A DNA stretch of 64,000 nucleotides from assembly GCA_026417795.1 (NCBI GenBank), contig JAOACP010000009.1, positions 1-64,000 of the forward strand, written 5' to 3'. Every line of letters starts with the position of its first letter. Positions within the stretch are counted from its first letter, which is position 1. The notes beneath the pieces are model-generated. The model was not told the origin of the DNA and searched no databases. It saw nothing but the letters and a program-made list of their open reading frames with translations. The translations under genes and the position numbers were made by a program. The DNA is from Thermanaerothrix sp. (GTDB taxonomy: Bacteria > Synergistota > Synergistia > Synergistales > Synergistaceae). This document shows, in pieces, positions 1 through 64,000 of this stretch.

Positions 1-1420
1 CCCTGTTGGACAGGTCCTTCACCTGGTCCGCCCCCTTGGCGTTGTCCTCCACCGCTTCAACCACCACGTTGAGGTCCCTCGATATGGCCTCCGCTATGTC
101 CGATATGCTCTTGGCCGCCTGGGCGGACTCCTCCGCCAGCTTCCGCACCTCCTCCGCCACCACCGCAAACCCTCGGCCGTGCTCGCCGGCCCGGGCCGCC
201 TCTATGGCGGCGTTCAAGGCCAAGAGGTTGGTCTGGTCCGCTATGCCCCCTATCTGGGCCACTATGGCCTGGATCGTGTTGGCCCTCTCGTGCAGCTTCT
301 CCACCATGTCCATGGAGCTCCTGGCCTTGTCCGCCACGGCGCCTATGGACTCCACCGCCTGCCTCACGAAGGCCATCCCCGCGTCCTGCTGCTCCTTGGC
401 CTTAACCACCTGCTCCGCCACCTCGGTGCTCTTGGCCGCCGCCAGGGACGCCGCGGAGGCAACCTCCTCCACGCTGGCGGTTACCTCCTCCGCCCCGGAG
501 GCCGCGTCCTCCAGCCCCCCGATGGCCACATCGGCGCTGGCCTTTGTTTCCTGAACCGCCGCGTTGGTCTCCTCCGCCATGGCGGAGAAGTTCTCCGCCT
601 CGCCGCTCACGCTGGACGCCAAGGCCCTTATCTCCCGGAGGGCGCCGCCGACGGCGGCACAAAGCAGCTCCACGTCACGGTATAACCGGCCTATCTCATC
701 CCTCCAATCATCGGGGGCGCTGAACGAGAGGTCCAGGTTGTCCGCCATGTGCTTAACCACTTCCCCAAGCCCCTTTAAGGGTCGGATCACCGACAATGCC
801 ACCCCGAGGGCCAGGACAAGCTGCAGGACCAGCAACGAAATCCCTGCCCCAAAGGCCAACCCCATTGCGGACCTGGCTTCTCTCTCCACCGCGGAATTCC
901 GCTCCTCCAGAGCCCTAGCCGCCCCCTCCCCAAGGGCCGCCATGGCATCCACCGCCCGGCGGGTCCTCTCCCGGGCCCTCTCCAGGAAGGCCTGAACGTC
1001 GCCGCCCTCAAGGGCGGAAGCCTCGTTCAACACCTCCAAGATCCCCTTCAAAGACTCCTCCGCCTCCCCGTGAGCTTCCCGGGAGCGCTGGTCCATGTTG
1101 ATGGTGCCCTGGTAGTACTTTAAGGCCTCCATGGCCTTCTCCAGCTCCCTCCGGCTCTCCGAGAAGAACTCCTGCCGCTCCTGGCCGGAGGCCATCAAAC
1201 CCCGGTAGAGGTTTATCTGCCCCGAGGCAAGGTAGAACTTGGCCTCACCGACGTAAAGCAACCCCCTTCCGCTCTCCTGGTGCATGGACCTGGCCAAATC
1301 CCTGGCCACCATAAGCTTCCACGTGAGCATCCCGCCCATGGAAGCCATCCCAAGAAAACCTATCAAAACCAAGGCCCACAGCCTAAAAGCCACCGAAAAC
1401 CTGCGAAGAAAGTTGAACAT
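1..1420 (-). CDS. Methyl-accepting chemotaxis protein (3' end cut by window edge)
   Basis: Membrane chemoreceptor that passes ligand signals to the CheA kinase. The ATG at 1418-1420 begins [12 protein letters not shown]. An N-terminal membrane helix lies at about residues 10-31, then a roughly 140-residue extracytoplasmic helical domain, a second membrane helix near 180-200, a HAMP-like linker, and the cytoplasmic signalling domain. The conserved hairpin tip is visible ([20 protein letters not shown], then [16 protein letters not shown]). About 473 codons are present and the C-terminus lies beyond position 1. A consensus promoter sits just upstream. The ligand cannot be told from the sequence. 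Confidence 0.93.
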
Positions 1421-1464
1421 CCCCACAGCCCCCCTCGGCTTAATTAGATGTGACCTTCGCAAAT

Positions 1465-1493
1465 ACTATAAGGACAACTTAGGTCAAAGTCAA
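1465..1493 (-). promoter_or_regulatory. Sigma-70 type promoter of the chemoreceptor gene
   Basis: On the minus strand, TTGACT (1493-1488), a 17-bp spacer and TATAGT (1470-1465) precede the start codon by about 45 bases. This is a five-of-six match at each box. Confidence 0.7.
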
Positions 1494-1592
1494 CGGGAAG
1501 GGGCTCGCAGGATGCGCAGCGCAAGGGCCGCTCCAGGGCATATAGAAGAGCCCTTGGCCTTTCAGCCCCAAAGGGGCCTGCGGCAGCTAACC

Positions 1593-3443
1593 TCACTTCT
1601 CCACCCTCACCCAGGCCTCGGAGAGCCTGGTGTTCCACCTTTCGGTTATCTCTGGACCTGAGAGGCGGTTCACCCCCTCCTGACCGGAGAAGACGAGGCA
1701 CACCCCCTCCGAAAGCCCCTCCAGGGGGGCGAAGCGGGCAGACACCCTGCCGAAGGGGGACGTAAGCCACCCCAAGTCCCCCTCCCGCATGCCAAGCTCC
1801 TCCATGTGCCTCGGCGCAAGGTAAGCCCAAAGACCCCCCTTTGGGCTCTCCCAGTCATTCAATGACCAACCGTTCACCCCGTCGTACCGGTGGGGCGTCA
1901 CCAGATAAAACCGATCCCCCGGCCGCGCCCCCCAATCGGAGGACCTTCCAAAAGGACCCGCGGAGGGGAAACGGAAGGGCCCCAGGTGGCGCCTTGGATG
2001 GGGGAAACGCCATATGCCCTCCGCCACCTCCTCAAGGCCCCGCAGGGACAGCACCCGCCTTACCAGCGCCTGAGCCCCTGAGACCACCAGCGGATCAACA
2101 CCAAGAAGCGCCAAGACCCGGTCCAACACCTCACCTTCGTAGGGCACGGGCCCCTCCCCAAGGGGGTTCACCTGCTGGATCAGGTCGTGCCAGTAGCTGA
2201 ACAGGACCCCCGTGGGCTGTTCCGGGAAGGGGGCCACGGGGATAACCAGGGAACACTCTCTGGCGGTGGCGGAAAGCCTCCAGTCAAGACATACGCTGAA
2301 GACCTTGTCACCTCGCAAAACCTCCTCCAGAACTCCTACATCCTGGGACTGGGTCATGGGATTGCAGCGAGAGAACACCGCCACATCCACCGGCGGCTCC
2401 TTGGCGTCCGCGATAAAACGCCCCACCGACGGCCTGGGGGCGCGCCTTCCAAAGCAGTCCCCCGCAAGGTCCTTTGGCACCGGGGCCTCGTCGTCGGCGC
2501 TGAAAACCATGCCGCCGCCGGCCACGTCCTGGCTTCCCAAAAGGAACACCAAAGAGTCCAGGACCCGCATCAGAAGGTCCCCGCCCACGCGCCGCTGCAC
2601 CGCCCATCCAGCCCAAAGGCTCAAGGGGCCCTCCTCCGTTACGAACCGGAAAAGGTCGTCCAACTCCTCGCCGCTGAGTCCCGAGGCCTCCATGGCATGC
2701 CTACGCCCTACGCCCCGCGCAAGGGACATAAAATCCTCAAGCCCCTCAAAGCCACCCTTGGGAGGCCCCATCTCATCCAAAACCCTCCCGCAAAGGTAAA
2801 GGGAAAGGGCAAGATCCGACCCTGGGCGCACCACCCACGTGCGGTCCGCCACGCCGTGGGTCCTGGTGGGCCTCACGTCCACGTACCCCACCTTGGCCCC
2901 CAGCATCCTTGCCTTCGCAAGGAGCGGCACGAAGTGGACGTTGGTCTCCGCCACGTTGCGGCCCCAAAGCACCACCCGGCGGCTCTGTAAAACCTCCTCG
3001 GGCGGCACGTGGCGCCTCACCTCGTAGGACTCCCCAAGACCCGCGCCACCCTCCCCTCCGCACAGGGACCCCCTAAGGCCCGTGAGCCCCCCAAGGGCCT
3101 TGGAGAATAGGTCAAAGGCCAGGTTGTCCAGCTTGAGGTTCCCGGAGCCGCTGGCCCAAAGGACCCGCCTTGGATCTTTACTTACCGCCCCACCCACCTT
3201 GGCGGCGAAGATCGACAGCCCATCATCCCACGATACCTCCCGCAACACCCCGCCATCCCTCAAAAGGGGCCTTACAAGCCTATGGCCCTTGAGGAAACTC
3301 AAGAAACCCTTAAGCTTATGGCACACGAACCCCGCTGTGTAGGGATGGTCCTTCCTCCCCGCAACCTCTCCACTCTCAGGGTCGAACGCGAAACCACAGG
3401 CATCGGGACAGTCAAAGGCACAGGCGGACAATACTCTCTTCAA
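1593..3443 (-). CDS. Molybdopterin oxidoreductase (formate dehydrogenase/DMSO reductase superfamily)
   Basis: Mo/W-bis-MGD enzyme of about 616 residues. The N-terminus carries the [4Fe-4S] ligand pattern CAFDCPDAC with a further Cys in GFVCHKLKG. The metal-ligand region reads GSLCGGEGGAGL, which lines up with the RVUHGPSVAGL segment of formate dehydrogenase H, so the predicted Mo ligand is Cys rather than selenocysteine. There is no Tat signal, so it is probably cytoplasmic. No ferredoxin-like or membrane subunit is adjacent, so electron partner and substrate are unknown. Start: a GTG at 3452 overlaps the GGGAGG Shine-Dalgarno, whereas TTG at 3443 sits 8 bases after it and is preferred. It is divergent from the MFS gene; mobA lies 16 kb away. 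Confidence 0.85.
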   Translation of the reverse strand: MKRVLSACAFDCPDACGFAFDPESGEVAGRKDHPYTAGFVCHKLKGFLSFLKGHRLVRPLLRDGGVLREVSWDDGLSIFAAKVGGAVSKDPRRVLWASGSGNLKLDNLAFDLFSKALGGLTGLRGSLCGGEGGAGLGESYEVRRHVPPEEVLQSRRVVLWGRNVAETNVHFVPLLAKARMLGAKVGYVDVRPTRTHGVADRTWVVRPGSDLALSLYLCGRVLDEMGPPKGGFEGLEDFMSLARGVGRRHAMEASGLSGEELDDLFRFVTEEGPLSLWAGWAVQRRVGGDLLMRVLDSLVFLLGSQDVAGGGMVFSADDEAPVPKDLAGDCFGRRAPRPSVGRFIADAKEPPVDVAVFSRCNPMTQSQDVGVLEEVLRGDKVFSVCLDWRLSATARECSLVIPVAPFPEQPTGVLFSYWHDLIQQVNPLGEGPVPYEGEVLDRVLALLGVDPLVVSGAQALVRRVLSLRGLEEVAEGIWRFPHPRRHLGPFRFPSAGPFGRSSDWGARPGDRFYLVTPHRYDGVNGWSLNDWESPKGGLWAYLAPRHMEELGMREGDLGWLTSPFGRVSARFAPLEGLSEGVCLVFSGQEGVNRLSGPEITERWNTRLSEAWVRVEK

Positions 3444-3607
3444 GCTCCCCACCTCCCGGTGGGCCCACAGGTTCCATGGGCCAAAAGACCTTATGAAACG
3501 GCATCCCAGGTCCTATCGTGGACATGGAACCATATTAGCATATAGAATTCCGAAGGGTCTTGAGTTTTCAAGCCCCCGGGGCACGGCCCCAAGAAAGCCA
3601 CGAAAGG

Positions 3608-4852
3608 ATGATGCGGGTGAACAACTCGGAAGGACGCCGGAACTGGGCGGTGACTCTGTACCTGTTGCTTTTGGCGGCCTACTTCATGTCCAACTTCTTC
3701 AGGATATCCCCGGCGGTGCTGCTGCCCAGGCTGGCAAGGGAGATGGGGATGACCGCCGCGGTGACGGGCTTCATCTCAAGCCTCTTCTTCTACGCCTACG
3801 GGGGGATACAGCCCCTCTGCGGGGCCCTAAACGACCGGTACGGCCCAATGAAGACCGGGGCCGTGGGCATGGCGTTGTGCGCCATAGGAACCTTCATGTT
3901 CTCCTTCGCCCAAAGCCCCGAGTCCCTCGGGGCCGCCAGGCTTCTCACGGGCCTTGGGCTTGGGCCCATATTCTCCGGCGTGCTGGTGCACCAGGCCCAC
4001 GGGTTCCCAAAGGAACGCTACGCGGCCCTAACGGGCATAACCATAGCGGTGGGGAACCTGGGGGCGGTGGTGTCCGTGGCGCCCCTTGGGATGAGCCTGG
4101 ACAAGCTGGGCCGTTTCAACACCTTTGTCATCCTGGGCGCCGTAAGCCTCGCGGTGGCCCTCTCCATGTGGCTCTGCCGCTCCAGGGACCTGGTGGCGGG
4201 AAACCGTTCGCAGGGTTCTTCCATGTCCAAGGCCCTCCGGGACGGCATGGCCCTGCTATTGAAGGGCCACCGGGGCATAAAGGCCGCCACCCTCATGTGG
4301 GCCTCCGCGGTGGGAGTTCAGATATCACTTCAGGGGCTCTGGGCGGTGGCGTGGTTCGAGGAGGCCTACCGGTGCGGGGCAGGCCCCGCCAGGAACTGGG
4401 CGACTCTGATAGGGGTGGGCATGATGGCGGGGACACTCCTTGGGGGGCGGCTAGCCTCCATGGCAAGGGGGAGGACCTGGGCCATGGCGTCCTTCGGCGG
4501 CGCCATCGCCGCCTCCTGGGCCCTCTTCCTCTCCGTCATGTGGCTCAAGGCGCCGCTTCCCCTGGCGGGGGCCGCCGGGGCGCTCATAGGCATCACCTCC
4601 GGGGTGGGGGTGGTGGCGGCCAACTCCGCCATAAACGACCTGGTGCCCCGGGAGCGGATAGGAGCCCTCATAGGAGCCGCCAACATGACGGTCTTCGCCT
4701 TCGTCATCCTGGCCCAGTGGGGCTCCGGGGTTCTCATAGAGGCCTTCGGGGGGCAGTCCTTCTTGGGCTTCCTCAGGACCTACGGGGTCCTCTCGGCCCT
4801 GCTCACCCTCTGCATGCTTCCCATCCTCACGGTGAAGTCCTTCAAGCCCTGA
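3608..4852 (+). CDS. MFS transporter
   Basis: Major facilitator superfamily permease, about 414 residues and 12 predicted membrane helices. The loop 2-3 signature is recognisable (GALNDRYGPMKTG), and the N-terminal helices resemble the GlpT/sugar-phosphate and organic-anion branches. The substrate cannot be assigned. The open frame extends to 3560, but an AAAGG site lies just before the paired ATGs at 3608/3611 and the GTG at 3617, so the true start is one of these three. It is divergent from the molybdopterin oxidoreductase with a gap of about 165 bp, which suggests linked control and possibly transport of that enzyme's substrate (inference). Confidence 0.85.
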   Translation: MMRVNNSEGRRNWAVTLYLLLLAAYFMSNFFRISPAVLLPRLAREMGMTAAVTGFISSLFFYAYGGIQPLCGALNDRYGPMKTGAVGMALCAIGTFMFSFAQSPESLGAARLLTGLGLGPIFSGVLVHQAHGFPKERYAALTGITIAVGNLGAVVSVAPLGMSLDKLGRFNTFVILGAVSLAVALSMWLCRSRDLVAGNRSQGSSMSKALRDGMALLLKGHRGIKAATLMWASAVGVQISLQGLWAVAWFEEAYRCGAGPARNWATLIGVGMMAGTLLGGRLASMARGRTWAMASFGGAIAASWALFLSVMWLKAPLPLAGAAGALIGITSGVGVVAANSAINDLVPRERIGALIGAANMTVFAFVILAQWGSGVLIEAFGGQSFLGFLRTYGVLSALLTLCMLPILTVKSFKP

Positions 4853-4900
4853 GGAGGGCCCGCTGAATTAGAATTGCCTGGGGAGACCGGCCTAAAAAGC

Positions 4901-4927
4901 AAAGAGGGGGGGCGGGGCCCCCTCTTT
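4901..4927. terminator. Bidirectional terminator between convergent genes
   Basis: An AAAGAGGGGG / CCCCCTCTTT inverted repeat with a short GC loop lies between the MFS gene and the convergent sensor kinase. Its ends supply T-rich tails on both strands. Confidence 0.75.
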
Positions 4928-4981
4928 ATGTTGTTCCTTCATGATAAGAAGACGCCATACAGAGGAAACCGCCAACACCCC

Positions 4982-7741
4982 TCAACCCTCAAAGGCCGCC
5001 ACCCGGTTCCTGCCGTCCCCCTTGGCCCGGTACAGGGCTTGGTCCGCGTGGTCGTTGAGACGGTCCAGGGACATCCCCTCCCGGAACTCCGCCACCCCGA
5101 AGCTGGCGGTGACCATTATGGATTCCCCCTGGTACTCCACCGGGGCCGACTCTATGCCCCGCCTTACCCGGTCGCACAGCCCCACCGCCCCCTCCAGGGA
5201 GGCGCCGGGCAGCACCATAAGGAACTCCTCTCCCCCGTACCTGCCCAGGATGTCGTAGGGCCTTATGAGGGACTTCACCCTCGATGAAAGCTGGCGAAGC
5301 ACTTCGTCCCCCGCCAGATGCCCGTAGCGGTCGTTTATGGCCTTGAAACGGTCTATGTCCATCATGGCCACCGACAGCCTCGTACCCTCCCGAAGCACCC
5401 GGCTTATCTCCCGCTCCTCCATCTCAAGCAAAGCACCCCGGTTGAAAAGCCCCGTGAGCGGGTCATGCCGGGCCAGGAACCGAAGCTTCCGCTGCACCTC
5501 CATCACCCGGGTGCCGGACAAAACCCGCAAGGTGAGGTCGTCCGGGTCGAAGGGCTTCACCACGTAGTTGTCCGCCCCCGACGCCATGGCCCTCACCAGG
5601 TCCTCCTTGGTGTCCCTCACGGTTATCATGATCACGTAGGTGTACCTCTCGCTGTGGGCCTCCGCCTCCCTAAGGCGCCGGATCACCTCCACCCCGTCCA
5701 TGCGGGGCATCATGCAGTCCATGAGCGCCACGTCCACCGCGCCGGACAAGAGGATGTCCAAGGCCTCCTCCCCGTCCCGGGCGGTGAGCACCCTTATACC
5801 CCTGGGGGAGAATATGCGCTGGAGGGCCTCCCTGGAGGACTGGTTGTCGTCCGCCACAAGGACCCTCATCCCCTCCGGGAACTCCACGTCCGAGAACCTC
5901 ACGGGCACCCCCATGGGAACCCTGAACTGGGCCCCGCCGGCGGCCTTCCACTGGCCGAAGGAGAGCGCCGCCCCCTTGAACTCGTGCAGGGCCTTCAAAA
6001 ACAGGTCCTCGTCTCCCCGGCGGAAGGACTCCAGCAGAACGCCCTCAAGACGGGCCATGTCGGACCGGAAGGTCTCAAGAAGGTCCGACTTGAGCCCAAC
6101 CTCCGAAGGGGCATGGTGCTTCAGGGCCCAGGCGAGCTCCCCAAGGTCCAAGGGCTTCCGGAGCACCTTCAAAAGCCCCTCCCCTATGAAACGATCCTCC
6201 TCTTCCTGGCTCACCCCGGCGGTGAGTCCCACCACCTTGGCGGAAGAGGCCTCCCTAAGGCGCCGCAACAGCGCCACCCCGTCAAAGGCCGGAAGGTTAA
6301 GGTCCATCAGCACGAAGTCGAACTCCTCCCGGGACGCCGCTTGGATCGCCTCCTCCGGAGAGGACAGGCCCTTCACATCCACCCCGCACTCCCGCAGAAC
6401 AGCGCAGGCGGCGGCAAGGGACGTGTTGTTGTCGTCCACCACCAGCCCCTTGAGCCCCTCCAAGGGGCAGCGGGTCCCCTGGTGGCCGCTCAAGGGGAGC
6501 TCCAGGGTGAACACCGTCCCGTGCCCCCTCCTGGACCGGACCGTTATGTCCCCTCCCATCCGGTTCGCAAGGCCCTTTGAAAGGCAAAGACCAAGCCCCG
6601 CCCCGGTGGAGCTCCCGGCAAAGGGGACGAAAAGGCGCCCCATATCCTCCAGGTCCATGCCCTCGCCGCTGTCCTCCACCGCAAAGTACAGCTTATCCTC
6701 GGAAATCCATCCCGATAGGGATATGTGCCCCCGGCGGGTGAACTTGAGGGAGTTTGAGAGCAGGTTCACCAGCACCTGCCTTACCCTCCTGGGGTCCCCA
6801 AGGACCCTCTCCGGCAGGCGGTCGTGGAAGAACCGGAACTCCAGCCCCTCGTCCTGGGCCCTCAGGCGAAATGACGATGCCACGGACTCCAAAAGCTCCG
6901 CCGGGGAATAGGGCACGTTCATCACGTCGAGCCTGCCCGCCTCAAGCTTGGAGTAGTCCAACAGGTCGTCCAGAAGGCTGTTTAAGTTCTCGCACTCGCT
7001 CAAAAGCACCTCCAGCCTGTCGGGGTACCCCGCTGGCAGTTCCTCCTTCGACATCCCCCGAAGAAGCCCTATTATCCCGCCCAAGGGGTTTCGGATCTCG
7101 TGGCCTATGTGGGCTAAGAAGGCATCCTTGAGGCGGTTGGCCTCCTCAAGAGCCCGCTTGGTCTCCTCCAGCCGCTGGACGTTCTCCCCCAGCCGCCGGT
7201 TCAAGGACCGCACCTCCTCAAGGCGCATGGTGTTCTGTATCGACACGGCGGTGTAGGACATGAGGGTCCTGAAGAAGGCCACCCCGATCTCGGGGACCTC
7301 CTCGGGGCTCTCCTCCTGGGCCGCCAGGAAGACCCCCATTATCCTTGAAGGGGTGCTCAGCGCCGCCAGCAGCACGTTGCCCTGGGGCAGGGACAGGAAC
7401 ATGGGCTGGGGGTGCGCCAGCGCCCAGGCCAGGGTGCCGTCGGAGCTCAATGCCTCCAGGGCCCCATCGAAGTCGAAGTCCCCCTCCTCCCCGGCGGCCC
7501 GGTAAAGCTCAAGGCCGTCGTCGGAGAAGAGGCGGCAGCTCCAGCGGCCCAGCTTTATCAGGGACCTCGCCCTGTCGGCGGCCCTTACTATTATCCGCTC
7601 CACCCCGTCCTCGTCCCCCACCGACGCGGGGACCAAACCAACCGCCACCGCCAATATCCGGTTTACCCGGTCCCTCTCCTCCTCAAGAAGGCGGAATCGC
7701 CTTTCCAGTTCCAACATCCTAGAAGCCGAGGTGTTCATCAA
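4982..7741 (-). CDS. Hybrid sensor histidine kinase / double receiver / diguanylate cyclase
   Basis: Soluble 919-residue signalling protein. In order: an N-terminal coiled coil (1-30), a GAF-like domain (about 45-175), a second coiled coil, HisKA with phospho-His 214 (HEIRNP), HATPase with the N-box NLLSNSLKF near 327, receiver 1 (phospho-Asp 480), an HPt-like helix bundle with His 586 (HEFKGAALSFG), receiver 2 (phospho-Asp 675), and a GGDEF domain with active site GGEEF at 836-840. RPYD at 827-830, five residues before GGEEF, matches the c-di-GMP inhibitory I-site. A full phosphorelay therefore ends in c-di-GMP synthesis within one chain. No membrane segment is visible. The HDOD gene lies upstream in the same direction with a 14-bp gap, so the two are probably co-transcribed. 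Confidence 0.93.
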   Translation of the reverse strand: MMNTSASRMLELERRFRLLEEERDRVNRILAVAVGLVPASVGDEDGVERIIVRAADRARSLIKLGRWSCRLFSDDGLELYRAAGEEGDFDFDGALEALSSDGTLAWALAHPQPMFLSLPQGNVLLAALSTPSRIMGVFLAAQEESPEEVPEIGVAFFRTLMSYTAVSIQNTMRLEEVRSLNRRLGENVQRLEETKRALEEANRLKDAFLAHIGHEIRNPLGGIIGLLRGMSKEELPAGYPDRLEVLLSECENLNSLLDDLLDYSKLEAGRLDVMNVPYSPAELLESVASSFRLRAQDEGLEFRFFHDRLPERVLGDPRRVRQVLVNLLSNSLKFTRRGHISLSGWISEDKLYFAVEDSGEGMDLEDMGRLFVPFAGSSTGAGLGLCLSKGLANRMGGDITVRSRRGHGTVFTLELPLSGHQGTRCPLEGLKGLVVDDNNTSLAAACAVLRECGVDVKGLSSPEEAIQAASREEFDFVLMDLNLPAFDGVALLRRLREASSAKVVGLTAGVSQEEEDRFIGEGLLKVLRKPLDLGELAWALKHHAPSEVGLKSDLLETFRSDMARLEGVLLESFRRGDEDLFLKALHEFKGAALSFGQWKAAGGAQFRVPMGVPVRFSDVEFPEGMRVLVADDNQSSREALQRIFSPRGIRVLTARDGEEALDILLSGAVDVALMDCMMPRMDGVEVIRRLREAEAHSERYTYVIMITVRDTKEDLVRAMASGADNYVVKPFDPDDLTLRVLSGTRVMEVQRKLRFLARHDPLTGLFNRGALLEMEEREISRVLREGTRLSVAMMDIDRFKAINDRYGHLAGDEVLRQLSSRVKSLIRPYDILGRYGGEEFLMVLPGASLEGAVGLCDRVRRGIESAPVEYQGESIMVTASFGVAEFREGMSLDRLNDHADQALYRAKGDGRNRVAAFEG

Positions 7742-7755
7742 CCCAACCTAACCCC

Positions 7756-8994
7756 CTAAACAAGGAAGATCCTTCGTATCTCAGCGATCTGACGGGCCGC
7801 CTGGGAGACCACCATGGGCAGCCCCTCAGGAGGCAGCTCCAGCATCCTTGGAACCGCCGGATCCACCGGGGGGGTAAGTCGGGAGCCGGAGCTTCCCCAG
7901 CGCATGGCAAGGGCCACCACGTCCGCAAGGTGCACCACCGCAGCCTCCCGCGGCAGGTCGCAGCCCATGGGGTCGTGGTGTCCCCCCACCAGGATCCTTA
8001 TGAAGTCCGGTATGTTCCACTCCTTGAGCAGCCGCTCCCCAAGGCGGCCGTGGTGGAACCCTAAGTGGCGCTCCTCAAGCAGGTGGGTGGGGACCCCCTC
8101 GAAAAGGGCCCCCTCCATCAGGGACTTCATCACCCACGGCACCTTGGAGAACAGCACCAGCCGCCCCACGTCGTGCAGCAGCCCGGACAGGAAGAACTGC
8201 TCCTCGTTCGGCATCTTAAGCACGAAGGCGATCACCCGGGCGGTTACCGCACAGGCCACCGAGTGTTCCCAGAAGGCCCCCACGTCCATGCGGGACGAGG
8301 GCACCCCCTTAAAGGCCCCCATGGCGCTCACCGCCATGGCCAGGGCGGTGAGCTGGTTGGTGCCCACGATGGCCACCGCCCGCTGGATGGAGTCTATGCG
8401 CTTGGGGAACCCGTAGTATGAGCTGTTCACCAGCCTCAGGAGGCGAACCGTAAGGGCCGGGTCCTTGCTTACCACCTCCGCTATCTTGGCGGCGGAGCTC
8501 ACCGGGGACTCTATAACCTCCCGGAGCTTGAAGTATATGGCGGGGAACGAGGACAGCCGCACGTGCTGCCTCACCAGGTGCAGCATGGCGGGCAGCCCCA
8601 CCCCCAGCTCGCCCAGGTTGAGCTTGGGCTGTTCCTTGGGAGGCGAGGGGATCCACCCCGGCGGAAGGGCTCCCTCCTCCAGAAGCCTGCGGGCCGCGTT
8701 CTCCGCGGAGAGCTGAAAGAGCTCCTCCTCCAGGGGGCTTGAGGGCTTGAACCAAGATGAGACCAGCTCTCTGGCGGCAACCACCGCCTCCTCCCGGCTT
8801 CGGACCTCCTCCTGGATGGCCTGCTCCTCCTCCCCCTCCACGTCCGCCCAGGGGATGCCCCATATCTTGAGCATCTTTATGTGGCTCTCCTTTATCTCCA
8901 CCCCCGCCCCAAGCATGACCCTGCCGTCGGGGGCCCTAAGGGCAGACGCCAACACCATCCCGGGCCTTAGGTTCTCCAGGGAGACCAGCCCCAC
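7756..8994 (-). CDS. HDOD domain protein
   Basis: 412 residues. The first 100 hold a small beta-rich segment (VSLENLRPGMVLASAL) of the kind found before HD-type domains, then a helical linker. From about residue 130 to the end is an HDOD domain with SFPAIYFKLREVI, DPALTVRLLRLVNSSYYGF and LLHDVGRLVLFSK. HDOD proteins are non-catalytic HD relatives linked to c-di-GMP and chemotaxis signalling. The gene lies 14 bp upstream of the hybrid kinase/diguanylate cyclase and 3 bp downstream of the Ntn hydrolase, so a signalling role with the cyclase is likely (inference). Confidence 0.88.
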   Translation of the reverse strand: MGLVSLENLRPGMVLASALRAPDGRVMLGAGVEIKESHIKMLKIWGIPWADVEGEEEQAIQEEVRSREEAVVAARELVSSWFKPSSPLEEELFQLSAENAARRLLEEGALPPGWIPSPPKEQPKLNLGELGVGLPAMLHLVRQHVRLSSFPAIYFKLREVIESPVSSAAKIAEVVSKDPALTVRLLRLVNSSYYGFPKRIDSIQRAVAIVGTNQLTALAMAVSAMGAFKGVPSSRMDVGAFWEHSVACAVTARVIAFVLKMPNEEQFFLSGLLHDVGRLVLFSKVPWVMKSLMEGALFEGVPTHLLEERHLGFHHGRLGERLLKEWNIPDFIRILVGGHHDPMGCDLPREAAVVHLADVVALAMRWGSSGSRLTPPVDPAVPRMLELPPEGLPMVVSQAARQIAEIRRIFLV

Positions 8995-8997
8995 CGG

Positions 8998-10080
8998 CTA
9001 TACCCCCAAATGCTCCGCCAGGTCCAGCCGGGTCCAGCCCGTAAGCCCCGGCACCTTGAGCCAAAGCCGCCGGTGCTTAGGCGACGCCGCCACCTGGTAA
9101 ACAGTGTAACAATCGGAGGTGGCCCCAAGATCCTCGATCCGGGTGTCCAGAATCTCCCTCATAACGTCCTCGTCTATGCCTCCCTTGAGGTTGTCCGCCA
9201 GGTTTATCAGGTTGTTCCTCCTGGTGACGCTGAGCCAGCTCCTCTCGTCCTTGGGCTCCGGCAGCCCCCAGCTGGGGCTGGTGAAGTGGTTGGTGGCCAC
9301 AAGAAGACCAGGCCTCACCGGCGGGGAGGGCTTCACATCGAACACCGGCCACTCGTAACAGCGGGCCAGGTCCTCGTCGCACACGGTCACCACCGACGCG
9401 AAAGCCGCCCTAACCGACAGGAAGTGGGCCTCCATCTCATCCAGGCTCCATGAGTCCAGGAGGAACGACAAAAGCGACAACGTGTTCGGTATCCTGTTCT
9501 GATACCAAAGGTCCCCGCCGGAGGGCATGCCGTTGTTTAGCTCCAAAAACAGCCCCGCACCGTTGAGGGCGGTGGTGACGTAGAAGGTACCCACGTACCC
9601 CACGATGCACACCGGTACCGAACCGTCCGCGGGCCTAAGACAAAGGGCGTTTATGAACCTGCCGTACTCCTTGAACCTTGGCAGGTAGTCGTAGTTGCGC
9701 CCCACCACCAAGGGCCCCCCTCCGGTGTACTCCCCCCAGGCGGCCACGCAGGAACAGTGCCCCACCAGGGACTCCACCGCCGCCACCTCTATGGCCCCAA
9801 GGGCCAAGTGGCGCCACAGCTCCATCCCGGAACCCTCCGCCATACCCCGGACGAACTCCTTGAACCTGTGGGGGTAGCAGCGGAAGAACCCCTCCCCCAG
9901 GGCCTTGAGCTCCTCCTGGGTCCTGCCGAGCTGACCCATCAGGTGCTCCTCCACCCCAAGACGGTAGAAGTCCCAAAGCTCCTGCCCCATGGCCTCCCCG
10001 TAGGCCCTGCCCATCTCCCTCCAGGTGCCCTCCAGGGATATCACCTTGAAAAGCCCCACATCCCGCCTTCTGAAGGTCAT
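8998..10080 (-). CDS. C45-type Ntn hydrolase (acyl-CoA:6-APA acyltransferase-like)
   Basis: A 360-residue protein of the peptidase C45 family, whose members self-cleave to expose an N-terminal Cys nucleophile and then hydrolyse or transfer acyl/amide groups. The candidate nucleophile is Cys 109 or Cys 111 in GHCSCVAAWGEYTGGG, followed by the typical VGRNYDY strand. The N-terminal LEGTWREMGRAYGEAMG segment is also typical. No signal peptide is seen. The ATG overlaps the TGA of the metallophosphoesterase gene by 4 bp (ATGA), so the two are translationally coupled. The natural substrate is unknown. Confidence 0.8.
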   Translation of the reverse strand: MTFRRRDVGLFKVISLEGTWREMGRAYGEAMGQELWDFYRLGVEEHLMGQLGRTQEELKALGEGFFRCYPHRFKEFVRGMAEGSGMELWRHLALGAIEVAAVESLVGHCSCVAAWGEYTGGGPLVVGRNYDYLPRFKEYGRFINALCLRPADGSVPVCIVGYVGTFYVTTALNGAGLFLELNNGMPSGGDLWYQNRIPNTLSLLSFLLDSWSLDEMEAHFLSVRAAFASVVTVCDEDLARCYEWPVFDVKPSPPVRPGLLVATNHFTSPSWGLPEPKDERSWLSVTRRNNLINLADNLKGGIDEDVMREILDTRIEDLGATSDCYTVYQVAASPKHRRLWLKVPGLTGWTRLDLAEHLGV

Positions 10081-10949
10081 CTCACATACCCCCCCATGGG
10101 AACCGTCTCAACCTCAACCCCCTCCGGGCCGGCGGTCACCCGATGATAATGGTAAAACCCGTGGGCCGGATCCTTGCTGTAAAGCCTGGCCCCGCCCCCT
10201 CCTGATATGGTGAAGGGCATCCCCTCCCAATCACCCTCGAAGAAACCGTGCACGTGGCTGGCGAAGATCCGGCTGACCCCGGCGGCCTTGAAGACCTTCA
10301 GCAGCTCCAAGGTCCCCTTGGGGTCCATGGCGTGCCGGAAACCCTCCCCCCTGGGGTCAAATAGGGGCTGGTGCATGAACACCAGTTTCACCGGCGCGTC
10401 CTGACCCAGGACTTCTTCTATCTTCCTCAGCCTCTCCCTGGACAGCGGCATGCCGTCGGCGTTGTCGACGAGCAGGAAAAGCACGCCGCCCCGCCGGAAC
10501 CAAAGATCCCGCCGGGGGCCGAATATCCCCTCAAACCTGCTCCGGCCCCGATCCACCAGCTCGTGGTTGCCCACCACCACAAGGAAGGGCTTCCGGATGC
10601 TTTTAAGGTGCCCCAGGGCCTCGTCATACTCCTTCCGGGCACCCCGGTTCGTGAGGTCCCCAAGGTGTATCACGAACTCCCCACCGTCGTCCCTCATCTG
10701 AGGCACCAGGAAGCCAAAGCGGCTCCCGGGGCCCCGGGTGTCCCCCACCACCAGGAACGTGACCGATGATCCTGCGGGGGATGAGGTTATCTGCTCCAAC
10801 ATCCTGTGGTTGAGGCCCCCTGCGGGAGAGCCCCCCTGGGCTAAGGCCGTGGAGGATACCCCCAAGAGGACACAGACAAGGGCCAGGAAACGGAGAAGAC
10901 TGGGGATACCCCCCGCGGAGCAGGGTAAGGGGCAACGCAAGATCCTCAT
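10077..10949 (-). CDS. Exported metallophosphoesterase
   Basis: Calcineurin-like phosphoesterase of 290 residues. It has an N-terminal signal peptide (hydrophobic core near residues 17-36, probable cleavage after ALA). Metal-binding motifs appear in order: VVGDTRG, HLGDLTNRG, VVGNHE, FMHQPLF and SHVHG, the set needed for a two-metal phosphoesterase. The start follows AAAGGAGG at good spacing. It is the first gene of a run through the C45 hydrolase, HDOD protein and hybrid kinase. Its substrate could be a nucleotide, phospholipid or phosphodiester. Confidence 0.85.
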   Translation of the reverse strand: MRILRCPLPCSAGGIPSLLRFLALVCVLLGVSSTALAQGGSPAGGLNHRMLEQITSSPAGSSVTFLVVGDTRGPGSRFGFLVPQMRDDGGEFVIHLGDLTNRGARKEYDEALGHLKSIRKPFLVVVGNHELVDRGRSRFEGIFGPRRDLWFRRGGVLFLLVDNADGMPLSRERLRKIEEVLGQDAPVKLVFMHQPLFDPRGEGFRHAMDPKGTLELLKVFKAAGVSRIFASHVHGFFEGDWEGMPFTISGGGGARLYSKDPAHGFYHYHRVTAGPEGVEVETVPMGGYVR

Positions 10950-11017
10950 GGCAAGGGCCTCCTTTTAGAAATGTTTTTTCATTGTACATCCAGCCCCTAA
11001 AAGCTTCCAGGGTATCC

Positions 11018-11023
11018 TATAAT
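11018..11023 (+). promoter_or_regulatory. Probable -10 box of rsmG
   Basis: TATAAT lies about 30 bases before the rsmG start. The region 17 bp upstream (CCTAAA) is a poor -35, so the call rests on the -10 box alone. Confidence 0.35.
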
Positions 11024-11053
11024 AGTTGATCCGCGAGAAGATTTAAGAAGGGG

Positions 11054-11752
11054 ATGGTTCCTTTGAGGATAGACCTGGCGGAGTCCTTCGGGCTTATCAA
11101 CGAGCATCGGGGGGAGCTCATGCGCTACGGGGCGCTTTTGGCGTCCAGCAACGAGAGGGCCCGCCTCACGGGCCCCATGGACGAGGAGGCCCTATGGGAG
11201 AACCACATAGTGGACTGCGGGGCCCTGGCCTCCGCCCTGCCCAAGGGGGCCAGGGTCATAGACGTGGGCACCGGCGGCGGGCTGCCCGGCATGGTCTGGG
11301 CCATATGCAGGCCCGACGTGGGGGTCACCCTGCTGGACAGCGTGGGCAAGAAGTGCGCCTTGGTGGAGGAGATGAGGCAGCTCCTGGGGCTTACCCCCGA
11401 AAGGGTCCAGGTGGTGTGCTCGAGGTCCGAGGATTTCGCCAAGCTGAACCGGGAGGTCTACGACGTGGCCTGCGCCAGAGCCTTAAGCGAGGCGCCGGTG
11501 CTGGCGGAGCTCCTGTCCCCACTGGTGTCCGTAGGGGGGATGCTTTGGGCCATGAAGGGGCCTAAGGGGGCGGAGGAGGTAGCGGGGCTCGAGGGGCGCT
11601 GGGGTGAGCTGGGGCTGTCGGACCCCGCGGCCATACCCTACGACCTCGGGGACCGCTCCAGGATGCTGATCCTCTGGCGCAAGGAGTCTCCCTGCCCTCC
11701 AAGGTACCCAAGAAGGCCCGGCATGGCGGAGAAGCGGCCCTGGTACCGCTAA
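11054..11752 (+). CDS. rsmG: 16S rRNA (guanine527-N7)-methyltransferase
   Basis: RsmG (GidB) methylates G527 of 16S rRNA using S-adenosylmethionine. The 232-residue length is typical. The N-terminal NEHRGELMRYGALLASSNERARLTG helix region precedes the SAM-binding GARVIDVGTGGGLPGMVWA, then TLLDSVGKKCALVEEM and the acidic/aromatic motifs of the family. The ATG at 11054 abuts an AAGGGG stretch, and a TTG three codons later (11063) has better spacing, so the start may be slightly downstream. It stands alone, without the mnmG/parAB neighbours often seen. The C-terminal tail (about 20 residues, basic) is poorly conserved. Confidence 0.92.
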   Translation: MVPLRIDLAESFGLINEHRGELMRYGALLASSNERARLTGPMDEEALWENHIVDCGALASALPKGARVIDVGTGGGLPGMVWAICRPDVGVTLLDSVGKKCALVEEMRQLLGLTPERVQVVCSRSEDFAKLNREVYDVACARALSEAPVLAELLSPLVSVGGMLWAMKGPKGAEEVAGLEGRWGELGLSDPAAIPYDLGDRSRMLILWRKESPCPPRYPRRPGMAEKRPWYR

Positions 11753-11786
11753 GCCATAGGATCGGCAAAATGCCAGGGTTCAAAAA

Positions 11787-11810
11787 AGCCGGGGGATCGC
11801 TCCCCCGGCT
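11787..11810. terminator. Hairpin terminator between rsmG and the flavoprotein gene
   Basis: AGCCGGGGGA / TCCCCCGGCT stem with a short loop. Reading the minus strand it is followed by TTTTTT, so it best serves the flavoprotein gene, and it may also end rsmG transcripts. Confidence 0.75.
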
Positions 11811-11856
11811 CCTTTGAAAATTTTAAATGTGAAGTTCCAAATCCCCTGGTCCCCTC

Positions 11857-13281
11857 TTAGCTTCTGGGCTGCCCCATGAGCTTCTGGGCCTCCATCATGA
11901 GCCCCAGGTACGGGTCGTCCACGGAGTTGTGGCTCGGGGAGTGGATGAAGTAGCGGGCGAAGAGGTCCTGGACCGTGGAGCGGGCGGTTATTATGTCTAT
12001 GAACCGCTCCGCCAGGTGCACCGGGTTGTCCCCCTCGGTGAGCACCTGGAAGCCTATTATCTGCCCCATCTTAAGCCCCTCTCCCCCCATGGCCACGGTT
12101 ATGCGCCACATGCCGTCCCGGCCCTCCATGAAGGGGTCCCTGGAGCGCACCGGCACCGCCACCAACTCCGCCGGTATGCCCGCCCGCCTTGCGGCCTCCA
12201 GCGTCCAGCCCACGGAGCCCCAGTGAAGGTCGAATATCTGGCTCACACCCCAAGGCGTGACGGGAGGAAGCCCCGCGGCCATGCCCGCCATGTCCATGGC
12301 GGCCACCATGGCCTGCCTCATGGCAAGGGTCCCTATGAGGGGAAGCACCGGCCTTCCGGTGGCGGCGTCCTGAACCTGGGCCATGTCGCCCACGGCGTAA
12401 ATCCCCTCCACGGAGGTCCTCATGGCGTGGTCCACCACAACCCCCCGCTGGACCTCAACCCCCAGGGCCCTGGCCAGGTCAAGCCGGGGCCTCACGCCGG
12501 AGGCGAACACCACGAAGTCCGCCGCCGCGGAGGAGCCGTCGGAGAGGAGGACCTCCCCCTTCCCAACATCCTTCACGGTGACCCCAAGGCGCACGTCAAC
12601 GCCCTTCTCGCACAGCTTGTTCTCCACCACCGCCGCAAGCTCAAGGTCCAAAGCGGACACCACGTGGTCCAAAACCTCCACAAGGGTCACCTGAAGCCCC
12701 CGGTCCACAAGGGCCTCCGCCACCTCAAGGCCTATGGCGCCGCTTCCTATCACCGCCGCCCGCTTCGCCTCCCGGGCCAGCTTGTCTATATCAATGGCGT
12801 CATGGGCGCCCCGAAGGACCTTCACGTTCTCCGCCAGGGCGTCCCTGGGATACAGATCATCCCCCACCATCACGGTGGGGCCCTTCGACCCCTCCGAAGC
12901 CAAAACCCCCGGCACCTTGGGCATCCAAGGGGCCGCCCCCTGGGCCAGGACCAGCTTCTCGTAGCGCACCTTGACCTCCCCGTCATCGGTGCGCACCACC
13001 GCCACCCTGGAGGGATGGTCCACCGACACCACCCTGCCCCATATGGTGTCCTCCGCTATCTCCTTTGGAAGCCGGGGGCTCTCCTTGAGGTCCACTATGA
13101 CCTTATGAGGCCCCTCCGGGATGAGGCGCCTTCCTATGCCGTAGGGAAGGCTGCATATAACCGTGGGGGGCTCGTCGGCCACCATGGCGATGGAGCTTAT
13201 CCCCATCTTCCTCAAGGCCATGTAGGACACCCTGCCGCCGGGACCGCCGCCAACTATGAGTACCTGAACCGACCTTTCCAC
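11857..13281 (-). CDS. FAD-dependent NADH oxidase / CoA-disulfide or persulfide reductase family protein
   Basis: Pyridine-nucleotide-disulfide oxidoreductase of about 474 residues. It has an N-terminal FAD dinucleotide fold (VLIVGGGPGGRVSYMAL), a single redox Cys in VICSLPYGIG at the position of the active Cys of CoA-disulfide reductase/Nox enzymes, a second NAD(P)H fold (AAVIGSGAIGLEVAEAL), the FAD motif YAVGDMA and a C-terminal dimerisation domain. It lacks a fused rhodanese domain. The start is taken at GTG 13281 because it follows AGGGG by about 9 bases; the open frame extends to 13338. The promoter contains a CsoR/CstR-like operator, which favours a sulfane-sulfur or persulfide role (inference). 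Oxygen or CoA-disulfide reduction remain possible. Confidence 0.85.
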   Translation of the reverse strand: MERSVQVLIVGGGPGGRVSYMALRKMGISSIAMVADEPPTVICSLPYGIGRRLIPEGPHKVIVDLKESPRLPKEIAEDTIWGRVVSVDHPSRVAVVRTDDGEVKVRYEKLVLAQGAAPWMPKVPGVLASEGSKGPTVMVGDDLYPRDALAENVKVLRGAHDAIDIDKLAREAKRAAVIGSGAIGLEVAEALVDRGLQVTLVEVLDHVVSALDLELAAVVENKLCEKGVDVRLGVTVKDVGKGEVLLSDGSSAAADFVVFASGVRPRLDLARALGVEVQRGVVVDHAMRTSVEGIYAVGDMAQVQDAATGRPVLPLIGTLAMRQAMVAAMDMAGMAAGLPPVTPWGVSQIFDLHWGSVGWTLEAARRAGIPAELVAVPVRSRDPFMEGRDGMWRITVAMGGEGLKMGQIIGFQVLTEGDNPVHLAERFIDIITARSTVQDLFARYFIHSPSHNSVDDPYLGLMMEAQKLMGQPRS

Positions 13282-13337
13282 ACTCCACACCCCCTGATAG
13301 CTTTCTTTTGCACCGTCCACAAGTGGCTTACACGCCA

Positions 13338-13366
13338 CTTATATACCCTTATGGGGTATATGTCAA
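13338..13366 (-). promoter_or_regulatory. Promoter with embedded CsoR/CstR-like operator
   Basis: On the minus strand TTGACA (13366-13361) and TATAAG (13343-13338) are 17 bp apart. The spacer is almost wholly occupied by a perfect inverted repeat (13341-13361): ATATACCC, five bases, GGGTATAT. Its ATACCC...GGGTAT core is the operator type bound by copper- or persulfide-sensing CsoR/CstR repressors. Placement between the boxes implies repression. Confidence 0.7.
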
Positions 13367-13429
13367 CCGCCGCCATGGCCTTCTCGTCCCAAGAAAAGGT
13401 CATCCTTTCTCATGGTGACATTTTCCCCG

Positions 13430-13454
13430 TCCCCTTATGGGGTGACAATATCAC
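13430..13454. promoter_or_regulatory. Second CCCC-TTAT-GGGG element and GTGA-N5-TCAC palindrome
   Basis: A second CCCCTTATGGGG inverted repeat (about 13431-13442) shares its core with the operator in the flavoprotein promoter. It is fused to GTGA-CAATA-TCAC (13442-13454). Both lie between the divergent promoters of the flavoprotein and aldolase genes, so a regulatory role is likely but unproven. Confidence 0.4.
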
Positions 13455-13484
13455 TGGCCGGGTACACATGTCCCATCGCCCCCC

Positions 13485-13512
13485 TTGCAATGAAACTAGT
13501 TAGAGTTAAAAT
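13485..13512 (+). promoter_or_regulatory. Probable promoter of the aldolase gene
   Basis: TTGCAA (13485-13490), 16 bp, TAAAAT (13507-13512), about 38 bases before the start codon. Confidence 0.5.
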
Positions 13513-13550
13513 CATATAAATCTCTTGCCATAAAAGGGGGTAGCTAAGCG

Positions 13551-14606
13551 ATGATGTCACTTGAGGAGATAGAAAGCATCCTCGGAAGCGACGCGGAGGA
13601 CCTTCTAAGCCACCGCTGCACCGGGATCCCCAAGGAGGACATACACCTTCCGGGACCGGACTTCGTGGACCGGGTGTTCGCCCAATCGGACAGGTCCCCC
13701 CAGGTGCTGAGGTCCCTTCAGCAGCTCCTAGGCCACGGGCGGCTGGGGAACACCGGGTACCTGTCCATACTTCCGGTGGACCAGGGGATAGAGCACTCGG
13801 CGGCAGCGTCCTTTGCCCCCAACCCCATCTACATGGACCCGGAGAACATCGTGCGCCTTGCCATGGAGGCGGGCTGCAGCGCCGTGGCCAGCACCCTGGG
13901 GGTTCTTGGCATGGTGGCCCGGAAGTACGCCCATAAGATACCCTTCGTGCTCAAGATAAACCACAACGAGCTGTTGAGCTACCCAAACTTCCACGACCAG
14001 ACGATCTTCGCCTCGGTTGAGCAGGCCTGGGACATGGGGGCCGTGGCGGTGGGGGCCACGGTGTACTTCGGATCCCCCGAGAGCCGCCGGCAGATCCAGG
14101 AGGTATCAAAGGCCTTCAGGAGGGCCCACCAGCTGGGCATGGCCACCATACTTTGGTGCTACCTCCGGAACCCGGCCTTCGAGAAGGACAAGGACTACCA
14201 CCTCTCCGCGGACCTCACGGGCCAGGCAGACCACCTGGGGGCCACCATAGAGGCGGACATAGTAAAGCAGAAGCTGCCGGAGAACAACGGTGGCTACAGG
14301 GCGGTGTCCTTCGGCAAGACCCATCCGAAGGTCTACTCGGACCTGGTGCCGGAACACCCGATCGACTACGTAAGATGGCAGGTGGCCAACGGCTACATGG
14401 GCCGGGTGGGGCTCATAAACTCCGGCGGCCCATCGGGCAAGGACGACCTCAAGGAGGCGGTCCGCACGGCGGTCATAAACAAACGGGGCGGCGGCATGGG
14501 GCTCATCCTGGGAAGGAAGGCCTTCCAAAAGCCCTTCAAGGAAGGGGTGCAGCTCATCAAGGCGGTGCAGGACGTCTACCTCTGCGACGAGATAGAGCCC
14601 GCTTAA
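13551..14606 (+). CDS. fbaB: Class I fructose-bisphosphate aldolase
   Basis: Cytoplasmic Schiff-base aldolase of the DhnA/FbaB type, interconverting fructose-1,6-bisphosphate with dihydroxyacetone phosphate and glyceraldehyde-3-phosphate. The 351-residue length fits. Family motifs are [25 protein letters not shown] (with the barrel lysine), [11 protein letters not shown] and the phosphate-binding NSGGPSG near the end. The GGGGG site ten bases upstream supports the ATG pair at 13551. It is monocistronic: its own promoter precedes it and a hairpin terminator follows. In an amino-acid fermenter it may serve gluconeogenesis (inference). Confidence 0.93.
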
Positions 14607-14680
14607 GGCCCCAGGACCCTTGGTTTAAAACCACAAAGCCACTAGGCCCAAAGGACCCCGCCAGGGGGTCTACGAACCCC

Positions 14681-14717
14681 AAGGGGCCCCGCTTCCTCAA
14701 GGAAGGCGGGGCCCTTT
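14681..14717 (+). terminator. Terminator of the aldolase gene
   Basis: AAGGGGCCCCGC / GGCGGGGCCCTTT stem with an inner TTCC/GGAA pair, about 75 bases after the aldolase stop. Confidence 0.65.
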
Positions 14718-14774
14718 GGCATACCCCCCCTCAGGGACCCTGTGAAACCTCCCGGCCCTTCGGGGGCATGAAAA

Positions 14775-14796
14775 GCGGGGGGCCGCCGCCCCCCGC
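14775..14796 (-). terminator. Terminator of the hydrogenase operon
   Basis: GCGGGGGG / CCCCCCGC stem. On the minus strand it is followed by TTTT and lies about 25 bases beyond the hndD stop. Confidence 0.7.
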
Positions 14797-14820
14797 ATCA
14801 TCCCTTTAAATTTAAAAGGG

Positions 14821-16578
14821 TTACAGGTCGCTGCGCTTGAAGTAATGGGTGTGCAGCAGGTGATGAGCGGTCTCACCCAGGGGCTTGCCCAGGAACTCCT
14901 CGTAGAGCTTTATTATCTCCGGGTTCTCGTGGGACTTCCTTATGGGCTTGCCCGCGTCCTCCCGATAGAGGGCCTCGGCGCGCTTACGTACTATGTCGAA
15001 GTTGCCGTGGTGGTAGGGCTGTCCGCCGCCGCCCACGCAGCCGCCGGGACAGGCCATTATCTCGATGGCGTGGAACATCTCGGACTTGCCGTCCCTTATG
15101 GACTCCAACAGGTGCCGGGCGTTGCCAAGGCCGTGGGCTATGCCTATGTGGAGCTTCAGGTCCCCCACCTGCACCCAGGCCTCGCGGCAGCCCTGCATGC
15201 CCCTAAGCTCGGTGAAGTCGATCTTCTCCAGGGGCTTCTTGGTGGCCCACTCAACGGCGGTGCGCACCGCCGCCTCGATGACGCCTCCGGTGGTGCCGAA
15301 GATGACCCCAGCGCCGGTGGACTCCCCAAGGGGACGGTCGAAGTCCTCGTCGGGCAGGTTGGCGAACTCTACGTTGAAGCGCTTGATGAGCCTCGCCAGC
15401 TCCCGGGTGGATATGGACACGTCCACGTCCGGGTTGCCGTCCACGGAGAACTCCGGCCTGGAGCACTCGTACTTCTTGGCAAGGCAGGGCATCACGGACA
15501 CCACCACCAGCTTCTCCCTGGGGATGCCCAGCTTCTTGGCGAAGAAGTTCTTGGCCACGGCGCCGAACATCTGCTGGGGCGACTTGGCGGTGGAGGGCAC
15601 GTCCAGAAGCTCCGGGAACTGGTGCTCGAAGAACTTGACCCACGCGGGGCAGCAGGAGGTGAGGATGGGCATCCGCACGTCCTTGTCACCCGCCAGGAAC
15701 CGGTTCAGCCTGTCCAGGAACTCCGAGGCCTCCTCCATTATGGTGAGGTCCGCGGCGAAGTCCGTGTCGAACACGTAGTCGAAGCCCATCTGCCTCAGGG
15801 CGGCCACCATCTTGCCGGTCACCAGGGTGCCGGGCTCCATGCCGAACTCCTCACCAAGGGCGGCCCTCACCGCCGGGGCGGTCTGAACCACCACCACCTT
15901 GTCAGGATCCGCCAGGGCCTCTATGACCCGCCAGGAGTAGTCCCGCTCCACCAGGGCGCCGGTGGGGCACACCGCGGCGCACTGGCCGCAGAAGGTGCAC
16001 ACCGTGTCAACCAGGGGCTTCTCAAAGGCGGGGGCCACCACGGAGGAGAAGCCCCGGTTCACCCCAGAGAGCACCCCAACGGTCTGGACCTCGTTGCACA
16101 TGGTCTCGCAGCGGCGGCACATGACGCACTTGTCCATGTCCCGCTCCAGGGCGGGGGAGTGGTCCTCCTTGTAGGTGGACTGCTCTCCCTCGAAGCGGAC
16201 CTCCCGGATGGCGAACCGCTCCGCCAGGTCCTGAAGCTCGCAGTTGCCGCTCTTGGCGCACACAAGACAATCCTTGGGGTGATCCGAGAGGAGGAGCTCC
16301 AAGACCGTCTTCCGGGCGTTCATGACCCGGATGGTGTTGGTCCTCACCTCCATGCCCTCGACCACCGGGGTGGCGCAGGCGGGGGCCAGGTTACGGCGGC
16401 CCTTGACCTCCACAACGCAGACCCGGCAGGAGGCGCTCTTGTTCACCATCCCAACGTTCTGGTCCAGCCTAAGATGGCACAGGGTGGGGATGTCTATCCC
16501 CAGCTCCCGGGCGGCGTCGAGGATGGTGGACCCCTCGGGGACCTTTACGTACTTGCCGTCTATGTTCAGGTTTATCAT
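14821..16578 (-). CDS. hndD: [FeFe]-hydrogenase catalytic subunit (HndD type)
   Basis: Catalytic subunit of an NAD(P)-linked, probably electron-bifurcating [FeFe]-hydrogenase; 585 residues. Domains in order: a plant-type [2Fe-2S] ferredoxin (TLCHLRL, SASCRVCVVEV, APAC), a His/Cys3 [4Fe-4S] site (DHPKDCLVCAKSGNC), two [4Fe-4S] clusters (CVMCRRCETMC and CTFCGQCAAVCPTGAL), then the H-cluster domain with all three signatures: L1 TSCCPAW, L2 MPCLAKKYE, L3 MACPGGCVGGGGQP. It ends with the small-subunit-like C-terminal domain. It is last in the hndABCD operon, 17 bp after hndC. The maturases lie 5 kb away on the same strand. Confidence 0.96.
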   Translation of the reverse strand: MINLNIDGKYVKVPEGSTILDAARELGIDIPTLCHLRLDQNVGMVNKSASCRVCVVEVKGRRNLAPACATPVVEGMEVRTNTIRVMNARKTVLELLLSDHPKDCLVCAKSGNCELQDLAERFAIREVRFEGEQSTYKEDHSPALERDMDKCVMCRRCETMCNEVQTVGVLSGVNRGFSSVVAPAFEKPLVDTVCTFCGQCAAVCPTGALVERDYSWRVIEALADPDKVVVVQTAPAVRAALGEEFGMEPGTLVTGKMVAALRQMGFDYVFDTDFAADLTIMEEASEFLDRLNRFLAGDKDVRMPILTSCCPAWVKFFEHQFPELLDVPSTAKSPQQMFGAVAKNFFAKKLGIPREKLVVVSVMPCLAKKYECSRPEFSVDGNPDVDVSISTRELARLIKRFNVEFANLPDEDFDRPLGESTGAGVIFGTTGGVIEAAVRTAVEWATKKPLEKIDFTELRGMQGCREAWVQVGDLKLHIGIAHGLGNARHLLESIRDGKSEMFHAIEIMACPGGCVGGGGQPYHHGNFDIVRKRAEALYREDAGKPIRKSHENPEIIKLYEEFLGKPLGETAHHLLHTHYFKRSDL

Positions 16579-16595
16579 GGCTATCCTCCCGTGCT

Positions 16596-18386
16596 CTAGC
16601 TACGCGAGATGGCGCCGAACTTGCAGGCGCTGTAGCAGGCGCCGCACTTCACGCACTTGTCCTGGTCTATCACATGGGGCTCCCGCACCTTGCCGGTTAT
16701 GGCGTCCGCGGGGCACACCTTAGCGCACAGCGTGCAGCCCTTGCACTTCTCGGGCTCTATGACGTACCGCACCAGGTCCTTGCACTTGCCGGCGGGGCAA
16801 CGCTTGTCCACCACGTGGGCCAGGTACTCGTCGTAGAAGTTGTCCATGGTGGAAAGCACCGGGTTGGGCGCGGTCTGCCCAAGGCCGCAGAGGGCGGTGT
16901 CCTTGATTATGAGGGCCAGCTCCTTGAGACGGGCCAGGTCCTTCTCGGTGGCCTGCCCCCGGGTGATCTTCTCCAGGATCTCCAGCATCCTCTTGTTGCC
17001 CACCCGGCAGGGGGTGCACTTGCCGCAGGACTCCTCCACGGTGAACTCCAGGTAGAACTTGGCCACCGACACCATGCAGTTGTCCTCGTCCATGACTATC
17101 ATGCCGCCGGAACCCATCATGGAGCCCGCTTCAAGCAGGTTGTCGAAGTCTATGGGGGTGTCAAGGTGCTTCTCCGCAAGGCAGCCGCCGGAGGGGCCTC
17201 CGGTCTGGACCGCCTTGAACTTGCGGCCGTCCCTTATGCCGCCGCCGATGTCGTAGATGACCTCCCTCAGGGTGATGCCCATGGGCACCTCCACCAGGCC
17301 CACGTTGTTCACCTTGCCCGCCAGGGCGAAGACCTTGGTGCCCTTGGAGCGCTCGGTGCCGATGGAGGAGAACCAGTCGGAGCCCTTGAGGATTATGGGG
17401 GGCACGCAGGCGAAGGTCTCCACGTTGTTCACGTTGGAAGGCTTGCCCCAGAAGCCCCTCTCCGCCGGGAACGGAGGCTTGCTGACGGGCTCACCGCGGT
17501 TGCCCTCCAGGGACTGGATGAGGGCGGTCTCCTCGCCGCACACGAAGGCCCCGGCGCCGTAACGAAGCTCCACGTCAAAGCTGAAGTCGGTGCCCAGGAT
17601 GTTGTCCCCCAGAAGCCCCACCTCCCGGGCGTCCTCTATGGCCTTCCTAAGCCGCTGAACCGCCAGCGGGTACTCCGCCCTTATGTAGACCATGCCCTTG
17701 CTGGCCCCTATGGCGTAGCCGCATATGGCCATGGCCTCGATGACCGAATGGGGGTCTCCCTCCAGGATGGAACGGTCCATGAAGGCCCCGGGGTCGCCTT
17801 CGTCGGCGTTGCAGATAACGTACTTCTGGTCCGCCTTGAAACGGCTGGCGATCTCCCACTTGAGCCCCGTGGGGAACCCGCCACCGCCGCGGCCCCTAAG
17901 GCCAGACTTCTTGACCTCCGCCACCACGTCCTCGGGCTTCATGGTGGTGAGCACCTTCCCCAGGGCCTCGTAGCCGTCCCGGGCGATGTACTCGTTTATG
18001 TTCTCCGGGTCGATGAAGCCGCAGTTGCGCAGGGCTATGCGCATCTGCTTCTTGTAGAAGTCCATGTGCTTGGAGTCGGAAACCTGGCTGGAGGTCTTGG
18101 GATCCTTGTAGAGCAGCCGGGTCACCTTGCGGCCCTTCAGGATGTGCTCCGCCACTATCTCCTCCGCGTCCTCCGGGGTCACCTTCACGTAGAAGGTGTT
18201 GTCCGGAGCCACCTTCACTATGGGCCCCTGCTCACAGAAGCCGAAGCAGCCCGACAGCACCACCTTAACCTCGTCCTGCAGCCCCTTGGCGGCCAAGGCG
18301 TCCTTCAACGCCTGGGCCAGGACGTCGCTCTGAGAGGATATGCAGCCGGTGCCGCCGCACACCAGTATGTGCATCTTAACAGCCAT
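16596..18386 (-). CDS. hndC: Hydrogenase NADH-binding subunit (NuoF-like, HndC type)
   Basis: NuoF-like subunit of about 596 residues carrying FMN, NAD(P)H and Fe-S sites. It has an N-terminal thioredoxin-like [2Fe-2S] domain (ILVCGGTGC, SGCFGFCEQGP), the NuoF flavin/NAD region (GLRGRGGGGFPTGLKWE, CNADEGDPGAFMDR, GAGAFVCGEETAL), the [4Fe-4S] ligands ESCGKCTPCRVG, and a C-terminal two-cluster ferredoxin (CKGCTLCAKVCPADAI, CVKCGACYSACKFGAI). The true start is ATG 18384-18386 (MAVKMHILVCGG). The frame is open for 67 more codons, but those overlap hndB and look non-coding. Confidence 0.95.
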   Translation of the reverse strand: MAVKMHILVCGGTGCISSQSDVLAQALKDALAAKGLQDEVKVVLSGCFGFCEQGPIVKVAPDNTFYVKVTPEDAEEIVAEHILKGRKVTRLLYKDPKTSSQVSDSKHMDFYKKQMRIALRNCGFIDPENINEYIARDGYEALGKVLTTMKPEDVVAEVKKSGLRGRGGGGFPTGLKWEIASRFKADQKYVICNADEGDPGAFMDRSILEGDPHSVIEAMAICGYAIGASKGMVYIRAEYPLAVQRLRKAIEDAREVGLLGDNILGTDFSFDVELRYGAGAFVCGEETALIQSLEGNRGEPVSKPPFPAERGFWGKPSNVNNVETFACVPPIILKGSDWFSSIGTERSKGTKVFALAGKVNNVGLVEVPMGITLREVIYDIGGGIRDGRKFKAVQTGGPSGGCLAEKHLDTPIDFDNLLEAGSMMGSGGMIVMDEDNCMVSVAKFYLEFTVEESCGKCTPCRVGNKRMLEILEKITRGQATEKDLARLKELALIIKDTALCGLGQTAPNPVLSTMDNFYDEYLAHVVDKRCPAGKCKDLVRYVIEPEKCKGCTLCAKVCPADAITGKVREPHVIDQDKCVKCGACYSACKFGAISRS

Positions 18387-18400
18387 GGATCGAGGCCCCC

Positions 18401-18805
18401 TTACTCGTGGGAGGTGCGGTAGCTGGTGGGGATCAAGCCGTCCACCATCTCGCCCTTCTCTATCACGTGATCGAAGATCTCCCTTATGCGGTCCGTGCCC
18501 TTGACGTTGCCGTATATGACCGGCTCCTCGCCGGGACGGGCTATCATGATGGTGGGCTCGCTGTGGCAGAAGCCCATGCACCCGCACTGGGTGAACACCA
18601 CGTTGTTAAGGCCCCGCTTCTTGGCCTCCTCTATCATCTCCGCCATGACCTCCCGGGCGCCGGAGGCTATCCCGCAGGTGGCCATGCTGACCTTGACCTC
18701 TATCATGTTCTCGATGTTCTGCCCCTTCTCCCGGATCTCCGTGCCCTCCTGAACCTGCTGCTTTATCTTGCGGAGCTCCTCCAGGGACTTTATCTTGTTA
18801 GACAT
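18401..18805 (-). CDS. hndB: Hydrogenase thioredoxin-like [2Fe-2S] subunit (HndB type)
   Basis: A 134-residue thioredoxin-like ferredoxin of the HndB family: a helical N-terminus, then SMATCGIASG and TQCGCMGFCHSEP, which hold the four Cys of the [2Fe-2S] cluster. It is the small electron-transfer subunit of the Hnd complex. Its start overlaps the end of hndA by 8 bp and it ends 14 bp before hndC, so translation is probably coupled. Confidence 0.92.
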   Translation of the reverse strand: MSNKIKSLEELRKIKQQVQEGTEIREKGQNIENMIEVKVSMATCGIASGAREVMAEMIEEAKKRGLNNVVFTQCGCMGFCHSEPTIMIARPGEEPVIYGNVKGTDRIREIFDHVIEKGEMVDGLIPTSYRTSHE

Positions 18806-19319
18806 TGCAAGTATTCACCTCCTGAGAGACCGCAGGCCTGTACTGGTCCACTATCCCGGGCACGTCCGCAGGGGTCACCCGGCCAAAGACCTTGCCGTTC
18901 ACTATGACCACCGGGGCCAGGCCGCAGGCGCCCACGCAGCGCAGGGTGTCCAGGGAGAAGTAGCCGTCCTCGGAGACCTTGCCCACCTTGACCCCCATGG
19001 CCTTCTCCAGCTCGTGAAGGACCTCCTCGGCTCCCCTCACGTAACACGCGGTGCCCATGCACACCGACACCGCCACCTTGCCCTTGGGCTCCATGGTGAA
19101 GAAAGAGTAGAACGTCACCACCCCGTAGACCTTCGCCAAGGGGATGTCCAACTTCCGGGCCACAAAGGCCTGGACCTCCTCCGGAAGGTAACCGAAGATC
19201 TCCTGGGCCTTGTGGAGAACCGTTATCAGCTCCCCCTTCTTGCTCGGGAGCTTATCTATGAACTCCTCAAGCTCCCGAAACTGCTGCCCACTCTCCTTGT
19301 CGCAGCAACAGCAACTCAT
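18798..19319 (-). CDS. hndA: Hydrogenase [2Fe-2S] subunit (NuoE-like, HndA type)
   Basis: NuoE-like 173-residue subunit, first gene of hndABCD. The core shows GYLPEEVQAFVARKLDIP, GVVTFYSFF, then the ligand pairs SVCMGTACYVRG and RCVGACGLAPVV that bind a [2Fe-2S] cluster. The N-terminus has an unusual run of four Cys (MSCCCCDKE), probably an extra metal or redox patch or simply unstructured. A near-consensus promoter lies about 60 bases upstream. Confidence 0.93.
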   Translation of the reverse strand: MSCCCCDKESGQQFRELEEFIDKLPSKKGELITVLHKAQEIFGYLPEEVQAFVARKLDIPLAKVYGVVTFYSFFTMEPKGKVAVSVCMGTACYVRGAEEVLHELEKAMGVKVGKVSEDGYFSLDTLRCVGACGLAPVVIVNGKVFGRVTPADVPGIVDQYRPAVSQEVNTCNV

Positions 19320-19381
19320 CTTCCGCCCTCGCCTCCTTCGCTGCCCTCATGCTTTATGCATCCGAGCACAAGCTCGTGCAC

Positions 19382-19410
19382 ATTATAATTTCTACAGCCC
19401 GGAAGCGCAA
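19382..19410 (-). promoter_or_regulatory. Promoter of the hndABCD operon
   Basis: On the minus strand TTGCGC (19410-19405), a 17-bp spacer and a perfect TATAAT (19387-19382). A near-palindrome (GCACAAGCTCGTGC, about 19365-19378) covers the expected start point and could be an operator. Confidence 0.7.
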
Positions 19411-19440
19411 TTTATCACAAGTCCTGGTTTTCAACTAAGA

Positions 19441-19472
19441 AAAATTTTTATCGCTTGCTATAAAAATTTTTC
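19441..19472. repeat. AT-rich perfect inverted repeat at the mobA end, upstream of the hnd promoter
   Basis: AAAAATTTTTAT (19441-19452) and ATAAAAATTTTT (19461-19472) are perfect inverted copies, 8 bp apart, in otherwise GC-rich DNA. The repeat overlaps the last codons of mobA and lies about 30-60 bp upstream of the hnd -35 box. It could be a UP-element-like or regulator site, or a weak terminator. Confidence 0.5.
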
Positions 19473-20087
19473 AATGGCCTTCAACTCCAAGGGGTCGTTG
19501 GCCCCCATGATGGACCTTCTAACCGCTTCCTCTCCCCCCACCTCCCCCACCTCAAGAAGGACAACCCGCACCGCATGGTGGAAATCCTTCATACCCCTGC
19601 CGCCACGCCTTAAAACCTCCTCCACCGGACCTAAGCAGCTCCTCCGGTAGAACCCGTGCAGGGGCTCCACGTAGCCCCCAAGCCGAAGAAGCACCGCGTC
19701 CCAGCGGGCATCGGCAAAACCCCACATGCGGCGAACCACCGACGGAGACACCAAGGGCATGTCGCATCCCACCACGAAGGCCCACTCAAAGGACGACGCC
19801 CACATAACCGCCCTGAGCCCCTCCAACGGCCCAAGACCCGGGGCGGAATCCTCCGCCACCTTAAGGCACGTCCCCTCCAGCCGGTCCGGGAAAAAACCCC
19901 CTCCACCAAATGACGCCCCTATAACCACCCCTTGGAAAAGCCCCCGAAGCCTCAGCACCACCCGCTCCCACATGGGGCGCCCCCCAAGGACCGCCAAGTG
20001 CTTAGGCCCCCCCATGCGGGACCCCAAGCCGCCGCAGAGCACGCAAAGGGCCCCCGGAATGGGGGGCCCTAAAACCTCCTCAGTCAT
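19458..20087 (-). CDS. mobA: Molybdenum cofactor guanylyltransferase
   Basis: MobA attaches GMP to molybdopterin to make MGD for DMSO-reductase-type enzymes. At 209 residues it has the nucleotidyltransferase start (LCVLCGGLGSRMGGPKHLAVLGGRPM), EDSAPGLGPLEGL and the metal-binding FVVGCDMPLVSP. It overlaps the upstream formate channel by 8 bp. Its likely client in this window is the molybdopterin oxidoreductase at 1.6-3.4 kb. Confidence 0.9.
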   Translation of the reverse strand: MTEEVLGPPIPGALCVLCGGLGSRMGGPKHLAVLGGRPMWERVVLRLRGLFQGVVIGASFGGGGFFPDRLEGTCLKVAEDSAPGLGPLEGLRAVMWASSFEWAFVVGCDMPLVSPSVVRRMWGFADARWDAVLLRLGGYVEPLHGFYRRSCLGPVEEVLRRGGRGMKDFHHAVRVVLLEVGEVGGEEAVRRSIMGANDPLELKAIEKFL

Positions 20088-20886
20088 CCCTGACCCTCAA
20101 CGAATCCCCAAGGGCCTTCCAGTACGCGGCGGCCACCAGGACCGAAGCCCCCGCCGCGTTCCCAAGGGTCACCGGCACCAGGTTCCCAAGATACCCCCCA
20201 AGGTTCACCACCGACAGGTCCACCCCGTGGGGGGCCGTCCTCCCCACCTCCATCAGCCCAAGTGCCAGGAAGTACATGTTGGCCACGCTGTGCTCAAAAC
20301 CACAGGCCACAAAGGCCGTCACCGGCAGAACCACCGCCGCGGCCTTGCCCCCCACGCCATCGGCCCCGTAGGACATCCACACCGCCAACGCCACAAGCCA
20401 GTTGCAAAGAACACCCCGGAAGAAGGCCTCCGAAAAGGGAAGGGACATCTTCGCCGCCGCCACCTTCAAGGCGTTCTCCCCAACCAACCCAGAATCAAGG
20501 CCCGAAAGCCGTATCAAAAAAGCCACCCCCACCGCCCCCAGCAGGTTGCCAAGGTACACCAAACACCAGTTCCTTAACATACCACCCAGCGGAAGCCTTC
20601 CCGCCAGAAGGGGCATGGGCATAAGACAGTTACCGGTGAAAAGCTCCGCCCCCGCCGCCAGCACCAACAACAACCCCAATGAAAACGCAAGACCCCCCAC
20701 AAACCGGGTAAGCCCCACCCCAACAAATCCGTAGCCGTCCTGGGTCACCACCGTGTAGAAGAAACCCGCAAGGGCTATGTAAGCCCCACCTAGAAAACCC
20801 ATCACCAACGTCCTATCCACCGGGGCTCCACACTTACCCACCGACACGTCGCACAGCTTCCGTCCCATATCCAAAGGGCCGGACAA
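20080..20886 (-). CDS. focA: Formate/nitrite transporter family channel
   Basis: FNT-family pentameric channel of about 268 residues with six membrane helices. Motifs include GFLGGAYIALAGFFYT, LVLAAGAELFTGNCLM and CGFEHSVANMYFLALG (the conserved pore-region His). The open frame begins at 20931, but TTG at 20886 lies 8 bases after GGGGAGG, which favours a start MSGPLDMGRKL. Overlap with mobA implies one operon linking formate movement and Mo cofactor synthesis. Nitrite or hydrosulfide transport is possible in this family. Confidence 0.88.
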   Translation of the reverse strand: MSGPLDMGRKLCDVSVGKCGAPVDRTLVMGFLGGAYIALAGFFYTVVTQDGYGFVGVGLTRFVGGLAFSLGLLLVLAAGAELFTGNCLMPMPLLAGRLPLGGMLRNWCLVYLGNLLGAVGVAFLIRLSGLDSGLVGENALKVAAAKMSLPFSEAFFRGVLCNWLVALAVWMSYGADGVGGKAAAVVLPVTAFVACGFEHSVANMYFLALGLMEVGRTAPHGVDLSVVNLGGYLGNLVPVTLGNAAGASVLVAAAYWKALGDSLRVRDD

Positions 20887-20922
20887 CCAAACCACCTCCC
20901 CAACCTGTTGGCCTACCCTTTG

Positions 20923-20950
20923 TTTATACAATAATTATGGAATATTGCAA
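20923..20950 (-). promoter_or_regulatory. Promoter of the formate channel-mobA operon
   Basis: On the minus strand TTGCAA (20950-20945), 16 bp, TATAAA (20928-20923), about 37 bases before the preferred TTG start. Confidence 0.6.
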
Positions 20951-20966
20951 TTAGAAAGAAATAAAA

Positions 20967-21031
20967 CCGGGGCAGGGATCGGGGCCTATGCCCTTGAAAC
21001 CATCAGGGCAAAACCCCTACCCCCGCCCCGG
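20967..21031 (-). terminator. Terminator of the hydEGF operon
   Basis: A long GC-rich stem on the minus strand with CCGGGGC and GCCCCGG ends and an inner GCCCT/AGGGC pair is followed by TTTTATTT, just after the hydF stop. Confidence 0.65.
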
Positions 21032-21053
21032 CCAATTCCAAAGCCCAGAGGCC

Positions 21054-22259
21054 TCAGGCATGAAGCAGCATGCCCACCGCCCGGTCCAATATCCCGCTCT
21101 TCAAGGCCAGCAGGACGCCGTAGTTGGTCATGGGAACCCCCTGGGAACGGGCCCTCATGATGCGGCTCATCATGTGCTTGCGGTTCAGCATGCACCCCCC
21201 GCAGTGCACCACCAGGGAGTAACCGGAAAGATCCCTTGGGAAGTCGTTCCCCGCCGCCACCTCAAAGGTGGGCTCCGCGCCGCTCATCTCCCGGATTATC
21301 CGGGGGAGCTTCTCCCTGCCTATGTCCCCCTTAAGCGGATGGTGGGTGCACGCCTCGGCGATAAGAACCCGGTCCCCGTCCTTGAGCTCCGCAACCCGCC
21401 TGGCCCCCTCCACCAAGGTCCCAAGGTCCCCCTTGTAACGGGCCATCAGGATGGAGAAGGACGTAAGGGGGACCTCCCCCCCTATCTTATCCTTTACGTA
21501 ATGAAACACCTGGGAATCGGTTATCACCAGGTCCGGAGCGGAGCCCGCCCCGGCGAAAAGGGCCAGCGCCGCCTCCAGCTCATCGGCGGTCACCATCATC
21601 CCCACGCAGCGGTTGTCCAACACGTCCCGCATCACCTGCACCTGGGGCAGTATCAGCCTTCCCTTGGGAGCCTGAATGTCCTGTGGCGCCACCATCAGCA
21701 CCGTCTGCCCAGGATAAAGCAGGTCCCCCACGATGGTGTCCCGCTCCCATCCCTCCGGCACCGCCTCCTGAATGGCCTCCTTGAGGCTCTCGATCCCCAT
21801 TCCGGTCCTGGCGCTCACCGGCACGAACCTTATCCCAAGCTCCCCCTCAAGGGCTTCCGGATCCACACCCCCGAGGTCAACCTTGTTGCATACCCCCACC
21901 ACCGGGATGCCCCGGCCCTTAAGACCCTCCAGCCACTCCCTCTCCATTGAAAGGTCTTCCACGGGGTGCGAGACCACCAGGAGCGCCAGGTCGGTCCTGT
22001 CCATGACCCGCATGGTCCGCTCCACCCGAAGCTCCCCCAGCTCTCCGTCGTCGTCGATGCCCGCGGTGTCTATGAACACCACCGGCCCTATTGGAAGCAG
22101 CTCCATGGCCTTGAACACCGGGTCCGTGGTGGTACCGGGCATGGGAGAGACCAGGGCCGCGTCCTGGCCCGTGAGGGCGTTTATGAGGCTCGACTTGCCG
22201 GCGTTCCTCCTGCCGAATATGGCTATGTGAAGCCTGTTGGCCTTAGGCGTGTCCAGCAC
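21054..22259 (-). CDS. hydF: [FeFe]-hydrogenase maturation GTPase HydF
   Basis: Scaffold GTPase on which the 2Fe subcluster is assembled and handed to the hydrogenase; 401 residues. The N-terminal GTPase has P-loop GRRNAGKSSLINAL, switch PMPGTTTDPV, DTAG and CNKVDLGG. The C-terminal cluster-binding region has EACTHHP followed by HCGGC, the Cys-His...His-Cys-Cys arrangement of HydF. GTG start after CTAGGAGG. Last gene of the operon, 11 bp after hydG. Confidence 0.95.
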   Translation of the reverse strand: MLDTPKANRLHIAIFGRRNAGKSSLINALTGQDAALVSPMPGTTTDPVFKAMELLPIGPVVFIDTAGIDDDGELGELRVERTMRVMDRTDLALLVVSHPVEDLSMEREWLEGLKGRGIPVVGVCNKVDLGGVDPEALEGELGIRFVPVSARTGMGIESLKEAIQEAVPEGWERDTIVGDLLYPGQTVLMVAPQDIQAPKGRLILPQVQVMRDVLDNRCVGMMVTADELEAALALFAGAGSAPDLVITDSQVFHYVKDKIGGEVPLTSFSILMARYKGDLGTLVEGARRVAELKDGDRVLIAEACTHHPLKGDIGREKLPRIIREMSGAEPTFEVAAGNDFPRDLSGYSLVVHCGGCMLNRKHMMSRIMRARSQGVPMTNYGVLLALKSGILDRAVGMLLHA

Positions 22260-22270
22260 GAAAACCCCTC

Positions 22271-23698
22271 CTAGAACCTAAGATCCCTCTCGCCGGATCC
22301 TATGCGGTCCAGCATGGCCCTGGCGGCCTGTCGGGCCTTGGGATTGGGGATGGACTCAAGCTCCCGCTCTATCAACCCCTCGCCAAGGGCCCGGGCCTCA
22401 TCATCCCCGTAGTCCAAAAGGAACTCCTTAAGGGTCAAAAGCCCGTTGGGCTGGCACACGTTGCCGATCTGCCCCGACTTGGCAAGGCTCATGAACCGAT
22501 CCCCAGTGCGCCCCTCCCTGTAGCAGGCGGTGCAGTAGCTCGGGATGTAGCCGCTCCTCATGAGGCTCTTTATTATCTCCATGGGGGAACGGTGGTCCCC
22601 CACCTCGAACTGGGGCTTCTCATCCGCCGGACGGTTGACGTAGTGCTCCGCATACCCCCCAACCCCGGTGCAGGAACCGGCGCTTATCTGGGATATGCCA
22701 AGGGCTATCACCTGATCCCTGAAGTCCGCCTCCTCCCGGGTGGACAGGATCATCCCGGTGTAAGGGACAGAAAGCCTTATCACCGCCACCACCTTCTTGA
22801 AATCCTCGTCCTCCACGGGTCTGAAGGTCGACAGATCAACCCCGTGGGCCTTCCGCAGCCTGGGCACCGATATGGTGTGAGGCCCCACCCCGAAACGCTC
22901 CTCCAGGTGCCGGGCATGGAACAGCATGGCCACGGTGTCGTACACGTGGTCGTAAAGGCCGTACAGGACCCCAAGGCCCACGTCGTCTATGCCCGCCTCC
23001 ATGGCCCGGTCCATGGCGGTGGTGTGGTAGTCGTAGGAGCTCTTGGGACCTGAGGGATGCAACGCCTCGTAGGTGGGGCGGTGATAGGTCTCCTGGAACA
23101 GCACGTAGGTGCCTATGCCAGCCGCCTTGAGCCGCCGGTAGTCCTCCACGGTTGTGGCGGCGATGTTTACGTTCACCCGCCTTATGCTGCCGTTCTCGAA
23201 CTTAAGGGAGTATATCTTCTCTATGCACTCCAATATGTAGTCCAGAGGGCAGTTCACCGGGTCCTCCCCGGCCTCCAGGGCCAGCCTCTTGTGCCCCAGG
23301 CCCTCCAGAATCCTTATCTCCTCCTCCAGCTCCTCCATGGTGAGCCGGCGCCTCTCGAAGCCCTTGTTGGAGCACTTATACCCACAGTAGGCGCACTGGT
23401 TAACGCAGTAGTTGCTCACGTAAAGGGGGGCGAAAAGCACTATCCGGCGGCCGTATATGCGCTCCTTGATCTCCCGGGCCATCTGGAACATCCGCTCAAG
23501 CATCTGCGGATCCTTGACCTGCAAAAGGGCCGCCGCCTCAAGGGGCTCAAGCCCCTTCGCCTGCCCCGCCTTGGCAAGGGCCTGCTCCACAAACCCCCGG
23601 TCCTGGGCCAATAGAGCCCCCCGCTCCACCGTGCCTAGGACCTCCCGATGGTCTATGAAATCCGCCCTCTCCGCCGCCCTGGCGCTCATCACACCCAT
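22271..23698 (-). CDS. hydG: [FeFe]-hydrogenase maturase HydG (tyrosine lyase)
   Basis: Radical SAM enzyme that cleaves tyrosine to supply CO and CN- for the H-cluster; 475 residues. The radical SAM cluster motif is CVNQCAYC in an NYCVNQCAYCGYKC context. The C-terminal second cluster, needed for CO/CN- formation, is marked by SYCTACYREGRTGD and IGNVCQPNG. The ATG at 23698 lies 9 bases after GGGAGG. It sits between hydE and hydF. Confidence 0.96.
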   Translation of the reverse strand: MGVMSARAAERADFIDHREVLGTVERGALLAQDRGFVEQALAKAGQAKGLEPLEAAALLQVKDPQMLERMFQMAREIKERIYGRRIVLFAPLYVSNYCVNQCAYCGYKCSNKGFERRRLTMEELEEEIRILEGLGHKRLALEAGEDPVNCPLDYILECIEKIYSLKFENGSIRRVNVNIAATTVEDYRRLKAAGIGTYVLFQETYHRPTYEALHPSGPKSSYDYHTTAMDRAMEAGIDDVGLGVLYGLYDHVYDTVAMLFHARHLEERFGVGPHTISVPRLRKAHGVDLSTFRPVEDEDFKKVVAVIRLSVPYTGMILSTREEADFRDQVIALGISQISAGSCTGVGGYAEHYVNRPADEKPQFEVGDHRSPMEIIKSLMRSGYIPSYCTACYREGRTGDRFMSLAKSGQIGNVCQPNGLLTLKEFLLDYGDDEARALGEGLIERELESIPNPKARQAARAMLDRIGSGERDLRF

Positions 23699-23785
23699 GT
23701 AAGTTCGCCTCCCATGTAAGGACCCGCCGCAGACTCAAAAGCCCACCCGGCGGCCCGGATTCAAAACGCTTTAAATTTAAATCCC

Positions 23786-24874
23786 TCAGCCCCTTACAGC
23801 GTCTCCCCGACCCCTGGACACCCTAAGCCCAAGCCCTTCTATTAAGGCCTCAAGGCGCCTTCGCTCCTCCGCTATGCTGAGCTCCTCCCCGTGGGGCTTG
23901 GGGTATATCTCGTACATCCTCCTGTACCTATGGGGCTCCAGCTTCTGCATCACCACGTTGGCCCCGGAGAAGAAGGCCATGTCCCTGCCCCGGCGGTCCA
24001 ACACCCCAAGGGCGGTGGTGGCGGGAAGATGGGGCCGGCGGCACACAAGCCTAGCCAGTGCCACGGTCTTGAGCACCAGGAAGGGATCCCCGTTGGCGGC
24101 CCCGCCTAGGGGCGTGGCGGGATGGGATATGAAGGGGCCTATGCCCGCCATGTCCACGTCCAGCTTCCTCAACAAGAGCACGTCCAAGGCTATGGACCTC
24201 AGGCTCTGCCCCGGCAGCCCCACCATGAAGCCGCTTCCCACCTGATAGCCCAGCTCCTTGAGCTGCCCAAGGCACTCCATGCGGCGCCGGAAGGACGAAT
24301 GGGGGTGCAGCCGGTCGTAAAGGCCCTCATCGCAGGTCTCGTGCTTCATGAGGAACCGGTCCGCCCCGGCCTCCTTCAAATACCGGTAGTCCTCATAGGA
24401 CCTCTCCCCGATGCTCAAGGTTATGGCCACGTCCTTGACGGACTTTATCCTTTCTATCACCCTTCCCAAGGCCTCCCGGGTGTACGCCCCGTCCTCCCCG
24501 GACTGGAGCACCAGGCTCATGTACCCCGCGTCGACGGCCTCCAGGGCGCAGGACACTATCTCGTCCTCATCCATCCGGTACCTCTCAAGCCCCCGGTTGT
24601 CCCCCCGAAGGCCGCAGTAAAGGCACCGGCCGGAACAGTGGTTTGAGAACTCTATGATCCCCCTTATGTGGACCTCATCGCCGAAAAGGGAACGTTTGAG
24701 CCTGTCCGCCCCCTCGAAGAGCACCTCCGCCCCTTGCCGATCCAGCAAGAGAAGGGCCTCCATCTGATCCAGGGTGGGAAGGTACCCCTCCACCATGGCG
24801 TCCACAAGCTCCCGGAGCTCCCCCGGGGAGATCCTCACGGGATCCGCCACCTCCAACCTGCCGTCCAATTCCAC
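23786..24874 (-). CDS. hydE: [FeFe]-hydrogenase maturase HydE
   Basis: Radical SAM maturase acting on the organic part of the 2Fe subcluster; 362 residues. The cluster motif CSGRCLYCGLR is in the early barrel (near residue 83), followed by HydE/BioB-like segments (LVLQSGEDGAYT, TLSIGERSYEDY, GSGFMVGLPGQ). The GTG at 24874 overlaps the stop of the upstream TM1266-like gene. TTG at 24868 is an alternative with better spacing from GGGGGG. No C-terminal CxxxC beyond the barrel is obvious. Confidence 0.95.
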   Translation of the reverse strand: MELDGRLEVADPVRISPGELRELVDAMVEGYLPTLDQMEALLLLDRQGAEVLFEGADRLKRSLFGDEVHIRGIIEFSNHCSGRCLYCGLRGDNRGLERYRMDEDEIVSCALEAVDAGYMSLVLQSGEDGAYTREALGRVIERIKSVKDVAITLSIGERSYEDYRYLKEAGADRFLMKHETCDEGLYDRLHPHSSFRRRMECLGQLKELGYQVGSGFMVGLPGQSLRSIALDVLLLRKLDVDMAGIGPFISHPATPLGGAANGDPFLVLKTVALARLVCRRPHLPATTALGVLDRRGRDMAFFSGANVVMQKLEPHRYRRMYEIYPKPHGEELSIAEERRRLEALIEGLGLRVSRGRGDAVRG

Positions 24875-25173
24875 TACCCCCCAACTTCCGTCCTAGAAGC
24901 GCCGGACGCCTTGGCGTAGGCGGCCTTAACGGAGACCCCCTTTATGGCCCCCAGCTTGCCGGTCATGGCGCTTATCCGATCCACGGTGCCGTCCACTATC
25001 ACCGATATGACCGATATGCCCCTGTCCTTATAGGGTATCCCCATCCTGCCCACGATGATTGGAGCATGCTCGTGGAGCACGGAGTTCACCCGGTCGGACA
25101 TGTCAAGGTCCTCCACCACTATGGCCACCACTCCAAGCCTCGCATCAGGCCCGCGCTCAACCGAATCACCCAT
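24874..25173 (-). CDS. TM1266-family putative iron-only hydrogenase system regulator
   Basis: A 99-residue ACT/NikR-C-like protein (RLGVVAIVVEDLDMS, GRMGIPYKDRGISVISVIVDG, ISAMTGKLGAIKGVSVK) of the family that occurs beside hydE/G/F in Thermotoga, clostridia and Synergistota. It has no DNA-binding domain, so regulation, if any, may be through a ligand or partner. It is first in the operon, behind a long structured leader. Confidence 0.85.
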   Translation of the reverse strand: MGDSVERGPDARLGVVAIVVEDLDMSDRVNSVLHEHAPIIVGRMGIPYKDRGISVISVIVDGTVDRISAMTGKLGAIKGVSVKAAYAKASGASRTEVGG

Positions 25174-25240
25174 TACGACGCACCCCCGAACAAACCTACG
25201 GACCCCACCTTAACCTGGGGATCAGGGCGGGGCATAAGAA

Positions 25241-25277
25241 CAGGCGCCCTTCTCCCCAAAGGGCAGAAGGGCGCCTG
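25241..25277. repeat. Strong 13-bp inverted repeat in the hyd leader
   Basis: CAGGCGCCCTTCT and AGAAGGGCGCCTG flank an 11-base loop. It lacks a proper U-run on the minus strand. It could pair as an alternative to the neighbouring terminator-like stem. Confidence 0.6.
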
Positions 25278-25312
25278 GCAAAAAGACCCGGGGACATAGG
25301 ACACAGTCCCCA
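25278..25312 (-). terminator. Terminator-like hairpin inside the hyd leader
   Basis: GGGGAC, a ten-base loop, GTCCCC, then GGGTCTTTTTG on the minus strand. It lies about 105-140 bases before the first hyd gene, so it would either end a small RNA or act as an attenuator. Confidence 0.6.
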
Positions 25313-25563
25313 AGCCTTAACCGCATCCACAGCACCCCTCCCCCTCGGGAACGGAAAATACCGCCCTTGAGGTCGGCAGAGCCTTTTTCTCTTTTAACCT
25401 GGGGCAGTGCCGCCGGGATCCTTGGCCAGAACCCCAAGGCCGCGGATCTTTGTCCTTGTGGTTAAAGCCCAAACCCGGCGCCGGAAGCGCCGGCCCCCTT
25501 TAAGCTCCTCCACGCCGGGAACCCAACGGGTTGGATGGGGGGAACAAAGCCCCGTTGGTTAAC

Positions 25564-25592
25564 ATGATAACATTCGTCCATCGAACGGGCAA
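25564..25592 (-). promoter_or_regulatory. Probable promoter of the hyd maturation operon
   Basis: On the minus strand TTGCCC (25592-25587), a 17-bp spacer, TATCAT (25569-25564), placing the start point at the base of the first leader stem. Confidence 0.5.
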
Positions 25593-25692
25593 CCATACCA
25601 CTATGCATACTGTTTACCGAGAGAAATGTGTTTAAGCGAACCTAAATTCGTCTATTCACCGCACTAGATACAATCAACGGTCCTCAAAGCTT

Positions 25693-27270
25693 TTAAAGGA
25701 ACAATCCCGCCCCAGGCCCAAGGGGGAGTCTCAGGAAATACCAAACTATTAGCTGTACTGAGAAACATATGAGAAAGGCTATTGAATATGGGAGTTCCAG
25801 GGATATAACGGTACCTATCCCTATGGGCTGATCCGACTCCGCCCTGTATTGCTCCAAAAGCCCTATCACAACCGGGATGTAGTAGGAAAGCGGAGATATT
25901 ATGTTGGTGCTGGAGTCTCCTATCCGATAGGCTATCTGAGTGAGAGCCGGGGAGAAGCCTACCATGGAAAACATGGGCACAAATATGGGGGCCAATATTA
26001 ACCATTTGGCGGATCCGCTAACGATAAAAAGGTTCAGCACCGAACAAAGAAGTATTAACAAAAGCAGCAGCGGAATTCCCCCAAGGTTCAAAGCCTTGAG
26101 CCAACCCGCACCTTTAACCGCGAGCACCGTGGTCAAATTGCTATCATTGAAAAGCTGGATGAACATCGCAGCTGGAAGTGCCACGACCAGAAAGCTCAAG
26201 CTGCCCTGGAGCCCTTTTTGCATGAGCTTTGGGATGTCGGATGAGGATTTTATGCTCCCAGCCCCAATACCGTAAGAGATACCCAAAGCGAAAAAGAGGA
26301 AGAACAAGATGGGAACTACGCTGGATAACAGGGGCGATTTGGGAAGCAGCGAGCCGTCATCGGCCCTGAAGAAAGCCCCCTGAGGCACGGTCAATAACAA
26401 GAGCAATGCCACCGCCGCTACCCCACACCAAAGGGACCACCTAAGCCCTCTTGCCTCTTGATCGTTAAGCTTATGCCCCTCCAGATCCGAGGAATCTGCG
26501 GAGGAAACGTCTCCCAGCAGAGGCACTATTATCTTCTCTGTAACCAATGTGGTAGCTATGGTTACCGTTATCGTGGCCACCATCAGGAAGAACCAGTTTA
26601 TGAGCGGGTGAGTGGGGGCCACGATGTTCATCCCCCTGGCGGCAGATTCGGTTATCCCCGCCAACAAAGCGTCCGTACCGGCGATGAAGAAATTAGCGGT
26701 GAATCCTCCGCAAGCTGCGGCAAAACCAGCTATCACCCCCACCGCGGGGTTCCTGCCAATGGCCTTAAACACCGCCCCGCCTATGGCGGGAGTGAATATT
26801 ATGCCCGCATCGGATGCCAGGTTGGCGTTTATCCCCACCAAAGCCAGCACCGCGGTGACCATATAGGGCAGAGCACCTAAAATGGTTTTCCTCATGAGCG
26901 CCGATATGAAACCCGTCTGCTCAACAAGCCCTATCCCCAACATCATGACGATTATCAACCCCAGCGGGGGAAAGGATATGTAGTTCTTGACGAAGTCCGA
27001 GAAGAAGGGCCGAAGTGCCTCGTAAGAGAGCAGGTTTTTAACAGACACGGTAACCTCCTTGGGCATCTCCCCAGCCTTCGAAGATGCCGCCATGTAGGTA
27101 ACGGAGGTTCCAAGGTTGGCCAACCAGTGCGAAAGCAACACCACAGCAAAAGCCAATATCACGAACAACCAGAAGGGGTGGGGAAGCTTATTACCCACCT
27201 TCTCTATGGCCAAGATAGCCTTGTCAAGGGTTCCTCCACCAGACCGTGGCCTGGAAGCGCTGTATGACAC
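25693..27270 (-). CDS. abgT: AbgT family transporter (p-aminobenzoyl-glutamate / dipeptide type)
   Basis: Membrane transporter of about 525 residues with some 12 helices. AbgT signatures include LPHPFWLFVILAF, the GINANLASDAGIIFTPAI segment, AACGGFTANFFIAGTDALLAG and the SGSAKWLILAPIFVPMF region near the C-terminus. The open frame starts at 27336, but GTG 27270 lies 8 bases after GGGAGG and is preferred. With two M20 amidohydrolases and an IclR regulator upstream, it resembles the abgABT unit: import and hydrolysis of an N-acyl or aminoacyl-glutamate. The exact substrate is uncertain. Confidence 0.92.
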   Translation of the reverse strand: MSYSASRPRSGGGTLDKAILAIEKVGNKLPHPFWLFVILAFAVVLLSHWLANLGTSVTYMAASSKAGEMPKEVTVSVKNLLSYEALRPFFSDFVKNYISFPPLGLIIVMMLGIGLVEQTGFISALMRKTILGALPYMVTAVLALVGINANLASDAGIIFTPAIGGAVFKAIGRNPAVGVIAGFAAACGGFTANFFIAGTDALLAGITESAARGMNIVAPTHPLINWFFLMVATITVTIATTLVTEKIIVPLLGDVSSADSSDLEGHKLNDQEARGLRWSLWCGVAAVALLLLLTVPQGAFFRADDGSLLPKSPLLSSVVPILFFLFFALGISYGIGAGSIKSSSDIPKLMQKGLQGSLSFLVVALPAAMFIQLFNDSNLTTVLAVKGAGWLKALNLGGIPLLLLLILLCSVLNLFIVSGSAKWLILAPIFVPMFSMVGFSPALTQIAYRIGDSSTNIISPLSYYIPVVIGLLEQYRAESDQPIGIGTVISLELPYSIAFLICFSVQLIVWYFLRLPLGPGAGLFL

Positions 27271-27427
27271 GCAGGTCCCCTCCCTTTCCTGATTCCATCG
27301 GCTTAAACGCTTGCTATCCCACATTAAAACAACCACATTAAACAGACGCGGCTAACCCAATAAATCGCAGCAAAGGCACCTCCCTTCAACAAGCTACAAA
27401 TCAACTGCAATTCTCAGAAACCATCGG

Positions 27428-28711
27428 CTACCTTGCAGAGGAGACCGCAGAAACAAGGCGTTGCAAAACAGATACCCCTATTGGCAACGCATCCTCGTCA
27501 AGGTCAAAGCCCCCGTTATGATGGCCCGCTGCCGTATGGGCCCCAAGGATGAAATAGCAGGCCTTCCCTCCCCTATCCTGAACCTTGTTCATCATCCAGG
27601 AGATGTCCTCGCTTCCGCCTATGCTCCCCTCCGATCGGACATCCTTCACCCCTTCTACCGAAGAGGCAGCTTCCTCAACCATGCGAACCATTTCATCATC
27701 GCTCCTAGCAGTTGTCGCAGCCCCTGCCAGTTTAATTAGAACATCTACGCCATATGAAGCGGCGGCCCCCTTCAACACCTCTTCCGCCCTTCTACTCAAG
27801 TATTCATCGATCTCACTGGAGCTACCCCTGGTCTCCAGCTTAAGTTCCGCGCTGCTCGGCACGACGTTCCGTCCCGAACCCGCATTGAGCACCCCCACGT
27901 TTACCCTGCTGACACCCTCGCCATGGGGTGCTATGGCGTGCAAACCCAACACGGCGGTAGCGGCGGCCAACAAGGCGTTCCTGCCCTCGTGAGGGGCACC
28001 TCCGGCGTGCGCCGCAACCCCCTTGAACTCAACGTCCATCTTTGTCGTGCAAAGGAACCCTCCACACTTGGCGCACACCGTACCGGTGGGCACCCCTAGG
28101 CCAATGTGGAACCCCCAAAGGAAGTCCACGTCGTCCAAAACCCCCCGGTCTGCCATGGCCTTACCTCCCCTCACACCCTCCTCCGCTGGCTGAAATAACA
28201 GCTTGAAGGTGCCACGAAGGCGCTGTTTGTTCTCAATAAGCCAACCCGCAAGGGTCAGGCCTATGGCCACATGCCCATCATGGCCACACGAATGCGACAC
28301 CTCAGGATCAAGGGCCGCGAAACCCTCTCTGAAAGGCCTGTGGTTTGAATCCCTGCTCTCGGGGACTTCCACCGCGTCCATGTCAAAGCGGAAGGCCACG
28401 ACAGGTCCCGGCAACCCGGTCTCAAGGACACCGACAACACCGGTGAAGGAGCCCATCCTGTCGATGAAGAAAGGATCCCCTCCCCATCGCAATGCCCTCT
28501 CCCGGGCTCTTTGCAGAACCGCATCAGAGGGACGCCCCATGGCAGACCCAGGGCATATGGCCTCCTCCCCCAGCAACAGCCTAAATCCCAGGCCCTGCAG
28601 CCTAGAAGCGATGAAGGCAGTGGTCCAAAACTCCTCCCACCCCCTTTCGGCATGGCGGTGAAGCTCTCTCCTGGTTTGAACCAGCTCTTCAAAAAAACAC
28701 CTATCGCCCAC
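27428..28711 (-). CDS. M20 family amidohydrolase (AbgA-like)
   Basis: Zinc/manganese amidohydrolase of 427 residues. Metal-binding and catalytic motifs: SHSCGHDGHVAIGL, FQPAEEGVRGGKAM, FHIGLGVPTG, and the dimerisation-domain AAHAGGAPHEGRNALLAA. The long N-terminal part (about 90 residues before the first metal motif) resembles AbgA rather than hippurate hydrolases. It overlaps the second M20 gene by 11 bp. The pair likely forms a hetero-oligomer like AbgAB that splits aminobenzoyl-glutamate-like amides. Confidence 0.88.
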   Translation of the reverse strand: MGDRCFFEELVQTRRELHRHAERGWEEFWTTAFIASRLQGLGFRLLLGEEAICPGSAMGRPSDAVLQRARERALRWGGDPFFIDRMGSFTGVVGVLETGLPGPVVAFRFDMDAVEVPESRDSNHRPFREGFAALDPEVSHSCGHDGHVAIGLTLAGWLIENKQRLRGTFKLLFQPAEEGVRGGKAMADRGVLDDVDFLWGFHIGLGVPTGTVCAKCGGFLCTTKMDVEFKGVAAHAGGAPHEGRNALLAAATAVLGLHAIAPHGEGVSRVNVGVLNAGSGRNVVPSSAELKLETRGSSSEIDEYLSRRAEEVLKGAAASYGVDVLIKLAGAATTARSDDEMVRMVEEAASSVEGVKDVRSEGSIGGSEDISWMMNKVQDRGGKACYFILGAHTAAGHHNGGFDLDEDALPIGVSVLQRLVSAVSSAR

Positions 28712-29933
28712 TGGTTAACCCTCCTTCCGATTCCAGGGCCTCTAAAAGGTCCATCGCACCCTGGGCCATCAGAGCCGCACCTATTGGCATGCAATCCTCT
28801 TCTGGAGCGAAACCGGGATTGTGAAGAGGCGGAAAATCTTCCGGGGCCACATCCTTAGGCCGACATCCAAGCCACAGGAAAGAGGAAGGTACCTGGGAGG
28901 CAAAAAAGGAGAAGTCCTCTCCTCCTAGGGACGGGCTATCCACCAAAACCAAGCCCTCACTGCCAAGCAAATCCACAACAGTTCCCCTCAACACCCTAAC
29001 GACGCCCGGGTCATTGATCGTTGGAGGATATCCTCGGCTGTAAAGGACCTCACAGCTACCCCCCATAGCGCTCGCCACTCCGCTGGATATGGCCCTGATC
29101 TTATGCGGCAGCTTCTCTTGAAGATCTGGGTTGACGGTCCTCAACGTTCCCTCAAGCCGCACCTGGTCTGCTAAGACGTTATACCGGTTACCGCCGTTTA
29201 TGGCCCCAAAGGTCAGCACCGCCAACTCAGAAGGGCTTATGGAGCGGGATATCAACGTCTGAAGCGCCGAGATCACCTGGGCCGCTATTACTATGGCATC
29301 CACCCCCTGATCCGGGGCGGAACCATGAGCGCTCCTACCTCTGACCACCAGATCCACCCGGTCGGAGGCCCCCATAATCGGCCCCTCCCTTAGCCCAACC
29401 GATCCAGTGGGCAGATCTGGCCAGACGTGAAGGGCCAACATGGCCTGCACTTGCGGCGACGACAACACCCCATCTTCTATCATGGCAAGGGCACCACCCG
29501 AAGGGGCACACTCCTCCGCGGGCTGGAAAACCAGTTTGACCGTACCCCTCCATTCTTCCCTAAGCGCAGAGAGGATTCGGGCCGCACCGAGAAGGACGGC
29601 GGTGTGAACATCATGACCACAGGCATGCATGACACCCGGCACCTCCGAGGAAAACGGAAGACCCGTGTCCTCCTGGATTGGCAAGGCATCCATGTCCGCC
29701 CTCAACGCCACCACTGGCCCATCTGCATAGCCCCTGAGCATTCCAACAACCCCTGTAACTCCAACGTTCCTATGAACCTCCGCTCCAAGCTCCTCAAGCC
29801 TTCTGGCCACGAAAGACGCGGTTTCAAACACTTCCATCCCCAATTCCGGACGGCGGTGAATATTGGCTCTATCATCCTTAATCAAGGAAGCGTACCTCCT
29901 TGAAAGCTCCAACGTCCGAATGGCTCTTCGCAT
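28701..29933 (-). CDS. M20 family amidohydrolase (AbgB/hippurate hydrolase-like)
   Basis: 410-residue M20D-type peptidase with MHACGHDVHTAVLLGAAR, VFQPAEECAPSGGALAMIEDG, LHVWPDLPTG, GRSAHGSAPDQGVDAI and the C-terminal GGEDFSFFA metal-ligand loop. The EDTGLPF segment is typical of amidohydrolases removing acyl groups from amino acids. Second gene of the IclR-M20-M20-AbgT cluster, 39 bp after the regulator. Confidence 0.9.
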   Translation of the reverse strand: MRRAIRTLELSRRYASLIKDDRANIHRRPELGMEVFETASFVARRLEELGAEVHRNVGVTGVVGMLRGYADGPVVALRADMDALPIQEDTGLPFSSEVPGVMHACGHDVHTAVLLGAARILSALREEWRGTVKLVFQPAEECAPSGGALAMIEDGVLSSPQVQAMLALHVWPDLPTGSVGLREGPIMGASDRVDLVVRGRSAHGSAPDQGVDAIVIAAQVISALQTLISRSISPSELAVLTFGAINGGNRYNVLADQVRLEGTLRTVNPDLQEKLPHKIRAISSGVASAMGGSCEVLYSRGYPPTINDPGVVRVLRGTVVDLLGSEGLVLVDSPSLGGEDFSFFASQVPSSFLWLGCRPKDVAPEDFPPLHNPGFAPEEDCMPIGAALMAQGAMDLLEALESEGGLTSGR

Positions 29934-29972
29934 AAGACGGATCCCCCCAGGAAACTTCTTAAGAATGGCTCC

Positions 29973-30725
29973 TCAGCCAAGCCTTGCGGATATGTCCTCC
30001 GCCGCAGCCCTAAGCACCGGCAGCAGATCCAAGGCCTTGGCACAAGACATGCGGACCATAGGAGCAGCAACGCAAAGACAAGCCCATACCCTGCCGATTT
30101 TGTCCGGGATGGGCACCGATATCCCTATGAAGTCCTCAACGCTCTCATTGATGCTCATGGCGTAACCCTGCTTCACAATCTTTCGGTACTCATCCAGGAG
30201 AGCACCCAAATCAAGTATTGGGTTAGGACACCCCGACGCCGCCGAAAGCAAATCCATGCCCCTCAAAATCTCGTCCCGCCTTGCCGGATCAGGGTGGTAT
30301 GCCCAAAGGAGCTTGCCTATTGCCCCGGCGTTCGGAGGCATCCGAGTACCCAACTTATGTCTTAAACGGACTATGTGGGGGCTCTCTACGCTAAGAGCCA
30401 AGAAAGCCGCATCTCCGTCCCTAAGCCCCACAGAAACCGTCTCCTGCGTCAACTCTCCCAGCTTCTGCATCACCGGCAAAGCGGCATCGTTTATCTTCAT
30501 TTCATTTGAGTACACCACGCCCATCCGATAAGCAACCGGCCCTATCCTATAAAGTCCTGATTCAACCTCATGGGTCACCAAGCCTTCACTAACCAAAACT
30601 TCTAATATCTTGTAAGCCCCGCTCTTGGTCATGCCCATGGCCCTTGATACATCCGAAAGGCTCAAGAAATAGGGTGGCTCACAAAGCAGATTCAATATCG
30701 CAAGTCCTCTTTCAAGTCGGCTCAT
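29973..30725 (-). CDS. IclR family transcriptional regulator
   Basis: 250 residues: an N-terminal winged helix (RGLAILNLLCEPPYFLSLSDVSRAMGMTK region, about 5-65) and a C-terminal ligand-binding GAF-like domain. In this domain IGKLLWAY, GYAMSINESVEDFIGISVPI and the CLCVAAPMVRMS end are IclR hallmarks. It is first in the cluster, reading into the M20 genes, so it probably controls its own operon. A palindrome in its leader is the likely operator. Confidence 0.92.
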   Translation of the reverse strand: MSRLERGLAILNLLCEPPYFLSLSDVSRAMGMTKSGAYKILEVLVSEGLVTHEVESGLYRIGPVAYRMGVVYSNEMKINDAALPVMQKLGELTQETVSVGLRDGDAAFLALSVESPHIVRLRHKLGTRMPPNAGAIGKLLWAYHPDPARRDEILRGMDLLSAASGCPNPILDLGALLDEYRKIVKQGYAMSINESVEDFIGISVPIPDKIGRVWACLCVAAPMVRMSCAKALDLLPVLRAAAEDISARLG

Positions 30726-30735
30726 GGGGCACCTC

Positions 30736-30754
30736 TTTTTCCATTTTGGAAAAA
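30736..30754. promoter_or_regulatory. Probable IclR operator
   Basis: TTTTTCCA-TTT-TGGAAAAA, a perfect 8-bp inverted repeat about 10 bases before the IclR start and downstream of the promoter. IclR-family operators often contain TTCCA/TGGAA arms, so autoregulation is plausible. Confidence 0.6.
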
Positions 30755-30783
30755 TATTTTCTTTTTTGGATAATCATGGCTGG

Positions 30784-30812
30784 ATACTACAAAGGGTTCC
30801 GCACAATGTCAA
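30784..30812 (-). promoter_or_regulatory. Promoter of the IclR-M20-M20-AbgT cluster
   Basis: On the minus strand a perfect TTGACA (30812-30807), a 17-bp spacer, TAGTAT (30789-30784). Confidence 0.75.
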
Positions 30813-30872
30813 GCGCAATAATCACAATGATTCGAATTCATAGATTCAAATAAATTTGCCAAACACCAAACA

Positions 30873-30922
30873 AAGGGGGGAGAGCGGCAGGGATCCCAAT
30901 CTTCCCCACGGCTCTCCCCTTT
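30873..30922 (-). terminator. Terminator of the metH-metF operon
   Basis: AAAGGGG(GG)AGAGC / GCTCTCCCCTTT stem with a roughly 25-base loop, about 80 bases past the metF stop; T-rich on the minus strand. Confidence 0.6.
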
Positions 30923-30998
30923 AAAAAAACATTCTTCGAATGCTAAATACCAGTCCCCGCCCCCTACGGGAGCTTCCTTCAAGACCGGACAGAGGACC

Positions 30999-31883
30999 TT
31001 AACTTCCCCCGCCCCTGCCGCTCACCAAGCCTATGTTGTTCATTATCCGCCGGGTGGTCTCCGGGCGGTTCATGGTGTATATGTGGACCCCATCCACCCC
31101 AAAGGCCAAAAGATCCACTATCTGCTCCGTGGCGTAGGCCACCCCAGCCTCCGCAAGGGCCGCGGGATCATCGGCGTAACGGGCCACCATCCGGGTGAAC
31201 TTGGGCGGGAAGGACACACCGCACAGCGAAACTATCCGCTCCACCTGCTTACCGTTCAGCACTGGGAAAACCCCAGCCAACACCGGCACATCTATCCCAA
31301 TCCCCCGGGCCTTCTCAAGGAAACGGTAAAAAAGCTCGTTGTCGAAGAAGAGCTGGGTCACCAAAAAGTCCACCCCAGCGTCCACCTTCTCCTTAAGGCG
31401 CCTTAAGTCCGACTCCAGGTCCTCCGCCTCCACGTGCCCCTCCGGGTACGCCGCGGCGGCTATGCACACCTCGTCCCCAAAGGCGAGCCTAAGGTGCCTT
31501 ATGAGGTCCACCGCGTGGAGAAACGCGGGCTCCGACGGGACCGACCCGTCCCTTGGAGGATCCCCCCGCATGGCCAGGAGGTTGTACACCCCCTCATACA
31601 TGAGGTCCTCCACCATCTCGTCCACCTCCACCGGACCGTGGCACAAACCGGTGCAGTGGGCCATCACCTCAAGGCCGAAACGATTCTTGACCGTCGACGC
31701 TATCTCCAGCGTGGAGTCCCGGGTGCTCCCTCCGGCCCCGTAGGTGACGCTCACGAAGTCCGGCCCAAGGTCCCTTATGGCCCCCAGGGTCCTGTAAACC
31801 TCCTCCAGCGGCACCTCCCGCCTGGGGGGGAATATCTCGAAGGAAACCACCGGACGGCGCCCAAACAGCTCCTTTATGAACAT
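30999..31883 (-). CDS. metF: Methylenetetrahydrofolate reductase
   Basis: FAD-linked TIM-barrel enzyme reducing 5,10-methylene-THF to 5-methyl-THF; 294 residues. Motifs: VSFEIFPPRR at the N-terminus, FVSVTYGAGGSTRD, NLLAMRGDPPRDG, FLVTQLFFDNE and GVHIYTMNRPETTRRI near the end. It overlaps the end of metH by 10 bp, so it is translationally coupled to its product's consumer, and the pair closes the methyl-transfer step to methionine. Confidence 0.95.
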   Translation of the reverse strand: MFIKELFGRRPVVSFEIFPPRREVPLEEVYRTLGAIRDLGPDFVSVTYGAGGSTRDSTLEIASTVKNRFGLEVMAHCTGLCHGPVEVDEMVEDLMYEGVYNLLAMRGDPPRDGSVPSEPAFLHAVDLIRHLRLAFGDEVCIAAAAYPEGHVEAEDLESDLRRLKEKVDAGVDFLVTQLFFDNELFYRFLEKARGIGIDVPVLAGVFPVLNGKQVERIVSLCGVSFPPKFTRMVARYADDPAALAEAGVAYATEQIVDLLAFGVDGVHIYTMNRPETTRRIMNNIGLVSGRGGGS

Positions 31884-34378
31884 CCCAATCCCTCCCAGTC
31901 GCAGCCAAGACCCTTCATGAGCCTCTCCACCAGCTTCGCCGCCCCCACGGCGTCATAGGACATCCCGTCCGCCCCTATGGACTTAGCGAAAGAAGGGCTC
32001 ACCGCCGCGCCGCCCACTATCACCTTAAAGCCGCAACCCCTCCGCCGGGCCTCCTCTATCACGTCCCTCATCCGGGGCACCGTGCTGGTCATGAGGGCCG
32101 ACAGACCCACCACATGGGCCCCCTCCCTCTGGGCGGCCTCGATGATCCGCTCCGCCTTAACGTCCTTTCCAAGGTCCACCACCCGGTAGCCGTGGCTCTT
32201 CAAAACCGCCGCCACCACGTTCTTCCCAAGGTCGTGAAGGTCCCCCTCCACCGTGGCCAACACCACCGTGCCACGGCTGGCGCTTGAACCCTCCCGGGAC
32301 ATCTCCTCCTCCGCCAGGGCGCACACCGCCGACGCCGCCTGGGCGGACTGGATGAGCTGGGGCAGGAAGAACTCCCCGGTCTCGTAACGGCGCCCCACCT
32401 CCTCCAGGGCGGGCACAAGGTGAGCGGAGATGACCCCAAGGGGCCCCTCCGAGGCCATAAGGCGCCGCCCCTCCATCAAAGCCCCCTCCTCGTCCCCCTC
32501 GAGGACCTTTTCCGCCAGCGATGAAAGGGCGGAAGAAGGCCCCAAATCCCCTCCGCGGGGAGCCTTCGGGACCCCGCGGTCTACTTCGGCGCAGGCGCCC
32601 CCAGCCTTAACCTCCGTCCAGGAAGGGGCGAAGGCGGTGTAGATCGAAAGCCCTTCGTCCCTTCCCCTCAGGGCGTCGCAGGCCTTGACCACCCCCATCA
32701 GCTCCCGGTCCAGGGGGTTGCATATCACCATGTCCAAACCCGACCCCATGGCCATGGCCAGGAACGATCGGTTCAAAAGCCCCCTGGCAGGAAGCCCGTG
32801 GGACACGTTGCTTATCCCAAGGGACGTAAGCCCCCCAAGGGCCCCCACCTCCCGCACCGCCCGCAAGGTCTCCTGACCGTTGCGGATGGAGGCCCCCAGC
32901 GTGAGCGTAAGCGGATCAAAAACTATCCGGCTCGGCGGAAGCCCCTCCTCAAGGGCCGCCTCAAAGACCCTCTCCGCTATCCGGGCCCGCTCAAGTCCGT
33001 CCTCCAGTATCCCCCTCTGGTCTATGAGCAGCACCGCCAAGGCCGCCCCGTACCTGAGGGCAAGCCGCATCCCAAGCCTCATCTGCTCATCCTTGGCGGC
33101 CACGGAGTTTATGAGCGGCACCCCCGCCGCCTCCCTAAGCCCCGCCTCCAGGACCTTGAGGTCGTCGCTGTCCAGCGAAAGGGGAAGGTGCGACACACCC
33201 TCCACCGCCCAAACCGCCTCCCTCATGGCCCTTACCTGGTCCACCTCCGGCAGCCCCACGTTCACGTCTATGACCGCCGCTCCAGCAAGGGTCTGGGCCC
33301 TGGCCTCGTCCTTCACCGCCCCGTAGCGGTAGGCCGCCACCTGCTCCCTTATGGGGGACTTCCGAGACACGTTTATCCTCTCCCCTATCACCCCAAGGGG
33401 AAGGCCCGGGCCGAAGCAAAAGACCTTGCTCCTGCCGCACAACCGAAGGACGGCGGCATCGGGCCTGGGACTCAACGTCCTTCCCTCCGTAAGTCCCCTT
33501 AAGGCCCTTATGTGCTCCGGGGTGGTGCCGCAGCAGCCCCCTACCACCGCCGCCCCGGCGTCCAAAAGCCCAGCGCAGCGGGCGGCGAACTCCGACGGCC
33601 CAAGGTAGTCACCAGCGGAGGGCACCCCCGCGTTGGGGTAAACCCACACCGGAAGCCCCGACGCCTCCGCAAGGCGCCGCACCACCTCCACGTATCCCTC
33701 GGGCCCAAGGCCGCAGTTGGCCCCAACCCCTACGGCCCCAACCGCTTGAGCCCAAACCGCCGCTGCCTCCGGGGAGGTGCCGGTGACGGTCCTTCCGTCC
33801 CGGTCGAAGGTGAAGCTCACCACGAAGGGCATGTCCTCCCGGACCCGCTTCACCGCCTCCACCGCCGCCTTTGCCTCCTTGATGTCCAGCATGGTCTCGA
33901 TCAGGATGAGATCCACGCCGCCCTTCACAAGCCCCCGCACCTGGGGCTCGAAGGACCTTACGGCCTCTTCAAAGTCCAGCTCCCCCAAGGGCATCAGCAT
34001 CTCCCCGCAGGGGCCCACGGACCCCGCCACCAGGCCCCCCCCCGCCTGCCGGGCCAGCTCCGCCGCCCTTAGGGCCAGCTCCTCCGCCATGCCCCCCAAA
34101 CCCTTCATGGAGAGCTTCCTAAGGGAACCGCCGAAGCTGTTGGTCTCTATCACGGCGGCCCCGGCGTCCACGTAGCTCCTGTGGACATCCAGAACCGCCT
34201 TAGGCATGTGAAGGCACATCTCCTCCGGAAGCATCGGGGGATGCCATCCCCTCTCCGCCAACTGGGTCCCCATGCCCCCGTCCAGCACCAACGGGGACCT
34301 CAAACTCCGGAAGAACTCCCGCACACGCCCTTGATCCAACAAGACCACACTCCCTTCCGTATAACCGCCCCGGTTCAT
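31874..34378 (-). CDS. metH: Cobalamin-dependent methionine synthase lacking the activation domain
   Basis: Homocysteine methyltransferase of about 834 residues. Domains: homocysteine/zinc barrel (1-300; ligands in GANCGLGP and VGGCCGTTPEHI), pterin-binding barrel (about 320-590; VIGERINVSRK, VIDVNVG), cobalamin cap helices (about 630-710) and a B12-binding Rossmann domain (about 710-834; GDLHDLGKN with the cobalt His, then VVGLSALMTSTVP). It stops after the B12 domain, so the C-terminal SAM-dependent reactivation domain of E. coli MetH (about 1227 aa) is missing. ATG at 34378 follows GGAGGAGG. The 54 codons upstream in frame span a terminator and are not coding. Confidence 0.94.
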   Translation of the reverse strand: MNRGGYTEGSVVLLDQGRVREFFRSLRSPLVLDGGMGTQLAERGWHPPMLPEEMCLHMPKAVLDVHRSYVDAGAAVIETNSFGGSLRKLSMKGLGGMAEELALRAAELARQAGGGLVAGSVGPCGEMLMPLGELDFEEAVRSFEPQVRGLVKGGVDLILIETMLDIKEAKAAVEAVKRVREDMPFVVSFTFDRDGRTVTGTSPEAAAVWAQAVGAVGVGANCGLGPEGYVEVVRRLAEASGLPVWVYPNAGVPSAGDYLGPSEFAARCAGLLDAGAAVVGGCCGTTPEHIRALRGLTEGRTLSPRPDAAVLRLCGRSKVFCFGPGLPLGVIGERINVSRKSPIREQVAAYRYGAVKDEARAQTLAGAAVIDVNVGLPEVDQVRAMREAVWAVEGVSHLPLSLDSDDLKVLEAGLREAAGVPLINSVAAKDEQMRLGMRLALRYGAALAVLLIDQRGILEDGLERARIAERVFEAALEEGLPPSRIVFDPLTLTLGASIRNGQETLRAVREVGALGGLTSLGISNVSHGLPARGLLNRSFLAMAMGSGLDMVICNPLDRELMGVVKACDALRGRDEGLSIYTAFAPSWTEVKAGGACAEVDRGVPKAPRGGDLGPSSALSSLAEKVLEGDEEGALMEGRRLMASEGPLGVISAHLVPALEEVGRRYETGEFFLPQLIQSAQAASAVCALAEEEMSREGSSASRGTVVLATVEGDLHDLGKNVVAAVLKSHGYRVVDLGKDVKAERIIEAAQREGAHVVGLSALMTSTVPRMRDVIEEARRRGCGFKVIVGGAAVSPSFAKSIGADGMSYDAVGAAKLVERLMKGLGCDWEGLGCS

Positions 34379-34428
34379 CTTGCCTCCTCCGGGGCCATGG
34401 TTTTTAAAGAGGGATACTATAGCAAAAA

Positions 34429-34448
34429 CCCCCCTCAAACAAGGGGGG
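34429..34448 (-). terminator. Terminator of the two-component operon
   Basis: CCCCCC, eight bases, GGGGGG, then TTTTT on the minus strand, about 20 bases after the response-regulator stop. TATAGT, a possible metH -10 box, follows within eight bases, so terminator and metH promoter overlap. Confidence 0.8.
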
Positions 34449-34469
34449 CGGGGAACGGGTTCTATCATG

Positions 34470-35087
34470 TCACCTGCCGCGATACACCAGCCTGGGACGC
34501 CCTGGGCGGCCGTCGCCTGGAGACTCCTCCCGCTCCGCAATGCCCCTTGATACCAGGTACTCCAGATACCTATGGGCGGTCACATAGGCCACCCCAAGCC
34601 TGCTTCCCATCTCGTCGGCGGTGATTCCCTTGTCCCCGGCCTCCTCAAGGATACCCACCGCCCGTCTTAACTTATCCTCCGAAAGCCCCTTCCGGGTCTG
34701 CCTCCATGCCGCCTTAAGGGACAGGGACAACCGTCTTAAAAGGTTTATCCTGGCGCAGAAGTCCGCGAGCCTTATGGGCTTGGTGATGAAGTCCTCCGCC
34801 CCTTCCCCCAGCAGCAGCCTTGCGGTCTTTGGGTTCTGCTCCACCGTCAGCATGGCTATGACCGCGTCGGGGGACAGGGCCTTGGCCTGCCTCAACACGT
34901 TAAGACCCGACATCCTGGGCAGGTGGTAGTCCAAAAGATATATGTCCTTCGCTCCGTCCTTAACCCAGCCCAAGAACCGCTCCATCGACGTGGTGGTCTC
35001 CATGTCCCACCCCTGGGTCTTGGCCATGGCGGTAAGGGTGAAGAGTATGGCCTCGTCGTCGTCAAGGGCCCCTATCTTCAACGTCAA
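34470..35087 (-). CDS. Response regulator, CitB/DcuR type
   Basis: 205 residues: a receiver domain (1-120; ALDDDEAIL acidic pocket, phospho-Asp in YLLDYHLPRMSG near 52, Lys in FITKPIRL) and a C-terminal helix-turn-helix (GITADEMGSRLGVAYVTAHRYLEYLVSRG) like those of citrate/C4-dicarboxylate response regulators. It overlaps the sensor kinase by 4 bp. Targets are unknown. Confidence 0.9.
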   Translation of the reverse strand: MTLKIGALDDDEAILFTLTAMAKTQGWDMETTTSMERFLGWVKDGAKDIYLLDYHLPRMSGLNVLRQAKALSPDAVIAMLTVEQNPKTARLLLGEGAEDFITKPIRLADFCARINLLRRLSLSLKAAWRQTRKGLSEDKLRRAVGILEEAGDKGITADEMGSRLGVAYVTAHRYLEYLVSRGIAEREESPGDGRPGRPRLVYRGR

Positions 35088-36397
35088 CCGGGAACTACCT
35101 CCTGCTCATTTAGCACCAACAGCGACACCTCACAACCCCCGTCCCCGGGGTTTCGTATCTCAACGGCTCCCCCATGGGAAGCGGCGGTGTCCTCCACGAA
35201 GGTAAGGCCCGTGCCGAAGGACCCGCCGCTGAACCCTGGGCCCCGGTCTCGAACCAAAAATTCAACTCCCCCGGGGACCCTTCTGCAGGACAGCGTAACC
35301 GTCCCTCCCCACCGGGCGCCGTTGTCCACCAGGTTTGCCAAGGCCCTGGATAGCCTCATCACGTTGGCCCTTATGACCGTCCCCGCCACGTCCTCCGGCA
35401 AGCTCTCCTCCACCCTCTCCCGGTAGGGCATGGGACTCAGCTGAGAAAGGCAAAGATCCACCACCTCTCGCACCGTCACCTCCCGCGACGCCTCGCCGGA
35501 CAGTATCTCCTGGATCATCCGGTTCATCCCCTCCGCCGCCTCCATGACCAAACGGAGCCTCCTGTCGGAGGGGCTCTCGGAAAGGAGCACGTCCACAAGG
35601 CCGGTTATCACCGTAAGGGGACGGCGAAGGTCGTGGACCAGGTGCTGTATCTCCCGGAAGACCCGGGCCCTCCTGCCCTCCTCCCTCATCTGGGCCAGCA
35701 TCCTCTCCTGGCTTCGAATGAGCCGAAACTGCCTCTCCTGCAGCACCTTTCCCATGAGTATGGACGCCCCGGAGAGGGCCCCCGTAAGCGAAAGGGCAAA
35801 GCCCAAAAACCCTATCCAGTCGAAAAGGGCCTCCTCCCCCATGGCGGAGGCCAGACCCTTCACCGCCATGGACAGCTCCCCGCCCCCAAAACCGTAGGAC
35901 GTGAGGGAAGGGCAAAGGTCCAGCCACTGGAGGGACAGCACCACAAGCCCCATCACCGCCACCCTGTCCAGGGTGCCCCTAAGGGGCCCGGTGAGATACC
36001 TCACCAAAAGCACCGACGAAAGGGACACCACCGCCCCGGTCCCAAAGTGCAGCCCTGAACCCCCCGTAACCGCCCAGGACAGGCCGTAGGACAAGGGTAT
36101 CCCCGCCAGGATGACGGCAGACCCCACCCAACCCCTTATGCCCCCAGGGAACGCCTCTCCCAAGGAGAGCCACCCCCAGTAGAGCATGAGGGCCCTTATG
36201 GAGTTCATGGCCGCCAGCAGAAGGCCCGCCTTCACCAGGTCCCCCGCCAAAAGGCCCGAGGGGGCGTTAAGGGATCTCACCACCAAAACTCCCCCCGCCC
36301 GGAGGGAGCTTGACCAGACCGCCAACAGCGCCGCGCCAAGGCACAGGGACTCGATACGGCTCAAAGGCCTCCAACGGATCTTTCCATAGGATCTCAT
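35084..36397 (-). CDS. Membrane sensor histidine kinase
   Basis: 437 residues: about seven N-terminal membrane helices (up to residue 220), a coiled linker, HisKA with phospho-His in VHDLRRPLTVITGL (near 247), and HATPase with N-box LANLVDNGARWGG, DRGPGFSG and GTGLTFVEDTAASHGG. No periplasmic sensor domain is evident, so the signal may be sensed in the membrane. It is first in a two-gene operon with the CitB-type regulator. Confidence 0.9.
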   Translation of the reverse strand: MRSYGKIRWRPLSRIESLCLGAALLAVWSSSLRAGGVLVVRSLNAPSGLLAGDLVKAGLLLAAMNSIRALMLYWGWLSLGEAFPGGIRGWVGSAVILAGIPLSYGLSWAVTGGSGLHFGTGAVVSLSSVLLVRYLTGPLRGTLDRVAVMGLVVLSLQWLDLCPSLTSYGFGGGELSMAVKGLASAMGEEALFDWIGFLGFALSLTGALSGASILMGKVLQERQFRLIRSQERMLAQMREEGRRARVFREIQHLVHDLRRPLTVITGLVDVLLSESPSDRRLRLVMEAAEGMNRMIQEILSGEASREVTVREVVDLCLSQLSPMPYRERVEESLPEDVAGTVIRANVMRLSRALANLVDNGARWGGTVTLSCRRVPGGVEFLVRDRGPGFSGGSFGTGLTFVEDTAASHGGAVEIRNPGDGGCEVSLLVLNEQEVVPG

Positions 36398-36420
36398 CGC
36401 ACCATTCTAGACCGGAAAAG

Positions 36421-36440
36421 GGGGGCCCCGAAAGGCCCCC
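36421..36440 (-). terminator. Terminator of the DUF6305-GGT operon
   Basis: GGGGGCC / GGCCCCC stem with a six-base loop, followed by CTTTT on the minus strand, about 30 bases after the GGT stop. Confidence 0.7.
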
Positions 36441-36467
36441 GATTTCACATCCTGCTGTGAACGGTGT

Positions 36468-38189
36468 CTAAAAACCCACCGGCACCCCAAGACGGCGGGA
36501 GTCCGCGCCGCCGTCAAGGCCCTTATCGGCGCCGAACAGGATGCCCTGGGCGGTGCCGAAGGTGCCGGACTTGGGTTTTACCTCCACGTCGTGGCCCTTA
36601 AGCCGCAGAAGGTCCAGCGTTAAGGGGTCTATCCCCTCCTCGGCGTAAAGCTTCCCCGCCTTCCCGCCGGACACGAGGTTGTATATCCTTGGCTGCTCTA
36701 TGGCCTCGTCCATGGACATGCCAAAGTCCACGGCGTTCATTATGATCTGGGTCACCGCGGTTATTATCCTGGTGGCCCCCGCGGCCCCCACCGCCATGAA
36801 GGGCTTGCCCTCCGGGGTCAGTATCACCGTGGGGGACATGGAAGAAAGGGGCCTCTTGCGGGGCTCCGGGGCGTTCACGCTGTTGGGGTCCTGGGAGAAA
36901 TCGTCCATCTGGTCGTTCAGCACGATCCCGTAGCCGGGCACCATGACGCCGGACCCGAAGAAGTAGTTTATGGTGTTGGTGGCCGCCACGATGTTGCCCT
37001 CTTTGTCCGCCACCGAGAAGCTGGTGGTGCTCACCCTCTCGTTCACCTCGCCGCCCACGTAGGAGGACGCCTTGGGCTCGAAGTCCCAGGGGTTCCCGAA
37101 GGGCACGTCCTTCATGACCGACTTGAGGTCTATACGGCCCGCCTGCCTTTGGGCATACCCCTTGCTGGTAAGCCCCTCTATGGGAACCTTCACGAAGGCG
37201 GTGTCCGCCATGTACCTCCCCCGGTCCGCGTAAACCAGCTTCATGGCCTCCGCCATGACGTTGAGGTAGGAGAAGGAGTTGTGCTTGAAATCCCTCATGG
37301 GGAAGTTCTCGAGGATGTTGAGGAGCTCCACCACGTGGGTGCCTCCGCTGGAAGCGGGGGGAGTGGAGTATATCCGATAGCCCCTGTAGGTGCCGGACAC
37401 CGGCTTCCGCTCCAGAACTCGGTAGGACTTAAGATCCTCCATGGTCATATTACCGCCGCTGCGGTTAACCGCCTGGACCAACGCCTCGCCGATGGGGCCG
37501 TTGTAAAAGGCGTCCTTCCCCTCCGAAGCCAAGACGCGAAGGGTCCTGGCAAGGTCCTTCTGCACGCAGAGCTCCCCTGCGGGCATGGGAAGGCCGTCCT
37601 TGAAGAAGGGCACCGAAAGGGGGTCGTTATAGGCCTGAAGCTTCTCGTACTCGTCGGTTATTATCTGGTTCTGCATGGGATGGAGCTTGAAGCCCTTCTC
37701 CGCCAGCTCTATGGCGGGCTGGGCCACCTGGGCGAAAGACATGGTGCCGTACTTCTCCAACACGTGGAACATCCCCGCCACAAAGCCCGGCACCGCCACC
37801 GCCTTGCCGCCGTTTACGGACCACTTGGCCTTCTTGGCCTCCTCGGAGGCGAACATGTCCTTAGCGGCCGAAGCGGGGGCGGTCTCCCGGTAGTCCACCA
37901 CCACCACCTTGCCGTCGGCGGTCCTTATGGTCATGAAACCGCCTCCACCGATGCCGGAGGCGTTGGGCTCCACCACGTTGAGCGCCAGGGCCACCGCCAC
38001 CGCCGCGTCCACCGCGTTGCCCCCCTGCTTCAGTATCTGAACCCCCGCCCGGGAGGCCAGCTCGTGGGCGCTGGACACCATCCCGTTGGGGGCGTAGACG
38101 TCCCCGGAAGACGCAAATCCGGGGCCCACAAGACCGCATGCCAACAACACCGCCAGCGCCATGGCGCCTATCTTAAGAATGTTCCTCAC
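36468..38189 (-). CDS. ggt: Gamma-glutamyltransferase (exported)
   Basis: Ntn hydrolase that cleaves gamma-glutamyl bonds (glutathione, gamma-Glu peptides); 573 residues. It has an N-terminal signal peptide (MRNILKIGAMALAVLLACG). The precursor self-cleaves before the catalytic Thr in STTSFSVADKEGN (near 355-360). NASGIGGGGFM, DDFSQDP, RKRPLSSMSPT and GAAGATRIITAV match substrate-binding segments. GTG start 7 bases after AGGAGGG. Last gene of a five-gene operon, so extracytoplasmic release of glutamate or of a gamma-glutamyl substrate probably feeds the co-encoded permease. Confidence 0.95.
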   Translation of the reverse strand: MRNILKIGAMALAVLLACGLVGPGFASSGDVYAPNGMVSSAHELASRAGVQILKQGGNAVDAAVAVALALNVVEPNASGIGGGGFMTIRTADGKVVVVDYRETAPASAAKDMFASEEAKKAKWSVNGGKAVAVPGFVAGMFHVLEKYGTMSFAQVAQPAIELAEKGFKLHPMQNQIITDEYEKLQAYNDPLSVPFFKDGLPMPAGELCVQKDLARTLRVLASEGKDAFYNGPIGEALVQAVNRSGGNMTMEDLKSYRVLERKPVSGTYRGYRIYSTPPASSGGTHVVELLNILENFPMRDFKHNSFSYLNVMAEAMKLVYADRGRYMADTAFVKVPIEGLTSKGYAQRQAGRIDLKSVMKDVPFGNPWDFEPKASSYVGGEVNERVSTTSFSVADKEGNIVAATNTINYFFGSGVMVPGYGIVLNDQMDDFSQDPNSVNAPEPRKRPLSSMSPTVILTPEGKPFMAVGAAGATRIITAVTQIIMNAVDFGMSMDEAIEQPRIYNLVSGGKAGKLYAEEGIDPLTLDLLRLKGHDVEVKPKSGTFGTAQGILFGADKGLDGGADSRRLGVPVGF

Positions 38190-38230
38190 ATGAATCCCTC
38201 CTTACCTGCCAGCCAGATCCCCGAAGACCA

Positions 38231-39370
38231 TCAGGGACCGCTCTTAAGGAACGACCCTACCCCGCCGGATACTATCTCCTCGTAGCTTGGGATCCCCTCT
38301 ATCACTACCCCCCTCTCGGGATTGAAATCCGAAAAGGCGCCCACCACCGCCATCACCGTGGCCAGCTGCCGCCCCACCCTCTCCTCTATGGGCTTCCCCT
38401 TGGAGTCGTAGGGCACGAAAAGCCGCCCAAGCCCCGACGCCTTAAGATAAGCCTTATCAAGGCCGGTCTTCACCAGCCCCTCGTCGGTGCGGCCCCGGAG
38501 GCGCCCTTGGCTTGGGTTGGCCACCTCGATAAGGAAGGGCATGGCCCCGGCCCCATCCCCCCACTCCCGGTGGCTTAACCCCCGCAGCTTCCTGGGGGAG
38601 GGCTCAAGCCTCATGTCGATGCCGGACAGCTTGAGCTCCATCACCGCCGCGGCGGCCACCTCCATGGACTTCTCATGGGCCACCACGGCGTCCACCACCG
38701 GGTACTCCGGCGAAGCCTCGTGCAGGTCAAAGGCCACGTCGGCCCTCTGCCTCCTAAGAAGCTCCATGATGGCGTAGGCCAGCTTCTCAGACCAGGTCCC
38801 ATCGGGAGAACCCGGATAGGCGCGGTTCAAGTTCCTGCTCTCGTTGCCCGAAAGGGCCTGGCCTGAGGCTCGGTGTATGTAAACGTCCGGCACCGGCCAC
38901 ATGAGAAGGGGGCTGATGTCCCTGGCGCCGTACCTGAAGCTCCTGTAAGACCCATCCCGGAGCTTGAAGGATATGCGGTTAGGGGAGGCCTCCTGGGGCT
39001 GGTTGTGGGTGAATCCCGAGGCGTTGCCGAAGGGGATCACCACAAGACGACCTCGCTTCACCCTGGCGTTCTCCAAAAGCACCACCGCCGAGAGGTAACC
39101 GGCGGGCTCGTTCGGGTGGGTGCCCCCCAACACGAACACGGTGCCGCCCTTCTCCGGCCCCTCCTGCACGTAAACCTCCGTGTCCACCCCGCTCCCCCTT
39201 ATGGAGGGCAGGTACTTGGACAGCATCTCAACCCTGAACCCCGGGGCGGGGAACACCTTGTCCCTTTCCGCCATGGCCCTGAAGTCAAGGGAAGCCCAAA
39301 AGCACAGGACCCCCGCCAGGGCCAGCATGGCCAAGCCGCTGATCTTGTTGGCCTTGATCGCGTTCATCAT
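38231..39370 (-). CDS. Succinylglutamate desuccinylase/aspartoacylase-like zinc hydrolase
   Basis: 379-residue M14-like enzyme of the AstE/ASPA fold. An N-terminal hydrophobic helix (about 10-29) suggests export or membrane anchoring. Zinc and catalytic motifs: GGTHPNEPAG (His and Glu ligands), ESRNLNRAYPGSPDG, FDLHEASPEYP (His ligand) and PFLIEVANPSQGR. AstE-family enzymes hydrolyse N-acyl amino acids; its operon with GGT and a permease suggests an N-acyl or gamma-linked glutamate/aspartate substrate (inference). Confidence 0.85.
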   Translation of the reverse strand: MMNAIKANKISGLAMLALAGVLCFWASLDFRAMAERDKVFPAPGFRVEMLSKYLPSIRGSGVDTEVYVQEGPEKGGTVFVLGGTHPNEPAGYLSAVVLLENARVKRGRLVVIPFGNASGFTHNQPQEASPNRISFKLRDGSYRSFRYGARDISPLLMWPVPDVYIHRASGQALSGNESRNLNRAYPGSPDGTWSEKLAYAIMELLRRQRADVAFDLHEASPEYPVVDAVVAHEKSMEVAAAAVMELKLSGIDMRLEPSPRKLRGLSHREWGDGAGAMPFLIEVANPSQGRLRGRTDEGLVKTGLDKAYLKASGLGRLFVPYDSKGKPIEERVGRQLATVMAVVGAFSDFNPERGVVIEGIPSYEEIVSGGVGSFLKSGP

Positions 39371-39378
39371 GGCTCCAC

Positions 39379-39522
39379 CTACTTGACCCTAAGGAGCCTT
39401 AAGAGCAGCGGTATTGCCACCATGGCGGCGGTGGCCTGAGCCATGAGGTCCTTTTCCCTAATGCAGAAATCCACCACCAGGAACAACACCATGGCAACTA
39501 TGAAGAGATAGATCACCGTCAA
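39379..39522 (-). CDS. 46-residue membrane protein (putative small permease partner)
   Basis: TTG start at 39522, preceded by AGGAGGGAG at proper spacing. The product begins MTVIYLFIVAMVLFLVVDF, has a short CIREKDL loop, then a second hydrophobic helix ending LLLRLLRVK. Two membrane spans in 46 residues, placed 13 bp after a DctM-like permease, suggest a mini small-subunit. Typical TRAP DctQ has four helices, so this is at most a reduced analogue. Confidence 0.65.
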   Translation of the reverse strand: MTVIYLFIVAMVLFLVVDFCIREKDLMAQATAAMVAIPLLLRLLRVK

Positions 39523-39535
39523 GGAAGCTCCCTCC

Positions 39536-40825
39536 TCACCGTAAAAGGGCCGCCAAGGGGTTGGCCGCCGCCACCATGCCAAGCCCCCAGAGGACCGTAA
39601 GGGCCGCGGGGAACACGCAGTGCCTCAACACCCTGAAGTAGTCCTCCTCCCCCGCCACCTGGGCGGCGAACATCCCCGCAAGGGCCGTGGGGGGCATGAG
39701 ATCCCCAAGGCCCGATAGCAGCGCCAGGGCGCTGGACACCACTATCTGGTCCTTTCCCAGGAGGGCCAGCACGAAGGGCACCCCCAGGACCGACGCAGCA
39801 CCGAAGGCGGACACGGCGCCGAACAGGGGGATGCTGAGCCCCATCATGGGATAAAGGAGCGCCACAGGCACCGCAAGGCACGAGACCACCACGAACCCCC
39901 TAACCCCCGTAAGGGTCATCATCTGTATGAACATACCCACCCCCATTAGGATGCCCAGCACCGGCATGGCGTCCCGCACCGCCTCCCGGGCCACCGAAAG
40001 GGGGTTCATCCTACGGCCCACCATAAAGGCCGAGGAGGCGGCCAGGAGGAACTGAAGGGGCATCCCAAGGCTCACCTTGCCCTTGAACAGGGCCTCCAAC
40101 GTCATAAGACCCGCCAGCACCGCGAAGGGAAGGAAAAGGGACGGCCTCAAGGGCACCTCTTCCATCTTTTTGAGCCTTGCCTCCAGCTCTGAAGCGTCGG
40201 AACGGTTGCCCTTAAGGTGAGGCAGAAGCAGCCACAGGGAGGAGATGACCGCCAGCGGGACGGTGGCGAAGAGCAGGGGCCCCGTAAAGCCCACGTAGGG
40301 CATGTCTATGCCGCCGCCTATTATCATCACCGGGATGTCTATGGGGGGCGCGATCATGCCGTATATGGCCCCCATGGCTATGGCGGCGGCCCCCTTCGCC
40401 CTGGGGACCCCCATGCTCACCAGGACCGGGGCCACCAGGGCCCCGGTGGTGAGGCACCCGGCGGTGGACGAACCGGTTATCATCCCCGGCAGCATGATCA
40501 GCAGGGTCACCGCGATGCAAAGCAGCACCGGGTGGTCCTTGAAGCGCCGCACCGTCCATGCCGCCAGAGAGTCCAAAAGGCCGCACCCCTGGATGGACTT
40601 CATGAACGTCATGGCGCAGGCGATTATGAGCACCGTGTCCAGGTAGCCGAACATCCCCTCCACCAGGTGCCTCACGGGAAATCCGAAGCCGCCGAAAAGG
40701 GCCCCCGCCACGGAGGCCAAAGCCATGGCGATGGATATGGGGAGCTTCAAGCGGAAGGCCCCGGCGGCGAAGGTCCCCACCATCAGGACCGCCAGGGCCC
40801 CTTCGGGCCAAAACCAGCTTCCCAT
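39536..40825 (-). CDS. TRAP DctM-like large permease (ion transporter superfamily)
   Basis: 429 residues with about 12 helices. GMITGSSTAGCLTTGALVAPVLVSMGVPRAKGAAAIAMG, split by loops, and YGMIAPPIDIPVMI resemble the DctM/IT-superfamily pore loops, with an internal repeat in SGLGDLMPPTALAGMFAAQVAG. The start lies 4 bp after the DUF6305 gene. No DctP-type binding protein is adjacent; the exported DUF6305 protein may take that role. Confidence 0.82.
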   Translation of the reverse strand: MGSWFWPEGALAVLMVGTFAAGAFRLKLPISIAMALASVAGALFGGFGFPVRHLVEGMFGYLDTVLIIACAMTFMKSIQGCGLLDSLAAWTVRRFKDHPVLLCIAVTLLIMLPGMITGSSTAGCLTTGALVAPVLVSMGVPRAKGAAAIAMGAIYGMIAPPIDIPVMIIGGGIDMPYVGFTGPLLFATVPLAVISSLWLLLPHLKGNRSDASELEARLKKMEEVPLRPSLFLPFAVLAGLMTLEALFKGKVSLGMPLQFLLAASSAFMVGRRMNPLSVAREAVRDAMPVLGILMGVGMFIQMMTLTGVRGFVVVSCLAVPVALLYPMMGLSIPLFGAVSAFGAASVLGVPFVLALLGKDQIVVSSALALLSGLGDLMPPTALAGMFAAQVAGEEDYFRVLRHCVFPAALTVLWGLGMVAAANPLAALLR

Positions 40826-40829
40826 GGGA

Positions 40830-41405
40830 CTACTTGGACACCCCGAAGGAGGTCAGCTGGCTCAGCATGGGGCCCAAAACCGCCTGGATGGACTCCACCT
40901 CCGCCACCTTTACCCCCTTAGGAGCCAGCTTGGTCACAAGACCGTCGTCGTTGCCCCCCTTCACCACTATCACCCCGTCCGCCTTCGGGAACGCCGCCGC
41001 CATGAGGTAGTCCGTGAGCTCACCCCTGCGGCCCTTGCCGCCCACGTGCATCACCAGCACCTTCACCCCCTTGGACCTGGCGGCGTCCAAAAGCTGCTTG
41101 ACCCGGTCCCGCTCCTGCTCCTTGTCGATCCCCGCGGCCCCAAGGCCCTTCATGCTGCCCCCCACCACGGCGATCAGGACCTTGTGCTCCTTCGAGAGGT
41201 CCTGGGGTTTCATCATGGCATCGTACTTGCAATCCAAACCAGCCTTCTTGAGCAGCACCCGCACCATCATGGCGTCCGGGCTCTGACCCACCGAGGTCAC
41301 CGCCACCTGGGACGCCATGGCGGAAGCCGGGGCAAGGCACAAGCCAAGGACCAGCGAAAAGGCCAGCCCCCACAAAACGAGCGCGCTTCTTCCGTAACTA
41401 CGCAA
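40830..41405 (-). CDS. DUF6305 family exported protein
   Basis: About 191 residues. TTG at 41405 follows GGGAGG by 9 bases (the frame is open to 41429). A signal peptide (ALVLWGLAFSLVLGLCLAPASAMA) precedes a compact alpha/beta domain: VAVTSVGQSPDAMMVRVLL, KVLIAVVGGSMKGLG, VKVLVMHVGGKGRRGELTD and DGVIVVKGGNDDG. The strand-helix alternation looks like a small Rossmann-like binding fold. It is first in the operon before the DctM-like permease, the place of a binding protein. No function is established as far as I know. Confidence 0.75.
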   Translation of the reverse strand: MRSYGRSALVLWGLAFSLVLGLCLAPASAMASQVAVTSVGQSPDAMMVRVLLKKAGLDCKYDAMMKPQDLSKEHKVLIAVVGGSMKGLGAAGIDKEQERDRVKQLLDAARSKGVKVLVMHVGGKGRRGELTDYLMAAAFPKADGVIVVKGGNDDGLVTKLAPKGVKVAEVESIQAVLGPMLSQLTSFGVSK

Positions 41406-41532
41406 AACAGACCGCCTCCCGGTTTTCAAGTAGAAGACCCACGAATAAGTGGATCTCCATTGAAAATACTAGGGGAGGCGGGTTCTACACAGAAGGAGTT
41501 AATATCTTTTTTCTATTCCCACCGGCGTCAAG

Positions 41533-42267
41533 CTAGGGACACAGCACCTCCCCACAGCCCCTAAGGAGCACCTTGTCGGTAAAAGGCTCGAAGAACCTGG
41601 TGCCGCAGCCCCGGGATACGATCCGCATGAGCGCCTGGGGGCTCTTCACTGACCGTCCCAGCACGACGCTGACCGATGTCCCCCGATAGACGTCCCAGGA
41701 AAGCGGCGCCGAGGGCCCCGCCACCCAGCAGTCCCGGGCCAGCTCAACAAACCGCTCCCAGGTGCCGTTCACTATGGAGCTGGCGGAGAGCACCACAAGG
41801 CCGCACCGGGACGCCATGTCCAAAGCCTCGCCGTCGCTTAACCCGCCTGGGCGGTTGTGGTCCGCGAAGAGCACCTTGGCCTCCAACGCCACCAGCTTGT
41901 TCTCCAGGGGCTCCATGCGCCCCACCATGAGGACCTCAATCCCGGGCTCCACCTTGGGGATGGCGCCGCTCAGCTCCCCCTCCACGGGCAAAAGGGCGTT
42001 GGCCACCGCAAGGGCCACCGCCCGGTCCCCGGGACACCGGGAGCCGCTGAGCCCAAGGGCCTCCGACGGGTCCACCGGAAGGGAGGACAAAAGCGCCGGG
42101 GACTCCTCCTCCGCCATCACCATGTCCGGGAAAGAATAGGCAAGCCCCACCCGGCCGTTGTCCAGAAGCGCCGCGGTGTACCTCACCCCCCGCACCACCT
42201 CAAGGACCATCCTTCCCGACGCCTTAGCGTAAGCCAGATCCCAAAGCCGCTTGTCAAGGCTGCCCAT
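41533..42267 (-). CDS. DUF364 (heavy-metal-chelation domain) family protein
   Basis: About 244 residues with an N-terminal DUF4213-like part (YTAALLDNGRVGLAYSFPD) and a Rossmann-like DUF364 part (IEVLMVGRMEPLENKL, GLVVLSASSIVNGTWERFVELARDC, DVYRGTSVSVVLGRS). These proteins have been linked to metal or corrinoid handling, but the activity is unknown. GTG 42276 overlaps the Shine-Dalgarno, while ATG 42267 is 8 bases after GGAGG and is chosen. Single gene with its own promoter. Confidence 0.75.
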   Translation of the reverse strand: MGSLDKRLWDLAYAKASGRMVLEVVRGVRYTAALLDNGRVGLAYSFPDMVMAEEESPALLSSLPVDPSEALGLSGSRCPGDRAVALAVANALLPVEGELSGAIPKVEPGIEVLMVGRMEPLENKLVALEAKVLFADHNRPGGLSDGEALDMASRCGLVVLSASSIVNGTWERFVELARDCWVAGPSAPLSWDVYRGTSVSVVLGRSVKSPQALMRIVSRGCGTRFFEPFTDKVLLRGCGEVLCP

Positions 42268-42342
42268 AAACCTCACCTCCGGGAAAATCCTGTCTCAAAC
42301 CTTAACCTACCACTACACCGGGGACACGGGACTCCATGGTTC

Positions 42343-42371
42343 ATTATAGGGCACCCCAGGCATAATGTTCA
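42343..42371 (-). promoter_or_regulatory. Promoter of the DUF364 gene
   Basis: On the minus strand TGAACA (42371-42366), 17 bp, perfect TATAAT (42348-42343). Confidence 0.6.
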
Positions 42372-42424
42372 GTCTATTTGACAGAATGATCTAACCTCAA
42401 ATCTTGTTAATGGAGGTGCAGCCA

Positions 42425-43021
42425 ATGGAGCTTACCCAATCCTCCCCTTCGGGACAGGCCATGTCCGCCCTCGGGCGGATAGAGTTGGGGCTGGAGGACC
42501 TGGAGGGGGCCGTGGAGGTGTTGGCCTCGTCCCTGTCTTCGATAGAGGAGGAGTCCTCCCAGGTGGGCAAGGCGGGGGAGTCCGTGGACCTCCACGCCCG
42601 GGAGCTGCTCAAGGAGCTGGACGAAAGCGCCCGGGAGGCCAAGACGCCCATGGAGCAGATGAGGCAGGCCCTTGAGATCGGCCTTAGGGTTCAGGAGGAG
42701 GCCCAGAGGGACCGTACTATGCTGGCCCACACGGTGGAAGCGGTGAGGGCCATGGTCCGGTCCGCGGAGTCCGTGGCGGACTCCATAGGGCGCATAACCC
42801 AGGTGCTGGGGAACATAGCGGACATAACCACCCACATAACCGCCATAGCCAAGCAGACCAAGCTGCTCTCCCTCAACGCCTCCATAGGGGCGGAACGGGC
42901 TGGAGAGCACGGCAGGGGTTTCGCGGTGGTGGCGGAGGAGGTGCGCAAGCTGGCCGCCAGGACCAGCGAGGCGGCATCCAAGATAAGCGACCTCGCGTCC
43001 TCCAGCAGGGCAATAGGGTAG
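42425..43021 (+). CDS. Amino-terminal half: soluble chemoreceptor signalling domain
   Basis: 198 residues before the TAG. Helical throughout. The conserved receptor tip is present with small variations ([40 protein letters not shown]), so it could still contact CheW/CheA, but the return helix is cut short. No membrane or HAMP segment is visible. Confidence 0.7.
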
Positions 43022-43090
43022 GAGGCGTCGGAGAACATCGACCGGGCCCTCAACCTATCCAGGAACGCCTCGGACCGGGCGGAGGCCACC

Positions 43091-44077
43091 ATGGAGGACC
43101 TTAAGGACATGTTCGACTCCCTTTCCCACATAGGCTCCTCCCTCCGGCTGGGGGCGGAAGGGGCGGCAAAACAGCACGAAAGGGCCGAGAGGATGTCTAA
43201 GAAGGCCCGGATCATGGCGGACAGGGCGGAAGAGCAGGCGGGGCGGCTCAAGAGGGTGGACGGCAAGATCCGGGAGAACCGGATCATCATGGACTCGATA
43301 CCCATAAGCCTTCGGGAAGCGTCGGAGGCCCTGTGGGGGTTCAGCGACGCCGCCCAAGAGGCGGACTTGGGGAATCCTTCGATCGGGGCCATAAAGGAAC
43401 GGGGGGAGCTCCTGCTGGGCATAGAGACCGACGACTTCGGGAAGTTCCACTGGTGGAGGGAAGGCTCCCCAAAGGGGCTGGACGTGGAGTTGGGGGAGGC
43501 CATAGCCCGCCGCCTTGGGGTCCGCCTTCGCTGGGTGCCAATGGCATGGGGAAGCGGAGAGCCGGGCACCATAACCGGCACCTGGAACCGGGGAAGCTTC
43601 GAGGGCTTTGACTTCCTCTGCTCCACCGCCACGAAGCTGCCGGAGCGGCTTAAGTTCTGCGCCTTCTCCAAAAGCTACTTCCGGAGCGGCCAGAGCGTGT
43701 TGGTGCCCAAGGACTCGCCGGTGGACTCCCTGTTGGACCTCAAGGGGCTTAAGGTGGCGGTGACCCGGGGGGCCACCAGCGAGAAGGCCGCCCGGGAGAA
43801 GCTCAAGGGCTGTGAGATCGTGCCCTTCCCAACCGCGGTAGATGAGGCCAAGGCCCTTCAAAGCGGCAAGGTGGACGCCCTGGCGGTGGACCGGCCGGTG
43901 GCCTGGGCGTTCCTCGAGCAACACCAGGAATGGCGGGAGCTTAACGTGTCGCTTTCGGTGGAGAACTTCGGGCTGGTGATGCCCAAGACCGTCTCCTTGG
44001 CCCTTAAGGCCCTGGTGGACAGGGTGGTCCTTGAGGAGCGGGACAGCCTGTTCAGGAAGTACTTCAAGAACCCATAG
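43091..44077 (+). CDS. Carboxy-terminal half: coiled coil plus SBP_bac_3-type domain
   Basis: 328 residues from an in-frame ATG that follows GGAGGCCACC, so internal restart is possible. The first 110 residues continue the helical bundle. From about 115 on, a periplasmic-binding-protein-like fold appears: GELLLGIETDDFGKF, GLDVELGEAIARRLGVRLRW, WNRGSFEGFDFLCS, DLKGLKVAVTRGATSEK, GKVDALAVDRPV. There is no export signal, so it would sample cytoplasmic ligand if made this way. Confidence 0.6.
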   Translation: MEDLKDMFDSLSHIGSSLRLGAEGAAKQHERAERMSKKARIMADRAEEQAGRLKRVDGKIRENRIIMDSIPISLREASEALWGFSDAAQEADLGNPSIGAIKERGELLLGIETDDFGKFHWWREGSPKGLDVELGEAIARRLGVRLRWVPMAWGSGEPGTITGTWNRGSFEGFDFLCSTATKLPERLKFCAFSKSYFRSGQSVLVPKDSPVDSLLDLKGLKVAVTRGATSEKAAREKLKGCEIVPFPTAVDEAKALQSGKVDALAVDRPVAWAFLEQHQEWRELNVSLSVENFGLVMPKTVSLALKALVDRVVLEERDSLFRKYFKNP

Positions 44078-44094
44078 GGGCGCGCGTTAGGGGC

Positions 44095-45270
44095 TCATGA
44101 GAGCACCGCTCGAGCTATCCTAAGCGCCGATCCGCTGTTAAGGCGCACCATATCCTTGAAGGCCTCCAGCATGGGGGCGGCCCTTTCGGGGTCCCTCAAA
44201 AGCTGCAGCGCCCCCATGGCAAGGTCGACGGGCTCCAAGGGCCCCACCAGCTCCGGCACCACCATGCGTCCTGCAAGGCGGTTAGGAAGGCTCACGAAGG
44301 GAAGCTTCCTAACCATGCGGGACACCATGGCGCTCTTGAGGTGTCTTAGGCCCCACAGGCCCCAGGGGATCAACCCCAGAAGGCCGTCCATGGGGATCTC
44401 CCAGGCCCGGTTCAGCGGCAGCGCCACCAGAAGGGGCACCCCAAGGGCCGCGGCCTGCAGGTTGTTTGTGCCCGGGAACGCCACCCACAGGGCCGGGTTT
44501 TCGGGCACGGAGCCGTCCCAGGTGATGCGCACCCTAAAGACACCGGCGGGGCCCTTTACCTCCAGCACCGACGGCCTTTGGTCCCTGTCGGGGACCCCAA
44601 GGGCCCTCATCACCGGGTAAAGGGCCTTAGGGTCTATGGTGGGGGCCATGGGGAACAGGGGGGACAGGTCCGGCATGGACTTCAGCATCTCGCCCGCCGC
44701 CTTGACCATGAAGGGCAGGCCGTGCAGGGCCTCAAAGGGGCGGCTGCCGCACATGAACACCACCGGCACCCCCTCAAGGGCCCCGCAAGAGGGGGGAACC
44801 GCGTCGAACACCGGCCAGCCCACGGGCACGGCGCAGCCCCCCTGGGCTATCACGGCGGATTCCATCTCGAGGTTCGGCACCAGGTGCTTCCTCACCCCTC
44901 TTACCCTACGGCCTCGCCCCACGTAGGCGTCCACGGGACAGCCCATGAGGCGGCCTAAGAGGACCGCCAGCTTCACGTCCCCCCCGAGCCTAAGGAGCCT
45001 AACCTCCCCCCTTCCGCCCCTCCAGGGTCGCTCCCTAAGGAACTTGGCCAAGGGGTAAACCCGGTCCGCCACCCGCCTGGCGGCGTCGAGCTCTCCGCCG
45101 CTGGCGTACTGGCACGGGGGGATCACCGCGGTCAACGAGACATCCCCGAGGGACCGCAGCGCATTGGCCACCGGGGCGGCCCATCCCATGAGCTCCCCCG
45201 GGGAGTTCACCAGCATGTGGACATCGAAGCTCAACGGAGCACCACCATTCATGATAAAATAAGCGTTCAA
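44095..45270 (-). CDS. Lipid-A-disaccharide synthase-like (LpxB-related) protein
   Basis: 391 residues with a GT-B glycosyltransferase layout. The N-terminal MLVNSPGELMGWAAPVANAL resembles LpxB's GEASGD region, and the C-terminal AFPGTNNLQAAALGVPLLVALPLN aligns with the donor-site PGTxxLE segment. A basic, hydrophobic stretch (LIPWGLWGLRHLK) suggests membrane contact. Key LpxB residues are not all conserved, so the acceptor is uncertain. The start may be internal (TTG or ATG around codons 13-19). Confidence 0.6.
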   Translation of the reverse strand: MNAYFIMNGGAPLSFDVHMLVNSPGELMGWAAPVANALRSLGDVSLTAVIPPCQYASGGELDAARRVADRVYPLAKFLRERPWRGGRGEVRLLRLGGDVKLAVLLGRLMGCPVDAYVGRGRRVRGVRKHLVPNLEMESAVIAQGGCAVPVGWPVFDAVPPSCGALEGVPVVFMCGSRPFEALHGLPFMVKAAGEMLKSMPDLSPLFPMAPTIDPKALYPVMRALGVPDRDQRPSVLEVKGPAGVFRVRITWDGSVPENPALWVAFPGTNNLQAAALGVPLLVALPLNRAWEIPMDGLLGLIPWGLWGLRHLKSAMVSRMVRKLPFVSLPNRLAGRMVVPELVGPLEPVDLAMGALQLLRDPERAAPMLEAFKDMVRLNSGSALRIARAVLS

Positions 45271-45281
45271 CGATAATGTAG

Positions 45282-45287
45282 ATTATA
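45282..45287 (-). promoter_or_regulatory. -10 box upstream of the LpxB-like gene
   Basis: Perfect TATAAT on the minus strand 12 bases before the first possible start. The -35 (CTGAAA, 17 bp upstream) is a four-of-six match. Confidence 0.45.
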
Positions 45288-45310
45288 GGCCAACGGGAGG
45301 CGTCTTTCAG

Positions 45311-45526
45311 GTGTTCCTCGTCTTAAGTTCCAGGGAAGTGGTTTGGGCCCCCAACGTGGTGGCCCTCATAAGGAGTCCCGGCGGCGCCGCGGTGCACCTT
45401 AAGGACGGCGGGGTTTTGGAGAGTCCTCTTGCCCCCGCTTCGATCTTAAAGCGCTCCTCGGAGCTGGGACTTTACCCTGGGAAGCGGGAAGGCGCCTCGC
45501 ATGGGAAGAAGGAGAGGGAGCAATGA
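45311..45526 (+). CDS. RemB/YaaB-like small protein (DUF370)
   Basis: 71 residues. GTG start about 10 bases after GGGAGG. MFLVLSSREVVWAPNVVALI and KDGGVLESPLAPASILKR resemble the YaaB/RemB proteins that precede gyrB in Bacillus and many other bacteria. The stop overlaps the gyrB start (ATGA). The basic tail (PGKREGASHGKKEREQ) is not conserved in the family. RemA-type proteins are DNA-binding activators of biofilm genes; the function here is inferred only from position and likeness. Confidence 0.6.
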   Translation: MFLVLSSREVVWAPNVVALIRSPGGAAVHLKDGGVLESPLAPASILKRSSELGLYPGKREGASHGKKEREQ

Positions 45527-47433
45527 ACGCACCGGTTTCTCAGTACACCGCCAAGGACATACAGGTACTGGAGGGGCTCTCGGCGGTAAGGAAGCGGCCC
45601 GGAATGTACATAGGGGACCAAGGCCAGCGGGGACTTCACCATCTGGTCTACGAGGTGGTGGACAACGCCATCGACGAGGCCATGGCGGGGTTCTGCGACA
45701 CCGTTCAGGTGACGGTGCATCCCGACGGCAGCGTCTCGGTGGAGGACAACGGCCGAGGGATCCCCACGGAGCTGCACCCCACCATGGGCAGGCCCGCGGC
45801 GGAGGTGGTGCTCACGGTGCTTCACGCGGGGGCCAAGTTCGACAAGAAGGCCTACCAGGTGTCGGGCGGCCTCCACGGGGTTGGGGTGTCGGTGGTGAAC
45901 GCACTGTCCGAGTGGCTGGAGGTAACCATCTGGCGGAACCGCAAGGAGCACCGTCAGAGCTACCGCCGCGGGGTTCCGGTGACGGACCTGGAGGTGGGGG
46001 AGGACACGGACAAGAGGGGCACCCGGGTGCACTTCATGCCCGACGGGGAGATCTTCTCCACCCTGGAGTTCTCCTCCGACGTGCTACTGGGCCGGCTCAG
46101 GGAGCTGGCGTTCCTTAACCCCGGCGTCACCATAGTGTTCCGGGACCTCAGGCAAGATCCCCCGCTGGAGCGGAAGCTCCACTTCGAGGGGGGCATAGCT
46201 TCCTTCGTGGAGTACCTGAACCGGGGCAAGGAGGTGCTCTTCAAGCCCCCCATGGTGGTAAGGGGGGAGAAGGACGGGGTCATAGTGGAGGTGGCCCTTC
46301 AGTACAACGACACGTACCTGGAGAGGATCTTCGCCTTCGCGAACCTGATAAACACCGTGGAGGGTGGCACCCACGTATCGGGTTTCAGGACCGCCCTTAC
46401 GAGGATAATCAACGACCAGGCCAGGAAGGAGAAGCTGCTGAAGGACAAGGACCCCAACTTCTCCGGCGACGACCTGAAGGAGGGGCTCACGGCGGTGATA
46501 TCCGTGAAGCTCCTGGAGCCCCAGTTCGAGGGTCAGACCAAGACGAAGCTTGGCAACGGGGACGTGAAGGGTATAGTGGACTCGGTGGTATACGAGGGGC
46601 TCAAGGTAATCCTGGAGGACCATCCCCAGATCCTAAGGCCCGTGGTGGAGAAGGCGGTGAAGGCCCGGCAGGCCCGGGAGGCGGCCAAGAAGGCCCGGGA
46701 CCTGGTGCGCCGCAAGTCCGCCATGAGCGGCATGGACCTGCCGGGGAAGCTGGCGGACTGCTCCAACCGGCGGCCAGAGGAGTGCGAGCTCTACATAGTG
46801 GAGGGGGACTCCGCGGGAGGCAGCGCCAAGATGGGAAGGGACCGGTCCTTCCAGGCCATACTTCCCCTGAGGGGCAAGATACTCAACGTGGAGAAGGCCC
46901 GGCTTGACAAGATCCTATCCAACGACCAGGTGCGCACCATAATCCAGGCCCTGGGCTGCGGCGTGGGGGATGACTTCGACTACTCAAAGCTACGGTACCA
47001 CAAGATATTCCTCATGGCCGACGCCGACGTGGACGGGGCCCACATAAGGACCCTTCTGCTCACGCTGTTCTTCCGCTACATGCCCCAGATAATCGAGAAC
47101 GGGCACCTCTACGTGGCCCAGCCCCCCTTGTACCGGATTCAGGAGGGGAAGAACGTCCACTACTGCTACTCCGACCGGGAGCTGAAGGAGATGATGCAGC
47201 GCCTAGGGGGCAAGAAGGCGTCGGTGCAGCGCTACAAGGGGCTTGGAGAGATGAACCCGGAGCAGCTCTGGGAGACCACCATGGACCCCGCGAACCGTGT
47301 CATAAAGCGGGTTGAGGTGGAGGACGCGGTGCTGGCGGACGAGCTTTTCAGCATCCTGATGGGGGACGCGGTGGGCCCCCGGCGGGAGTTCATCGAGACC
47401 CACGCCAAAGAGGTCCGGAACCTGGACGTTTAG
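45523..47433 (+). CDS. gyrB: DNA gyrase subunit B
   Basis: ATPase subunit of DNA gyrase, 636 residues, the usual length for the form without the proteobacterial insertion. It shows LEGLSAVRKRPGMYIG, EVVDNAIDEAMAGF, GGLHGVGVSVVNALSEWL, the transducer region, EGDSAGGSAKMGRDR (TOPRIM), IFLMADADVDGAHIRTLLL and RYKGLGEMNPEQLWETTMDP. It overlaps the small RemB-like gene by 4 bp. dnaA, recF and gyrA are not in the window. Confidence 0.98.
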   Translation: MNAPVSQYTAKDIQVLEGLSAVRKRPGMYIGDQGQRGLHHLVYEVVDNAIDEAMAGFCDTVQVTVHPDGSVSVEDNGRGIPTELHPTMGRPAAEVVLTVLHAGAKFDKKAYQVSGGLHGVGVSVVNALSEWLEVTIWRNRKEHRQSYRRGVPVTDLEVGEDTDKRGTRVHFMPDGEIFSTLEFSSDVLLGRLRELAFLNPGVTIVFRDLRQDPPLERKLHFEGGIASFVEYLNRGKEVLFKPPMVVRGEKDGVIVEVALQYNDTYLERIFAFANLINTVEGGTHVSGFRTALTRIINDQARKEKLLKDKDPNFSGDDLKEGLTAVISVKLLEPQFEGQTKTKLGNGDVKGIVDSVVYEGLKVILEDHPQILRPVVEKAVKARQAREAAKKARDLVRRKSAMSGMDLPGKLADCSNRRPEECELYIVEGDSAGGSAKMGRDRSFQAILPLRGKILNVEKARLDKILSNDQVRTIIQALGCGVGDDFDYSKLRYHKIFLMADADVDGAHIRTLLLTLFFRYMPQIIENGHLYVAQPPLYRIQEGKNVHYCYSDRELKEMMQRLGGKKASVQRYKGLGEMNPEQLWETTMDPANRVIKRVEVEDAVLADELFSILMGDAVGPRREFIETHAKEVRNLDV

Positions 47434-47451
47434 CCCGTAATAAACGAGAAA

Positions 47452-47484
47452 AAAGCCCCCGGGCCCATGGGCCTTCGGGGGCTT
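47452..47484. terminator. Bidirectional terminator between gyrB and the Lrp gene
   Basis: AAGCCCCCG / CGGGGGCTT outer stem with an inner GGCCCATGGGCC palindrome; TTTTTT follows on the minus strand. Confidence 0.75.
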
Positions 47485-47520
47485 GGTCGTTACCTCCCCA
47501 AACAATAGTCGATCATGGGG

Positions 47521-47994
47521 TCAAAGGGCCTCCCGGGGAGGGGTCACCTTGCCGCTTCCCCCCATCAAGGGCAGCACCATGGAGGTCACTATGCGCCCGT
47601 GCCGGGAGAGACGCGTCAATAGCTCCTGCAGGAACTCCATGGAGGGGATCAGGGCCTCCATGTAGAAGTCGTTGGAGCCGGTGACGCTCCAACAGCGGAT
47701 CACCTCCGGCAGCTCCTCCAGGGCCTTCATCACCACGTGGTCCGGGTTGTTGTAGACCGACGACACCGCCAGCATCACCCGGAAGGAGTAGCCCACCTTC
47801 CTTGGGTTCACCACCGCCCGGTAACCCTCTATTATCCCCTCCTCCTCCATCCGCCGGACCCGCTCTATCACCGCGGGAGTCGAAAGCCCCACCCGGCGCC
47901 CCAGCTCCTTGTAGGATATCCGACAGTTCTCCTGAAGCACCTCCAATATCCTCCACCCCGTAGGGTCCAACAGCTTGCTCTTGTCCGAACTCAT
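47521..47994 (-). CDS. Lrp/AsnC family transcriptional regulator
   Basis: About 157 residues: N-terminal HTH (GWRILEVLQENCRISYKELGRRVGLSTPAVIERVRRMEEEG region split by turns) and a C-terminal RAM ligand domain (GYSFRVMLAVSSVY, EVIRCWSVTGSNDFYMEALIPSM). Lrp-family proteins sense amino acids. It is divergent from an AGCS amino-acid symporter, its probable target. ATG 47994 is preferred over the upstream GTG/TTG codons that overlap the GGTGAGGTG site. Confidence 0.9.
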   Translation of the reverse strand: MSSDKSKLLDPTGWRILEVLQENCRISYKELGRRVGLSTPAVIERVRRMEEEGIIEGYRAVVNPRKVGYSFRVMLAVSSVYNNPDHVVMKALEELPEVIRCWSVTGSNDFYMEALIPSMEFLQELLTRLSRHGRIVTSMVLPLMGGSGKVTPPREAL

Positions 47995-48164
47995 GGGGGA
48001 CAACACCTCACCGGCGTAAACTTATTCCAAAAATCACCTAATTTTATCACCTTAAAAAGCATCATGGGCTAAAACAAGCCATTCACCGCAAAACCCTTGT
48101 TTGCTAACCTGGCTCAAAAATAAACCCCGGTGAAGAGCTGGGGCGCAAGGAGGGGGTTAAGGGG

Positions 48165-49622
48165 ATGAACTTCTTGGACCTTATAAGCGTCATCGTGTGG
48201 GACTACATGTGGGGCATGCCGCTGGTGCTCACGATCCTTGGCACCGGCGCGTACCTCACGGTAAGGACCGGCGGCTTCCAGTTCCTCATGTTCCGGGAGG
48301 CGCTGAGGAACGCATTAAGCAGCATACTTAAGCCCAGGGAAGGGGAGGGCAAGGGGCTTCTGTCCTCCGCGGAGGCCATGAGCGCCGCCCTTGGCACCAC
48401 CGTGGGGGTGGGGAACATAGGTGGAGTGGCCACCGCCATAGCCACCGGCGGCCCCGGGGCGGTGTTCTGGATGTGGGTGGCCGCCATGGTGGGAATGATA
48501 ATAAAGACCGCGGAGATAACCCTGGCGGTGCACTACCGGTCCACGGACGAGAGGGGGGATACCTATGGGGGCCCCAACTACTACATGAAGAAGGGCATAG
48601 GGGAGGAGATGGGGCTCAAGAGGGTCTTCAAGGCGCTGAGCGGCCTCTTCGCCTTCGGCTTCCTCACGTCGTACTTCATAAACATCCAGACCTACACCGT
48701 CTCCGAGGCGGTGGGGAACACCTTTGGGATACCCATGACCTGGGTCGGCGTTGTGTATACCATGCTCCTATACGGCATGATAAGCGGAGGTCTGAAGGGG
48801 ATAGGTCGGACAGCCTCGTGGCTGGTGCCATTCATGTGCGTCTTCTACATACTGGGTGGAGGCCTCATACTGCTGAGGTACTGGACCCACCTGCCCAAGG
48901 CCCTGGGCCTCATCGTGAGCTCCGCCTTCACCGGCAGCGCCGCCGCGGGGGGCTTTGCGGGGGCCGCGGTGTCCCAGGCCATGAAGGTGGGCTTCGCCAG
49001 GTCCGTGTTCAGCAACGAGGCGGGCTGGGGCTCCGCGCCCATGATACACTCCACCGCCAAGGTGGACCACCCGGTAAGACAAGGCCTCATGGGCATATTC
49101 GAGGTCTTCATGGACACCTTCGTTATCTGCACCGTCACGTGTCTGGTCATCGTGGTGACCGGCCAGTGGTCCAGCGGGCTTGACGGGGCCACGTTGACCC
49201 TCTCGGCCTTCGAGACCGGCATAGGCCGTTACGGACGGCTGATACTGGCCCTTGCGGTCTTCATATTCGGCCTTACCACCTCCGGCGGGGTCTATGCCCA
49301 GATGGAGGTGGTGCTCCGGTACCTGCTGGGGGATTCCCCTTGGAAGGGACGGCTGCTTGGCTTTTACAAGTGGACCTACCCGATACCAAGCCTTCTCATG
49401 GTCTATGTGGCGGTGTGGTTCGGCCTTCCCGGCACCATCGTATGGGTCTTCTCCGACGCCTCCACGGCGCTTCCCATCTTCGCCAACGTGACGGCGCTGT
49501 GGCTTCTGGCCCCTAAGTTCCTGTCCCTCCTGGAGGACTACCGCACAAGGTACGTCAAGTCCGCCCAGGGGGAAACTTCAAAGCCCCTGGTGCCGCCCTT
49601 CTACGACGAGCAGTCCGCCTAA
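48165..49622 (+). CDS. Sodium:alanine/glycine symporter (AGCS family)
   Basis: 485 residues, about 11 helices. AGCS hallmarks: GTGAYLTVRTGGFQF, ALGTTVGVGNIGGVATAIATGGPGAVFW broken by short turns, EITLAVHYR, GGPNYYMKKG, FSNEAGWGSAPMIHSTAK and a Thr/Ser-rich sodium site. It imports alanine, glycine or a similar amino acid with Na+. The divergent Lrp regulator and the DDAH gene 64 bp downstream suggest an amino-acid uptake/degradation unit. Confidence 0.95.
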   Translation: MNFLDLISVIVWDYMWGMPLVLTILGTGAYLTVRTGGFQFLMFREALRNALSSILKPREGEGKGLLSSAEAMSAALGTTVGVGNIGGVATAIATGGPGAVFWMWVAAMVGMIIKTAEITLAVHYRSTDERGDTYGGPNYYMKKGIGEEMGLKRVFKALSGLFAFGFLTSYFINIQTYTVSEAVGNTFGIPMTWVGVVYTMLLYGMISGGLKGIGRTASWLVPFMCVFYILGGGLILLRYWTHLPKALGLIVSSAFTGSAAAGGFAGAAVSQAMKVGFARSVFSNEAGWGSAPMIHSTAKVDHPVRQGLMGIFEVFMDTFVICTVTCLVIVVTGQWSSGLDGATLTLSAFETGIGRYGRLILALAVFIFGLTTSGGVYAQMEVVLRYLLGDSPWKGRLLGFYKWTYPIPSLLMVYVAVWFGLPGTIVWVFSDASTALPIFANVTALWLLAPKFLSLLEDYRTRYVKSAQGETSKPLVPPFYDEQSA

Positions 49623-49686
49623 GGCCTGGGCAGGCAGCTTCTAAAGGCTTTAAAAGAAACCACACATAAAAAGGAGGACGAAACCC

Positions 49687-50460
49687 ATGGAGTTCAGGAA
49701 CGTGATAGTGCGCACCCCCGGCAGGTCCGTAACGGAGGGGATAACCTCATCCCCGGAGCTTGGAAAACCGGACTACCACCTTGCGCTGGAGCAGCACCGG
49801 GAGTACATAAGGGCCCTTGAGTCCTGCGGCGTCAAGGTGACGGTGCTGGAGCCGATGGAGGAGTACCCGGACTCATGCTTCGTGGAGGACACGGCGGTGA
49901 TAACCCGGAACTGCGCCATAATAACCAACCCCGGCGCCCCGAGCCGCAAGGGGGAGGTGCAGTCCATGGTTCAGGTGCTCAAGGAGTTCTTCCCGGAGGA
50001 CCGGATGGAGTTCATCCACGCCCCCGGCACCCTTGAGGGGGGGGACGTGATGATGGTGGGGGACCACTTCTACGTGGGGCTCTCCGCCAGGACCAACCAG
50101 GAGGGCATAGACCAGTTCCTCTCCATCCTAGGGCGCCACGGTCTTAGTGGCTCCCAGGTGCCCCTCAAGGAGGTGCTGCACCTGAAGACCGGCGTGAACT
50201 ACATAGAGAACAACAACCTGCTGGTCTCCGGTGAGTTCGTGAACAAGGAGGAGTTCCTAAGCTTCAACCGCATCGCGGTGCCGCCGGAGGAGGCCTACGG
50301 GGCCAACTGCATATGGGTCAACGGGACGGTCATCGTGCCCAAGGGTTACCCCACCGTTGAAGGCAGCGTAAGGGACCTGGGCTACCGGGTCATAACGGTG
50401 GACACCTCGGAGTTTAGGAAGATCGACGGGGGCCTTTCGTGCCTGTCCCTACGGTTCTAA
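49687..50460 (+). CDS. Dimethylarginine dimethylaminohydrolase-like amidinohydrolase
   Basis: 257-residue guanidine-modifying enzyme. DDAH motifs: VEDTAVI, TLEGGDVMMVGDHFYVGLSARTN split over two strands, catalytic His 165 in HLKTGVNYIE and nucleophile Cys 252 in GGLSCLSLRF. Start after AAGGAGG. DDAH converts N-methylated arginines to citrulline plus methylamines; other members act on arginine-like or amidine compounds. Placed right after the AGCS symporter, it likely degrades an imported guanidino amino acid. Confidence 0.88.
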   Translation: MEFRNVIVRTPGRSVTEGITSSPELGKPDYHLALEQHREYIRALESCGVKVTVLEPMEEYPDSCFVEDTAVITRNCAIITNPGAPSRKGEVQSMVQVLKEFFPEDRMEFIHAPGTLEGGDVMMVGDHFYVGLSARTNQEGIDQFLSILGRHGLSGSQVPLKEVLHLKTGVNYIENNNLLVSGEFVNKEEFLSFNRIAVPPEEAYGANCIWVNGTVIVPKGYPTVEGSVRDLGYRVITVDTSEFRKIDGGLSCLSLRF

Positions 50461-50483
50461 GATCCTACGGAGAGGAGCCGGCC

Positions 50484-51164
50484 TTAAGCAAGGAACCGTC
50501 TTAGGTCCTTAAGGTCCCCTATCTCCTCCGCCGGGGCCTTGGAGGGATCATCGGGCTCCTCGCGGAACCGGAGCTGCCTTGGGTGCCTGAACCTCACGGT
50601 CAGCCACCCAAGGCGGTTGGGGGCGGTGAAGTCCTTCTGGGGGTTATCCCCCACGTAGCAAAGCAAAGCTCCCCTAAGCCCCGACTCCTCCTCCACCATC
50701 CTGAAGGCCCCCTCGGAGGGCTTCCAGAAATCCCTGCCGTACCGGTCCGTGAGTATGACCCTGTGGAACAATTGATCCAGCCCCAGGGCGGAGGCCTTTC
50801 TACGCTGGGACTCCAGGGGGCCGTCGGATATGACCCCAAGCCAAAGGCCAAGGTCCCGAAGGTACGAAAGGAGCTCCAGCGTTTCGTCCCCAAGCCCTAT
50901 GCGGGGCCGGTGCTCCCGGTAGATCCTGACCAGGTCCAACGGGGTGAACCGCTCCGCCGCCAAGGGGAAACATTCCAAGAGGGCGTCGAAGCTGCTGCCC
51001 CTCACGCCTTGAAGGAAACCCCGCCAGAGAAAACCAAACACCTCGCAAGGATCAAGCCCGCAGGCTGCAGCCACCGCGGAGGCCACGTGGGAAAAGCCGC
51101 TTCTTACGTAATCCTCCTCGAAGTAGAGGGTGTCATCGAGGTCGAACACCACCCCCCTTATCAT
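50484..51164 (-). CDS. HAD superfamily hydrolase
   Basis: 226 residues with motif I VVFDLDDTLYFEEDYV, motif II GVISDGP, a motif III Lys near SQRRKASALGLDQLF and motif IV CYVGDNPQKDFTAPNRLG. The alpha-helical cap between residues 15 and 85 is of the phosphoglycolate phosphatase (subclass I) type. It overlaps the ATP-grasp gene by 4 bp, so the two products probably act in one pathway. Substrate unknown. Confidence 0.88.
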   Translation of the reverse strand: MIRGVVFDLDDTLYFEEDYVRSGFSHVASAVAAACGLDPCEVFGFLWRGFLQGVRGSSFDALLECFPLAAERFTPLDLVRIYREHRPRIGLGDETLELLSYLRDLGLWLGVISDGPLESQRRKASALGLDQLFHRVILTDRYGRDFWKPSEGAFRMVEEESGLRGALLCYVGDNPQKDFTAPNRLGWLTVRFRHPRQLRFREEPDDPSKAPAEEIGDLKDLRRFLA

Positions 51165-52141
51165 GGGAGCTCAACCCCTCCGTCCTCCCCCACGAAGATC
51201 TCCTGGTAGAACCGGGTCATCTTAAGCCCCACCCGGTACTCCCCTATCCTTGGGCTGACATCTTCCCCTTGAACCATGCGGACTATCCACTCGGGGTAGT
51301 CGCCGCCCGCCGCCAAGGCCAAGGGGAATCCCCCGCCGAACCTTGGGTTCACCTCCGACAGCACGGGCCCCCTCTCGGTCAAGAAGGCCTGGACCGTTAT
51401 GGGCCCCATGCCGCCCGCCTGGGATATGAGGGACAACACCTTAAGCATCCAGTCCCTGATGGGCTCATCGGATATGGTGACCCCCTCCACGGACTCACCT
51501 CCCACCGCCTTTATCCTTATCCTGGGTACGTAGTGGATCACCTCTCCGTTGAGCCCCAAAAGACAGTCCACGGTGATCTCGTCTCCCTCAAGGCACTCCT
51601 GCACTATGAGGGGCTCATCCGTGAGCTCCAGCGCCTTCGGGAGATCCTCCCTCGCCACCCGCCTGGCGTTCCTGCTGGCGCTCCCCCCTCGGGGCTTCAC
51701 GAAGACGGTTTCCGGCAGCTCCTGCCCCTCAATGTGTTGGGGAAGCCAGCTCAAGGACACGTCCACCCCGTGGGAGCTAAAGAACTCCACGGTGTTCCAC
51801 TTGTCGTTGCATATGTTTATGAGCTCCAGCCCCGACACCAACGCCAGGCAGCCTAGGTCCTGGAACTTGCCAGCGTTCCTCGACAGGAGCTCCAGCTCCG
51901 TGTCTATGGTGGGGACCACAAGGCCTATCCTCTCCCGCTCCACCAGCTTCAAAAGGCCGTCCAGGTACCCTTCTCGCCCCAAGGGCTCCATCTGGATCCC
52001 CCTGTGGGCAAGGAAAAGCGCCGGGGCCAGCGGGTCCGCGTCGGCCGCCAGGACCGTCCCCGCCCTCTTCTCCACAGCCCTCTTGAAGGCCTTAAGAAGG
52101 GACACCCGCCGGCCCGCGCTGGTCATCAAGACGTTGATCAT
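51161..52141 (-). CDS. ATP-grasp domain protein (CarB-like)
   Basis: 326 residues: a pre-ATP-grasp Rossmann part (INVLMTSAGRRVSLLKAFKRA, ADADPLAPALFLA) and an ATP-grasp fold with VFVKPRGGSASRNARRV, LIVQECLEGDEITVDCLL and VLSEVNPRFGGGFPLALAAG. These resemble the carbamoyl-phosphate synthase large chain and stand-alone ligases making amide or acyl-phosphate bonds. Coupled by a 4-bp overlap to the HAD phosphatase. The substrate cannot be deduced. Confidence 0.85.
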   Translation of the reverse strand: MINVLMTSAGRRVSLLKAFKRAVEKRAGTVLAADADPLAPALFLAHRGIQMEPLGREGYLDGLLKLVERERIGLVVPTIDTELELLSRNAGKFQDLGCLALVSGLELINICNDKWNTVEFFSSHGVDVSLSWLPQHIEGQELPETVFVKPRGGSASRNARRVAREDLPKALELTDEPLIVQECLEGDEITVDCLLGLNGEVIHYVPRIRIKAVGGESVEGVTISDEPIRDWMLKVLSLISQAGGMGPITVQAFLTERGPVLSEVNPRFGGGFPLALAAGGDYPEWIVRMVQGEDVSPRIGEYRVGLKMTRFYQEIFVGEDGGVELP

Positions 52142-52209
52142 AAGGAACCCCCCAATAATCTATGTCCCAGCGCCCCATGGCGGCCGGGAAGTCTATTCTA
52201 CACCACACC

Positions 52210-52725
52210 CTAGTACTCTATGCCCTCCCGGGCTTTGACGCCCCTTTGGTAGGGGTGCTTCACCTCCCGCATCTCCGTCAACAGGTCCGCCTCCCCGATG
52301 AACTCCTCCGGGGCGTAACGGCCCGTCAGCACCACCTCCGTATCCTCGTGACGGTTCCTTATTACCTCCAGCACCTCCTGGACATCAAGGAGGCCGTAAT
52401 CCACCGCCACGTTGATCTCATCCAGGATCACCAGGTGGTACGAACCGGACGAAAGGGCCTCCCGGGCCAGCTCAAGCCCCCGCCGGGCCTCGGAGAAGTC
52501 CACCTCCCTGGCCTTTCCCTTTGGCACGTAGTCCGGAGTGCCGGTGCGCACCAGCTCAAACCCATCAAGCCCCTGGACGCCCCGGATCTCCCCGTAGAAG
52601 TCCCAGCCCTTCAGGAACTGGATCATCTTGACCCTCCTGCGGTGCCCCACCGCCCTCACCGCAAGCCCCAGGGCCGCGGTGGTCTTTCCCTTGCCGTTTC
52701 CGGTGTAAACCTGCACCATGCCCAT
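52210..52725 (-). CDS. cobO: Cob(I)alamin adenosyltransferase (CobO/BtuR type)
   Basis: 171 residues. P-loop GNGKGKTTAALGLAVRA, then KMIQFLKGWDFYGEI, LVILDEINVAVDYGLLDV and VVLTGRYAPEEFIGEADLLTEM, all characteristic of CobA/CobO. It makes adenosylcobalamin from cob(I)alamin and ATP. No other cobalamin genes are in the window, so a salvage role is likely. Adenosyl-B12 would serve mutases typical of amino-acid fermenters; MetH needs the methyl form. Confidence 0.93.
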   Translation of the reverse strand: MGMVQVYTGNGKGKTTAALGLAVRAVGHRRRVKMIQFLKGWDFYGEIRGVQGLDGFELVRTGTPDYVPKGKAREVDFSEARRGLELAREALSSGSYHLVILDEINVAVDYGLLDVQEVLEVIRNRHEDTEVVLTGRYAPEEFIGEADLLTEMREVKHPYQRGVKAREGIEY

Positions 52726-52826
52726 TTATGCATACCCCCCACATCTGATAAAATTCGCAAAGGACTATGAACTTAAGCATACCACGTGCTGTGGTGCCAA
52801 AACCTTTGGTGAGGGGGTCTTTTAAT

Positions 52827-53684
52827 ATGGCAGAAATGAAGATAGGTTTCATAGGAGGCGGCGACGGGGCACTCAAGATAATGCGTCACCTCTTGAAGCT
52901 GGACTTCAAGATAGCCGGGGTGGTGGACATCTCCGACGACGCCCCCGCCATGAGGGAGGCCCGACAGCACCACATCCCCACCTACACGAAGATGGAGGAC
53001 CTCTTGAACCGCCCCTGCGACCTCATAATCGAGGTCACCGGCCGGGACTCGGTGGCCCGGGAGGTGGAGGAGAAGAAGTCCCCCCGCACGGGGCTTTTAA
53101 GGTCCCAGGACGCCAGGTTCCTGTACGACATAATAGCCAAGGAGGAGGAGAACTCCCGGGTCATCGCAAGGCAGGTGGAGGAGATAATAAAGCTCCGGAA
53201 GGCCCTCACGGAGATGCTTCAGCCCCTCAAGGAGGCCTTTGACTCTTTGGCCTCGGGGAACAAGGACGTGGAGGGCACCATGAAGCCCATGTTGGAGGGC
53301 ATGGAGCGGCTCACCAAGGAGACCCAGCGGTCCGACGAACTTGTGAGCACCATCCACGCCATAGCCCGGCAGACCAAGATGCTGGGGCTCAACGCCGCCA
53401 TAGAGGCCGCCCGGGCGGGGGACATGGGCAAGGGCTTCGCGGTGGTGGCCGACGAGGTGCGAAAGCTGGCGGAGCAGACCACCGCGTCGGTGCAGGAGGT
53501 GGGGGACGTGCTCACCGACATAGCGGAGATCTCCAAGACCCTGGGGGAGCCCATAAGGCAGTTCAGCCAGGTGGCGGAGAAGCGGGTTAAGACCATCGAG
53601 GCCCTCAAATCCCAGGTGGAGGGGCTCTCCTCCATGGTGTCCGCGGCGGAGAACGTGGAGGCCCGCCTTAAGGAGCTCCTGTAG
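52827..53684 (+). CDS. Rossmann-domain / soluble chemoreceptor fusion protein
   Basis: 285 residues. About 1-110 form a dinucleotide-binding-type fold: MAEMKIGFIGGGDGALKIM, an acidic residue after strand 2 (VVDISDDAP) and CDLIIEVTGRDSVAREV. Residues 115-285 are a chemoreceptor signalling bundle with the canonical tip [39 protein letters not shown]. No membrane segment, HAMP or signal peptide. It should act as a cytoplasmic receptor whose input is a small molecule bound by the Rossmann domain, perhaps NAD(H) or a CoA-like ligand (inference). ATG 52827 follows GAGGGGG; the frame is open to 52767. Confidence 0.85.
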   Translation: MAEMKIGFIGGGDGALKIMRHLLKLDFKIAGVVDISDDAPAMREARQHHIPTYTKMEDLLNRPCDLIIEVTGRDSVAREVEEKKSPRTGLLRSQDARFLYDIIAKEEENSRVIARQVEEIIKLRKALTEMLQPLKEAFDSLASGNKDVEGTMKPMLEGMERLTKETQRSDELVSTIHAIARQTKMLGLNAAIEAARAGDMGKGFAVVADEVRKLAEQTTASVQEVGDVLTDIAEISKTLGEPIRQFSQVAEKRVKTIEALKSQVEGLSSMVSAAENVEARLKELL

Positions 53685-53810
53685 AAGGCCCTAGCCTTCG
53701 GCGGTACGGCCGCGGCCCCGGCTGGGGGGACGGCGGAGGGACCCCAAGGCCCTGGAGGAATGGGCCGGCGGGCACATGAAGGCCCTGGAGATGAAGCTTA
53801 AGGAGCTTAA

Positions 53811-53842
53811 AACGAGGGGAACCCCACGGGGTTCCCCTCGTT
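53811..53842. terminator. Bidirectional terminator
   Basis: A perfect 15-bp stem (AACGAGGGGAACCCC and its complement) around a two-base centre, between the chemoreceptor fusion and the convergent DUF6672 gene. Confidence 0.8.
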
Positions 53843-53882
53843 AAGCTAAGCGATGTCCAGATTATAAGGCTTCATAGCCCCC

Positions 53883-54278
53883 CTATTCGTTGCCCGGAGG
53901 CGGGAGCATGGCTGGCAGCCCCTCCACCAGGGCGGGCAGGGACACCATGGCCCGGTCCTCGGTTAAGAACGACAGGGTGGACTCCACGGTCTTTATGACG
54001 GCCCCGTTTTGGTCCAGCACCTCTATCTTTATGGGCACCTTGGGGCCTCGGACCACCACCACGTCCCGGTCGTCCGCCATGAACTCCATGGGTTCCCCGG
54101 AGCCTACGGTGACCCGCAGGGATTCGATGGGCTTTAGGTCCTTTCCGGACAGGGTTGCGGCCTGGTTGTCCAGGAACAGCTGGTGCTCCTTGCCCAGCAC
54201 GAACAGGACGGCGCCCAAGGCCACCAAAGCTCCCACCAGCACGAGTCTTATGAGGTTTCTTCTAGTCAAGCGGAACAC
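53883..54278 (-). CDS. DUF6672 family membrane-anchored protein
   Basis: 131 residues: an N-terminal membrane helix (LIRLVLVGALVALGAVLFVL) then a beta-rich extracytoplasmic domain (ESLRVTVGSGEPMEFMADD, VVVVRGPKVPIKIEVLDQNG). It is last in the DUF3798-type ABC importer operon, 15 bp after the second permease gene. Its consistent position suggests an accessory subunit, but the role is unknown. Confidence 0.75.
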   Translation of the reverse strand: MFRLTRRNLIRLVLVGALVALGAVLFVLGKEHQLFLDNQAATLSGKDLKPIESLRVTVGSGEPMEFMADDRDVVVVRGPKVPIKIEVLDQNGAVIKTVESTLSFLTEDRAMVSLPALVEGLPAMLPPPGNE

Positions 54279-54293
54279 CTCCCCTCACGGGCC

Positions 54294-55397
54294 TTAGGCC
54301 GCCTGGCCCCGGAGGGAACGGCGGGCCCGCTCCCGGTCCTTCTGTCTCTTCCAGGCGTGAAGCGCCAGGGAGATGGCGATTATGCCGTAGGAGACGAAGA
54401 CCCGGAAGTACTCCCCAAGCTGGGCCTGGCCTATGAGCTGCTTGCCCGCCATGGGGGACACCACGAACATGAGGTGGAACAGCACCACCCCCAGGAACAC
54501 GTTGCCGATGGTGGCCTTGGCGACGGTGGCGCCGCCGATGAGCAGCGCCGCTATGGCGAACATGCCCGCCTGGTCGTGGCTGTTGTATGTGTTCATGGTG
54601 CCTATGTTCTGGAGGAATATTATCTGACCGTAGCAGGCCAGCACGGTGGAGATGATGATGGCTATTATCCTGGTCTTCTCCACCGGGATGCCCGCCGAGT
54701 CCGCCACCGCCATGTCCTGTCCTATGGCCCTCATGTCCTGGCCCAGCTTGGTGCGCTGGAACCAGAGGATGAATAGGCAGAAGGCCCCTATGACCAGGTA
54801 GGTGGCCAAGGGCACGCTTAGCTCCCCTATCTTGAGGGGTATCAGCTCGTCCAGGCAGTGCCTTATGCCCTGCAGGTTGATGGCGTTCCTTATGCCGTAG
54901 CCCCTGGAGAGCACCAGCTCCGCCTTCCTTATGGGTATGAGCTTGCCCATTCCGTATAGCACCAGCAGCTGGTAGAGGCCGTTGATGAAGAAGCCCAGGA
55001 TGTAGCTGGTGACCATCTCCCGCCCCTTGGCCCGGTTAAGCACAGATCCGCACACCCAGCCCAGGAAGACCGCTATGGGGGTGGCGATGAGGGCGGCCAG
55101 CAGCATTCCCGGCAGCCCTGAAACGGACCAGTCGGAGATGAGGATGAGCCCTATCTGCCCCGCCATGGCCCCCAGCACCATGCCGAAGTTGAGCCCCATT
55201 CCCGCCAGGATCGGGATGAGAAGGGAGAGAACCAGGAAGGAGTTCCTGGCCACCCGGGTCATCATCTCTTGGATGAGGTAGCTGGCGGTAAACCCGGACA
55301 GGGGTATCGCCACCGCCGACAGGGCGATGAAGATGATGGGCACCGCGTTGCTTATGAGAAGCCGCTGGATCTTTTCCTTCATGTTGGCGTCCTTCAT
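54294..55397 (-). CDS. ABC transporter permease (BMP/branched-chain-type)
   Basis: 367-residue membrane protein with 8-10 helices of the BPD_transp_2 family. LIPILAGMGLNFGMVLGAMAGQIG and FAIAALLIGGATVAKATIGNVFLG carry the family's conserved loops that contact the ATPase. It overlaps the preceding permease gene by 4 bp. Second of two permeases in the operon. Confidence 0.9.
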   Translation of the reverse strand: MKDANMKEKIQRLLISNAVPIIFIALSAVAIPLSGFTASYLIQEMMTRVARNSFLVLSLLIPILAGMGLNFGMVLGAMAGQIGLILISDWSVSGLPGMLLAALIATPIAVFLGWVCGSVLNRAKGREMVTSYILGFFINGLYQLLVLYGMGKLIPIRKAELVLSRGYGIRNAINLQGIRHCLDELIPLKIGELSVPLATYLVIGAFCLFILWFQRTKLGQDMRAIGQDMAVADSAGIPVEKTRIIAIIISTVLACYGQIIFLQNIGTMNTYNSHDQAGMFAIAALLIGGATVAKATIGNVFLGVVLFHLMFVVSPMAGKQLIGQAQLGEYFRVFVSYGIIAISLALHAWKRQKDRERARRSLRGQAA

Positions 55398-56440
55398 CTC
55401 TTTACCTGCACCTTTCTGGTCAAAGCGTAGAGGATCATGCCGTTGCTCACGATGATCCTTATGACCTCGGACATGTCGGTCTGCATTATGCTGTTTATGA
55501 CCGACGGGGTCATGGTCAGTATCCCCTGGAAGAGGAAGGTACCCACGATGACGTTCAGCATGGAGGCCTTGTTAACCGAGGCGCCCCCCAGGAGGATGGC
55601 CGCCACCGCGGGGAACGCCATGTAGAAGGGCCCCATGTAGAGCTGGATGAAACCGAAGCTCTGCTCGTACACCAGGATGCCTATGGCCCCGAAGACCGTT
55701 GAGAGCACCACCGAGACGATCCGCATCTTGTCCACGTCGATGCCCGACGCCCTGGCGAACTCCGGGTTGGACCCCACGGCGGTCATGGCGGTGCCGGTCT
55801 TGGTCTTGAGGAACCCCCACATGATGAAGCACATGAGGGCGAAGAAGAGGAACATGCCGGTGGGGAAGTAGAAGTTGGGGCCTATGTTGAAGGCCAAGAA
55901 GTCGCTCAACACCTTGAGCCAGTAGCCCTGCACGCTTATGGTGGTTCTAAGGCCGGAGCCGCCGTATCCCCATATCATGTTGGGGCTCTTGTAGGGGAGC
56001 AGAAGCCACGCCATGCACATGAGGGCCACGGAGGAGAAGCCCACGTAGGTGGCTATCATCATCTCGTCCCCCTTGACCCGGTTGAGCAGAAGCCCGTAGC
56101 CGTAGCCCAGCACCACCGCCAGTAGAACCGCTATGGCCATGGCGGTGAGGAACCCCATCATGCCGGTAACGTTGAGCTCGATGCTGGTCACGGCCCCCAC
56201 AAGGCCGGCGATTATCCCAAGCGGCAGCCCGAAGTTAAGGCCGCACCCCGACTGGACCATGGGGACCAGGGCAAGCACCATGACGCCGTTCATCCCCACC
56301 CGCACCAGAGTATCGCTCAGGGAGGTGTCCACCCGGACCCCCACGAAGGGGGCCGCCACGAAGAGGGAGACCAGGAAAAGCCCTATGATGACCCTGGGCC
56401 AGCCGGCGGCCTCTATAAAGGACTTAAGCTTATCAGTCAC
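55394..56440 (-). CDS. ABC transporter permease (BMP/branched-chain-type)
   Basis: 348-residue BPD_transp_2 family permease with MVQSGCGLNFGLPLGIIAGLVGAV (broken by a turn) and AFPAVAAILLGGASVNKASMLNV as the coupling-loop region. It overlaps the ATPase gene by 8 bp and the next permease by 4 bp; the two permeases presumably form a heterodimer. Confidence 0.9.
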   Translation of the reverse strand: MTDKLKSFIEAAGWPRVIIGLFLVSLFVAAPFVGVRVDTSLSDTLVRVGMNGVMVLALVPMVQSGCGLNFGLPLGIIAGLVGAVTSIELNVTGMMGFLTAMAIAVLLAVVLGYGYGLLLNRVKGDEMMIATYVGFSSVALMCMAWLLLPYKSPNMIWGYGGSGLRTTISVQGYWLKVLSDFLAFNIGPNFYFPTGMFLFFALMCFIMWGFLKTKTGTAMTAVGSNPEFARASGIDVDKMRIVSVVLSTVFGAIGILVYEQSFGFIQLYMGPFYMAFPAVAAILLGGASVNKASMLNVIVGTFLFQGILTMTPSVINSIMQTDMSEVIRIIVSNGMILYALTRKVQVKR

Positions 56441-58061
56441 AGGCCTTCACCTTCTCTTCCGTTTCAACCTTGATCTCTCCCATCATGAGGAGCCCGAACT
56501 CCTCAGAAGGCGCCTTGGCGGGGAGCACCCCCGCTATGCGGCCCTCGTCCACTATGGCTATGCGGTCGCATATGGACCTGAGCTCCTCCAGCTCCGACGA
56601 GGTCATCACTATGGTGGTTCCGTACTCCCGGTTGTAGCGCCGCAGGGTGTCCAGCACCAGCTTCTTGGCCCCCACGTCTATGCCCCGGGTTGGCTCGGAG
56701 ACGAAGAGCACGTCGGGGCGCACCACGAAGGCCTTGGCAAGGCAGACCTTCTGCTGGTTGCCGCCGGACAGCTCCACCGCCCTCTGCTTTGGGCCGGTGC
56801 ACTTTATCTCCAGGGCCTTTATGTACTCGTTGGCGCACTCCTCTATGGCCTTGTCGTCCCTCCACTTGATGAGGCCTCCCATGAGGGGGCGGATGAACTT
56901 CTCCTGGATCTGCATGGCGGTGAAGGCTATGTTCCAGTCTATGCCCTCCTGGAGCAGAAGCCCCACCCCCCGCCGGTCCTCGGATACGAAGGCCATGCCG
57001 GCCCTCAAGGACGCCTCCGGGTCGTTCAGCTTTATGGGCTTGCCGTGGAGTTCCACGTGGCCTCCCGCGGCGTAAAGCCCCATTATGCCGTTGGCTATGC
57101 CGAGCTTCCCCTGCCCCGCAAGGCCCCCGATGCCGAAGATCTCCCCCTTGCGGACCTCGAAGGACACGTCCCGCACGGTCTCGCCGGGCATGTCCACCCA
57201 CAGGTTCTTCACCGACAGGATGGGCTCACCAAGGGAGCGGACCTCCCCATCCTCCGCGTGGGACTCCTCCACCTTGCGGCCCACCATCCAGTTGGCTATC
57301 TGCCGGACCGTGACGTCACAGGTCCTGGCCTCCTGGACCACGTGTCCGTCCCGGAGCACCACTATCTTGTCGCAGAGGTCTATGACCTCCTGGAGGCGGT
57401 GGGATATGAATATGACCGAAAGGCCCTTGGCGGTGAGGCGCTTCACCGCCTTTATGAGGATCTCCGCCTCGGACTCGGTGAGCACCGCGGTGGGCTCGTC
57501 CAGCACCAGAAGCTTGGTGTTGCTCCTGTCTATCTCCCGGGCTATCTCGGTGAACTGCTTGTGGCCCACGGGCATCTCGGAGCAAAGGGTATCCGGATCT
57601 ATGTCCACTCCCAGCACCGATATGGCCTTCTGGGCCCTCTCCTTCATCACCGGCCGGTCCAACGTCCTAAGCCGGTCGCCGAACACCTCCACCAAGGGGT
57701 TGTAAAGGGTGGACTCCCGGTTAAGCAGGATGTTCTCCGTGGCGGTGAAGCCGGGGATCAGGGAGAACTCCTGGTGTACCATGCCTATCCCCGCGTCCAG
57801 GGCGTCGAAGGGGGACTTGAAGCTGACCTCTTGACCGTCGAAGAAGATCTTTCCCTCGTAACCCCCGGTCTGGTGGATCACCGGCATGCCGAAGAGGATC
57901 TTCATCAGGGTGGTCTTCCCAGCCCCGTTCTCCCCCACCAGCCCCAGAGCCTCCCCGGGGTTCAGGGTGAAGGAGACGTCCGCCAGGACCCTGTTGCCGT
58001 AGTACTCCTTACCCACATGTTCAAGCCTCAATATGGGCTCCACAGCTCCCAAAGCGCTCAC
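56433..58061 (-). CDS. ABC transporter ATPase with two nucleotide-binding domains
   Basis: 542 residues, RbsA/YufO-like. Domain 1: Walker A GENGAGKTTLMK, degenerate signature MPVGHKQFTEIA, Walker B LLVLDEPTA, HRLQE switch. Domain 2: degenerate Walker A GLAGQGKLGIA, canonical signature LSGGNQQKV, Walker B LFVSEPTRGID. Such asymmetry, with one complete catalytic site per dimer, is normal for this class. First membrane-complex gene after the binding-protein gene, with an attenuating hairpin between. Confidence 0.93.
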   Translation of the reverse strand: MSALGAVEPILRLEHVGKEYYGNRVLADVSFTLNPGEALGLVGENGAGKTTLMKILFGMPVIHQTGGYEGKIFFDGQEVSFKSPFDALDAGIGMVHQEFSLIPGFTATENILLNRESTLYNPLVEVFGDRLRTLDRPVMKERAQKAISVLGVDIDPDTLCSEMPVGHKQFTEIAREIDRSNTKLLVLDEPTAVLTESEAEILIKAVKRLTAKGLSVIFISHRLQEVIDLCDKIVVLRDGHVVQEARTCDVTVRQIANWMVGRKVEESHAEDGEVRSLGEPILSVKNLWVDMPGETVRDVSFEVRKGEIFGIGGLAGQGKLGIANGIMGLYAAGGHVELHGKPIKLNDPEASLRAGMAFVSEDRRGVGLLLQEGIDWNIAFTAMQIQEKFIRPLMGGLIKWRDDKAIEECANEYIKALEIKCTGPKQRAVELSGGNQQKVCLAKAFVVRPDVLFVSEPTRGIDVGAKKLVLDTLRRYNREYGTTIVMTSSELEELRSICDRIAIVDEGRIAGVLPAKAPSEEFGLLMMGEIKVETEEKVKACD

Positions 58062-58129
58062 ACCTCTCTCAAAAACTTGGGGGACCCGGTGCTATGCATC
58101 CTGTTTAAAGAAATGAATCCACGAAGAAG

Positions 58130-58159
58130 GGAGGGAGGGAGGCGAAAGGCCTCCCTCCC
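58130..58159 (-). terminator. Attenuator-like hairpin between binding protein and ATPase genes
   Basis: GGGAGGGAGGC / GCCTCCCTCCC stem with a four-base loop and no strong T-run. Likely lowers ATPase/permease expression relative to the binding protein or protects the upstream mRNA. Confidence 0.6.
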
Positions 58160-58185
58160 GGTCGCCATAAGAGGATGCCTTCCTC

Positions 58186-59379
58186 CTACTTTATCTTGAA
58201 GTACTTCTCGGGGACCTTCACGGAGGTCATGCCCAGGTACCCCTTGCCGAACACGTAGGTATCCTGGTAGACCAGCACGTGGTTCTTCTTCCTGACGCCG
58301 GTGCCCATGTCCACGTAGTAGCTGCCGTTCCACTTGGCGCCGGGGGTGTACTTGGCGTAGCAGTCCATGAGGGCCTTGAAGTCGTTGAGCTTCGCCTTCT
58401 TCTCCACTATGCGCTTGCCGAACTCGCCCAAGGCGGCGGTGGTGGCGTAGCCGTAGCTGTATGCCCAGGTGCCCATGCGGCCCTTGCCGCCGGCCTTGAT
58501 GACCGCCGCCTCAACCTTCTTGAGGATGGCGGGCCAGTTGCCCTTCTCCTTGGAGAGGTCTATGCCGAAGGCGCCGGGGTAGCCCATGAGCGGGGAGGGG
58601 AGGTCCGCCTCCACAAAGTAACCGCCGTAGGCGGCCACCTGCTTCAACAGGGGCTCCGTCTGGGCGTCGTTGGTGCAGAAGAAGGCGGCGTTCTTGCCGT
58701 ACTTCTTTATCCACGCGGGCACCTTCTCGAGGATGAACTGCTGGGCCCCCGCCACGCCCACGTCGCTGGTGGGGTCCGGGGCGGTCTCGAAGGCGAACTT
58801 AAGGCCCAAGTCCTTGCAGGCCGCCTCCATGATGTTGCGGCGCCTGGAGAGGAGCTCGTAGCTCATGTGACGGGGGAAGGAGATGTGCACGAAGGCGTTA
58901 GCCCCCATCTTCTTGGCCGCCGCTATGATGAGGTAACCCCTGGCCACGTTGTCGGCGTTGATGGCCAGGTCCGCGGCGGACTCGATGACGCCGGGGTCCT
59001 CGTGGGGCTCACCGGCGAAGCAGAGGATGTCGGGCCTCTTCTCCTTGACCCGGCGGAAGGCCTCGGTGGTGCCCGGTATGGCCTGGTTCACCACGATGAC
59101 CTTCATGAGGGGGTCGTCCGCAAGGCCCACTATCTGGGATATGGTGGTCTCCATCTCGGACATGAAGTTGTCCGGGTAGGTGAGGTGCTTTACCATACCG
59201 CCCTTGGCCACGTCGCCATACTCCTTGATGAGCCGCTCCGCCCCCCTGAGGTCGTCCTCCGACTGGGAGACCGTGCCGGTCACGACGCCGATGTGGAACT
59301 TGGCCGCCGCAAAGGCGGGACAGGCCAACAGCGCCGCTAGGGCAGCAACCGCCAGAACCGCAAGAAGCCGCTTTCGCAT
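58186..59379 (-). CDS. DUF3798 family substrate-binding protein (copy 1)
   Basis: 397-residue exported protein: signal peptide (RLLAVLAVAALAALLACPAFAAA) then a two-lobe fold with FHIGVVTGTVSQSEDD, KVIVVNQAIPGTTEAF and FFCTNDAQTEPLLKQVAAYG, resembling BMP/type 1 periplasmic binding proteins. Immediately upstream of the ABC importer genes. Very similar to the gene at 59.6-60.8 kb. The ligand is unknown. Confidence 0.85.
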   Translation of the reverse strand: MRKRLLAVLAVAALAALLACPAFAAAKFHIGVVTGTVSQSEDDLRGAERLIKEYGDVAKGGMVKHLTYPDNFMSEMETTISQIVGLADDPLMKVIVVNQAIPGTTEAFRRVKEKRPDILCFAGEPHEDPGVIESAADLAINADNVARGYLIIAAAKKMGANAFVHISFPRHMSYELLSRRRNIMEAACKDLGLKFAFETAPDPTSDVGVAGAQQFILEKVPAWIKKYGKNAAFFCTNDAQTEPLLKQVAAYGGYFVEADLPSPLMGYPGAFGIDLSKEKGNWPAILKKVEAAVIKAGGKGRMGTWAYSYGYATTAALGEFGKRIVEKKAKLNDFKALMDCYAKYTPGAKWNGSYYVDMGTGVRKKNHVLVYQDTYVFGKGYLGMTSVKVPEKYFKIK

Positions 59380-59497
59380 GAAACTACCTCCCCCTTTTCT
59401 TGTGGGTACTTGAAGCTTCGAATTAAACCTACCACCACCTGGGCCTCAAGTCAACGGATTAAGTTAAAGAGGTCAACGACGAACCCGTTAAAAGGAA

Positions 59498-59530
59498 GGC
59501 CCCTCCTTAAAGATCGCAAGGAGGAGCCCC
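59498..59530 (-). terminator. Terminator between the two DUF3798 genes
   Basis: On the minus strand GGGGCTCCTCCTT / AAGGAGGGGCC stem with a nine-base loop, then CCTTCCTTTT. Ends at least part of the transcript of copy 2. Confidence 0.6.
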
Positions 59531-59572
59531 GGTAAGGCTAAGGGAAATTGAATATATTGAACGGGAATATTC

Positions 59573-60766
59573 TTACTTCTTTATCGCAAAGTACTTCTCG
59601 GGCACCTTCACGGAGGTGGCCTTCATGAAGCCCTTGCCGAACACGTAGGTGTCCTGGTAGACCAGCACGAAGTTCTTCATCTTGACGCCGGTGTTAACGT
59701 CCCGGTAGAACTGGCCGTTCCACTTGGCGCCGGGGGTGTACTTGTCGTAGCACTTCCAGAGGTCCTCCAGGTTCCCCAGCTTCGCCTTCTTCTCCACTAT
59801 GCGCTTACCGTACTCCGCCAGGGCGCAGACGGTGCTCCAGCCGTAGCTGTAGGCCCAGGTGCCCATGCGGCCCTTGCCGCCGGCCTTGATGACCGCCGCC
59901 TCGACCTTCTTGAGGATGGCGGGCCAGTTGCCCTTCTCCTTGGAGAGGTCGATGCCGAAGGCGCCGGGATAGCCCATGATGGGGGAGGGAAGGTCCGGCT
60001 CCACGAAGATGGCCCCGTAGGCGGCCACCTGCTTCAGCAGGGGCTCCGTCTGGGCATCGTTGGTGCAGAAGAAGGCGGTCTCCTTGCCGTACTTCTTCAC
60101 CCACGCGGGCACCTTCTCGAGGATGAACTGCTGGGCCCCCGCCACACCCACGTCGCTGGTGGGGTCCGGGGCGGTCTCGAAGGCGAACTTAAGGCCTAAG
60201 TCCTTGCAGGCCGCCTCCATTATGGCCCGCCGGCGGGAGAGCAGCTCGTAGCTCATGTGCCGGGGGAAGGATATGTGCACGAAGGTCTTGGCCCCAAGGC
60301 GCTTGGCGGTGTGGATTATCAGGTACCCCCGGGCTATGTTGTCCACCCCCACCGCGAAGTCCGCCACCGACGATATGACCCCCGGGTCCTCCTGGGGCTC
60401 ACCGGCGAGGCATATTATGTCCGGCCGCTTCTCCTTTATGCGGCGGAAGGCCTCGGTGGTGCCAGGTATGGCGTCGTCCACCACCACCACCTTCATCAGT
60501 GGATCGTCGGCGAAGCCCGCGATCTGGGATATGGTGGTCTCCATCTCGGACATGAAGTTGTCCGGCAGGGTTATGTGCTTCACCATCCCCCCCTTGGCCA
60601 CGTCCCCGTACTCCTGAACCATCCTCTCCGCCCCCCTCAGGGTGTCCTCCGCCTGGGAGACCGTAAGGGTGGCTATGCCTATGTGGAACTTGGGCGCCCC
60701 GAAGGCGGCGCCGGCGCTTACCACCAGGCACAAAAGAACCCCCGCCAACAACCAAAGCCTCTTCAA
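59573..60766 (-). CDS. DUF3798 family substrate-binding protein (copy 2)
   Basis: About 397 residues. The frame is open to 60898, but TTG 60766 lies 8 bases after GGAGGGGG and begins a proper signal peptide (MKRLWLLAGVLLCLVVSAGA). The mature part closely tracks copy 1 (FHIGIATLTVSQAED, VVVDDAIPGTTEAF, FFCTNDAQTEPLLKQVAAYG). The central third is nearly identical at DNA level, while signal peptides and some surface segments differ. It has its own consensus promoter and a following terminator, so it can be made in excess of the importer. Confidence 0.85.
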   Translation of the reverse strand: MKRLWLLAGVLLCLVVSAGAAFGAPKFHIGIATLTVSQAEDTLRGAERMVQEYGDVAKGGMVKHITLPDNFMSEMETTISQIAGFADDPLMKVVVVDDAIPGTTEAFRRIKEKRPDIICLAGEPQEDPGVISSVADFAVGVDNIARGYLIIHTAKRLGAKTFVHISFPRHMSYELLSRRRAIMEAACKDLGLKFAFETAPDPTSDVGVAGAQQFILEKVPAWVKKYGKETAFFCTNDAQTEPLLKQVAAYGAIFVEPDLPSPIMGYPGAFGIDLSKEKGNWPAILKKVEAAVIKAGGKGRMGTWAYSYGWSTVCALAEYGKRIVEKKAKLGNLEDLWKCYDKYTPGAKWNGQFYRDVNTGVKMKNFVLVYQDTYVFGKGFMKATSVKVPEKYFAIKK

Positions 60767-60811
60767 ACTCCATACCCCCTCCGCATAAAGGTTTATAGAT
60801 CCTTGGGGGAT

Positions 60812-60840
60812 AAAATATATTTCACCCAAGCCCTTGTCAA
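60812..60840 (-). promoter_or_regulatory. Promoter of DUF3798 copy 2 and probably the importer operon
   Basis: On the minus strand a perfect TTGACA (60840-60835), 17 bp, TATTTT (60817-60812). Confidence 0.75.
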
Positions 60841-61538
60841 CATCTGATATACCATTGATGTGTCTTAATCGACCAGGTTGGGACCACGCCGCCGCCAAGG
60901 GCAGGACAGGTCAACTCCTTTTAACTCCATATGAGGGCGACTCCCAGGTGATGCCGATAGGTCCGGCCAGGGGACGCGCTGGATTTCAAGGCGGGCGGCT
61001 GGGGCCACGGCGCACCCTCCCCGCTGGAATGCCCACGGGGGACTTGCGGAAGAAACCGGATTACCTGGCGGAATGAGGAAAAACGGGGATGAACGCCCTT
61101 GCCCGGCGCGGATTTTACAAGCCGCAAGCGGCATAAGGGGTGGAAGGGGGGCAGGAGGCTAGAAGGACGCCCCTAGAGCGGGAAGGCGACTGGCCCTTGG
61201 CAACGGGGAAGGGCTTATTGGGGGGATTTTGAAGCCCCAAGGAGCCGGCCCCCGGGGCCAATAAAAGCCCCTATGGGGCCTATGAAAGCCCCGCCGGGGC
61301 CAATGCGGGGCAAAGAAAGCCCCGTGGGCTCCTAGGGCCTTGAGCAGCCCCACACAGCCCCCAGGGCACATTAGAGGCCCGCGGGGATCTAAAAGCCCTG
61401 CGGGCCTCTAAAAACCTCCAGGGACACTTAACGCCCCAAGGGTCCTTGTCAGTTCAGGGGGGGCGAGGGAAGGCCTCCGGGGGGCAAGAGGATGGAGGGG
61501 AGCTCCTTTATCCCCGCCCCTCCCCCCGGCCTTGATGT
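60841..61538. other. Gene-free tract rich in short GC palindromes
   Basis: No credible gene. The left part (60841-61180) shows nothing recognisable. From about 61190 to 61420 there is a run of short GCCCC-N-GGGGC hairpins spaced by A-rich linkers, then a 12-bp inverted repeat (TTAGAGGCCCGC at 61371-61382 and its complement at 61400-61411). Confidence 0.6.
61228..61352. repeat. Array of GCCCC/GGGGC mini-hairpins
   Basis: Successive units such as GGCCCCCGGGGCC, AGCCCCTATGGGGC, AGCCCCGCCGGGGC and AGCCCCGTGGGCT are separated by short AT-containing linkers (AATAAA, CTATGAA, AATGC). The spacing is irregular and the sequences are related but not identical. Confidence 0.6.
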
Positions 61539-62078
61539 TTAGAAGGGCAGCACCATGGACTCCAGCACCTCAAGGCAGGCCCCCATGAAGAAGGGCAGGT
61601 CGTCGGGGCGGCGGCTGGAGACCATGTTGCGGTCCACCACCACCGGTTCGTCCACCCACAAAGCCCCGGCGTGCACCAGGTCGTCCTTTATCCCCGGCGT
61701 GGAGGTCATCCTGAAGCCCGCCACCACCTCAGCGGAGGCGCATATCCAGCCCCCGTGGCATATGTGGGCCACCAGCTTCCGGGATGCCATGAACTGCCTG
61801 GTGAGGTCCAGCACCTTGGGGATCCGGCGGAGCTTGTCCGGGGCGAAGCCGCCGGGGATTATGAGCCCAAGGAAGTCCCCCTCCTCAAGGTCGTAGAAGG
61901 ACGCGTCGCTCCTTGCGGGGTACCCGTGCTTCCCCTGATAGGTCTTCCTGCCCTCGGGGCCCGCCAGCACCGGCTCAAAACCCGCCTCCTCCAGCCGGTA
62001 CTTGGGGTACCACAGCTCCATCTCCTCGTAGAGATCCTCAACGAATATCATGACCTTCCTCAAATCCCTCACGTCCAC
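61539..62078 (-). CDS. DJ-1/PfpI family protein
   Basis: 179 residues of the class I glutamine amidotransferase-like fold. MIFVEDLYEEMELWYPKYRL, FLGLIIPGGFAPDKLRR and the nucleophile elbow AHICHGGWI (Cys near 108) match YhbO/PfpI proteins, proposed to be stress-protective deglycases/glyoxalases or chaperones. The true start may be the ATG at codon 10. 39 bp downstream of the DUF2156 gene, same direction. Confidence 0.88.
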   Translation of the reverse strand: MDVRDLRKVMIFVEDLYEEMELWYPKYRLEEAGFEPVLAGPEGRKTYQGKHGYPARSDASFYDLEEGDFLGLIIPGGFAPDKLRRIPKVLDLTRQFMASRKLVAHICHGGWICASAEVVAGFRMTSTPGIKDDLVHAGALWVDEPVVVDRNMVSSRRPDDLPFFMGACLEVLESMVLPF

Positions 62079-62117
62079 GGCCTTAAAACCTCCCTTCGTG
62101 ATCTTTGCGCCAGGGGG

Positions 62118-63002
62118 CTAGAAACCGCCTTGGCTCCAAAAAACCCGGTACTTCCTTACGAAGCCCATTGGAAGGTACGACATCTTGGCCTCCCTGAGCC
62201 CAGGGTCCCCCATGTCCTCCTCCCGGTTTATAACCTTGAACCTATCCAGGTTGTGAAGGGCGAACTCCCGGTTTATCACCTGGTAGGCGCTGGCGTAGGA
62301 GGGGTCCGCCTTCTCGAAGTGCACGTACAGCACGTCCCCCGCCCCCTCCCCTATGGCGTAGGCCACCACGGCCCCCGCCACCTCCACGTACCCCCCCACC
62401 AGGGAGTGGAAGCGGCCGTAGTTCTCGAGGATACTCACCACCGCCCGGTTCTCCCCCTCCAGCATGAAGGAGCTGCCGCAGTCCCGGGCGGAGCACCACC
62501 GGCGCTGGAAGTCCAAAATGCGCGGCACGTCCCCTTCGGTTATCTCCCGGTAGGAGTATTTAAACGTCTTGGCGAAACGGTTCACGTGGTTGCGCTTCCT
62601 CATGTAGCGGTTGCCCCTAAGGTGCGCCAGCTCCTCCGCCAGGTGCAGGTACTCAAAGGCGTCCCGGTCCTCCTCGATCCTTATGCGGTCCGGCATGGCC
62701 CGCTGCCACATGAGGGCGGTCTCCTCCGGCACCGAGGCCATCTCCCCCTGGCCCCCCAGGGCCTGGCGGAACTCCGCCTCCCAGTCCACGCCATCGTAGC
62801 AGCCCACCGGCGAAAGGTACAGCCTCCTGGGCAGTTCCTGCCTTATCCAGCAGAGGCGCTCCCCGAAGGCCAGGTGATAACCCAAGGTCTCGTGCCATCC
62901 GAAGAGCACCGGGAACCGGTGGTCCGCGGTGGCGGGGGAGAGCCGCAAAAGCTCCTCGTACCTATCCATCATGGAAAGCCCTATGGGCTCGTATCGAATC
63001 AT
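62118..63002 (-). CDS. DUF2156 (phosphatidylglycerol lysyltransferase C-terminal-like) protein
   Basis: 294 residues from ATG 63002, 9 bases after AAAGGAGG. Tandem GNAT-like fold: MIRYEPIGLSMMDRYEELL at the start, YMRKRNHVNRFAKTFKYSYREI (split) in the middle, then FMLEGENRAVVSILENYG and GAVVAYAIGEGAGDVLYVHFEKAD. Soluble, without the MprF membrane flippase, so it probably transfers an aminoacyl or acyl group to an unknown acceptor. The frame is open upstream to 63218, but the region there is the divergent promoter of the 34-codon gene. Confidence 0.8.
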   Translation of the reverse strand: MIRYEPIGLSMMDRYEELLRLSPATADHRFPVLFGWHETLGYHLAFGERLCWIRQELPRRLYLSPVGCYDGVDWEAEFRQALGGQGEMASVPEETALMWQRAMPDRIRIEEDRDAFEYLHLAEELAHLRGNRYMRKRNHVNRFAKTFKYSYREITEGDVPRILDFQRRWCSARDCGSSFMLEGENRAVVSILENYGRFHSLVGGYVEVAGAVVAYAIGEGAGDVLYVHFEKADPSYASAYQVINREFALHNLDRFKVINREEDMGDPGLREAKMSYLPMGFVRKYRVFWSQGGF

Positions 63003-63144
63003 CAACCAATCCTCCTTTGTCCCTATTATCCCATCGAAAGGGGGCAAAACGCCAACGCCTAAAAAAAGATCGCCCCAGGTCGAAGAGGGGCAAAAACTCC
63101 ATGAAAAAACAACCGCCCCCCGGGCGGGGCTTAAAATGATGCTA

Positions 63145-63173
63145 TTGACAGACAATAAACCCCGCGGTATTAT
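63145..63173 (+). promoter_or_regulatory. Strong promoter of the 34-codon gene
   Basis: Perfect TTGACA (63145-63150), 17 bp, TATTAT (63168-63173). One of the best promoter matches in the window. Confidence 0.8.
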
Positions 63174-63242
63174 TCGTTCACGAAAAGAGAGAGGCCCAAG
63201 GAAGTAAAACACACCCAAGGAACGCAGGAGGATTGAGCAGCC

Positions 63243-63347
63243 ATGATATTCGACCCCCAGTACATCATAAAGATGGAGCTGGTTCTGGCCGGCAAGGAAG
63301 AAATCAACGACGAAATCTACAAGTTGCTTAGATCCGTGGCCATGTAG
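63243..63347 (+). CDS. Small protein of 34 residues, unknown function
   Basis: ATG about 11 bases after AGGAGG. The product starts MIFDPQYIIKMELVLAGKEE and ends YKLLRSVAM; it is predicted mostly helical, amphipathic, with no membrane span. It has its own consensus promoter 70 bases upstream and a strong terminator 40 bases downstream, so it is a complete transcription unit. I do not recognise a family. Codon use (many GAA/AAA/ATA) is less GC-biased than neighbours. Confidence 0.7.
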   Translation: MIFDPQYIIKMELVLAGKEEINDEIYKLLRSVAM

Positions 63348-63388
63348 GCCGTATCAAACAACCCTTAATATCCACTTCCCCCTCTACC

Positions 63389-63438
63389 CGGCGCGGGGCC
63401 GCTTGCTTAAACAAGCTGCTCCGCGCCGTTTATATTTT
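63389..63438 (+). terminator. Terminator of the 34-codon gene
   Basis: CGGCGCGG / CCGCGCCG stem with a second inner GCTTG/CAAGC pair, followed by TTTATATTTTT. Confidence 0.85.
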
Positions 63439-63613
63439 TCTACCCCTCCCCCGACACTCCTTTTGATAAAATAAAAAGTAAATCCTCTGAGGACCCCGGC
63501 GCCCAGTGGGTTTCCCAGTCCCTTTGGGCGGGAGAAAACCCGGTGGGTTCCAGTGGAGCTATAAAAAACATAAAAACAAAAACGCGTCTTGCCAGGATCG
63601 GAGGTAAAGCCCT

Positions 63614-64000
63614 ATGGACGAAGGGGACAGCAGGGACATGGGACGGGAGCTAGGGGAAATGCGAGGGTCTCTGGAGAGTGGGGGGGAACCCCTGCTGGGG
63701 GAGACATCCCAGGAGATCAACTACTCACCGCCGCCCCCCAAGACGGTCTCCAGAGGGGTCATCCTGTGGGTGCTGCTGGCCCTTTTGGGCGCCTTCTTCG
63801 GCGGAGGGGTCTGGTACTACAGGACGAAGGTGCTTCCCGAGAGGCTCTTCCTGGAGGCGGGTAAGCTTTACGAGGCGAAGCGCTACGGCGAGGCCCTGGA
63901 GCTTTACCAGCGGGTGTTCAAGCTCCGGCCGGAGCGGAAGGACACGTTGTTGATGGTGGGGCTGTGCCAGGAGAGGCTGGGTCGCTACAACGAAGCCATG
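63614..64000 (+). CDS. TPR-repeat membrane protein (3' end cut by window edge)
   Basis: 129 codons visible from ATG 63614 (after GGAGG). An acidic, Gly/Ser-rich cytoplasmic N-terminus of about 48 residues with PPPPK, one membrane helix (VILWVLLALLGAFFGGGVWYY), then TPR motifs (AGKLYEAKRYGEALELYQRV, LLMVGLCQERLGRYNEAM). Such proteins scaffold complexes outside the membrane. The preceding 63439-63613 is AT-rich then GC-structured and contains no other gene. Confidence 0.85.
   Translation, partial: MDEGDSRDMGRELGEMRGSLESGGEPLLGETSQEINYSPPPPKTVSRGVILWVLLALLGAFFGGGVWYYRTKVLPERLFLEAGKLYEAKRYGEALELYQRVFKLRPERKDTLLMVGLCQERLGRYNEAM

What the first reader, a model, noticed from the sequence alone, without database searches (positions are those of the whole stretch)
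36468..41405. Undescribed glutamyl-compound uptake and processing operon
Five genes in one operon: exported DUF6305 protein, DctM-like permease, 46-aa two-helix membrane protein, AstE/aspartoacylase-like hydrolase with an N-terminal helix, and exported gamma-glutamyltransferase. Typical TRAP DctP and DctQ are missing; DUF6305 and the 46-aa protein occupy their places. This could be a reduced TRAP-like importer coupled to extracytoplasmic trimming of gamma-glutamyl or N-acyl amino acids.
Basis: partly seen in the sequence, partly recalled or inferred. Interest (0 to 1): 0.7.

Follow-up and report, generated by a model that had tools for sequence, protein, structure and literature searches.

The report
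Poly-gamma-glutamate recycling and uptake operon
This operon encodes an undescribed set of a transporter, its small partner proteins and two exported hydrolases that travels with poly-gamma-glutamate synthesis genes in many bacterial phyla, and it probably breaks the polymer down outside the membrane and brings the glutamate back in.

Summary
The unit is longer: a histidine kinase and a response regulator follow, then a terminator-like hairpin. DUF6305, the permease, a conserved two-segment membrane protein (47 aa here) and the AstE-like hydrolase stay together in almost every locus examined: 60 Synergistota loci, and 26 of 26 longer loci from other phyla for the three large genes.

In Fusobacterium, Treponema, Clostridia, SAR324 and many Synergistota the same genes sit beside pgsB, pgsC and TIGR04332. 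DUF6305 and TIGR04332 co-occur across 185 Synergistota genomes (Fisher p = 4e-31), and 27 of 30 non-Synergistota DUF6305 genomes tested encode PgsC. The GGT lacks the lid loop, as in PGA-degrading Bacillus GGTs; the AstE-like protein keeps its zinc-site residues.

Most likely this is the depolymerisation and re-uptake module of a PGA system. It is not a TRAP transporter: DctP and DctQ are absent, and the permease model fits SLC13/ArsB structures as well as TRAP ones. In this genus pgsBC lies elsewhere and is divergent, so PGA as the polymer is inferred. Substrate, transport direction and DUF6305's role are untested.

The parts
40830..41405 (-). DUF6305 protein, exported, 191 aa; single-domain Rossmann-like alpha/beta fold; invariant T37 G40 Q41 G82 S84 G92 E98 R101 H120 G123 R127 D154
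   Evidence: PF19823 168 bits; alignment A1 of 48 homologues; AlphaFold2 pLDDT 93.6
39536..40825 (-). IT-superfamily (DctM/SLC13-like) elevator-type permease, 429 aa
   Evidence: PF06808 31 bits; AlphaFold2 pLDDT 92.7; Z 20-28.5 to NaS1, ArsB, NaDC3, INDY and TRAP-M over about 400 residues
39379..39522 (-). 47-aa membrane protein with two hydrophobic segments, conserved partner of the permease
   Evidence: sequence; homologues in 65/66 and 30/33 loci; two segments in all 95
38231..39370 (-). Membrane-anchored AstE/aspartoacylase-like (M14-type) zinc hydrolase, 379 aa; H85-x2-E88, N182-R183, H217, E282 conserved
   Evidence: PF24827 40 bits; invariant columns in A3; PDB profile hits to DoeB/AstE structures
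36468..38189 (-). Exported gamma-glutamyltransferase, nucleophile T388, lid loop absent
   Evidence: TIGR00066 542 bits; aligns without gap to B. subtilis GGT 3a75 where E. coli GGT has a 10-residue insertion
35084..36397 (-). Histidine kinase with N-terminal membrane part, probably the operon's regulator
   Evidence: HisKA and HATPase_c; HK/RR pair recurs beside the module
34470..35087 (-). Response regulator with receiver and MarR/DpiA-like winged helix; overlaps the kinase gene
   Evidence: PF00072 66 bits, PF12802 30 bits
34428..34449 (-). Terminator-like hairpin with T-run just after the response regulator
   Evidence: 9-pair stem followed by TTTTTG; pattern match only

Best explanation
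The operon is the degradation and re-uptake module of a poly-gamma-glutamate system. PgsB and PgsC, with the TIGR04332 protein, make and export gamma-linked glutamate chains. Outside the cytoplasmic membrane the anchored zinc hydrolase (AstE-like) and the lid-less GGT trim the chains to glutamate or short gamma-glutamyl pieces. An elevator-type IT-superfamily permease with its small two-segment subunit brings the product back in, helped by the exported DUF6305 protein, whose conserved His, Arg, Glu and Gln residues suggest binding of an anionic ligand. A two-component pair tunes expression. Shown: gene content, conservation, co-occurrence with PGA genes, conserved catalytic residues, missing lid loop, predicted folds. 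Inferred: that the polymer is PGA in this genus, that transport is inward, that the substrate is glutamate or oligo-gamma-glutamate, and what DUF6305 does.
For: Physical linkage: the module adjoins PgsB-PgsC-TIGR04332 in Synergistota, Fusobacterium, Cetobacterium, Treponema, Anaerotruncus, Pygmaiobacter, SAR324 and Dethiosulfatarculus; TIGR04332 lies within the fetched flank in 18 of 26 non-Synergistota loci of 15 kb or more. In F. gastrosuis and T. vincentii the neighbouring PgsB and PgsC score above the curated equivalog cut-offs (422 and 408 vs 222.7; 126 and 139 vs 96.45). Phyletic profile: 62 of 69 DUF6305 genomes also have TIGR04332 among 185 (p = 4e-31; by genus 33/1/2/26, p = 5e-14). 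PgsC is in 27 of 30 non-Synergistota DUF6305 genomes, against 1 of 14 controls. GGT lacks the lid loop, the feature that lets Bacillus GGTs use PGA (PMC8062742; PMC9073855). A known PGA hydrolase, PghP, is a zinc peptidase related to carboxypeptidase A (PMC4497714), the superfamily of AstE (own knowledge). The permease fold is that of small-anion transporters. Operon partners co-vary in divergence (r 0.65-0.97).
Against: In this genome pgsB, pgsC and the TIGR04332 gene are at another site (contigs C30/C28) and PgsB is very divergent (about 55 bits), so the polymer may not be PGA. Many Synergistota loci (40 of 60) show no TIGR04332 gene in the fetched flank. Type B loci carry a C69 peptidase instead of GGT, so GGT is not essential to the module. 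The AstE-like family is closest in PDB sequence to deacylases (DoeB), not to PghP. Near-obligate pairing with the synthase would also fit a role in export or chain release. DUF6305 has no informative structural match. The phyletic test is not corrected for phylogeny.
Confidence: 0.55

Rival explanations
1. The module serves PGA export, chain release or anchoring: DUF6305, permease and small protein help move or energise polymer export in place of PgsA, and the AstE-like protein and GGT cut or attach chains as CapD does.
For: Near-obligate pairing with the synthase; no PgsA/CapA homologue (PF09587) in this genome and none evident among the listed ORFs of the F. gastrosuis and T. vincentii operons; GGT-family CapD anchors PGA in B. 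anthracis (PMC4497714).
Against: The permease model is a small-anion elevator transporter, a fold with no known polymer substrate (own knowledge). CapA is reported dispensable in some bacteria (PMC5542703). The GGT here is closest to E. coli and Bacillus GGTs; CapD is a much weaker match.
Confidence: 0.22
2. A nutrient-scavenging importer for environmental gamma-glutamyl peptides (glutathione and the like) in amino-acid fermenters, with the PGA synthase only a frequent neighbour.
For: In the window's genus the operon is unlinked to pgsBC; type B operons use an exported C69 dipeptidase and a kinase with an SBP_bac_3 sensor, as expected for peptide or amino-acid sensing.
Against: 27 of 30 DUF6305 genomes outside the phylum encode PgsC, and presence tracks TIGR04332 by genus. 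A lid-less GGT favours polymers over glutathione.
Confidence: 0.15
3. A reduced TRAP transporter in which DUF6305 and the small protein directly replace DctP and DctQ.
For: Permease passes the DctM cut-off (31 vs 23.8 bits) and aligns over its length with TRAP-M structures; the operon pairs an exported protein, a large permease and a small membrane protein, conserved together.
Against: Equal or better structural match to NaS1, ArsB and NaDC3 (Z 26-28.5 vs 23.7 for SiaQM); DUF6305 models as one domain; the small protein has two short segments and no DctQ match.
Confidence: 0.08

Closest known systems
Bacillus PGA systems (pgsBCA with PgdS and GGT; capBCADE)
   Same: PgsB/PgsC synthase (in relatives directly adjacent), GGT-family enzyme without lid loop, extracytoplasmic hydrolase
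   Different: No PgsA/CapA hit in this genome; adds TIGR04332, DUF6305, IT permease, small membrane protein, AstE-like hydrolase; here split from pgsBC
TRAP transporters (DctPQM)
   Same: IT-superfamily large permease, an exported partner and a small membrane partner in one operon
   Different: No DctP or DctQ; permease equally close to SLC13/ArsB; exported partner models as a one-domain Rossmann-like fold
SLC13/DASS (INDY, NaDC) and ArsB-type transporters
   Same: Full-length fold match, Z 24-28.5
   Different: Not known to have a conserved 47-aa subunit and an exported DUF6305 partner (own knowledge); about 12-14% identity
AstE/aspartoacylase and DoeB deacylases; PghP PGA hydrolase
   Same: M14-type zinc motif HxxE...H plus N-R pair
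   Different: Membrane-anchored and predicted to face out; some relatives fall below the PF24827 cut-off
PGA capsule systems predicted by Rendueles et al. (PMC5542703)
   Same: That survey found PGA systems particularly abundant in Synergistetes and Fusobacteria
   Different: The passages read do not mention the permease, DUF6305, AstE-like or small-protein genes

Membership tests
TRAP transporter | DctP substrate-binding protein in the locus | tested here: not met
   No DctP within 11 kb of any of 29 DUF6305 loci in 14 genomes; none among the operon proteins
TRAP transporter | DctQ small subunit, separate or fused | tested here: not met
   No DctQ within 11 kb of the same loci; 47-aa protein has no DctQ match
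TRAP transporter | DctM-type large permease | tested here: inconclusive
   31 bits over a 23.8 cut-off, but structure equally like SLC13 and ArsB
IT superfamily (elevator-type ion transporters) | Full-length IT fold | tested here: met
   AlphaFold2 pLDDT 92.7; Z 20-28.5 over about 390-414 residues to IT members
Gamma-glutamyltransferase | Catalytic Thr at the small-chain start and family score | tested here: met
   T388; TIGR00066 542 bits vs 357.85
PGA-type (lid-less) GGT | Absence of the lid loop over the active site | tested here: met
   Gap-free alignment to 3a75 in this region, 10-residue insertion in E. coli 2dbu
AstE/aspartoacylase (M14-like) | Zinc ligands and catalytic residues | tested here: met
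   H85, E88, N182, R183, H217, E282 invariant in 32 homologues; zinc binding itself not tested
PGA synthesis system | PgsB/CapB and PgsC/CapC in the same operon | tested here: not met
   In this genome at another site; met in many relatives
PGA synthesis system | PgsB and PgsC present in the genome | tested here: inconclusive
   pgsB-like at C30:877-1878 scores 55 bits vs cut-off 222.7; pgsC-like next to it
PGA synthesis system | PgsA/CapA | tested here: not met
   PF09587: no match in the genome; accessory in some definitions
PGA synthesis system | Polymer produced and recycled | not testable with these tools
   Needs chemistry on cells

The most novel reading that the evidence does not exclude
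DUF6305, the permease and the small two-segment protein form a new kind of three-part secondary transporter: a single-domain Rossmann-like exported binding protein and a 47-aa subunit serving an IT-superfamily permease. It is dedicated to glutamate or oligo-gamma-glutamate and closes a self-contained PGA synthesis, depolymerisation and re-uptake cycle in at least eight phyla.
Probability: 0.35. Interest if true: 0.8.

Novelty: new variant of a known kind. Interest (0 to 1): 0.62.

Why it matters
PGA has been studied mostly in Bacillus, although a survey predicts it widely (PMC5542703). How diderm anaerobes release, trim and re-use it is not described in anything found here. This module would supply the missing hydrolases and importer, give a first role to DUF6305 and a tiny conserved membrane protein, and may define a new transporter architecture. 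It turns an unannotated gene family into a directly testable pathway in Synergistota, Fusobacteriota, Spirochaetota and Bacillota.

Tried and rejected
Sequence search of the PDB with the DUF6305 profile gave only noise. Foldseek and VIA-align for DUF6305 gave generic Rossmann-like matches (TIR, sugar kinases, receivers; best Z 10), no binding-protein family and nothing that stands out; a missing match is not evidence of a new fold. No paper in the library names DUF6305 or TIGR04332, and none held the terms for this gene combination. A genome-contig scan with the full DUF6305 alignment failed for lack of a conserved stretch; the type A subset worked, so type B relatives outside Synergistota are under-sampled. 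No Rfam family in 30000-46000. Cloacimonadota PGA operons were checked in the literature (PMC13082233): capB, capC, capA, with no mention of this module in the passages read. The permease-small protein complex could not be modelled with the tools offered.
Full report
OBSERVATION. Pfam and NCBIfam name DUF6305 (168 bits), a weak DctM-type permease (31 bits), an AstE_AspA catalytic domain (40 bits) and a gamma-glutamyltransferase (TIGR00066, 542 bits). The small ORF encodes 47 residues and starts with TTG after a GAGGAGG ribosome-binding site. Spacing between the five genes is 4 to 41 nt. A histidine kinase and a response regulator (overlapping by 4 nt) follow 70 nt after the GGT gene, and a 9-pair hairpin with a T-run ends the unit at 34449-34428. 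A promoter-like site exists at 42371-42343, upstream of a DUF364 gene; it is a pattern match only.

CONSERVATION OF THE MODULE. PF19823 occurs in 69 of 185 Synergistota genomes, often in several copies. In 60 DUF6305 loci fetched from these, the permease is present in 59 and the AstE-like gene in 57; the misses are short contigs or an orphan DUF6305 pair. There are two types. Type A (the window) has a GGT; type B has a permease about 33% identical to it and an exported C69 dipeptidase, so both types use an N-terminal-nucleophile hydrolase (that C69 is of this class is own knowledge). A scan of 84,980 species genomes then found DUF6305 in Fusobacteriaceae, Spirochaetota, Bacillota, Pseudomonadota, SAR324, Desulfobacterota, Atribacterota and others. 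In the 26 such loci of at least 15 kb, permease and AstE-like gene are present in all 26 and GGT in 25.

THE SMALL PROTEIN. A homologous short ORF lies between permease and AstE gene in 65 of 66 loci of the first set and, leaving out one spurious frame, 30 of 33 of the second. All 95 end in R-x4-K (the ending used to recognise them), have a proline before it and show two hydrophobic segments. This conservation across phyla shows that it is a real gene.

THE LINK TO POLY-GAMMA-GLUTAMATE. The recurring neighbours are a PgsB-like amide ligase, PgsC (PF14102) and TIGR04332, 'poly-gamma-glutamate system protein'. In F. gastrosuis and T. vincentii the order is GGT, DUF6305, permease, small protein, AstE-like, PgsB, PgsC, TIGR04332, and there PgsB and PgsC exceed their curated equivalog cut-offs. 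Across 185 Synergistota genomes 62 have both DUF6305 and TIGR04332, 7 only the first, 9 only the second, 107 neither; by genus 33, 1, 2, 26. These tests ignore tree structure, but the patchy presence of both within the window's own family argues for real coupling. Outside the phylum PgsC is encoded in 10 of 10 and 17 of 20 DUF6305 genomes, the 20 having been chosen mostly because the local contig showed none; 1 of 14 control genomes has it. In the window's genus the pgsBC-TIGR04332 genes are unlinked to this operon and PgsB is divergent. No PgsA/CapA was found in the genome.

THE ENZYMES. The GGT has its nucleophile at T388 and aligns without gap to B. subtilis GGT where E. coli GGT carries the lid loop. 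A review and mutant work tie absence of the lid to use of PGA (PMC8062742; PMC9073855). The AstE-like protein has one N-terminal hydrophobic segment with positive residues before it, so the catalytic part should face outwards (inference), and keeps H85-E88, N182-R183, H217 and E282 in all 32 homologues aligned, the zinc and carboxylate-binding residues expected for this superfamily (own knowledge). The phage PGA hydrolase PghP is a zinc enzyme related to carboxypeptidase A (PMC4497714).

THE TRANSPORTER. AlphaFold2 gives the permease with pLDDT 92.7. It matches NaS1 and ArsB (Z 28.5), NaDC3 (26.4), INDY (about 24) and TRAP SiaQM (23.7) over about 400 residues, so it is an IT-superfamily, elevator-type anion transporter but not specifically a TRAP subunit. 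DctP and DctQ exist elsewhere in these genomes but never within 11 kb of 29 DUF6305 loci. DUF6305 models as one alpha/beta domain with pLDDT 93.6; most of its invariant residues fall at or after the C-terminal ends of predicted strands, a usual place for a binding site. Pairwise distances of DUF6305, permease and AstE-like proteins correlate at 0.94-0.96 overall and 0.65-0.86 within type A, showing joint inheritance.

HOW IT PROBABLY WORKS. Polymer made by PgsBC is trimmed outside by the zinc hydrolase and GGT; glutamate or short gamma-glutamyl pieces are captured, perhaps with DUF6305, and imported by the permease with its small subunit; the two-component pair adjusts the system. The steps supported by data are the gene set, its coupling to PGA genes, and intact catalytic residues. 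Polymer identity in this genus, import rather than export, the substrate and the role of DUF6305 are inferences. The main rival is a role in PGA export or chain release in place of PgsA.

KNOWN OR NEW. PGA systems have been predicted in Synergistetes and Fusobacteria (PMC5542703) and reported in F. nucleatum (cited in PMC3815933). No text found describes the DUF6305, permease, small-protein and AstE-like module, within an open-access library only. It is filed as a new variant of a known kind: an uncharacterised transport and hydrolysis module of PGA systems.

Noticed in passing
42404-44077, + strand: A cytoplasmic-looking chemotaxis protein (MCP signalling domain plus C-terminal SBP_bac_3 domain) is cut by a single in-frame stop at 43019-43021; either a young pseudogene or a sequencing error.
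   Followed up: partly
41533-42276, - strand: DUF364/DUF4213 gene directly upstream and co-directional; adjacent also in the relatives L056 and L064 only.
   Followed up: partly
L041, L050, L051, L061 and other type B loci: Type B operons carry one or two exported C69 peptidases whose expected catalytic Cys follows the signal peptide directly, in place of GGT; some have a kinase with an SBP_bac_3 sensor.
   Followed up: partly
L108, L109 (genomes G013, G016): PgsB-PgsC-TIGR04332 retained next to a C69 remnant while the DUF6305 operon is gone: apparent operon erosion.
   Followed up: partly
L090:7735-9177; L117: Tandem or single orphan DUF6305 genes without a permease, in genomes with 6-7 DUF6305 copies.
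   Followed up: no
L073:8674-14569: Three AstE-like genes follow the permease and no GGT was found near.
   Followed up: no
L182, L183 (Lachnospiraceae): Three tandem DUF6305 genes and two tandem GGT genes precede one permease.
   Followed up: no
L175:14944-16014 and homologues: TIGR04332 'poly-gamma-glutamate system protein' has no Pfam domain and no specific function in its name, yet is the most constant neighbour of PgsC here.
   Followed up: no

Follow-up and report, generated by a model that had tools for sequence, protein, structure and literature searches.

The general view of cytoplasmic chemoreceptors is that they monitor the metabolism of the cell, and an internal ligand is known for few of them. 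The described soluble, HAMP-less receptors (HemAT, TlpD/CZB, and the cytoplasmic PAS receptors) place a membrane-free MCP hairpin behind a cytosolic input, which is a globin, a CZB/zinc domain, or a PAS domain. Aer and other energy-taxis receptors steer by the internal redox or energy state, with Aer holding FAD in a PAS domain and carrying a membrane anchor and a HAMP domain. In the redox repressor Rex, a Rossmann domain reads NADH/NAD to control a response, the output being DNA binding. The gene described here, from a window of 64,000 nucleotides of Thermanaerothrix sp. DNA (the whole stretch analyzed), encodes a protein that shares the layout and the internal sensing of the soluble receptors, except that its input is a Rossmann domain. 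Its proposed role resembles that of Aer, without the FAD-PAS domain, anchor, or HAMP, and it is related to Rex in concept while differing in architecture.

What is new is apparently the Rossmann input domain in a soluble chemoreceptor, soluble chemoreceptors themselves being known. We found no description of a Rossmann-input chemoreceptor in the open papers searched, which include few subscription journals, and the input domains listed in a census of Clostridiales sigma-54 activators do not include a Rossmann domain (PMC6615313). The initial annotation knew of no described receptor of this layout, which agrees with our search; the uniqueness that it implied was overstated, however, as many Bacillota share the layout and the input module also occurs on sigma-54 activators and histidine kinases. 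Since the layout is common in genomes, it is better called undescribed than rare.

The open reading frame is as given earlier, running on the + strand from ATG 52827 to a stop codon ending at 53684, and the three peptides by which its N terminus had been characterized, GFIGGGDGALKIM, VVDISDDAP, and IIEVTGRDSV, are all found in the translation. An alternative in-frame ATG, at 52767, has a purine stretch that lies too near. The gene is present in a single copy in its own genome. Its features are as follows.

52811..52817, + strand: GAGGGGG, the probable ribosome-binding site, 9 nt before the ATG (sequence)
52827..53684, + strand: the whole gene, a soluble Rossmann-input chemoreceptor of 285 aa (open reading frame and translation)
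52827..53102, + strand: Rossmann-type input domain, residues 1-92 (AlphaFold, Foldseek, 64-relative profile, PF01408 matches)
52854..52871, + strand: glycine-rich loop G10-G-G-D-G-A15, a GxGxx(G/A) dinucleotide motif, kept in 63/64 relatives
52926..52928, + strand: Asp34, directly after strand 2 as placed by the AlphaFold model, conserved in 64/64
53031..53042, + strand: E69-V-T-G72 after strand 4, with Thr71 in 64/64 and Gly72 in 63/64
53103..53681, + strand: uninterrupted helical region, residues 93-285, from the last Rossmann helix into the antiparallel signaling hairpin (AlphaFold)
53271..53678, + strand: MCP signaling domain PF00015, residues 149-284 (E=3.4e-29)
53370..53438, + strand: hairpin tip, the CheA/CheW contact region in a family variant (sequence, compared with the genome's other receptors and with relatives)

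Taken alone, residues 1-115 give family scores that all lie below the cut-offs, with E values of 0.0074 for PF01408, 0.0096 for PF03447, and 0.00075 and 0.0013 for aspartate dehydrogenase models; among PDB sequences the match is a weak one to 2q7x (YvcK/UPF0052; E=0.0077), and PF01408 reaches 17.5 bits on the window protein against a cut-off of 24. The proposed match of these residues to nucleotide-binding families thus stays below cut-off for the single sequence and holds when relatives and structure prediction are brought in. An AlphaFold model of residues 1-115, built on a nine-sequence alignment, has a pLDDT of 94.3 and a pTM of 0.86, and its strands and helices come in the alternating order of a Rossmann fold. 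In Foldseek, this model matches acylating acetaldehyde dehydrogenases best (1nvm_B, E=2.4e-4, TM 0.69; 7z3s), and most of the hits that come next are further NAD(P) enzymes. A profile built from 64 N-terminal domains, searched against PDB sequences, likewise places this enzyme group first (4lrs, 6.1e-7; 7z3s, 1e-6; 1nvm, 1.3e-5) and also reaches Rex 5zz5, weakly (E=0.007). At E<=0.01, 49/64 of the relatives match PF01408 and 41/64 match PF03447; several pass the Pfam cut-offs for GFO_IDH_MocA and NAD_binding_3, those above the PF01408 cut-off of 24 including L044 (33.1 bits), L045 (32.9), and L066 (28.7).

Because AlphaFold, Foldseek, and the independent profile of 64 relatives agree, we regard the fold as settled, as the initial annotation had it: residues ~1-92 are, by prediction, a Rossmann domain of the dinucleotide-binding type. 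A YvcK/CofD-type domain as the true relative was dropped, since both the deep profile and the fold give dehydrogenases. The nearest known structures are therefore the NAD-binding domains of acylating acetaldehyde dehydrogenases (DmpF, 1nvm; 4lrs; 7z3s), which have the same fold and the best profile match. Unlike these enzymes, the window protein has no catalytic or dimerization domain, and its Rossmann domain is an input module rather than part of an enzyme; the C-terminal catalytic domain of the PF01408 oxidoreductases is absent from it as well, and it scores below both cut-offs for the NAD-binding domains of the GFO_IDH_MocA and homoserine dehydrogenase families.

The pattern of the module is GxGxx(G/A)...D...APx...E-V-T-G, and Ala45 is invariant among the relatives (64/64). 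The glycine loop and the acidic residue after strand 2 that mark an NAD(P)-binding Rossmann fold are thus present in 63/64 and 64/64 sequences, respectively. By analogy with such folds, Asp34 is expected to contact the adenosine-ribose hydroxyls, which would favor NAD over NADP.

The C-terminal part is a clear MCP signaling domain, with PF00015 scoring 102.3 bits against a cut-off of 34.6, and the motif encoded at its tip is not expected by chance. This contact tip had been called perfect; it is present, but as a near-consensus form, set apart by a family-specific K and G from the tip of several membrane receptors that this genome encodes. As the K..G variant is common to most relatives, it is a family trait and not a sign of decay, and the tip looks functional from its sequence. 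The C-terminal arm after the tip measures 86 residues, or ~12 heptads, where several of the genome's membrane receptors have 154-168 residues. By this length the receptor is short and may belong to the 24H class, which has ~12 heptads in each arm. The protein is soluble, as proposed: there is no membrane helix, the highest 19-residue Kyte-Doolittle mean across the protein being 0.93, and a Pfam domain scan gave no match to HAMP, PAS, or GAF. The direct join of the two parts is also borne out by the full-length AlphaFold model (mean pLDDT, 89.7; pTM, 0.52), in which the last Rossmann helix starts at residue 93 and runs unbroken into the signaling hairpin. With neither a HAMP domain nor a flexible linker in between, a change in the packing of a Rossmann dimer could reach the tip directly.

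In Synergistota, the domain occurs in 13/188 genomes, representing 7 genera and at least 4 family codes, and always shares a single open frame with the MCP part. In the tree, all of the Synergistota sequences fall into a single clade, and the fusion is therefore inherited in this phylum. Outside it, a pattern scan recovered an MCP fusion in Gracilibacter, a shortened MCP part in an Oligoflexia bacterium, and a PAS fusion in Rokubacterium. A profile search then placed the domain in 109/399 sampled genomes of Bacillota, the phylum of Gracilibacter, and in 23/95 sampled genomes of the Rokubacterium phylum. A further 29 loci come from the top scores of the Bacillota sample and are thus not representative; they comprise 25 MCP fusions and 4 sigma-54 activators. 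Outputs were assigned by Walker-motif and Pfam evidence and, for L079, by eye as a sigma-54 activator. Elsewhere the domain is followed by PAS, Sigma54_activat, and HTH_8, by Sigma54_activat directly, by GAF/PAS with HisKA and HATPase, or by HATPase with a response regulator. Standing in front of MCP parts, sigma-54 activators, and histidine kinases, it is a shuffled, mobile cytoplasmic input module.

Two departures from the usual receptor layout were seen among these relatives. In three proteins of ~490-500 aa (L044, L059, and L063), some 200 additional residues separate the Rossmann domain from the MCP hairpin, and a Pfam scan of L044 and L059 gave no match in this stretch. In the Oligoflexia gene (L033:4968-5630), the domain sits on a shortened and altered MCP hairpin (PF00015, E=3e-9) with the tip LNMSVEAARLG; the receptor is possibly losing CheA contact.

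A conserved nucleotide cleft, the lack of a catalytic domain, and the three types of output together argue for ligand sensing. We therefore favor, with a probability of about 0.5, a cytoplasmic chemoreceptor whose dimer binds a cytosolic adenine-nucleotide cofactor, most likely NAD(H), and couples it through the helix to CheA. The putative ligand would sit in the Rossmann cleft of the dimer, its occupancy would alter the packing of both Rossmann domains, and the change would travel straight along the continuous helix to the tip, altering CheA activity such that swimming tracks the internal redox or carbon state. If so, an intact cofactor site and a continuous helix would amount to direct steering by the level of NAD(H)/NAD or acyl-CoA. 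That motility is steered by redox state is a further hypothesis, built on the putative NAD(H) binding. In other bacteria, the same module would drive transcription through sigma-54 activators and phosphorelays through histidine kinases. The broader proposal, that this widely shuffled module is a general cytosolic NAD(H)/CoA sensor for chemotaxis, sigma-54 transcription, and histidine kinases, serving in Synergistota as a direct redox or carbon-state chemoreceptor, is tentative, at a little under an even chance. Should the module indeed be shared in this way, one ligand assay would inform hundreds of regulators of anaerobes.

NAD(H) is the best-supported reading of the ligand from the sequence motifs, with CoA or acyl-CoA as a serious rival. 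Other Rossmann sites are occupied by CoA or nucleotide sugars, or stay empty, and in acylating acetaldehyde dehydrogenases the Rossmann site is reported to serve both NAD and CoA (the shared NAD/CoA site of DmpF). Since these enzymes are the nearest to the input domain by both fold and sequence, CoA compounds become the main alternative: the domain would sense acetyl-CoA or another fermentation intermediate instead of NAD(H) and so report carbon flux. CoA_binding (PF02629) is matched by 10/64 members at E<=0.01, but the CoA_binding matches seen in the Pfam scan of relatives lie below the cut-off, and the canonical GxGxx(G/A) loop, taken together with the Asp that follows strand 2 in every member, makes up the fingerprint of NAD, so that we consider sensing of CoA unlikely, if worth taking seriously. 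A different Rossmann ligand, such as NADP(H), a nucleotide, a nucleotide sugar, or a metabolite beside a bound cofactor, would be compatible with the span of PF01408 over NAD and NADP users and with the single-sequence match to YvcK/UPF0052. That match, however, covers ~45 residues of the glycine loop only and is outranked by dehydrogenases in the deep profile, and the invariant Asp34 disfavors the 2'-phosphate of NADP, which leaves this alternative with a slim chance.

It is also conceivable that the domain holds no small ligand and is a dimerization or docking module for a partner, for example a dehydrogenase, sensing by protein contact. No catalytic domain follows the Rossmann domain, and some cytoplasmic receptors are reported to interact with metabolic enzymes, as TlpD does with aconitase (PMC4820699). 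Across three kinds of output, however, conservation is strongest in the nucleotide cleft (the Gly loop, Asp34, and Thr71-Gly72), and a docking role accordingly seems doubtful. As for the gene being a fusion artifact or decayed, the weak family scores of the isolated N-terminal domain are what might raise the suspicion. A frameshift or an assembly fusion, which had been named as a possible source of the layout, is ruled out by the single-frame occurrence in the 13 Synergistota genomes; together with the fusions in Bacillota, the strong conservation of residues among relatives, and the confident fold of the N-terminal domain, this makes an artifact or decay exceedingly improbable. The preferred reading remains the chemoreceptor with a nucleotide cofactor, likeliest NAD(H), in its Rossmann cleft.

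The genome itself encodes the other parts of a chemotaxis system: the CheW domain is matched six times, twice in CheA-size proteins, and there are two CheB and two flagellin-family genes. Given these genes, the receptor most likely acts by controlling CheA. The neighbors in the window, namely, an alanine symporter, an amidinohydrolase-like enzyme, a HAD protein, an ATP-grasp protein, a cobalamin adenosyltransferase, and an ABC transporter, give no metabolic clue to the ligand, and the neighborhood is not conserved between families. Neighbors are kept only within close genera; one family, for instance, retains glucuronate isomerase, methionine-synthase-like, and BNR-repeat proteins.

Other soluble receptors were noticed in the same genome. 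In the window, a second receptor-like gene at 42404-44077 (+ strand) has a 205-aa MCP-like part with the altered tip ASIGAERAG that stops at 43021 with an in-frame TAG, and is followed at 43091-44077 by a 328-aa open reading frame with a coiled coil and, by eye, a domain of the solute-binding-protein type. From its sequence, this pair resembles an intact receptor elsewhere in the genome (L004:1357-2934, on C6), and the gene may have been broken or split. The intact receptor is soluble, with its tip near the N terminus and a solute-binding-protein-like domain (by eye) at the C terminus, the reverse of the usual order. A further soluble receptor, of 279 aa and with no evident input domain, lies 12 bases behind a 269-aa gene of the metallo-beta-lactamase fold, recognized by eye (L008:520-2181, on C25). 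A diiron oxygen sensor, ODP, paired with a receptor is known from spirochetes, and the arrangement at L008 resembles that pair.

Follow-up and report, generated by a model that had tools for sequence, protein, structure and literature searches.

Results

A 34-codon frame between a promoter and a terminator

Gene callers readily overlook proteins shorter than about 50 residues, and the locus described here, near one end of a 64,000-nt stretch of the genome of Thermanaerothrix sp. (the window), raises the question of whether a frame of only 34 codons is a gene and whether it acts through a protein, through its RNA, or through both. An earlier note had proposed that the frame is a self-contained unit encoding a tiny protein outside known families. 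The features of the locus, in window coordinates, are as follows.

63145..63150, + strand: -35 hexamer TTGACA, with which the conserved promoter block TTGACAGACAATAAACCC..GTATTATTCGTTCACG begins
63151..63158, + strand: conserved spacer segment GACAATAA, a possible operator; in the three genus genomes the motif TTGACANNCAATRA always lies at the small gene
63168..63173, + strand: -10 hexamer TATTAT
63180..63193, + strand: inferred transcript start with conserved ACGAAAAGAGAGAG, kept in 3/3 genomes of the genus
63226..63231, + strand: Shine-Dalgarno sequence AGGAGG
63243..63347, + strand: 34-codon gene MIFDPQYIIKMELVLAGKEEINDEIYKLLRSVAM, with relatives in the phylum, a low dN/dS and a helical hairpin model
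63369..63386, + strand: C/U-rich 3'UTR element TATCCACTTCCCCCTCTA, a candidate base-pairing seed, conserved in the genus and complementary to the tctA start
63389..63439, + strand: intrinsic terminator (stem-loop 63389-63428 and U-rich tail TTTATATTTTT), called from its fold energy and from hairpins in the other five copies
63464..63472, + strand: extended -10 (TGATAAAAT), identified by eye, which probably serves the TPR gene downstream (63614-) as a promoter of its own

Relatives of the frame and selection on it

The frame consists of 34 codons and a TAG stop that ends at 63347, and both it and the AGGAGG were found where the earlier note had placed them. When 185 Synergistota genomes were searched with the peptide, 11 gave matches at E ≤ 1, and from these we picked six true copies by eye. 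These are in all three genomes of the window's genus (G000, which is the window's own genome, G172, and G171), in one genome of another genus of the same family (G122), and in two genomes of a different family (G018 and G017). Identity to the G000 peptide is 82% in G172, 68% in G171, 35% in G122, and 38% in each of G018 and G017. A profile built from the six copies retrieved them from the 185 genomes at E 5e-21 to 3e-18, scores that are not independent of its construction, and the support that is independent of the peptide comes from the promoter. The next best match, which is unrelated, had an E of 0.017, and 53 other genomes with profile matches at E ≤ 10 were treated as noise. The family is patchy, a recognizable copy being missing from 179 of the 185 genomes.

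The earlier note had named lack of conservation of the reading frame as evidence against the gene; the frame survives in these relatives (6/185 genomes), and the start, the ribosome-binding site, and the open frame are conserved across the six aligned copies. Four copies stop after 34 codons and those of G017 and G018 after 42, and M1, P5, I8, E12, G17, L28, and R30 are invariant in all six. The dN/dS comparison suggested in the earlier note gave 0.20, 0.21, and 0.21 for the three genus pairs, with G018/G017 at 0.06. Under random placement of an equal number of changes, as few amino-acid changes arose in 90, 0, 1, and 0 of 2000 draws for these four pairs, respectively, the first genus pair being weak evidence alone. 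The distant pair G000/G122, which is near saturation, gave a dN/dS of 0.32 (14/2000 draws). Judged by these substitutions, the frame is under purifying selection at the protein level; the six copies form a real conserved gene family.

Additional scans covered other collections. A peptide scan of the contigs of named genomes returned 35 pattern stretches with no confirmed relative, and a DNA pattern scan of named genomes, with a pattern unfit for the genus copies and G122, recovered the family only in L065 (UBA5560), the record that corresponds to G018, among 16 matches. None of 38 pattern stretches in viral contigs was confirmed, and the search of phages and plasmids gave no match to the small protein.

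The promoter block

The promoter had been described in the earlier note as a perfect TTGACA-17-TATTAT. The -35 hexamer is indeed perfect and the spacer is 17 nt long, but TATTAT matches the consensus at only five of six positions, making 11/12 in total. Within the 64-kb window, on both strands, this is the one promoter matching at least 11 of 12 positions, compared with 0.1 expected from 10 Markov-1 simulations. The AGGAGG stands 11 nt from the ATG at 63243, a slightly long spacing, and a purine-rich sequence of the Shine-Dalgarno kind precedes the ATG in 6/6 copies. Such a strong consensus promoter suggests an abundant product.

Across the 38 nt that run from the -35 as far as the probable start, a start that was placed by its distance from the -10, the window is identical to G172, G171, G122, G018, and G017 at 36, 33, 27, 25, and 23 positions, respectively. 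In the middle of the 5'UTR, the identical aligned columns number 24/42 between G000 and G172 and 16/38 between G000 and G171. On these alignments the promoter block is the best conserved part of the locus, and the conservation within the spacer suggests a bound regulator. Each of the three genus genomes contains the unusual motif TTGACANNCAATRA a single time, and so no regulon under a shared promoter was found. A longer promoter pattern, drawn from the six copies, matched seven places with zero mismatches in the 185 genomes, namely the six family copies and one place in G062 that lacks the family peptide; at one mismatch, six more places were found, none with the family peptide. Searches with a TTCGTTCACGAA-type pattern, which is unfit for G000 and G172, gave matches in G129-G131 and G065 that looked unrelated.

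The terminator and the transcript

The strong terminator described in the earlier note was confirmed: its predicted folding energy is -32.3 kcal/mol (z -6.6), and none of 200 shuffles folded as well. A strong terminator-type hairpin lies 3' of the gene in 6/6 copies; the list returned by a generic terminator scan does not contain the hairpin of the small gene. There were no Rfam matches at gathering score in the window. The GA-rich 5' end and the CU-rich 3' element seem to be paired in the predicted ensemble of three transcripts. A clamp between these 5' and 3' parts was considered and rejected, as the duplex energies in the six copies were no better than those of shuffles (p 0.07 to 0.46) or of cross-species pairings.

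The predicted protein

No member of the family had a match above cut-off in Pfam, NCBIfam, or PHROGs (best E among the six 0.14, 0.084, and 0.099, respectively). The best PDB sequence match (E 0.0019) covered 12 residues of a mini-G protein and was judged to be chance, and a Foldseek comparison of the predicted structure with the PDB gave no match. These searches bear out the earlier note's placement of the protein outside known families; by its sequence the protein is new and in kind it is known, with no described family among Pfam, NCBIfam, PHROGs, and PDB. AlphaFold, given the six-row alignment, predicted a helical hairpin with helices at about residues 5-15 and 23-33 (mean pLDDT 78, pTM only 0.42; pLDDT 62 to 78 across five models). 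The peptide is charged throughout and by eye has neither a membrane stretch nor a hydrophobic stretch of the sort found in type I toxins. A ribbon-helix-helix autoregulator was rejected, there being no strand in the AlphaFold model and no such Pfam match. By analogy, the protein most likely belongs to the small regulators that bind a partner.

We therefore consider it probable, taking the locus as a whole, that a conserved, small, soluble, partner-binding protein is encoded here by a monocistronic gene that stands alone, and that its synthesis is controlled at the promoter block. RNA polymerase would start near 63180 and stop near 63438, giving an RNA of ~260 nt, from which ribosomes would make a soluble 34-residue protein with two helices around a conserved glycine. 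Like other very small regulators, the protein may work by binding to a larger partner, and its synthesis would be controlled at the near-invariant promoter block. Counting against a pure protein gene is the 3'UTR element, which is seemingly conserved in the genus and is not needed by such a gene.

The C/U-rich element and tctA

The element is identical at 17/17 nt between G000 and G172, and G171 has a changed but similar version, whereas the remainder of the 3' spacer has diverged; the element is conserved only within the genus. As a separate observation, the G017 and G018 loci (L056 and L057) carry another conserved stretch, CCCTTGGAACGTCTCTCGT, between the stop and the terminator, which does not resemble the C-rich element seen in the genus. 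An 11-nt complement search with the element pointed to a gene start in G000 itself; we take the gene to be tctA of a tctCBA tricarboxylate-transporter operon (L121/L131, G000:C2 about 84014-87000). At this junction (G000:C2 around 85508-85524), 18 contiguous complementary nucleotides extend over the stop of the upstream tctB and the Shine-Dalgarno sequence and GTG start of tctA. The predicted duplex is about -35.1 kcal/mol, and none of 215 putative starts in 264 kb of G000, called heuristically, pairs as strongly (best -28.3).

These results raise the alternative that the ~260-nt transcript is a dual-function RNA, which would encode the peptide and also pair through the C/U element with G-rich ribosome-binding sites, foremost that of tctA in G000, blocking translation. 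Consistent with this, VcdRP of Vibrio cholerae is similarly laid out: its description reports an RNA, VcdR, with a base-pairing site of four cytosines in its 3' part, and a 29-residue protein, VcdP, that binds citrate synthase (PMC8672173). The two are of similar size, and each has one tiny frame and, in its 3' portion, a conserved stretch rich in cytosine (PMC8672173), but they belong to distant phyla, the candidate target of the small gene is not conserved, and they are likened by layout alone.

However, several results argue against the dual-function RNA. The tctA gene was not found in G172, though G172 keeps the element, and the duplex with G171's own tctA (-21.2 kcal/mol) is unremarkable, with 37 of 177 starts pairing at least as strongly. 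Even in G000, a chance match at L152, within a coding frame that is presumably glycosyltransferase-like, pairs as strongly as tctA (-35.3 versus -35.2 kcal/mol). In a wider complement search of G000 and G172, which allowed G-U pairs and two mismatches, near-complementary sites were no commoner than with a reversed-pattern control (37 versus 41 in G000 and 35 versus 45 in G172). Contexts were read for 71 of the 72 places, and because two share one stretch, 70 stretches were scored; the element itself aside, tctA was the only exact match. The element is also missing from G017 and G018. Because tctA pairing is unremarkable in G171 and G172 has no tctA, the pairing is striking in one genome, G000, and unsupported in the others. 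For the peptide-encoding regulatory RNA that the earlier note had raised, the conserved element and the 18-nt tctA complement in G000 offer a specific lead, but the pairing is not seen in the two sister genomes. We regard the dual-function RNA as possible but unlikely. Somewhat more doubtful is its fullest form, in which one Synergistota transcript would yield both a new 34-residue helical regulator and 18-bp antisense silencing of the tctA start, with a target set rewired between species.

SR1P of Bacillus subtilis, which has 39 residues, offers a further comparison, and we take its peptide to differ from the 34-residue peptide. It binds an enzyme and is encoded by the small RNA SR1, and in this respect the pair resembles the dual-function reading (PMC8501984).

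Neighboring genes

The TPR gene lies downstream of the small gene in four of the six genomes (G000, G172, G171, and G122). The 9-12 kb flanks examined in G017 and G018 revealed neither a TPR gene nor a gene resembling LPG synthase, and in these two the gene upstream of the small gene is one that we take to encode a 2-hydroxyacid dehydrogenase. With a terminator after the short frame and the TPR gene as the next gene in most copies, the locus could be a leader peptide and attenuator of that gene. Against this, the downstream gene is not constant, a -10-like site belonging to the TPR gene lies 3' of the terminator (by eye, the same TG-N-TAAAAT in G172 and G171 and TACAAT in G122), the frame contains no run of a regulatory codon, and the peptide sequence is conserved beyond the genus. 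Moreover, the TPR gene is present in 38 of 52 genomes of the family, but the peptide accompanies it in only four. Because the neighbors differ in the distant family, the small gene would not be a leader of the next gene, and we consider this reading highly improbable. As judged from the aligned loci, the small gene stands alone, with a conserved promoter of its own and a terminator, both of which are kept when the neighbors change.

Other features of the flanks were also recorded. The divergent gene at window positions 62118-62999 matches Pfam LPG_synthase_C (E 4e-34); it adjoins the small gene in the three genus genomes and was not found nearby in G122, G017, or G018. The window also encodes, at 59573-60898, a secreted-looking protein (GAPKFHIGIATLTVSQ...) conserved in the genus, and in G171 two similar secreted-looking proteins stand in tandem (L053 7630-8829 and 9003-10217) beside an ABC-type ATPase. 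Upstream of the small gene in G017 (L056 ~5825-6300), a stretch of ~100 bp is tandemly doubled, seen as a repeated translated segment; this duplication was not seen in G018.

Discussion

Two further explanations of the locus can be set against the stand-alone protein gene. A non-coding RNA containing an accidental 34-codon frame would account for the conserved 5' and 3' elements and for the strong predicted fold of the whole transcript (z -3.5), to which the terminator contributes much. However, the codon-position pattern and dN/dS argue for translation, as does peptide similarity that reaches other genera, where the DNA search shows no DNA similarity, and we give this explanation very little credence. 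A chance coincidence of signals, each of them common when taken singly, is for practical purposes ruled out because the frame is found with the same layout in six different genomes, dN/dS is well below 1, and the same promoter is present in all six.

Small proteins of the Synergistota are little studied. Short conserved frames missed by annotation are likewise reported in the GMSC catalogue (PMC11364881) and in surveys of frames in sRNAs (PMC5521070), which differ in being catalogues and not a family. Our literature search found no paper on small proteins of this phylum, in which the RNA of the small gene would be a dual-function RNA if it pairs with tctA as well. The family itself is sharply and testably defined by its promoter block, its peptide profile, and its terminator.
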